The position numbers were made by a program, and so were the translations under genes. From a virus: DNA of 23,676 bases. Below, piece after piece: positions 1 through 23,676 of this stretch. The stretch spans positions 1 through 23,676 of the IMG/VR virus record IMGVR_UViG_3300007538_000190; one strand, given 5' to 3'. Positions within the stretch are counted from its first letter, which is position 1. Each line of letters starts with the position of its first letter. Below the pieces are notes generated by a model. The model had not been told where the DNA came from, searched no databases, and worked only from the letters and a program-made list of their open reading frames with translations.

Positions 1-531
1 AACCCCGAGAACGAAGGTAAAGTCTTCCTGTATAAGTTCGGTAAGAAGATCTTTGACAAGATCACTGCCGCAATGCAACCTGAGTTTGAAGATGAAGAAG
101 CAATCGATCCCTTTGACTTCTGGCAAGGTGCCAACTTCAAACTGAAGGCAAAGAACGTTGCTGGTTATCGTAACTATGACTCTTCAGAGTTTGCCCGCCA
201 AGAAGCACTGCTTGATGATGACGATGCAATGGAAGCGATTTGGAAGAAAGAATATTCTCTTCAAGACTTTGTTGCTCCCGATCAATTCAAGTCTTATGAT
301 GACTTGAAGAAGCGTATGGATTATGTGCTCGGTAATAAGGGCACTCCTCGTTTCCAAGATCAAGAAACAATCGAGGAAGAAGAAGAGTTTCGTCAGCAGA
401 ATCGTGGAGATGTAGCACCTTCTGTTCCCCAATCACTCAAAGATGAACTTGATAGTCTGAGTTCTTCTAAAATGACTGAAGATGAGGACGATGATGCAAT
501 GTCCTACTTTGCCCGTCTTGCCGAAGATTGA
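1..531 (+). CDS. gp32: Single-stranded DNA-binding protein gp32, C-terminal part
   Basis: The reading frame is open from the first base, so the start lies outside the window; 176 residues are visible. They begin NPENEGKVFLYKFGKKIFDK and continue through a WQGANFKLKAKNVAGYRNYD-type stretch, which matches the core of T4 gp32. The last ~50 residues are rich in Glu and Asp and end DDDAMSYFARLAED, equivalent to the acidic tail that in T4 gp32 contacts replication and recombination proteins. gp32 coats single-stranded DNA cooperatively during phage replication, repair and recombination. The gene ends in TGA and is followed at once by a strong intrinsic terminator, so its transcript is insulated from the convergent tail operon. 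Its base composition is visibly richer in G+C than the structural genes downstream. Identity is clear; only the missing N-terminus is unknown. Confidence 0.95.
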   Translation, partial: NPENEGKVFLYKFGKKIFDKITAAMQPEFEDEEAIDPFDFWQGANFKLKAKNVAGYRNYDSSEFARQEALLDDDDAMEAIWKKEYSLQDFVAPDQFKSYDDLKKRMDYVLGNKGTPRFQDQETIEEEEEFRQQNRGDVAPSVPQSLKDELDSLSSSKMTEDEDDDAMSYFARLAED

Positions 532-538
532 TAGAGTT

Positions 539-563
539 GGGGAGGGAAACCTCCCCCTTTTTT
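539..563 (+). terminator. Intrinsic terminator after gp32
   Basis: A 7-bp G+C-rich stem (GGGGAGG / CCTCCCC) closed by a GAAA loop is followed by a C and six T. It lies 8 bases after the gp32 stop codon. The U-tract overlaps the stop codon of the convergent gp53 gene (562-564). The opposite strand has no T-run after the stem, so it should act on the gp32 transcript only. Confidence 0.92.
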
Positions 564-1215
564 ATGCAGGTGGTATGGTATTTCTAGTATTCTCTGTTAT
601 AATTAATCTTTCATCAATGTATTGAGAAGAAGTTTGATAAGTCATGATTTGTCTCATGTCATTCAAGAATTGTTGTAAGTATCTTGGTTTTAAAAGATAT
701 ATATTAGATTTTTCTTGATTTTTTCTAACTTCGTATTCATAATTTGTAATTCCTCTGACTGGATTTAATTTTTGTGCAGTATAATCATCTGGATTAGGAA
801 TTTTAAAATCGCTATTAACTTCTTTTCCTTTTGGTAAAATTAATCGACCATTATTATCTTTTACTTCAGTTGTTTCATAGTGGTGAATTGCATTGATGTC
901 ATCATACTTATTATTAGCGTATTCATATAGATGATAATTTGATAGAGGCCATTCATCTCTTATGTTAACAATACCTGCAGTCATTATAACAACCCAATCT
1001 AGTTCTGCACTTCCATATAATTCTTCGGCAATCGTGTCTGGTCTTGCACCTTCTACAATTTCATACTTATTAAACAAAGTAAAAACATTTTGGAGGTCAT
1101 CACGAAGTTTGTTTCTTCTAAAAAGATTTTTTACCGCAACGTATTGATCAGAAGTATTTCTATTTGTCAGTGGTGATTGATAAAGTAAATTTGGTAGTTC
1201 TCTGAAATATCCCAT
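562..1215 (-). CDS. gp53: Baseplate wedge protein gp53
   Basis: The protein has 217 residues, against about 196 for T4 gp53. The segment at residues ~60-80 (EELYGSAELDWVVIM) matches the T4 gp53 pattern of an Asn/Ala-rich helix followed by YGNPQLYWVLLM, and a long polar region with the C-terminal FLNDMRQIM-type helix also agrees (T4: FMNDLIRIM). gp53 is a wedge subunit that joins neighbouring wedges around the hub as the baseplate closes. It is the last gene of the minus-strand operon and starts one base after the gp48 stop codon, so translation is probably coupled. Its own stop codon sits inside the U-tract of the opposing gp32 terminator. I infer late expression from the CTAAATA elements upstream in the operon. 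Confidence 0.9.
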   Translation of the reverse strand: MGYFRELPNLLYQSPLTNRNTSDQYVAVKNLFRRNKLRDDLQNVFTLFNKYEIVEGARPDTIAEELYGSAELDWVVIMTAGIVNIRDEWPLSNYHLYEYANNKYDDINAIHHYETTEVKDNNGRLILPKGKEVNSDFKIPNPDDYTAQKLNPVRGITNYEYEVRKNQEKSNIYLLKPRYLQQFLNDMRQIMTYQTSSQYIDERLIITENTRNTIPPA

Positions 1216-1216
1216 T

Positions 1217-2404
1217 TTAGTATCCTGTTCCGCCTACGTCATCGTGATCACTATAATATACTGGTGATAACTCTTGAAATGCTAATTGCATCGTACTCGA
1301 AACTGGAGCACCATCAGCATAAGTAGCATAATTTCCTTCACCAGTATAATTAATGCTCATATTTGTGAGAGCACAAAGTTTAAACCTATTTAAATAATTA
1401 CTTCCCTTACCAATATATGATAATTTAAAAATATTCGGAGTTTGCATAAACTTATCTCCTGGAGATGATATTGGACTCATGTTTTGTTTAAAAACCCTCA
1501 TGATATCTTTAACCATCACTGCTTCTTTTTGATATCTTGGAGTGAATTTAAATTCGAAATTAAATTGTCTTAAAGTTGGACCACTAAATAATAATTCCAT
1601 ATTTGGATTTATTATTGATCCAGTTGCTCTTGCAAATAATTGATCTGTGCTTACGTTTGCTCCTAGACTAGAAACTGCCTGTGAAGCAAAAAATAACCGC
1701 AACGCAGCTTGTACTTTTCGATCTTGCGCTATTTTTGCAGCATCAATTGTACTTGATGCTAATGATGTTGCTAATTCTTCTGGACTACCAGAAGATATTC
1801 CCTTTAGAGCAGTGCCAATAGCAGCAGCATAAAAATTGTTTAAATTACTTTCGCCAAAATTTGTTGCATTAGTATCAGATACTTGTCCAGGAATTGGTAA
1901 TATTATTGATCCCAACCGATTTTCTGCAGTAGGATTACGAGCACCTCCAACAAATGGGTTATCAAAAGCATTCTGGTTTCTTACATTAATTATTGTAGTT
2001 CCCTTTTCAATATAATCGGTTCCATCTTTATTCTTTTCAAATACCTTTACTTGCTCTCCTGATGTATAACTAATACCTTCTGATTTTTTTCTTTCATACT
2101 TAATAATATCAAATTTTATATGATCTTGATCAAGATTAATACTTGCTATGGGATATCTTAAATTTGATTCTAATTTTTTTATATTACGTCCAGCACCCAA
2201 TTTTTCTATTTTGGGATCTTTATTGTAATCAGCATGGTCTTCTGTTATTCCCTCTCTACGACCATCAGGACCATAAACATTTCCAAGCACTTCATAGTAT
2301 TGGGGGTTGCCAGCATTATTAGGAGTATTATTAGGAGTATTATTAGGAGTAGGTCTGGGTCTTCCTCCACTATATCTTGTTCTACTTGCTCCTGTGTATG
2401 TCAT
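1217..2404 (-). CDS. gp48: Baseplate tail-tube cap protein gp48
   Basis: The protein has 395 residues; T4 gp48 has 364. The stretch at ~265-310, NPNMELLFSGPTLRQF followed by FEFKFTPR and a helix ending MRVFKQNMSP, is the signature shared by T4 gp48 and gp54, which have a tail-tube-like fold and seed tube growth on the hub. The C-terminal part (SNYLNRFKLCALTNMSINYTGEG) also fits this fold. The N-terminus is unusual: a Pro/Asn/Gly-rich tail at residues ~14-33 with three TPNN units encoded by perfect 12-base tandem repeats. The gene lies between the 124-residue unknown and gp53. A CTAAATA element just upstream could give it its own late transcript. gp48 is preferred over gp54 because a second tube-fold gene suited to gp54 lies on the plus strand. 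Confidence 0.85.
   Translation of the reverse strand: MTYTGASRTRYSGGRPRPTPNNTPNNTPNNAGNPQYYEVLGNVYGPDGRREGITEDHADYNKDPKIEKLGAGRNIKKLESNLRYPIASINLDQDHIKFDIIKYERKKSEGISYTSGEQVKVFEKNKDGTDYIEKGTTIINVRNQNAFDNPFVGGARNPTAENRLGSIILPIPGQVSDTNATNFGESNLNNFYAAAIGTALKGISSGSPEELATSLASSTIDAAKIAQDRKVQAALRLFFASQAVSSLGANVSTDQLFARATGSIINPNMELLFSGPTLRQFNFEFKFTPRYQKEAVMVKDIMRVFKQNMSPISSPGDKFMQTPNIFKLSYIGKGSNYLNRFKLCALTNMSINYTGEGNYATYADGAPVSSTMQLAFQELSPVYYSDHDDVGGTGY
2315..2350 (-). repeat. Three perfect 12-bp tandem repeats in gp48
   Basis: The unit attattaggagt (plus strand) is repeated three times without mismatch at 2315, 2327 and 2339. On the coding strand each unit adds one TPNN motif to the gp48 N-terminal tail. 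The repeat number can change by slippage without breaking the frame. Confidence 0.9.
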
Positions 2405-2415
2405 TATCGTTTTTT

Positions 2416-2790
2416 CTAACTATTTAGAATGAATTTTTGAATTGGAAGCTCTCTTGCATCTGCAAGCTCATCTGGATATATTTGGTATAATGATCCAACA
2501 ACTTCTTCCCAAGAATATTGACGATATTGTCTCCAGTGATAATTGATTCCACGAAATCCCCAACGAAATATATCAGTAACTGCCACCAAAGGATTTTGAT
2601 CGTATTGTATTAGAGGAGTTTTCGGTCTATAAACAAATACATAATACTTTCCAACATCTGGAACAAGCGTAGAGTCACTACTAAGAGCATTCATTAATTC
2701 CATCATGATATCATCGGCATCTTCTGTGCCAATTAGATTATCAACCACTCCACGAATGCGATTGCTATTAATGTCTGTTGGATATCTCAT
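2416..2790 (-). CDS. Conserved small protein of unknown function in the gp4-gp48 operon
   Basis: The protein has 124 residues, starting MRYPTDINSNRIRGVV. I do not recognise a named T4 gene. The middle, at ~47-85, carries a pattern of aromatic and proline residues: YYVFVYRPKTPLIQYD, then NPLVAVTDI, then WGFRGINYHW. This suggests a small compact beta-rich domain. There is no signal peptide, membrane segment or nuclease motif. Its ATG overlaps the gp4 stop codon (ATGA), so it is translationally coupled to the head-completion gene, and it is followed after 11 bases by gp48. The position, late-type promoter and absence of enzyme motifs suggest a virion or assembly protein of head or tail, but that is inference. 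Gene reality is very likely; function is open. Confidence 0.85.
   Translation of the reverse strand: MRYPTDINSNRIRGVVDNLIGTEDADDIMMELMNALSSDSTLVPDVGKYYVFVYRPKTPLIQYDQNPLVAVTDIFRWGFRGINYHWRQYRQYSWEEVVGSLYQIYPDELADARELPIQKFILNS
2421..2427 (-). promoter_or_regulatory. Late-promoter-like element upstream of gp48
   Basis: On the minus strand this reads CTAAATA, the core reported for T4-like cyanophage late promoters and close to T4 TATAAATA. It lies 17 bases before the gp48 ATG, inside the end of the 124-residue gene, so a transcript would have a leader of about 10 bases. The motif is short and may occur by chance in AT-rich DNA. Confidence 0.5.
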
Positions 2791-3227
2791 TTATGAATTC
2801 CCAATTCGTCTTCGGTGATTACTTTAAATTCCCATTGACGATCTTCACAGAAATCTTTTGCTGCTCTCCACTTTGCCTGATTTCTTACATACTCTTTGAC
2901 TTCGTAAATATATCCTTTAGTCTTTCTTTTTGGTCTTATTGGTTCAACACACTGCTTTTTGGGTTTTACCTCAATTAGCATTTTTTTAATTGCACCATTA
3001 GATTCTTTTACTTTGATGTAGAAGTCAGGATAGTAACGATGAATTCTATTATCCAATGGTGAACGATAAGGGAGTGCAATTTCTTCACTTGCCCATTCTA
3101 AAATATTTTCATTCTTATCACAATAAACCATAAACTTTCGCTCCCATAGAGAACGATATACTATATTTGATGGATTACCTTTATATTTTTTAGGAAAGGA
3201 TGGTTGGTATTTTCCTTTATATGCCAT
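2787..3227 (-). CDS. gp4: Head completion protein gp4 (PD-(D/E)xK-type nuclease fold)
   Basis: The 146-residue protein matches T4 gp4 (gp50/gp4, ~150 residues) along its length: MAYKGKYQPSFPKKYKGNPS, then YRSLWERKF with residues 24-32, then EWASEE, a PYRSPLD motif and a YYPDFYIKV strand. The residues P67-D68 and E86-V-K88 line up as a PD...ExK nuclease motif, the fold known for this TnsA-like family. In T4 the protein is needed to finish DNA-filled heads before tail joining; whether cleavage is its real role is not settled. It is first in the minus-strand operon. The start at 3227 is supported by the divergent late promoter, which would begin transcription about 28 bases upstream. Confidence 0.92.
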   Translation of the reverse strand: MAYKGKYQPSFPKKYKGNPSNIVYRSLWERKFMVYCDKNENILEWASEEIALPYRSPLDNRIHRYYPDFYIKVKESNGAIKKMLIEVKPKKQCVEPIRPKRKTKGYIYEVKEYVRNQAKWRAAKDFCEDRQWEFKVITEDELGIHK

Positions 3228-3234
3228 CTAAATA
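3228..3234 (+). promoter_or_regulatory. Late-promoter-like element for the plus-strand hub operon
   Basis: CTAAATA lies directly next to the gp4 start codon and points away from it. By analogy with T4 late promoters, transcription would start near 3240, giving a ~28-base leader before the ATG at 3269. AAGG at 3257-3260 is a good ribosome binding site, 8 bases before that ATG. Position in a divergent region makes it more credible than an isolated motif. Confidence 0.65.
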
Positions 3235-3260
3235 CTTAATAATGTAGGATTCGTATAAGG

Positions 3261-3267
3261 TATTTAG
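3261..3267 (-). promoter_or_regulatory. Late-promoter-like element for the gp4-gp53 operon
   Basis: On the minus strand this reads CTAAATA, one base from the start codon of the plus-strand gene. It mirrors the element at 3228-3234: each motif lies beside the other gene's start codon and each would give a leader of about 28 bases. This supports divergent late transcription from one short region. Confidence 0.65.
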
Positions 3268-3268
3268 G

Positions 3269-4024
3269 ATGCCAAGGATAAATGACTTAAAAGTAGGTGC
3301 TATCGAAAGAAGTCAAATTACCAATGTATCATTATCGAATTATTATCAAGTTCATATGACTGGACTTTCGGAAGGAAGTGGTCTTATGAAATTTCTTAAA
3401 AAATATGGATTAAAGGTGGATTGGTTGAGCAATAATCTTGGATTGATGTGTTCTGAGGCAACACTTCCCACTAGTTCTCTTGCCACAGCAGAGGTAAAAG
3501 ATAATTTTCATGGTATTAATGAGCAATATGCTCATACGAGATTATATACCGATAGTGATTTTACTTTTTATCTTGATGGGGATTATCGAGTTTTGAAATT
3601 TTTTGAGGGTTGGATAGATTATGTTGCCGGTGAAAATAATTATCCAGTGAATAAGCAAGGTGGTCAAGTTTCGGTAGCACATGATGGATATTATAAAAGA
3701 TTCAATTATCCTTTAGATCCCATTGATGGGTATAAATTGGATGGACTGTATATAACAAAGGGTGAAAAAGATTCAAACGAAAGAGAGAGACCAATTATAT
3801 CCTATAGATTTTTTCATGCTTTTCCTAAAGCAATTACTTCTATTCCAGTTTCTTATGGAAGTGCAGAAGTTTTAAGAGTTACAGTTTCTTTTGCTTATGA
3901 TAGGTATATTGTTGAGCAATATAGAGGATGGAATAAAGGTCCTTTTCATGATTATCCTACTAATAAAACAGGATTGAACATTGATGGGGATGATCAAGTA
4001 GGTCTTCCTCCTGGCGTGGGGTAA
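3269..4024 (+). CDS. Tail-tube-fold baseplate protein, probably gp54-like tube initiator
   Basis: The 251-residue protein shows the tail-tube (gp19/gp54) pattern: NYYQVHM strand near residue 26, CSEATLPTSSLAT at ~60-72 (T4 gp19 has CKATALPAG here), DFTFYLDGDYRVLKFFEGWID at ~97-117, then a C-terminal ALPKAITSIPV-like turn and a LRVTVSFAYDRYIVE strand (T4 gp19: FEVTLALDYWE). It is longer than gp19 (163) and shorter than T4 gp54 (320). Its neighbours are hub genes rather than the sheath gene, so a tube initiator (gp54) is more likely than the main tube protein. It opens the plus-strand operon behind a late-promoter-like motif and a good AAGG site. The fold is well supported; the exact T4 equivalent is inferred. 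Confidence 0.7.
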   Translation: MPRINDLKVGAIERSQITNVSLSNYYQVHMTGLSEGSGLMKFLKKYGLKVDWLSNNLGLMCSEATLPTSSLATAEVKDNFHGINEQYAHTRLYTDSDFTFYLDGDYRVLKFFEGWIDYVAGENNYPVNKQGGQVSVAHDGYYKRFNYPLDPIDGYKLDGLYITKGEKDSNERERPIISYRFFHAFPKAITSIPVSYGSAEVLRVTVSFAYDRYIVEQYRGWNKGPFHDYPTNKTGLNIDGDDQVGLPPGVG

Positions 4025-4056
4025 TAAATAATCATACCTGAATTGTATCAAACAGT

Positions 4057-4779
4057 ATGCCTTTACCCAAGATTTCGACACCGACATATGAGTTGGAATT
4101 GCCTTCAAATGGAAAATTAATTAAATATCGTCCATTTCTTGTAAAAGAAGAAAAAATTCTTATCATGGCACTGGAGAGTGAAGATCTTAAACAAATTTCA
4201 AATGCAATTAAAACTGTTATATCAGATTGTATTATTACAAGAGGAATTAAAGTAGATCAGTTATCAACTTTTGATATTGAATATTTGTTTTTAAATGTTC
4301 GTGCAAAATCCGTAGGAGAATCTGTAGAAGTAAGTGTAACATGTCCAGATGATGGAGAAACACAATTACAAGTTGAAATTGATATTGATTTAATTAAGGT
4401 TCAAAAGAATCCTAATCATAGTAATATTATTAAATTGGATGATAATCTTTCGGTTAAAATGAAATATCCATCTTTAAATCAATTTGTTGAAAGTAATTTT
4501 GAAGTTGATAATAAAAATGAACAAGTTGATAAGTCTATTCAAGTGATAGCATCTTGCATTGGTCAAGTATTTACTGATGAAGAATCTTGGGATGCTTCTG
4601 ATTGTAGTAAGAAAGAATTGAATGATTTCATCGAGCAAATGAATACCAAACAATTTAAGAAAATTGAAGAATTCTTTAACACGATGCCAAAATTATCACA
4701 TACAATTAATGTGAAGAATCCAAAGACAGGTGTGGAGTCAGAAGTTGTATTGGAAGGGTTAGCAAGTTTTTTCAGTTAG
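4057..4779 (+). CDS. gp26: Baseplate hub / tail assembly chaperone-like protein gp26
   Basis: The 240-residue protein belongs to the T4 gp26/gp51 baseplate family: a short N-terminal strand (YELELPSNGKLIKYRPFLVKEEK), a helical stretch with ISNAIKTVISDCI, a FDIEYLFLNVRAKSVGE motif, a beta-rich middle and a helical end (FIEQMNTKQFKKIEEFFNTMPKL). T4 gp26 has 208 and gp51 has 249 residues, so length does not decide between them. The gene sits just before the tape-measure-like gene, the usual place of a tail assembly chaperone. Its last codons hold a TTTTTTC slippery heptamer in the correct phase, leading into an open -1 frame. A late promoter of its own is not clear; it probably shares the operon transcript. 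The initiation site is weak, with no strong Shine-Dalgarno before the ATG. Confidence 0.85.
   Translation: MPLPKISTPTYELELPSNGKLIKYRPFLVKEEKILIMALESEDLKQISNAIKTVISDCIITRGIKVDQLSTFDIEYLFLNVRAKSVGESVEVSVTCPDDGETQLQVEIDIDLIKVQKNPNHSNIIKLDDNLSVKMKYPSLNQFVESNFEVDNKNEQVDKSIQVIASCIGQVFTDEESWDASDCSKKELNDFIEQMNTKQFKKIEEFFNTMPKLSHTINVKNPKTGVESEVVLEGLASFFS
4752..4773 (+). promoter_or_regulatory. Probable programmed -1 frameshift site in gp26
   Basis: The heptamer T TTT TTC at 4767-4773 is aligned with the gp26 frame (AGT TTT TTC AGT TAG) as a classic X XXY YYZ slippery site, two codons before the stop. A Shine-Dalgarno-like GGAAGGG at 4752-4758 ends 8 bases upstream, near the spacing at which such sequences stimulate -1 slippage in bacteria. 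AGCGCT and CTCATGAG follow but I see no convincing stable stem or pseudoknot. After slippage the frame stays open for 62 codons. Confidence 0.7.
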
Positions 4780-4961
4780 CGCTGGCTCATGAGAGTTTGG
4801 AAAATTATTACAAAACAAACTTTGCCTTGATTCAGCACCATAAATATTCATTGACGGAACTAGAAAATATGATACCTTGGGAAAGAGAAATATATGTTTC
4901 TCTTTTGCAACAATATATTGAGGAAGAAAATTTAAAACAGCAAAAACAGAGTGGTATTTAG
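4773..4961 (+). CDS. Frameshift extension of gp26 (tail assembly chaperone second domain)
   Basis: This is the -1 frame read after slippage in gp26; the fusion would have 239 + 62 = 301 residues. The extension starts QLALAHESLENYY and includes HHKYSLTELENMIPWEREIY then LLLQQYIEEEN, a compact helical domain with a well-formed MIPWERxIY motif and typical protein composition. No ATG, GTG or ribosome binding site is present near its beginning (the only internal ATG is 33 codons in, within the motif), so independent translation is unlikely. It overlaps the first 11 bases of the tape-measure-like gene. The arrangement matches the G/GT and E/E' chaperone pairs placed before tape measures in lambda and P2, where a minority of ribosomes shift. 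The alternative is a decayed or separately started short gene. Confidence 0.65.
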   Translation, partial: QLALAHESLENYYKTNFALIQHHKYSLTELENMIPWEREIYVSLLQQYIEEENLKQQKQSGI

Positions 4962-6720
4962 TAGTCAAAGTTTTACGGCACCTACTTTAGATAAAAAACC
5001 AAAGTTGGGGAAGAAAATGATTTCTTCTTCAGTTTTTCGTGGTGCCTTTAAATCTATTGGAAAATCGACTACTATCAAAATTCCTAAAGGAATGCAAATA
5101 GGGGCAAGTAAGTCTTATGTTGATCCAAGTTATTTAAGAAAAGAAGAAAGCACGCCAATTGAACAAACATTAGTAGAAACAAACAATATTCTTATAGAAA
5201 TACAAAATCAGTTAGCAACTGATTTTGCTTATAGGATTGCAAAAGAGAAAGAAGATATACAAAAAATAAAAATTACATCTGATAAGGAAAAAAAGAGTAG
5301 GGCAGAAGCAGGTGTAGAAAGTGTAAAAAAAATTGGTGGTTTTGTTAAAAATCAAGTTGATAAAGTTACTACTCCTGTAAAAGGATTTTTTCAAAAAATA
5401 CTTGACTTTTTTGGTGCCATTATTACTGGATTTGTAGTTAATAAGGCGATTGATTGGTTAACAAAACCAGGTAATGCTGAAAAAATAGCGGGGATATTTA
5501 CTTTTATTGGGAAACATTGGAAACCAATTCTTGCTGTTATTGGCGGTTTTCTTTTAACTAATGTTGTATTAAAAATTTATCGATTATATAAACTTATCCG
5601 TGGAGCACTGAGACTTATTGGTATTGGTAGACGTGGTGCTGGTGCTGGTGCTGGTGATGCTATAAGGAGAGGTGGTTTAATTAGAAATGCTGCCGGTGGT
5701 AGAAGAGGTGTTAATGTTGAGATGGAAAGAATTACCAGAGCAAAACCTGGTTCTGGTGGACTACTTCATGAGAGAGTAGATGTATATAAGAGAACTAAAA
5801 ATCCAGTAGCAAAGGCAGTTCAAAAAGCAGAAGTATTATCAAAGTTAGCTGGTAAAAAGGTAGTAAAAGCACTTGGTGCAAAAGGTCTCATGAAATTTTT
5901 GAGACCAGTATTTAAAAGAGTACCTGTATTTGGAGCACTAATTGATTTTGCCGTGTCTCTTGCTCTTGGAGAGCCAATAGGTAGGGCAGCAGCAAAGTCG
6001 GTTGGTATGTTGCTTGGTAGTGCTTTAGGAACATTAATTCCAATTCCTGGTGTTGGAACATTTGCTGGGGGTTTACTTGGTGACTTTGTTGGTGGTAAAA
6101 TTTACGATGCAATTGTTGGAGAAAAACAGGAAGATCCTTTAAAAATGAATAGAGGTGGTATTGTTCCTGGACCCAATATTAATAAGGACATTGTGCCAAT
6201 ACTTGCTACTCCTGGAGAGGCTGTTGTCCCTAAAAAAGAAACAGCAAGATTTTCGGGATTTTTATCTGATATTATTAGTAATGGTGGAGAATTATTTGAG
6301 AAAATGTTTCTCTCATTGAGAAAACAAGAATATAATAATAATATATTTAAAGAAGCGAATGAAAAATTTGAAGAATCTATAGAAGTGCTTTCCAAGTACT
6401 TTAAAAAAGAAACATTAAAAGCGCTTGATCCCAACTTATATAATAAATTATATGGTGCCATTGGAGGACCACGAGATTCAATGGCAAATAAATCTTTGAA
6501 TCCTGTGAAGAAAAATACTTCAAACATGTCAATGAGATCTATGAATAGGTCTCCATCGATTACAATGTTGCCTCCGATAAGTGCTGCCACTAATTTATCT
6601 GCTTCTAAAGTAAATTCAACACCCTCTGGTGGAGATTCGATAATTGCACTTGATGCAGAGGATAATGATAATTTTTATGTTTCATACTACACTGCATCTT
6701 CTCTTGGATTGGGAGTGTAA
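4951..6720 (+). CDS. Tape-measure-like tail protein (gp29 position)
   Basis: The 589-residue protein starts at GTG (4951), overlapping the frameshift extension by 11 bases, which implies coupled translation. Residues ~50-115 are charged and probably coiled coil. Residues 141-220 hold hydrophobic helices (TPVKGFFQKILDFFGAIITG, then FLLTNVVLKIYRL). A GAGAGAG stretch and a basic region follow, then another Gly/Ala-rich hydrophobic segment at ~320-385. A tape-measure signature lies at ~400-430: NRGGIVPG, then DIVPILATPGEAVVPK. This pattern (GGxV...TPGExVV) is common in tape measure proteins. T4 gp29, the length-determining hub protein, has 590 residues. Position after a frameshifting chaperone pair strengthens the call. 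It shares a segment with the next gene product, so the two are paralogous in part. Sequence similarity to T4 gp29 itself is not evident by eye. Confidence 0.7.
   Translation: MVFSSQSFTAPTLDKKPKLGKKMISSSVFRGAFKSIGKSTTIKIPKGMQIGASKSYVDPSYLRKEESTPIEQTLVETNNILIEIQNQLATDFAYRIAKEKEDIQKIKITSDKEKKSRAEAGVESVKKIGGFVKNQVDKVTTPVKGFFQKILDFFGAIITGFVVNKAIDWLTKPGNAEKIAGIFTFIGKHWKPILAVIGGFLLTNVVLKIYRLYKLIRGALRLIGIGRRGAGAGAGDAIRRGGLIRNAAGGRRGVNVEMERITRAKPGSGGLLHERVDVYKRTKNPVAKAVQKAEVLSKLAGKKVVKALGAKGLMKFLRPVFKRVPVFGALIDFAVSLALGEPIGRAAAKSVGMLLGSALGTLIPIPGVGTFAGGLLGDFVGGKIYDAIVGEKQEDPLKMNRGGIVPGPNINKDIVPILATPGEAVVPKKETARFSGFLSDIISNGGELFEKMFLSLRKQEYNNNIFKEANEKFEESIEVLSKYFKKETLKALDPNLYNKLYGAIGGPRDSMANKSLNPVKKNTSNMSMRSMNRSPSITMLPPISAATNLSASKVNSTPSGGDSIIALDAEDNDNFYVSYYTASSLGLGV
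5635..5652 (+). repeat. Three tandem ggtgct units
   Basis: The hexamer ggtgct is repeated three times in frame, encoding Gly-Ala pairs in the flexible stretch between hydrophobic segments of the tape-measure-like protein. Confidence 0.8.
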
Positions 6721-6723
6721 TAA

Positions 6724-8235
6724 ATGGAAAGCGTCGAGAATTTAAAACTTAATGTTAGTAATATAAAAAGTGTATTGACTACATCAAATAAAAATTTGAA
6801 ACAGTTACAAATTAAAAAGACAAGTATATTAAGGAAACAAATACAAGGCGAAAAAAGATTTGAAAGAGAGAAAAAAATAGAGACCCCTAGAATTCCTGGA
6901 TCCGAACTTGCCAAAGGAATTGTAAGAAAAATTGCAAGTCCTGTTATGGGAGTATTTGATAGAATAATGGGATTTTTCAGTGCTATATTACTTGGATTTG
7001 TAGTTAATAATTTGCCAAAAATAATTGCAGAGTTGACTCCTATTTTTGAAACTATGAAACCAATATATGAAGGTTTTATGAAAGGATTGGGATTTGTGAT
7101 AAATGGAATAGGATTTTTGTATAATTCTGTTGCGCCATTATTTTTTAATGAAAATGAAGCACGAAATAATATTAAAACTGCAGAAGATACACTCAAATTA
7201 ATTGATAAGGATTTAGATGAAGGTTTTGAATTGTCAAAAGATAATGATAATACTGAATCTGAGACAACTCAAACTCAAGAAGTAAATAATTATACGGATC
7301 CTTCTACGCCTGTCATTCAACAACAAACTCAAGTAAAACCGGAAATACAAAAAAGAAATACTGGTGGTTTAGTAAACAAAAGACAAAATGCGAATCTTCC
7401 ACCAAGAAGAAATAATTATGAAAATGCAAAAACAAATCCTTTAAGGTTATTTGGAAAGGTAACAGAGCAAAACAGCGAAAATGTAAATCTATTTGAAAAA
7501 AATAATGATAAATTAGAAGAAATTGCAAAATTATTAAAATCATCAGAAAGGAAAAAATCTATTACTACTAATGATAATAAACCGGCAACTGATAATAAAG
7601 TTGTAATTAGTGATGGTAAAATTACCGGACAAATTGTTGGAAGAGTTGGGCATAGTGGGTATACGATCCCAGAAGGTCCAGAGGGTTCTCACATTCACAT
7701 TGAAACTGGAAGGGGGGAAGGAGGAGCGGGAGGAGAGATTCCTTCATCAGTTTTGAGTAATATTATTGTTGGTGGTAAACCATTGTCTGATTGGCCTCAA
7801 ACTTCAACAATTGGTGATGGTAGAGGGCACCGTGGATTGGATTATGGTATTCCGAAGGGGACACCAATTACTCTTAAAGGGGGATTGAAACTTGTTGATT
7901 ATGATACGGTTAGAGATCCAAGTGGATATGGAAATAATATAGTTATTGTGGATAAATATGGAAATTATTATTTAATTGCTCACTTATCCAGTGGACCAGA
8001 GAAATCTAAAGATGGTGAAGGTGGGCAGTTAAATAATAGTATAACATCTAGACAAATAATTCCTTTAAGTGACGAAATTAAGAAACAAATTATTATAGTT
8101 CCTGTAGAAAAGTTAGTGCCTATTGAAACTCCAGTTCCAGTTACTGGCAATTCTACAAAGGTCTATAGACCTGGTGGAGGAAAAGATTATGGTGGACGAC
8201 CTTTAAATCCCTGGCAAACGAGAGGACCTCAATAA
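6724..8235 (+). CDS. Tail protein with tape-measure-like segment and circularly permuted M23 endopeptidase
   Basis: The 503-residue protein has four parts. Residues 1-60 are charged and probably coiled coil. Residues 72-145 are hydrophobic and match the preceding gene product (SPVMGVFDRIMGFFSAILLG against TPVKGFFQKILDFFGAIITG). Residues ~150-300 are an N/D/Q-rich linker with a GGLV motif. Residues ~302-430 resemble an M23 (LytM-type) zinc endopeptidase. All expected residues are present: H369 and D373 in GHRGLDYG, H420 in YYLIAHLS, and H323/H325 in GSHIHIE. The order is changed: the HxH strand, normally last, precedes the HxxxD strand. Such an enzyme would cut peptidoglycan cross-links during DNA injection. 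The gene begins 3 bases after its neighbour and its stop overlaps the next start (TAATG). The family call is good; activity is inferred. Confidence 0.78.
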   Translation: MESVENLKLNVSNIKSVLTTSNKNLKQLQIKKTSILRKQIQGEKRFEREKKIETPRIPGSELAKGIVRKIASPVMGVFDRIMGFFSAILLGFVVNNLPKIIAELTPIFETMKPIYEGFMKGLGFVINGIGFLYNSVAPLFFNENEARNNIKTAEDTLKLIDKDLDEGFELSKDNDNTESETTQTQEVNNYTDPSTPVIQQQTQVKPEIQKRNTGGLVNKRQNANLPPRRNNYENAKTNPLRLFGKVTEQNSENVNLFEKNNDKLEEIAKLLKSSERKKSITTNDNKPATDNKVVISDGKITGQIVGRVGHSGYTIPEGPEGSHIHIETGRGEGGAGGEIPSSVLSNIIVGGKPLSDWPQTSTIGDGRGHRGLDYGIPKGTPITLKGGLKLVDYDTVRDPSGYGNNIVIVDKYGNYYLIAHLSSGPEKSKDGEGGQLNNSITSRQIIPLSDEIKKQIIIVPVEKLVPIETPVPVTGNSTKVYRPGGGKDYGGRPLNPWQTRGPQ

Positions 8236-9551
8236 TGAATGCAGCACAAGCAAGTATATTTGAAGAATTTATAATTACATCTGATGACGGAAGTAATTCT
8301 GTAAATCTTTATGATGGTCAGATAAGAATTATTAGTTTTGATTACTTTGAATCTATATTATCACCGTGCATTACTGGCACAATTATAATTTCTAGTGGAT
8401 CTGATGCTGCTGTATCGAGGGAAGATCCCCAAAATAGAGTAGGAAGTATATTATCGCATTTACCTCTTCGTGCAGGATCAATAATATCGACAAAAATACG
8501 CACAAAAAATGGAGTATTGAATTTTTCTGGAGATGATTATAAAGTTTTATATGTGACAAAGGTTGTTCCTCTAATCCAAGATTCTAATTCAGAAACAATA
8601 TCTATAAAGTTTACATCTAAAATTGGATGGTTAAATGAAACTACCAGAATTACACGATCATTTAATGGAAAAATTACCAAATCTGTAGAATCTATATTAA
8701 CAAAAGAATTGGGTATAAAATCTAATAAAATTTTTATTGAAGAAGCAATCAATAGTCTCACATTTACTGGAATGAGAAAGAGACCATTTGATTTATTAAT
8801 AGGACTTTTATTAAAACAATCTATACCCCCCAATACAGTAAATCCTGGTTATTTTTGTTATGAAACAAAGAGTGGATTTAATTATGTTTCTATTGATACT
8901 TTGATAAATCGAGAGGAATTTAAAATTCCTTATGAATATAATGGCAAAAATATATCATCTTTTGAAACTAAAGATGACAGTGCTGATTTTAAGGTAGCAA
9001 CATTTTCGACAGAAAAAGATCAAGATTTGTTGATGCAAATTAGATCTGGAATGTATGCTACAAAAAATTTATTTTTCAATCCACTAACTTTTAAATTTAC
9101 CGAAATTGACATATCTGTGATAACAAATTCAAAGTTTTCTTCATTGGGTAAAAAACAAAAACTTCCAAGAATTTTAGATCAAGATTTCAATGAGGGGAAA
9201 AAATATCATCGAGTTCAGTCTGCTATCCTAGATATAGGAAGTAATACAGAAGAAAAAACTCAAAATAATAATCCAGAACTTTACTATGCAGCAGGAACTA
9301 CTAGATATAATGCATTATTTTCTCAAATTCATAATGTAACAATTCCATCAAATATTTTACTTGAAGCTGGAGATTCGATTATTTTAAATATTGAAAGTAT
9401 ATCTAATGATAAGGTGCAAGGTGTTGATCAAGTTAAAAGTGGTAAATATATAATTAGGGGAATAAGGCATCATTTTACTCCTAAAGTATCTACTACTGGA
9501 TTAAAACTTATTCGCGATTCTTATGGATTACATTTTAGTAAGAGCAAATAA
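8235..9551 (+). CDS. Baseplate hub protein, gp27-like
   Basis: The 438-residue protein (T4 gp27: 391) follows the gp27 pattern: an N-terminal barrel with an ITGTIIISSG strand near 50, an LPLRAGSIISTKIRTKNG stretch near 75-92 as in hub proteins, an exchange of strands up to IKFTSKIGWLNETTRITRSF, then a helix-rich insertion starting KITKSVESILTKELGI (~150) and a second barrel ending in GDSIILNIES and KSGKYIIRGIRHHF near 380-415. In T4, a gp27 trimer forms the hub ring that adapts six-fold tube to three-fold spike and holds gp5. The next gene encodes a gp5-like OB-fold, the expected partner. The start ATG overlaps the upstream stop (TAATG), and the same overlap links it to the downstream gene. 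The fold call rests on pattern and context; overall identity to T4 gp27 is low. Confidence 0.72.
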   Translation: MNAAQASIFEEFIITSDDGSNSVNLYDGQIRIISFDYFESILSPCITGTIIISSGSDAAVSREDPQNRVGSILSHLPLRAGSIISTKIRTKNGVLNFSGDDYKVLYVTKVVPLIQDSNSETISIKFTSKIGWLNETTRITRSFNGKITKSVESILTKELGIKSNKIFIEEAINSLTFTGMRKRPFDLLIGLLLKQSIPPNTVNPGYFCYETKSGFNYVSIDTLINREEFKIPYEYNGKNISSFETKDDSADFKVATFSTEKDQDLLMQIRSGMYATKNLFFNPLTFKFTEIDISVITNSKFSSLGKKQKLPRILDQDFNEGKKYHRVQSAILDIGSNTEEKTQNNNPELYYAAGTTRYNALFSQIHNVTIPSNILLEAGDSIILNIESISNDKVQGVDQVKSGKYIIRGIRHHFTPKVSTTGLKLIRDSYGLHFSKSK

Positions 9552-10063
9552 TGGAAGGACTAAATTCGGCACAATTTAATTTTTATGGTTTGGGGACAAA
9601 TGAGTGGATAGGTATGATATTGCCCTTTGAATCCCAAAAAGATCAATCTACGGGAAAGAAAGGATTTGGTTTTCGTTATCGAGTGGCTATTATGGGTTAT
9701 CATCCACTTGATAATAGTATAACTGATGAAGAAATTACTTATGCCATAACTGGATTCTCACCTGCTGATGGCGGCGGCGGTGGATCGTGTTATAAAACAT
9801 CTAAATTGACTCAAGGAGATGTTGTTTTGGGTAAATTTTTAGATGGTGATAATAAACAATTGCCAATTATATTGCATGTTTTATGTAGAACGTCTGATAT
9901 ACAATATGGATATGGATCTGGTAGATTTGATCCAAAAACTGGATTTGTTGGAAGTAGAAAAAAGACATCATTAACAAAAAATCAAGAAACATGTGAACAA
10001 AAAGGAATATGCACGCCAAGACTAATACCTGGGAATGGGAAACAAGGTAGAACATCTCCATAA
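9551..10063 (+). CDS. Baseplate central spike OB-fold protein, gp5 N-domain-like
   Basis: The 170-residue protein contains a beta-barrel pattern: WIGMILPFESQ at ~18-28, FRYRVAIMGYHP at ~41-52, a Gly-rich FSPADGGGGGS loop, then LTQGDVVLGKFLDGDNKQLP and a final IILHVL strand. T4 gp5 has the same sequence of features in its N-terminal OB-fold (GRVRVRCVG, then LVPGTQVFGYFLDE, PVVLGSI), which binds gp27. Here the T4 gp5 lysozyme domain and the C-terminal needle are both absent. A separate downstream gene has a needle-like pattern, and lytic capacity appears to sit in the M23-containing tail protein. The C-terminal ~50 residues are polar and Cys/Lys-rich, with no known motif. The start overlaps the upstream stop codon (TAATG). 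Confidence 0.72.
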   Translation: MEGLNSAQFNFYGLGTNEWIGMILPFESQKDQSTGKKGFGFRYRVAIMGYHPLDNSITDEEITYAITGFSPADGGGGGSCYKTSKLTQGDVVLGKFLDGDNKQLPIILHVLCRTSDIQYGYGSGRFDPKTGFVGSRKKTSLTKNQETCEQKGICTPRLIPGNGKQGRTSP

Positions 10064-10066
10064 ATA
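10059..10066 (+). promoter_or_regulatory. Possible late promoter, T4-like CATAAATA
   Basis: CATAAATA, one mismatch from T4 TATAAATA, overlaps the stop codon of the OB-fold gene and lies 13 bases before the next ATG. The leader would be only about 7 bases. AT-rich sequence makes chance occurrence likely, so this is a weak call. Confidence 0.3.
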
Positions 10067-10079
10067 ATTCAAAAAATAT

Positions 10080-11570
10080 ATGTCAGTTTGTGCAGATCCT
10101 ATCAGTAATACATCTGGTCATGTAGTAATTCTTCCAGATCCTTGTAAAGATAATACCTTTGCGAAGGCAGAAGCATATCTGGAAAACTTTTTTGCTTTGG
10201 TAACAAAACCACTTGATTCATCCTCAAGTTTAGATCAAGAATTGAAAAAAACCGTGAAACTTCTTTCTATTGGTATGAAAGGTTTTGTAAATTCTGTTGT
10301 GGGAAGATTTCAAGATGAATTGATTGAAAGAATAAAAGGTGGACTTGCAGGACTGGAAAATGCAGTTAGATCTTCATATAAAGGAAATGAATTATTCAAA
10401 GCTCTTGATGAATTAGCAAAAAAACAAGGCGCTCAAATTGATCCAGTTGATAATCTGTTTAAGGCACTTGCTTGTTTGGCAAATAAGGTTACGGATGCCG
10501 CAGAAAAAATATTCACTGATTTGCTATCACAAGCAGTAAAAAATGTATTGAATGTCCCTATTTGTGCAGTTGAGCAAATATTGGGTGCATTTACTAATAA
10601 GATGATAGATATCATTGAGAGCACCGTTTCACCAATATTGGAACCGATTAAGAATGCATTAGAATTTGTTTTTGATGTAAGAGATTTTCTTGTTGGTGTA
10701 GTGAAAACATTGAGAAAGGTTGAAAATCTTTTAAATTGTAATGAGAAGAAAAAGTGTCCTCCATCTACAAAATATAAAATCAATCAAGGATTGTTGAGAG
10801 ATAGGGGAGAAGGAGAGCAGAAAGACGCCTTTGATAGAATATTTGCAAAAGGAGCACTGTCAAGAGGTGCTGCAAATCTTGCAAATGATTTTGAAAATCA
10901 ATATGGATCATGGTCTATATTTGGCGAGACCCTAGAAAATGCTGATCCAAATTCGGGTTGTTATACTGGAAATGTTGTCAGTTGTGGCACACCAAATGTA
11001 GAATTTTTTGGTGGTGATGGTGCAGGAGCATTTGGAAGAGTAATACTTGGCAATATTATTAATGAAGTTGATAGTGAAGGTGTAATTGATTCTGCACAAA
11101 GGACTGCAAGTATTGTTGGTGTAGAAATTCAAGATCCCGGAAGTGGATATACAACTCCACCAATTGTATCTTTTACTGATGCATGTGATAAGGGATATGG
11201 TGCATATGGCAGAGCAAACATAGATACAAATCCTAGTTCTCCAACTTATGGTCAAGTTACTTCTATAAGTATTATTAGTAAAGGAGAAAATTACCCAACG
11301 GAAGGTCTTATTGAAGATCCATTATACATTGAAGATATTGTAATTGAAAATCCCGGATCTGGATACTCTGAAGGTGATTCTGCTCAAGGGATTAAATTAA
11401 CAATTCGTGATGGTCAAATTGTTGACACTGAAATTGAAAACTTAGGATACAATGGATTGCCTGACCTAAATATCAACAGTAACACTGGGTTTGGAGCTGT
11501 GCTAAGACCAATAATGGCAGTTGTTCCGCCACAGAGAGAAGTTATTCAAGTTATAGATTGTGTGAGGTAA
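10080..11570 (+). CDS. Virion structural protein with PGSGY repeats
   Basis: The 496-residue protein has two halves. Residues ~25-230 are predicted helical, with long amphipathic stretches (SLDQELKKTVKLLSIGMKGF, then AVKNVLNVPICAVEQILGAF) and scattered cysteines, as in parts that line or plug the hub. Residues ~340-490 hold beta repeats of a type frequent in cyanophage structural proteins: IQDPGSGYTTPPIVSF near 350, SISIISKGENYPTEG near 395 and IENPGSGYSEGD near 422. I recognise no enzyme motif. The gene lies between the OB-fold spike protein and the needle-like protein, so a place at the baseplate centre or tip is likely. No T4 gene is an obvious counterpart. The call as structural is firm by context; the exact role is unknown. 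Confidence 0.75.
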   Translation: MSVCADPISNTSGHVVILPDPCKDNTFAKAEAYLENFFALVTKPLDSSSSLDQELKKTVKLLSIGMKGFVNSVVGRFQDELIERIKGGLAGLENAVRSSYKGNELFKALDELAKKQGAQIDPVDNLFKALACLANKVTDAAEKIFTDLLSQAVKNVLNVPICAVEQILGAFTNKMIDIIESTVSPILEPIKNALEFVFDVRDFLVGVVKTLRKVENLLNCNEKKKCPPSTKYKINQGLLRDRGEGEQKDAFDRIFAKGALSRGAANLANDFENQYGSWSIFGETLENADPNSGCYTGNVVSCGTPNVEFFGGDGAGAFGRVILGNIINEVDSEGVIDSAQRTASIVGVEIQDPGSGYTTPPIVSFTDACDKGYGAYGRANIDTNPSSPTYGQVTSISIISKGENYPTEGLIEDPLYIEDIVIENPGSGYSEGDSAQGIKLTIRDGQIVDTEIENLGYNGLPDLNINSNTGFGAVLRPIMAVVPPQREVIQVIDCVR

Positions 11571-11573
11571 CAT

Positions 11574-12104
11574 ATGGCAAATTCTGATAGTTTATATCGA
11601 GAGGTTTGTAGTCCAAAATTAGTTATTGAGTCGAATTCTGAAGAGCAAACTACTGCCGGTAAATGTGCCTTTTCTATTAAAAGTGAAAACGAGTCTGGTA
11701 TTCGTTGCTCACAAGGATTGTATGAAAATGGGATGTTTCATCAAGGAACAGAAGGACGGTTTGAAATAGAGTGTGGAGATAAAAATAGAGATGGACAACC
11801 AGATTTTACTTTAATTGCACATAATGGCAATATTCATTTTAATGCTGATAGTGGATCATTCGTTGTAGGTGCAGAAACAATTACTTTAAAGGCAACAGAT
11901 GAAATTGTAATAGATGCTCCTTCAATTAGAATTGGAAATAATGAAGGGCAAACAAATAAAATTGAACTTCATGCACAAAATTTGATTCCTGTAGAGAATG
12001 GAAAAATAAAAAAATTTGAATTGAAAGAAGCACTAATGTCTTCAAGCACAGTTGCATCTTTTAAAGGGTCATTAGCTTCTGGAAATCCAAAATTAAAAGC
12101 ATAA
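11574..12104 (+). CDS. Needle-like beta-helical spike protein (gp5 C-domain/VgrG-like)
   Basis: The 176-residue protein has a central run of short alternating strands, GNIHFNADSGSFVVGAETIT, then LKATDEIVIDAPSIRIG, at ~82-125. Such strand-turn repeats are typical of the intertwined trimeric beta-helix of T4 gp5C and VgrG needles. The preceding part (QGLYENGMFHQGTEGRFEIECGDKNRDG) also has polar turns between strands. The C-terminal 50 residues are Lys/Ser-rich and not recognised. I see no PAAR motif for a metal-bound tip. A GAGGT site before the ATG is a good ribosome binding site. Together with the OB-fold gene it appears to supply what a single gp5 chain does in T4. The alternative is a general beta-solenoid structural protein. 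Confidence 0.6.
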   Translation: MANSDSLYREVCSPKLVIESNSEEQTTAGKCAFSIKSENESGIRCSQGLYENGMFHQGTEGRFEIECGDKNRDGQPDFTLIAHNGNIHFNADSGSFVVGAETITLKATDEIVIDAPSIRIGNNEGQTNKIELHAQNLIPVENGKIKKFELKEALMSSSTVASFKGSLASGNPKLKA

Positions 12105-12107
12105 AAA

Positions 12108-15100
12108 ATGGGAATACCAAGAATAAATCCAGATTTTTCTCAATTAGGTAATTCGATATTTGAAACCGTATATATTTACGATAAACTTTATGCGAATGAA
12201 ATTGTTGTAGATAACACAATTTTTACTGGTGATGTTAATCTTGATGTTTTACGAGTAAGAAAATATTTTAGTGTAGGTACTAAGGAAAAACTTTTAAATG
12301 TTAATGATAATACTAAAAGAATTGGAATTAACACATTAAATCCTGATAGATCAATTGTTGCGATTGGTAATGTTGGAATAGGAGGAACGGTTGATATTAA
12401 TGGTGGTAGGGTAGGTATTAATTCTGATTATATTGATCCAACAGGCAATAGAGTTCTTGAAGTTGGTGGAAGTATAAAGATCACAAAATACATTTATGAT
12501 CAATTTGATAAAAGAGGTAATAATACAAACGTTCTTTCTGTTGATGCAAATGGAATTTTCTGGAAAGAATTAAGTACAGAAGTTCAGGAAGGTGTCTTTT
12601 TACAAGAAGAAGGTGTTGAAGTAGGACAAGGGGTTTCTTTCACAAATATTAATTTCGTGGAGAGAAACAGTCTTGGTATTTTGACCGAGACTCTGGGAAT
12701 TACATCTTCCGGAATTTTAGGACTTGCCACTATATTTTCCAATGATTATTGGGGAAATGCAATAGGTGGTGACAAGGCAGTTGCCGATAATAACATTTAT
12801 AGAATGACCAATGTTGGTATTTTTACCAATAATCCATTAGTTGCACTACAGATTGGTAAAAATACTTCTGGTGTGGTTGCCATTACATCGGAGGGTAATC
12901 TTGGAATAGGAACTACAAATCCAAGATTTCCTTTGGATGTTTATGGCGGTGTCTCTATTAGTGGTGTAACAACTCTTGCATCTGATGGAGGTATTACAAC
13001 AACCGGTGGAGACTTATTTGTTGATAATGGTCTTTCTGTAGGAGGTGCTGCTACTATAGGAGGTGCTGCTACTGTAGGTGGTGAATTATTTGTTAAAGAT
13101 GATTTATCTGTTTTTGGTGGAGATATAAAAACTAATCAATCCACATTTAACTTATTAAACACCACTGTAACCACATTAAATCTTGGTGGTGCTGCAACTT
13201 CTATTGAGATAGGTAAGAATGATGCTACGGGCATTATAAGCATAAATTCTACGAAGGATTCAACCAGTAAAACAACAGGCGCATTAGTTGTTGATGGTGG
13301 TGTAGGAATTGCAAAAAGATTAACCGTAGATAATGTAAGTATTGCTAATACAGTTGGTGTTGGAAGTACTGCATATTTTGAGGATGAAGTTGATATTGAT
13401 GGCACTCTAATACTAAATTCTTTTATACAGGATGTTAATGATTCTACTGGTGGCGATAAAGATTATCGTCTTGCTGCAGTTGGAAGTGGTGTTTCTTGGA
13501 GACCTTCTGGTGTTCAAACAAAGAGAACTATTTGGGTTTCGGAGAGTGGTAACGATGCCAATAGTGGATTACTTGAGGGTGATGCAAAAAGAACAGTTGG
13601 TGGTGCAGCAGCAATAGCAGAAGCGAGTGATACAATTGTTATAAGACCCGGAACATATGATGAAAACAATCCAATTGGATTAAGAACTGACGTATCTGTT
13701 ACAGGTCAAGATTTGAGATTGGTTACAATCAGACCTCAAAATTTGATGCGTGATATTTTTCATGTAAGAAGAGGATGTCTCATTGAGAATTTGAATTTTG
13801 CCTGTAAAAATAATGATGGAGATCCAAATGACAATGGAGTAAGTGTTGCAAATACTGGAGGAGGAGCAGTTGCATTTCCTCCAACACAAACAGACATTGA
13901 TGCCGGGACTGCATATCAAGCGGTAAGTGGATTTACTGATGTTGGACCAGCAACAGAAGGTCCTACGGGAAGATGGAGAAGTCCATATATTAGAAATTGC
14001 ACAAACTTCATGACCAAAAGTATTGGCATGAAGATTGATGGTAATCATGCCACAGCATCAAGTGATGGTGCTAATTTGAAATCAATGGTTTGTGATTCAT
14101 TTACTCAATACAATGAAGCAGGTATTGGAGTATCACTTACCAATGAAGCATATGCCCAATTAGTTTCTATATTTACAATTAATAATGATATAGGAATTTA
14201 TGCTGATACTGGTGCTCAGTGTGATTTGACTAATTCTAATTCTTCCTTTGGAAATTATGGATTGGTTGCAGTTGGATTGGGAGCAACTCAATACACTGGT
14301 TTTGTTACTTCTAATACTGCTGGAGTTGCTTATGATTTTAATAACACCGATATTATAGTTGGCACTGCTGTTACCGACAGATCCAATGTATATCAAAGAC
14401 CTTTTGATGGGCAGGCAGTTTGGTTTGCGATTGATCTTGCAAACTATCCAGATGCAACTCCACCAAGTGGAAGCACAATACTTCCATCTCCTATGAGAGA
14501 AGTTGAGAGAATTGATTTAATACCTAATGCTACTGGTAACTCTGGATTTAGTGCTGCTTCTCCTCCTAATGTGATTATAGAAGATTTTGATGATACTTTA
14601 GTTGAACCTAAAGGTCCTCAATCTATTGCTGCTCAAGCAACTGCAACTGTAAGTGCAGGAGGATCCATTACCCAAATTAATTTAATTAGTAATGGTAGAA
14701 ATTATCTTCCAACTCAAAATATAGTTGTTAGTATTAATGGAAATACTGGAATTGCGACTGCTATCATGAAACCTATCTACTATACAGTTTCTGAAGCGGG
14801 CGATTTCAATTCTGTGGGTATGACGACTATAACCTTTAATGAATTTATACCATATGAATTATTTGAAGGAGATCCAATTTATTTTGCAAGAATAAGTCGT
14901 ATTCTTACATCTTCACATTCATTTGAATACATTGGTACTGGGACCACTATAAATAGTGCGTTACCCTTTGAGGGTGCAGTTCCAATCAAAGCTAATGAAG
15001 TTGATGCCAGAGATGGAGCACAAATTCCGTTTACTAGCACCGACCAAAAAGGAAATTTTGATATAGGAGAGGGGATACAAATCGACCAAACAACGTCAAC

Positions 15101-15170
15101 AATTAGAGGTAGAGATTTTAGTAGAGCAGTTCAGGCAGAAATTACACCATTAATACTTGCATTAAATTAA
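12108..15170 (+). CDS. Large tail/baseplate structural protein with right-handed beta-helix region
   Basis: The 1020-residue protein starts MGIPRINPDFSQLGNSIFET. Residues ~60-440 carry fibre-type motifs repeated along the chain (RIGINTLNPD, LGIGTTNPRFPLDVYG, GALVVDGGVGIAKRLTVDN), which are also found in the 2176-residue fibre. Around 475-600 lies a pectate-lyase-like start: IWVSESGNDANSGLLEGDAK, TIVIRPGTYDENNPI, then LRLVTIRPQN and CLIENLNF, the usual sign of a parallel beta-helix. The C-terminus has a conserved-looking segment (QKGNFDIGEGIQIDQ, IRGRDFSRAVQAEITPL). No catalytic residues for polysaccharide cleavage can be identified, so it may be a structural adhesin or may bind surface glycans. 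It follows the needle gene by 3 bases and precedes two further structural genes. No Shine-Dalgarno is evident. Confidence 0.75.
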   Translation: MGIPRINPDFSQLGNSIFETVYIYDKLYANEIVVDNTIFTGDVNLDVLRVRKYFSVGTKEKLLNVNDNTKRIGINTLNPDRSIVAIGNVGIGGTVDINGGRVGINSDYIDPTGNRVLEVGGSIKITKYIYDQFDKRGNNTNVLSVDANGIFWKELSTEVQEGVFLQEEGVEVGQGVSFTNINFVERNSLGILTETLGITSSGILGLATIFSNDYWGNAIGGDKAVADNNIYRMTNVGIFTNNPLVALQIGKNTSGVVAITSEGNLGIGTTNPRFPLDVYGGVSISGVTTLASDGGITTTGGDLFVDNGLSVGGAATIGGAATVGGELFVKDDLSVFGGDIKTNQSTFNLLNTTVTTLNLGGAATSIEIGKNDATGIISINSTKDSTSKTTGALVVDGGVGIAKRLTVDNVSIANTVGVGSTAYFEDEVDIDGTLILNSFIQDVNDSTGGDKDYRLAAVGSGVSWRPSGVQTKRTIWVSESGNDANSGLLEGDAKRTVGGAAAIAEASDTIVIRPGTYDENNPIGLRTDVSVTGQDLRLVTIRPQNLMRDIFHVRRGCLIENLNFACKNNDGDPNDNGVSVANTGGGAVAFPPTQTDIDAGTAYQAVSGFTDVGPATEGPTGRWRSPYIRNCTNFMTKSIGMKIDGNHATASSDGANLKSMVCDSFTQYNEAGIGVSLTNEAYAQLVSIFTINNDIGIYADTGAQCDLTNSNSSFGNYGLVAVGLGATQYTGFVTSNTAGVAYDFNNTDIIVGTAVTDRSNVYQRPFDGQAVWFAIDLANYPDATPPSGSTILPSPMREVERIDLIPNATGNSGFSAASPPNVIIEDFDDTLVEPKGPQSIAAQATATVSAGGSITQINLISNGRNYLPTQNIVVSINGNTGIATAIMKPIYYTVSEAGDFNSVGMTTITFNEFIPYELFEGDPIYFARISRILTSSHSFEYIGTGTTINSALPFEGAVPIKANEVDARDGAQIPFTSTDQKGNFDIGEGIQIDQTTSTIRGRDFSRAVQAEITPLILALN
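13041..13076 (+). repeat. 18-bp tandem duplication
   Basis: The unit ggaggtgctgctactata occurs twice in tandem, at 13041-13058 and 13059-13076, with one difference (ata to gta). It encodes GGAATI GGAATV in the shaft region of the 1020-residue protein. Confidence 0.85.
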
Positions 15171-15171
15171 T

Positions 15172-15843
15172 ATGGCAGTAGCACCATTAAATAAATTTAT
15201 AACTGTAGCAGTACCGGTTGCACCTGGAATTAATACTGTATATACAACTCCTGTTGGTGTAAGTGCTATTGTATTATATGCCGGAGTTTCAAATGTTGGT
15301 TTAGGAACGACTACTTCATATCCAACAGTAACGTTTACGCACCAAAGAAAATCCACGGGAACAAGAACATTTGGTAATACCAGAGATACGAGAATTGTAA
15401 AAGATATTGAGGTGCTACCGAATGATACATTGTTTCTTATTGATGGAAGATTAGTCTTAGAAAGAACTGCTGCTGTATCGGATTCATTGACTATTATTAG
15501 TGATCAGCATGGTGTCAGAGATATTCAGGGTGTTGAATATCATGCTCCTAATGGGGTAACTACTGTAACTACCACAACTCCTCATGGATTCCAAGTTGGT
15601 GATGAGATTACTATGGCAGATATTCAATTCACTTGTACGGGAGATGGATACGGAATAACCACAACGTTTTTCCCCTCACCACAGAGAAGTTTTACTGTAG
15701 ATGTATCAAATACTCCAACAACTTTTGAAGTAAATTCTGGTAAGAGTGTTGGCATTGCTCACAATCATGTTAGTGGAACAGGAAAAGTAGCACCCTTAAG
15801 ATTGGAATTAACCCTCAGTATTCTTGAAAATAGTCTTGCATAA
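15172..15843 (+). CDS. Tail-fibre-associated structural protein
   Basis: The 223-residue protein has two visible parts. Residues ~1-110 are beta-rich (LNKFITVAVPVAPGINTVYT, IVLYAGVSNVG, VKDIEVLPNDTLFLIDGRLV), like small receptor-side or capping domains. Residues ~128-215 contain TTTTPHGFQVGDEITMAD, a Gly/Phe-rich loop GYGITTTFFPSPQRSF, and TFEVNSGKSVGIAHNHVSG; a module of this kind recurs in cyanophage structural proteins. There is no enzyme motif. It lies one base after the beta-helix gene and two bases before the giant fibre gene, so the three are probably made together and assemble together, perhaps as a connector. The function is not known. Confidence 0.7.
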   Translation: MAVAPLNKFITVAVPVAPGINTVYTTPVGVSAIVLYAGVSNVGLGTTTSYPTVTFTHQRKSTGTRTFGNTRDTRIVKDIEVLPNDTLFLIDGRLVLERTAAVSDSLTIISDQHGVRDIQGVEYHAPNGVTTVTTTTPHGFQVGDEITMADIQFTCTGDGYGITTTFFPSPQRSFTVDVSNTPTTFEVNSGKSVGIAHNHVSGTGKVAPLRLELTLSILENSLA

Positions 15844-15845
15844 CA

Positions 15846-18800
15846 ATGGCAAAATATTTAAGCGGAAGAGTAAAAAGAAAAGAACAATCCAAAGTAGCAA
15901 TTTCTACGGATCGCTACCGTTATCTTGGACTTAATGAAACTGAACCAAATTTAGGTGATCCTCTTTCCGGGACATTTCAAGACACTCCACCTGCTGGTAC
16001 AAGATATCAAATAGTTTCCGTTGAAGGATATCCTGGAGAAAGATATTGGATTCCTGTTGAGGGTGGAATCATTCCAGGATCTATTACTGTCTATGATGAA
16101 TCTACTAAACTTGTTGGTAATATTAGTAGTATAACTCAACTCAATTTTATTGGTGCTGCTATAACTGCAACATCAGATTCATTTAAAGAAACAACATTAA
16201 CTTTAAGTGGCAATCATAGTTTTTCTGTTGGTTTAGGTATTACACAGGGTAACAATAATGTTACTGGTTTTGTAAAATATTCTACAACAACAGTTGGATA
16301 TGTTACTGTCACTAATGTTGAGGGATCGTTTGCTCAAAATGCAAGTGATGAAATTTATGAGGATGGAGTAACCACTGGATTAACCGTAGATTCTTTATCT
16401 TCGATTATTGAGACTGGAGTTAAAGCAGACATAACTGTTTCTCCACAATTCTTTTCTGAAAATAAAGAATTAATATTTAATGATAATGGGGAATTTAATG
16501 GTGCTAGTGTTTATTGGGATAAGTCTAATACACGATTAGGTATTAATAGTAGTGATCCTGCACATACTTTAGATGTTACAGGAGATATTGATGTAAGTGG
16601 TAGCATTAAAGTTGGAGCAACTATCTATGATAGTGATGGTGATCCAGGAACTGACGGGCAAATTCTTGCGAAGGGAGCAGGAAATCCTGGGACAATAGAT
16701 TGGGTTCGTTTGGAATCTATTATTACTGGTGCTGGTGGAACAATTGGTAATATTCAGTTTCATGGCACTACTGGATTGGTTCAGGGTGATGATGAATTAA
16801 ATTTCAATCCTTATAATGAGTTTATTGGTATTGGTACTAATGATCCGGCACAGAAGTTTCAAGTTGGAGTAGATGGAAAAAGATATACAACAAAGAAATT
16901 AACTTTAGATAGTGCTATAGGTGATAATTATAGTGCAGGAGATTTAGTTCAATTGAGAACGGCAGCTTCTCCATTTGGACTGCAGGATATATTTGGAACT
17001 CTTGTATATGATGTACCTTCTGCTGGAACAGCACTAACGGTTAGAAATAGTAATTACGAAACAAAAGGTACTCAATGGAGTTCTTTTACTGGTAATGGGT
17101 ATAGAATATACTTTAATAACACTCTTTTAGCTACTGGCAGGTATATAACTTCTGTTGCAAATGATGCCACCATACCAGAAACTACCTACGAGGGAGATGA
17201 TGTCTTTGTAGTTACTAGCACTGGTGATGTTGGTATTGGCACAGTAAATCCAAGGACAAAGAGAGATTCTACGACAGTTAATTTAGATGTTGTCGGTGAT
17301 GTTTTATTTAAAGGTGATAATAACTATGATCTTCACTGGGACAAGAGTGCTTATAGTTTAATACTTGATGATAATGCCAAGTTTGCTGCAGGCACTGACT
17401 CTGATTTAGAAATATATCATAATGGCACTACTGGATATATTGATAATAAGACTGGACATTTATATATTAGAAATGCTGGGTCAAATATTAATTCAAACAT
17501 TTATATTCAGGCAAGAAGTGGAGAAAATAGTATTATTTGTAACGATGATGCTGGCATAGATCTTTATTATAATAATAGTAGAAAAGCATATACAGATATC
17601 AGTGGTTTTCGTATAGATGGTAGATTATATGTTGATCACAGCACATCAGAGTTTCATGGAGATGTAAGATTTGATGGAAATACTGCTGGTCGTGATATTT
17701 ACTTTGATGTGAGTGAAAACTCTTTATATGCTTATGATAATGCAGAATTTCGTGTAGGGACAACTGCCGACCTACGAATTTACCATGATTCTACACTCAC
17801 CAAAACATATGTTGGGTTAGATTCTAGTGGTGGTAAGACATTAGACTTCGTTTCTTTTGATAATAATCTTGGCATAAGCACTGCCATGAGAGTGACACAT
17901 GTTAATAGTGGAGATAATTATAATACTTATGTAAATCTATACTATAATGGAGTTGAAAAATTAGAAGTAACGGAAAATGGTATTGATGTAACGGGTCATG
18001 TAGAAACCGATACATTAAATGTTTCTTCTGCATCAACTATTTCTAATATTAAGATTGGTGGTCTTGGTGGAAATCTTTCTAATACAATAGATACAACTTC
18101 TGGAAATTTAATTATTAATGCTCAAGGTGGTTCTAATACAATTGTTACTGATAGCGAACTGCAAATTAATAGTACTGAACCAACCACTGGTAATAATGAT
18201 GGTGCTTTAATTGTTGCTGGTGGTGTTCATATCAGAAGTGATTTGATATTATGTAATGATCCTGATATCGTGGATACTATTGACCCCGTTAAAGTTGGTA
18301 TTGCAACAAGAACTCCTGTTGATAGACTTCAAATAGGATCACGGAACGAATTTATACCAGTTGTAAATACAAATACTGGAGATCTTGCTGCTCCTGTTGG
18401 TGGTTTGGGTACCAATGAAATTACTGGAATCACAATATCTGGATCTGGTATTGTATTGGGACAAGAAGTAAAATCTGGATTCCATACAGTTGGCACGAAG
18501 ATTTCAAATATTGTTGGAAATACAATTATTGTTGATACTTATGCAACTAATACTGTAGCACAAACTAATGTTCCTATTACTTTTGGTATAAGAAATGATA
18601 GTGCTGTTATTGCTATTGGACAAACCGGTTCTGTTGGAATAGGCACTACAAGTGCCGAAGCAAAATTAGATGTTCGTGGTAATTTACAAGTTACTGGAAT
18701 TGCATCAGTCAGTGAAACTATAAAAGTTGGTGCGGCTGTAACGATTTCATCAAGTGGAGATACATTCATATCTGGTATCACATCTGTAGGCACTGGTGTG

Positions 18801-21800
18801 ACCATTACTCCATCTAATGGAGGTATTGCCGTCACCGGAATTATAACAGCAACTGGTGGATTTATTGGCACAGTTAATAGTAGTGATATTGTTGGTGATA
18901 TAACAGCAACTAATATTAATGTTACCGAAGAAAGTACTGATGCCGAGTGTAATATAGTTTTTGTAACCGCATCTAATGGAATTCTTCCACCAAAAACTAA
19001 TGCCAACTTAACTTATGATTCAAGTACTGGAAAATTGCAATCTGCTAGTTTTGAGGGTGATGGATCTTTACTGACTGGTGTTATTGGTGTAGGCACTGGC
19101 GTTGAACTTCAATCAAATGGAACTTCGGTTGGAGCTGCAGCAACAATTAATTTTAGTGGAGGATTTAATGTATTACTTTCTACTTCAAGTGGTGTTGCGA
19201 CAGTAACTCCAACAGCAACGGATAGAAGTGTTTTCTCTCATTATTCTGATTATGCAAGTCATAGTGAAACATCAAATTATGCATACGGTATTGTAGGTAT
19301 TGCAAACACTTCTTACAATGAAGTAGGAATACTTACTGCAAATTCATCTTCTGCAGATAGTTTTGGATGGTCAGTAGCAACCAGTGCTGATGGCAAGACT
19401 ATTGTTGTTGGAGATCGCTTTGGTGATGGTAATGCAACAGATTCAGGCGCAGTTTATGTCTTTGATCGTGAAGGAAATACCTATAGTCAAGTAGGTGTCT
19501 TGACAGGTTCTTATTCTACCGATAATTATGATAATTTTGGACAAGCAGTAGCAACCAGTGCCGATGGTAAGACCATTGTTGTTGGTGCTTTTGATGATGA
19601 AACTTCTGGCACTACTGGTTATGGTCTTGTTTATGTTTATGATCGTGTTGGAAATGACTTTAATGAAGTAGCAATTTTAACTGGTTCTTATGCCACCGAA
19701 TCTTTTGATTACTTTGGATGGTCAGTAGCAACCAGTGCCGATGGTAATACTATTATTGTTGGTGCTTATGGTGATGAAACTTCTGGCACTACTGGTCATG
19801 GTCTTGTTTATGTTTATGATCGTGTTGGAAATGACTTTAATGAAGTAGCAATTTTAACAGCATCTGATCAAGGTGCAGGTGATTCTTTTGGACAGGATGT
19901 TGCATGTAGTGTTGATGGTAAGACTATTGTTGTTGGTGCTGGTGGTCATGACGATCTTTCGGGACATACATCTTCAGGCGCAGTTTATGTCTTTGATCGT
20001 GTTGGAGATGATTTTAATGAAGTAGGAATTTTAACAGCATTTGACAGTAATAATTACTACTTTTTTGGAAATGAAGTAGCAACTAGTGCTGATGGCAAAA
20101 CTATTTTTGTTGGTAGAAGTTCTATTTCTGCTAATCAACCTGGTGCTGTTTATGTTTATGATCGTGTTGAAAATGACTTTAATCAAGTAGGAATTTTAAC
20201 AGGTTTTTATGCCGATGATGATGATCAATTTGGGATCTCTGTGGCATGTAGTGCCGATGGTAAGACGATTATTGTAGGAGCTCAAAGTGATGAGTATCCT
20301 GGTTCTGGCAATGGTTCTGGTCTCGTTTATGTTTTTAATCGTCAGGGAAACAACTTTAATGAAGTAGGAATTCTCACCGGATCTTATGCTTCTAATACTG
20401 GTGATTATTTTGGACATTCTGTAGCAACCAGTGCCGATGGTAAGACCATTATCGTTGGTGCTTACAATGATGAGATTAATAGTGAACAAGGTCTTGTTTA
20501 TGTTTTCGATCAAAATGTAAATACAAAATCACTTTTAAGGACTATAGATGAAAAAAATATAATTATAGAATCTAATTTAACAGTAACGGGTGATATTAAA
20601 GGAACTGCAGATAATGCCGATAGAAGTATTTTCTCTTCCTATTCCGATTATGCAAGTCATAGTGAAACATCAAATGGATCTTATAATCTTGTAGGTATTG
20701 GATCAACTTATATTGAAGTAGGTGCTATAGAACTTGATAATCCTAACTCTAACGATGAATTTGGACACACAGTAGCAACCAGTGCTGATGGTAAGACCAT
20801 TATCGTTGGTGCTCCCGATCATGATACTAATTCATTATCAAATGTAGGTGCAGTTTATGTCTTTGATCGTGAAGGAAATACTTATAGTCAAGTAGGTTTC
20901 TTTACTGGTTCTTATGCTACCAGTAGCAGCGATTATTTTGGACAAGAAATTGCATGTAGTGCCGATGGTAAAACCATAGTTGTTGGCAACCAATATAGTG
21001 AATTACCAGGATCGGAGTCGAATAGTGGACTTGTTTATGTCTTTGATCGTGTTGGAAATGATTTTAATGAAGTCGGTATCTTAACCGGTTCTTATGCTTC
21101 TCAAAATAGTGATAATTTTGGATCGTCAGTAGCAACCAGTGCCGATGGTAAGACTATTGTTGTTGGTGCTCTTCTGGATGAGAAGGGTGTTGATAGTGTT
21201 GATGGCGGAGGTGTAGTTTATGTCTTTGATCGTGTTGGAAATGATTTTAATGAAGTAGGTATTCTAACAGTATCAAGTGGTGCATTTGTTTTTGATTATT
21301 TTGGATATTCTGTAGCAACCAGTGCCGATGGTAAGACTATTGCTGTTGGTGCGTATGGTGATGAAAGTGGCGTAACAGTAACTGATGTAGGTGCAATTTA
21401 TGTCTTTGATCGTGTTGGAAATGATTTTAATCAAGTAGGTATTCTAACAGCATCTTACGATACCGTGCGCTATGACTTTGGACGCGAAGTAGCAATCAGT
21501 GCCGATGGTAAGACTATTATTGGTAGTGCTTATTATGAGTCTGGGACCGGTGATCCTACTAAAGGCACTGTTCATGTCTTTGATCGTGTTGGAAATGATT
21601 TTAATGAAGTAGGTATTCTAACAGCAGGAACTGAATATGCTGATAATCATGATTATTTTGGATGGTCAGTTGCATGTAGTGCCGATGGTAAGACTATTTT
21701 TGTTGGTGCTCCCAATGATGAATATTCATCTACTTTTACTACTGGCATTGTTCATGTTTTTAATCGTCAGGGAAATAACTTTAATAAAGTAGGTATTATA

Positions 21801-22376
21801 ACCGGTTCTTATGCTACTAATCTTGCTGATAAATTTGGATACGCAGTGGCATGTAGTGCAGATGGTAAGTCTGTTATTGCTTCTGCTCTCAATGATGAGA
21901 TTGGAGGTACTAGTGCTGCCGGTGTCGTTTATGTCTTCGATCAAACAACAGTTGCCAGAGATGCAATTACGGCAACAGATACTGGTGTTTTAATTACCGG
22001 AGATCTCAATGTAACTGGTGATATTACTGCATTCTATACTTCTGATGAAAGATTAAAGGATAATATCACTCCAATTGATGATCCTTTGGCAAAGGTAATA
22101 TCAATTAGTGGTAACACATTCGATTGGAATCAAAATTCCAATAAGTCTGGTCATGATGTTGGTGTTATTGCACAAGAAATAAAAGAAATTCTGCCAGAAG
22201 CTGTTACTGAAAGAGATAATGGGTATCTTGCGGTTGATTATTATAAAGTAATTCCTCTCCTAATTGAGGCAATCAAGGAACTTTCTGAAGATAGAAATAT
22301 CATAACTTCTAAAAACGGAGTTAAGTATCGTTTCGTTGTTGACGATGATGGAAACCTATCAACTGAGAAGGTCTAG
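15846..22376 (+). CDS. Giant tail fibre with twin FG-GAP propellers and S74 chaperone
   Basis: The 2176-residue protein begins with a probable attachment segment (MAKYLSGRVKRKEQS, then RYQIVSVEGYPGERYWIPV). Residues ~200-1130 are fibre shaft with recurring VGIGTTxPxxxLDVxG-type motifs and GALIVAGGVHI. Two arrays of seven repeats follow, at ~1160-1555 and ~1625-2035. Each repeat has FGxSVATSADGKTIVVGA then GxVYVFDRVGNDFNEVGILT, the FG-GAP type that forms seven-bladed propellers. The C-terminal 111 residues are an S74 intramolecular chaperone: SDERLKDNI with S2066 and K2071 spaced as the cleaving Ser-Lys pair, then GVIAQEIKEILPEAV and DYYKVIPLLIEAIKEL. The chaperone trimerises the fibre and then cuts itself off. 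Fibre role and S74 are firm; receptor binding by the propellers is inferred. Confidence 0.9.
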   Translation: MAKYLSGRVKRKEQSKVAISTDRYRYLGLNETEPNLGDPLSGTFQDTPPAGTRYQIVSVEGYPGERYWIPVEGGIIPGSITVYDESTKLVGNISSITQLNFIGAAITATSDSFKETTLTLSGNHSFSVGLGITQGNNNVTGFVKYSTTTVGYVTVTNVEGSFAQNASDEIYEDGVTTGLTVDSLSSIIETGVKADITVSPQFFSENKELIFNDNGEFNGASVYWDKSNTRLGINSSDPAHTLDVTGDIDVSGSIKVGATIYDSDGDPGTDGQILAKGAGNPGTIDWVRLESIITGAGGTIGNIQFHGTTGLVQGDDELNFNPYNEFIGIGTNDPAQKFQVGVDGKRYTTKKLTLDSAIGDNYSAGDLVQLRTAASPFGLQDIFGTLVYDVPSAGTALTVRNSNYETKGTQWSSFTGNGYRIYFNNTLLATGRYITSVANDATIPETTYEGDDVFVVTSTGDVGIGTVNPRTKRDSTTVNLDVVGDVLFKGDNNYDLHWDKSAYSLILDDNAKFAAGTDSDLEIYHNGTTGYIDNKTGHLYIRNAGSNINSNIYIQARSGENSIICNDDAGIDLYYNNSRKAYTDISGFRIDGRLYVDHSTSEFHGDVRFDGNTAGRDIYFDVSENSLYAYDNAEFRVGTTADLRIYHDSTLTKTYVGLDSSGGKTLDFVSFDNNLGISTAMRVTHVNSGDNYNTYVNLYYNGVEKLEVTENGIDVTGHVETDTLNVSSASTISNIKIGGLGGNLSNTIDTTSGNLIINAQGGSNTIVTDSELQINSTEPTTGNNDGALIVAGGVHIRSDLILCNDPDIVDTIDPVKVGIATRTPVDRLQIGSRNEFIPVVNTNTGDLAAPVGGLGTNEITGITISGSGIVLGQEVKSGFHTVGTKISNIVGNTIIVDTYATNTVAQTNVPITFGIRNDSAVIAIGQTGSVGIGTTSAEAKLDVRGNLQVTGIASVSETIKVGAAVTISSSGDTFISGITSVGTGVTITPSNGGIAVTGIITATGGFIGTVNSSDIVGDITATNINVTEESTDAECNIVFVTASNGILPPKTNANLTYDSSTGKLQSASFEGDGSLLTGVIGVGTGVELQSNGTSVGAAATINFSGGFNVLLSTSSGVATVTPTATDRSVFSHYSDYASHSETSNYAYGIVGIANTSYNEVGILTANSSSADSFGWSVATSADGKTIVVGDRFGDGNATDSGAVYVFDREGNTYSQVGVLTGSYSTDNYDNFGQAVATSADGKTIVVGAFDDETSGTTGYGLVYVYDRVGNDFNEVAILTGSYATESFDYFGWSVATSADGNTIIVGAYGDETSGTTGHGLVYVYDRVGNDFNEVAILTASDQGAGDSFGQDVACSVDGKTIVVGAGGHDDLSGHTSSGAVYVFDRVGDDFNEVGILTAFDSNNYYFFGNEVATSADGKTIFVGRSSISANQPGAVYVYDRVENDFNQVGILTGFYADDDDQFGISVACSADGKTIIVGAQSDEYPGSGNGSGLVYVFNRQGNNFNEVGILTGSYASNTGDYFGHSVATSADGKTIIVGAYNDEINSEQGLVYVFDQNVNTKSLLRTIDEKNIIIESNLTVTGDIKGTADNADRSIFSSYSDYASHSETSNGSYNLVGIGSTYIEVGAIELDNPNSNDEFGHTVATSADGKTIIVGAPDHDTNSLSNVGAVYVFDREGNTYSQVGFFTGSYATSSSDYFGQEIACSADGKTIVVGNQYSELPGSESNSGLVYVFDRVGNDFNEVGILTGSYASQNSDNFGSSVATSADGKTIVVGALLDEKGVDSVDGGGVVYVFDRVGNDFNEVGILTVSSGAFVFDYFGYSVATSADGKTIAVGAYGDESGVTVTDVGAIYVFDRVGNDFNQVGILTASYDTVRYDFGREVAISADGKTIIGSAYYESGTGDPTKGTVHVFDRVGNDFNEVGILTAGTEYADNHDYFGWSVACSADGKTIFVGAPNDEYSSTFTTGIVHVFNRQGNNFNKVGIITGSYATNLADKFGYAVACSADGKSVIASALNDEIGGTSAAGVVYVFDQTTVARDAITATDTGVLITGDLNVTGDITAFYTSDERLKDNITPIDDPLAKVISISGNTFDWNQNSNKSGHDVGVIAQEIKEILPEAVTERDNGYLAVDYYKVIPLLIEAIKELSEDRNIITSKNGVKYRFVVDDDGNLSTEKV
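19221..20618 (+). repeat. First copy of linker plus seven-blade propeller module
   Basis: The copy starts with a DRSVFSHYSDYASHSETSN linker and contains seven blade cores, beginning at 19374, 19548, 19725, 19899, 20076, 20241 and 20421 (period 165-180 bases). The next module starts exactly 1398 bases (466 codons) later. Confidence 0.9.
20619..21960 (+). repeat. Second copy of linker plus seven-blade propeller module
   Basis: The copy starts with DRSIFSSYSDYASHSETSN and contains seven blade cores, beginning at 20772, 20949, 21129, 21312, 21489, 21669 and 21846. Both copies end with VYVFDQ. The end coordinate is approximate. Confidence 0.88.
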
Positions 22377-22403
22377 GACACTCACCCGACTGGCACACAC
22401 CCC

Positions 22404-22432
22404 TTGACCACCCGGTCCAGATGCCCTATAAT
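22404..22432 (+). promoter_or_regulatory. Strong sigma70-type promoter after the fibre gene
   Basis: TTGACC at 22404-22409 and TATAAT at 22427-22432 are separated by 17 bases. It lies in the gap after the fibre gene and would start transcription near 22439, shortly before the 64-residue gene. Confidence 0.85.
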
Positions 22433-22455
22433 ATGGGGGTAATCAACGGAACAGC

Positions 22456-22650
22456 ATGAACGAGTACGTCAAAGGCATTGTGATCGACATTTGCTCTCGC
22501 TCTTTCCTTCTGCTCAGCAGCGAAGGAGATGAGAAGTTCGTAGAGTGCGATACTGTCGATCAATTTATGAATGTCCTCGAAGTTGTAACTGCCAATTTGG
22601 AAGAAGATCAGATCGAATATGCAGACCTTGCAATTTGCCAAAAGGTGTGA
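22456..22650 (+). CDS. Small conserved-type phage protein, function unknown
   Basis: The 64-residue protein (MNEYVKGIVIDICSRSFLLL...) has a beta-strand-rich first half with SSEGDEKFVECDTVDQFMNV, then an acidic helix (VVTANLEEDQIEYADLAI). I recognise no family. It lies 24 bases behind a near-consensus sigma70 promoter and has a base composition richer in G+C than the fibre gene, which supports a real, independently expressed small gene. It is followed after 26 bases by the Phd-like gene; no toxin features (catalytic residues or RelE/Doc motifs) are visible, so I do not propose a toxin-antitoxin pair. The ribosome binding site is weak. Confidence 0.72.
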   Translation: MNEYVKGIVIDICSRSFLLLSSEGDEKFVECDTVDQFMNVLEVVTANLEEDQIEYADLAICQKV

Positions 22651-22656
22651 TATACT
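22628..22656 (+). promoter_or_regulatory. Possible sigma70 promoter before the Phd-like gene
   Basis: TTGCAA (22628-22633) and TATACT (22651-22656) are spaced by 17 bases and lie at the end of the 64-residue gene. The -10 box matches 5 of 6 and the -35 box 4 of 6 consensus bases. Confidence 0.4.
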
Positions 22657-22660
22657 TAAC

Positions 22661-22667
22661 CTAAATA
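22661..22667 (+). promoter_or_regulatory. Possible late-promoter element before the Phd-like gene
   Basis: CTAAATA lies 9 bases before the ATG at 22677. The leader would be only a few bases, so this may be a chance match despite agreeing with the motif at the other late-type sites. Confidence 0.3.
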
Positions 22668-22676
22668 AACTCAACG

Positions 22677-22844
22677 ATGAAAATCTACACTGTGGATCAC
22701 TGGCAAGAACATTGGGACGAACTGATCTCCAGAGTTGAAGGTGGAGAGCAAATAGGGATCTCAAACGGAGATAATATAGCAGTCATGATACCAGCAGACG
22801 ACGAACTTATACGAATATACACGGAACATAACGAAGGGTCTTGA
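22677..22844 (+). CDS. Phd/YefM-like antitoxin-type small protein
   Basis: The 55-residue protein reads MKIYTVDHWQEHWDELISRV, then EGGEQIGISNGDNIAVMIPA and a DDELIRIYTEH end. It follows the N-terminal Phd/YefM layout: a first strand, a helix with a WxELxxRVExGE pattern, then a strand pair with I-x-N/R-G-x-x-x-A-V-M-I-P. In that family the N-terminal domain binds operator DNA and the C-terminal part holds the toxin. Here only ~12 residues follow the domain, so toxin binding by a classical tail is doubtful. No toxin gene is adjacent. It may be an autoregulator, a transcription factor, or a decoy that neutralises or represses a host toxin system; these are inferences. Its stop codon lies inside the -35 box of the tRNA promoter. 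The family call is moderately sure. Confidence 0.7.
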   Translation: MKIYTVDHWQEHWDELISRVEGGEQIGISNGDNIAVMIPADDELIRIYTEHNEGS

Positions 22845-22870
22845 CAACAGCATCTCAGGTCTGCTATAAT
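22841..22870 (+). promoter_or_regulatory. Strong sigma70-type promoter for tRNA-Ile
   Basis: Consensus TTGACA (22841-22846) and consensus TATAAT (22865-22870) with an 18-base spacer. The -35 box overlaps the stop codon of the Phd-like gene. The tRNA starts 15 bases after the -10 box, so little 5' trimming would be needed. Confidence 0.88.
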
Positions 22871-22885
22871 TGACCTGAACCCAAT

Positions 22886-22957
22886 GGGAATATAGCTTAA
22901 TGGTTAGAGCGGCCTGCTTATAACGGGTTAGTCTGGGTTCAACTCCCAGTATTCCTA
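22886..22957 (+). tRNA. tRNA-Ile (anticodon UAU)
   Basis: The 72-base sequence folds as a full cloverleaf: acceptor GGGAATA/TATTCCT with a G-U first pair, D arm GCTT/GAGC, anticodon stem GCCTG/CGGGT with loop CTTATAA, a four-base variable region, T arm CTGGG/CCCAG with loop TTCAACT, and discriminator A. The anticodon TAT reads AUA. Bacteria usually read AUA with a lysidine-modified CAU tRNA, so a directly encoded UAU is a less usual choice. The 3' CCA is not encoded. AUA is frequent in the structural genes of this window. Confidence 0.93.
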
Positions 22958-22963
22958 TTAACT

Positions 22964-23000
22964 CATAACTTTTCTAAATAGTTATGTAAATATTCATAAC
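22964..23000 (+). repeat. Alternating inverted repeats CATAAC/GTTATG/CATAAC
   Basis: CATAAC (22964-22969), GTTATG (22981-22986) and CATAAC (22995-23000) can pair in two mutually exclusive ways. The first hairpin would enclose the CTAAATA element; the second would form in the leader just before the HNH start codon. Confidence 0.6.
22974..22980 (+). promoter_or_regulatory. Late-promoter-like element for the HNH gene
   Basis: CTAAATA lies 26 bases before the ATG at 23007; transcription near 22986 would leave a ~20-base leader. It is placed between tRNA-Ile and the endonuclease gene, where a separate promoter is expected. Confidence 0.5.
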
Positions 23001-23006
23001 ACCATT

Positions 23007-23450
23007 ATGTTTAAACTAATTTCAACTTGTAAGGGTTGTGGATGTGAAATTATTAATGAGAGAGAAACTAAGGGGCGCCTCAAAACTTGGTGTAGCGATA
23101 AATGTAGACATCAATGGCGTTATCAAAACGATCCAAAATACAAAACAAGTCAACAACAAAGAAATACCTATGATAGGCAAAAGAGAGTTGCCTATGAGAG
23201 AAAGTGGTCAGCAATACAATCAAAAGGTGGAAAGTGTCAACAATGTGGTGAAAGTAGACCCGCAATGCTATGCTTTCACCACAGAAACCCATCAGAGAAA
23301 AAAATTAGACTAGATTCTAGAAGATTTAGTAATACAAATCTTAAATTACTCCTAGAAGAAGTTGACAAATGCGACCTTCTATGTCATAATTGTCATCAAG
23401 AACTCCACAACGCTGATGGGTGGAAAGAGTTCTTTAATAAGCAGGTTTAG
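23007..23450 (+). CDS. HNH homing-type endonuclease
   Basis: The 147-residue protein has an N-terminal zinc ribbon (C8-C11 with C29-C33, CKGCGCEI...WCSDKC) and a C-terminal HNH domain: KCQQCGES with C77-C80, CFHHRNPSEKK with H91-H92, LLLEEVDKCDLLCHNCHQEL with C126-C129, and H134. The linker between the two is basic and polar (QQQRNTYDRQKR...YERK), suitable for DNA contact. Such free-standing enzymes cut phage genomes lacking the gene and so spread by repair. It lies between two tRNA genes, and its last three codons, including TAG, overlap the acceptor and position 8-10 of the next tRNA. A late-type element and inverted repeats precede it, and no clear Shine-Dalgarno is visible, suggesting restrained expression. 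Confidence 0.9.
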   Translation: MFKLISTCKGCGCEIINERETKGRLKTWCSDKCRHQWRYQNDPKYKTSQQQRNTYDRQKRVAYERKWSAIQSKGGKCQQCGESRPAMLCFHHRNPSEKKIRLDSRRFSNTNLKLLLEEVDKCDLLCHNCHQELHNADGWKEFFNKQV

Positions 23451-23514
23451 CAATCTGGTTGAATGCTCCGTTCTCATAAAGCGGCTAAGGTGGGTTCAAT
23501 TCCCTCAACCTGCA
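23441..23514 (+). tRNA. tRNA with CAU anticodon (Met or lysidine-type Ile)
   Basis: The sequence has a 7-bp acceptor (GCAGGTT/AACCTGC), a 5-bp anticodon stem (CCGTT/AGCGG) with loop CTCATAA, T loop TTCAATT and discriminator A. The anticodon CAT would read AUG, or AUA if the C is changed to lysidine. Two oddities: the D arm (GCA...TGC) has only three pairs and position 14 is not A, and the T stem (GTGGG/CCCTC) has a T-T mismatch. It overlaps the 3' end of the HNH gene by 10 bases. It could be a divergent working tRNA or one in decay. The acceptor start in a coding region argues that both have been adjusted to each other. Confidence 0.68.
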
Positions 23515-23543
23515 TTGACCATTAACACTCTTTGAGTTATAAT
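23515..23543 (+). promoter_or_regulatory. Strong sigma70-type promoter for tRNA-Leu
   Basis: TTGACC (23515-23520) begins right after the CAU tRNA, and TATAAT (23538-23543) follows after 17 bases. The tRNA starts 14 bases downstream. The layout copies that of the promoter before tRNA-Ile. Confidence 0.87.
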
Positions 23544-23556
23544 GGTCTCATATCAC

Positions 23557-23630
23557 GGGAGTGTATTCCAACAGGCAGAGAAAATCGACTTAAAATCGAT
23601 CCAGTGTGGGTTCGAATCCCACCACTCCTA
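23557..23630 (+). tRNA. tRNA-Leu (anticodon UAA), with short variable region
   Basis: The 74-base cloverleaf has acceptor GGGAGTG/CACTCCT, a three-pair D stem (TTC/GAA) with GG in the loop, perfect anticodon stem ATCGA/TCGAT with loop CTTAAAA, T arm GTGGG/CCCAC with loop TTCGAAT, and discriminator A. The anticodon TAA reads UUA. The variable region is only five bases (CCAGT), whereas bacterial leucine tRNAs normally have a long variable arm. A73, a leucine identity base, is kept. CCA is not encoded. Confidence 0.85.
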
Positions 23631-23646
23631 TTCATTCAAATAAAAC

Positions 23647-23676
23647 ATGGACGATCTCAAAATCTATTGCGAAACA
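23647..23676 (+). CDS. Start of a small gene cut by the window end
   Basis: An ATG 16 bases after tRNA-Leu opens a frame that continues to the last base (MDDLKIYCET). Only ten codons are visible and no strong ribosome binding site precedes it. It is consistent with another small early gene in this island, but the evidence is position only. Confidence 0.4.
   Translation, partial: MDDLKIYCET

Follow-up and report, generated by a model that had tools for sequence, protein, structure and literature searches.

Propeller-bearing fibres and their relatives

Integrin alpha chains carry seven FG-GAP-type blades with loops 4-1 and 2-3 on one face, and the same fold and blade number are predicted twice in the viral fibre described here; the identity between integrin alpha and the viral propellers is, however, only about 15-19%, and in the fibre the two rings lie in series. 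The propellers of the endosialidases of phages K1F and phi92 are enzymatic (sialidase) domains, one per chain. They are described as trimeric propeller domains on a stem (PMC4901313), and K1F shares with the present fibre an S74 chaperone (PMC10769870). The same paper describes phi11 Gp45, a phage tail component (as the present protein is predicted to be), the propeller of which is closed by its N-terminal strand; it is a homotrimer and a proposed glycan binder, but each chain has a single propeller of five blades, and the passages on it mention neither FG-GAP repeats nor S74 (PMC4901313). Seven blades are given there for PhiKZ gp131C (PMC4901313), and beta-propeller lectins occur in eCIS fibres (PMC12923769).

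Other relatives are found among viral FG-GAP proteins. Those of Vibrio phage nt-1, Cyanophages S-TIM5 and S-TIM66 and uncultured Caudovirales phages contain FG-GAP_2 arrays of about seven blades, but they are small (about 400-470 aa), with one array, and are not part of a long S74 fibre. The fibre of locus L033 (IMGVR_UViG_3300044701_003269; fetched loci are cited by their L numbers) has a seven-blade FG-GAP_2 module with 44% identity in a protein that ends in S74, but there is one module only and extra sequence separates it from S74. Two or more seven-blade arrays per chain are present in the IMG/VR chains L040, L041, L048, L049 and L042/L078; in the first four, the arrays are hundreds of residues or more apart. 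In a library of predicted viral structures, the propeller is matched by a Bathycoccus virus protein with the annotation Peptidase S74, and some entries contain several matching fragments. Comparison of related viral chains for module number gave zero, one, two or more modules. There are precedents both for viral chains with several propellers and for trimers that combine a propeller with S74, and two rings per fibre are uncommon, not unique; the unusual feature of this cyanophage fibre is a pair of sister FG-GAP_2 rings that lie close together and immediately precede S74. We consider it reasonably probable that the tip of this fibre consists of two seven-blade propellers in series, diverged duplicates that were added to a blade-less orthologue and are followed by S74, and that they are putative adhesion domains.

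The fibre gene and its setting

The window, i.e. the whole stretch of DNA analysed, is the entire virus record of 23,676 bases. Its genes are arranged as in region 2018-20746 of Prochlorococcus phage P-SSM2, with the gp32 end followed by gp53, tube cap, gp4, gp26, gp51, hub genes and three fibre genes, and its closest named DNA matches are cyanomyoviruses; a search of a phage collection returned no isolate with a close match to the window. The source virus appears to be a marine P-SSM2-like cyanomyovirus with a Kyanoviridae-type gene order. The third fibre gene is in the position equivalent to PSSM2_023 (T4-GC 20 tail fibre), with which it is syntenic, and this gene order suggests that its product is a tail or baseplate fibre; likeness to the P-SSM2 counterpart is confined to the first ~115 residues (56%). 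The gene is organized as follows:

15846..22376, + strand: predicted tail-fibre gene, open frame of 2176 codons (2176 aa), syntenic with PSSM2_023
15846..16190, + strand: conserved anchor at the N-terminus, aa 1-115, sharing 56-58% identity with the P-SSM2 and AG-345-L05 fibres
16191..19220, + strand: putative shaft region, aa 116-1125, assigned from its position
19221..19310, + strand: linker A (DRSVFSHYSDYASHSETSN...), with SDYASHSETSN at 19245-19277
19311..20516, + strand: propeller A, aa 1156-1557, seven FG-GAP_2 blades, 28 predicted strands
20517..20705, + strand: inter-propeller segment including linker B, with the motif at 20643-20675
20706..21947, + strand: propeller B, aa 1621-2034, seven FG-GAP_2 blades, 28 predicted strands
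21948..22040, + strand: short stalk (LITGDLNVTGDITAFYT), with which the mature fibre is predicted to end at its C-terminus
22041..22376, + strand: Peptidase_S74 intramolecular chaperone, with SDERLK as SDxxxK motif at aa 2066

The Peptidase_S74 match (PF13884, aa 2066-2121, E=1.3e-15) places the arrays just before the chaperone, as the first-pass annotation had it. The S74 region is 74% identical to the C-terminus of the S-SRM01 fibre, in which the VTGDITAFYT of the stalk is also present. In Bd3182 the S74 domain cleaves itself at the serine of SDxxxK (PMC10769870); by analogy, the fibre chain would be cut at S2066, so that propeller B would lie ~31 residues from the mature end. The S74 chaperone would trimerise the fibre and then cut itself off, and from its presence a trimer, hence six rings per fibre, may be expected.

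Orthologous fibres were defined as loci with the N-terminal anchor, among the best 80 of 242 matches. Within this set, blades were found in none of the 48 complete fibre genes of other contigs, the S74 domain is present in eight of the 48, and many have collagen-like shafts. The propellers therefore look like a modular addition in this lineage. Genome contigs scanned with the two-module alignment yielded no relatives, so that no cellular donor was found.

Two arrays predicted to close into seven-blade rings

The fibre ORF matches FG-GAP_2 (PF14312, E=1.7e-90), and its Pfam matches do not include PF01839 (integrin-type FG-GAP); unlike integrin alpha, the stretch aa 1131-2040 contains no DxDxDG-type calcium loop pattern. 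A per-repeat search gave 14 FG-GAP_2 matches, seven within 19320-20507 and seven within 20736-21938, 13 of which pass the Pfam cut-off (the last repeat scores 22.2 bits versus a cut-off of 23). Anchor counting agrees (7+7 repeats, with blade units of 51-61 aa), and the initial count of exactly seven FG-GAP-like repeats in each of two arrays is confirmed. The same holds for the linker SDYASHSETSN reported ahead of both arrays, its two copies being 1398 nt (466 codons) apart, a spacing that is unchanged in those sister contigs of other metagenomes that have both linkers on one stretch. Since only two linkers exist, this value means merely that both are in frame. The blade lengths are 56, 59, 59, 59, 55, 59 and 51 aa in array A and 58, 60, 61, 60, 58, 60 and 53 aa in array B, and the arrays are 62-63% identical as proteins; the unequal blade lengths indicate that the copies are no recent perfect duplicate.

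Module A and module B with S74 were folded separately, the tandem A+B alignment having been dropped for joint folding because single-module relatives all aligned to A. AlphaFold2 predicted 28 strands for module A (pLDDT 90.6, pTM 0.91, from 29 sequences) and 28 for module B, where the strands are mostly above pLDDT 90. Around ring B, which is confident, the preceding linker and the ~60 residues between ring and S74 are not, as may be expected of segments that might need the trimer. In each array the strand order is S4-(S1 S2 S3 S4)x6-S1 S2 S3, the array opening with an outer strand S4 and the final blade being without one. This is the arrangement of propeller closure, in which the N-terminal strand would complete blade 7. 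Foldseek ranks integrin alpha chains first in the PDB for both modules, with E values of about 1e-17 to 1e-18 and, within the best 20 matches of module A, a query TM of 0.63-0.71. Searched by sequence, the solved structures yielded no meaningful relative. Strand count, prediction confidence and fold match support the view, already put forward in the first-pass annotation, that each array closes into a seven-blade ring, the blades being four-stranded in the predictions.

To count blades in relatives, a profile was built up starting from the window's own 14 blades. Among 49 non-redundant untruncated arrays in the fetched loci, 37 have seven blades (the window's own two included), four have six, three have five, four have four and one has eight. 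Several of the arrays that deviate from seven are weak matches or interrupted; the well-matched exceptions are L035 and L037, with six repeats, and L038, with five. L122 corresponds to L124 minus exactly one blade, the fifth; exact repeats of up to 77 bp occur within L124, so that either slippage or assembly collapse may account for the loss. Strict invariance of seven blades is thus ruled out by L035, L037 and L038 (L122 being uncertain). The earlier suggestion that seven-blade closure is under selection stands as far as the prevalence of seven is concerned, but not as a rule: seven blades appear to be favoured, though not obligatory, and the length of single blades varies by several residues.

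Origin of the two modules and of the linker

The bodies of modules A and B share 62.6% identity and group as sisters (UFBoot 99) in a tree of 12 modules. Of the 5040 possible blade pairings, the in-order one (A1-B1 to A7-B7) ranks first in DNA and within the top three in protein. When the blade core alone is compared as protein, 411 of the 5040 pairings equal the in-order one; the in-register signal is therefore due in part to the ends of the blade units. Taken together, these sequence comparisons support A and B as an old, diverged pair that arose by duplication.

The history of the linker is different. Single propellers in L117, L120, L122, L123 and others also have YASHSETSN or a close variant in front of them, although these proteins differ in their ends. 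The codons of the motif partly differ among the phage proteins, which indicates that it is kept as a protein motif. The segment 20576-20722, which contains linker B, is 93.9% identical in DNA to L120 over 147 nt, whereas linkers A and B are 78.5% identical over 107 nt; for the L120 propeller, DNA identity is only ~67-70%. Linker B is nearer to L120 than to linker A, which is most simply explained by recombination at this boundary. Scans with the linker DNA gave matches only in sister contigs and L120. In three sister contigs, four sites of linker B have the letters of linker A, reflecting either gene conversion or the ancestral state. The linker as a private scar of one duplication is ruled out by its occurrence in other phage proteins and by the DNA identity of linker B with L120. 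Thus, of the 466-codon module duplication initially proposed, the part that concerns the propeller bodies is upheld by their sister relation and blade order, while the linker is neither private nor unrecombined. It appears instead as a portable boundary, common to other phages, with apparent exchange of propeller modules at this point.

Modules A and B might also have been acquired separately from a shared cyanophage pool, with no duplication within the fibre. The higher identity of linker B with L120 than with linker A would agree with this, as would the fact that A is about equally similar to L121 (64.8%) and to B (62.6%), and that the blade-6 signature FNRQGNNFN of A and B is found in L120 too. 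Separate acquisition would, however, leave the sister position of A and B in the module tree and the best rank of their in-order pairing in DNA to be explained, and we regard it as rather unlikely.

A variable and a conserved face

The loops of a four-stranded meander fall on two sides, with 4-1 and 2-3 facing one way and 1-2 and 3-4 the opposite way. On the first side, loop identity between A and B is 48% for S4-S1 and 28% for S2-S3, versus 94% and 83% on the opposite face; for the S2-S3 loops the mean identity over 66 module pairs is 30%. The values of pN/pS are 1.01 and 0.13 for the variable and the opposite face, respectively, between A and B, 0.92 and 0.12 for eight modules, and about 0.8-1.1 versus 0.04-0.13 across the comparisons. 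Over all pairs, the two faces differ little in synonymous divergence (0.46 and 0.41), so that the contrast lies at the protein level. From this one-sided variability, the best reading is that the variable face is the ligand-binding face, although relaxed constraint and loop misalignment could produce variable loops without binding.

With duplicated adhesion propellers as the preferred reading, each propeller would close through its own N-terminal strand, and in all seven blades the S4-S1 and S2-S3 loops would contribute to one variable face able to grip a ligand on the host surface, the opposite face being the conserved scaffold. The presence of two diverged faces per chain may provide higher avidity or a wider ligand range.

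The propellers could also be passive spacers or bulky collars near the tip, with the receptor contacted by another part of the virion. That the arrays are in series with shaft-like LTVTGDI segments, and that orthologues devoid of propellers persist (among the best 80 of 242 matches), which makes propellers dispensable for the fibre in general, would suit such a role. After the predicted S74 cleavage, however, the ~31 residues beyond propeller B leave no other tip domain, and a face that is selectively free (pN/pS about 1) opposite a frozen one (about 0.1) is unexpected for a pure spacer and favours binding; a purely structural role is accordingly judged improbable. Less probable still is an enzymatic role, e.g. 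in glycan cleavage. Phage endosialidases offer the precedent of trimeric propellers on a stem (PMC4901313) and of S74 in K1F (PMC10769870), but fold and sequence of the present modules point to integrin-type FG-GAP propellers instead of sialidases, and the variable-face loops, with the low S2-S3 identity given above, are too divergent for a common catalytic set. Finally, short reads cope badly with repeats, and the whole-blade difference between L122 and L124 may be an artefact of assembly, but it is hardly credible that the second array is one, as the same 2176-aa, 14-blade gene is present in 12 sister contigs from other metagenomes and the likeness of the arrays in DNA is only ~72% at matching blades, with no exact repeat longer than 32 bp shared by the two.

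Implications for cyanophage fibres

Among the papers searched, none joins FG-GAP, phage and tail fibre, and a 2024 prasinovirus paper calls viral FG-GAP proteins nearly unknown (PMC11467894). The loci found here indicate that FG-GAP proteins are common among viral contigs. To our knowledge, host recognition by marine cyanophages is poorly resolved at the protein level. The fibre offers a candidate binding domain with a predicted binding face, in which a frozen scaffold is clearly set off from free loops, and it allows comparisons among proteins with zero, one and two modules. A tentative extension, which we hold possible but short of likely, is that linker-bounded FG-GAP_2 propellers are cassettes exchanged among otherwise unrelated cyanophage fibres, and that this phage has stacked two of them into a bispecific or high-avidity adhesin with two binding faces that evolve separately, the specificity of which would reside in the variable loops of the 14 blades. 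The shared, DNA-conserved linker would mark the site where such propeller modules seem to be exchanged.

Sequence variation along the fibre gene

When the sister contigs, which carry the same fibre gene in other metagenomes, are compared with the window, single-base changes are found to be clustered in the shaft region at 16791-17669, in contrast with the propeller region, which is nearly invariant. In three of them (L017, L018 and L019), linker B, which precedes the second propeller, has the letters of linker A, its counterpart before the first, at four sites within 20637-20645, and the same contigs have an additional change at 20587. The linker-A letters may reflect either gene conversion between the linkers or the ancestral state.

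Neighbouring genes

Shortly after the fibre gene ends comes a free-standing HNH endonuclease gene (23007-23450), recognised by its PHROG matches. The baseplate hub/lysozyme position (9551-11570) is occupied by two ORFs of 170 and 496 aa, whereas Prochlorococcus phage P-SSM2 has one annotated gene of 2259 bases.

Propeller arrays in other viral contigs

A single 92.9-kb contig (IMGVR_UViG_3300028384_000675; loci L042 and L078) encodes very long chains with many FG-GAP arrays in succession, several of exactly seven blades, with the first and last blades split. Four separate propeller proteins, one of them resembling the modules of the window, lie within a 10.4-kb stretch of IMGVR_UViG_3300030085_005130 (L128). 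The six-bladed propeller of locus L122 corresponds to that of L124 minus exactly blade 5, a difference that may stem either from natural slippage or from assembly collapse.
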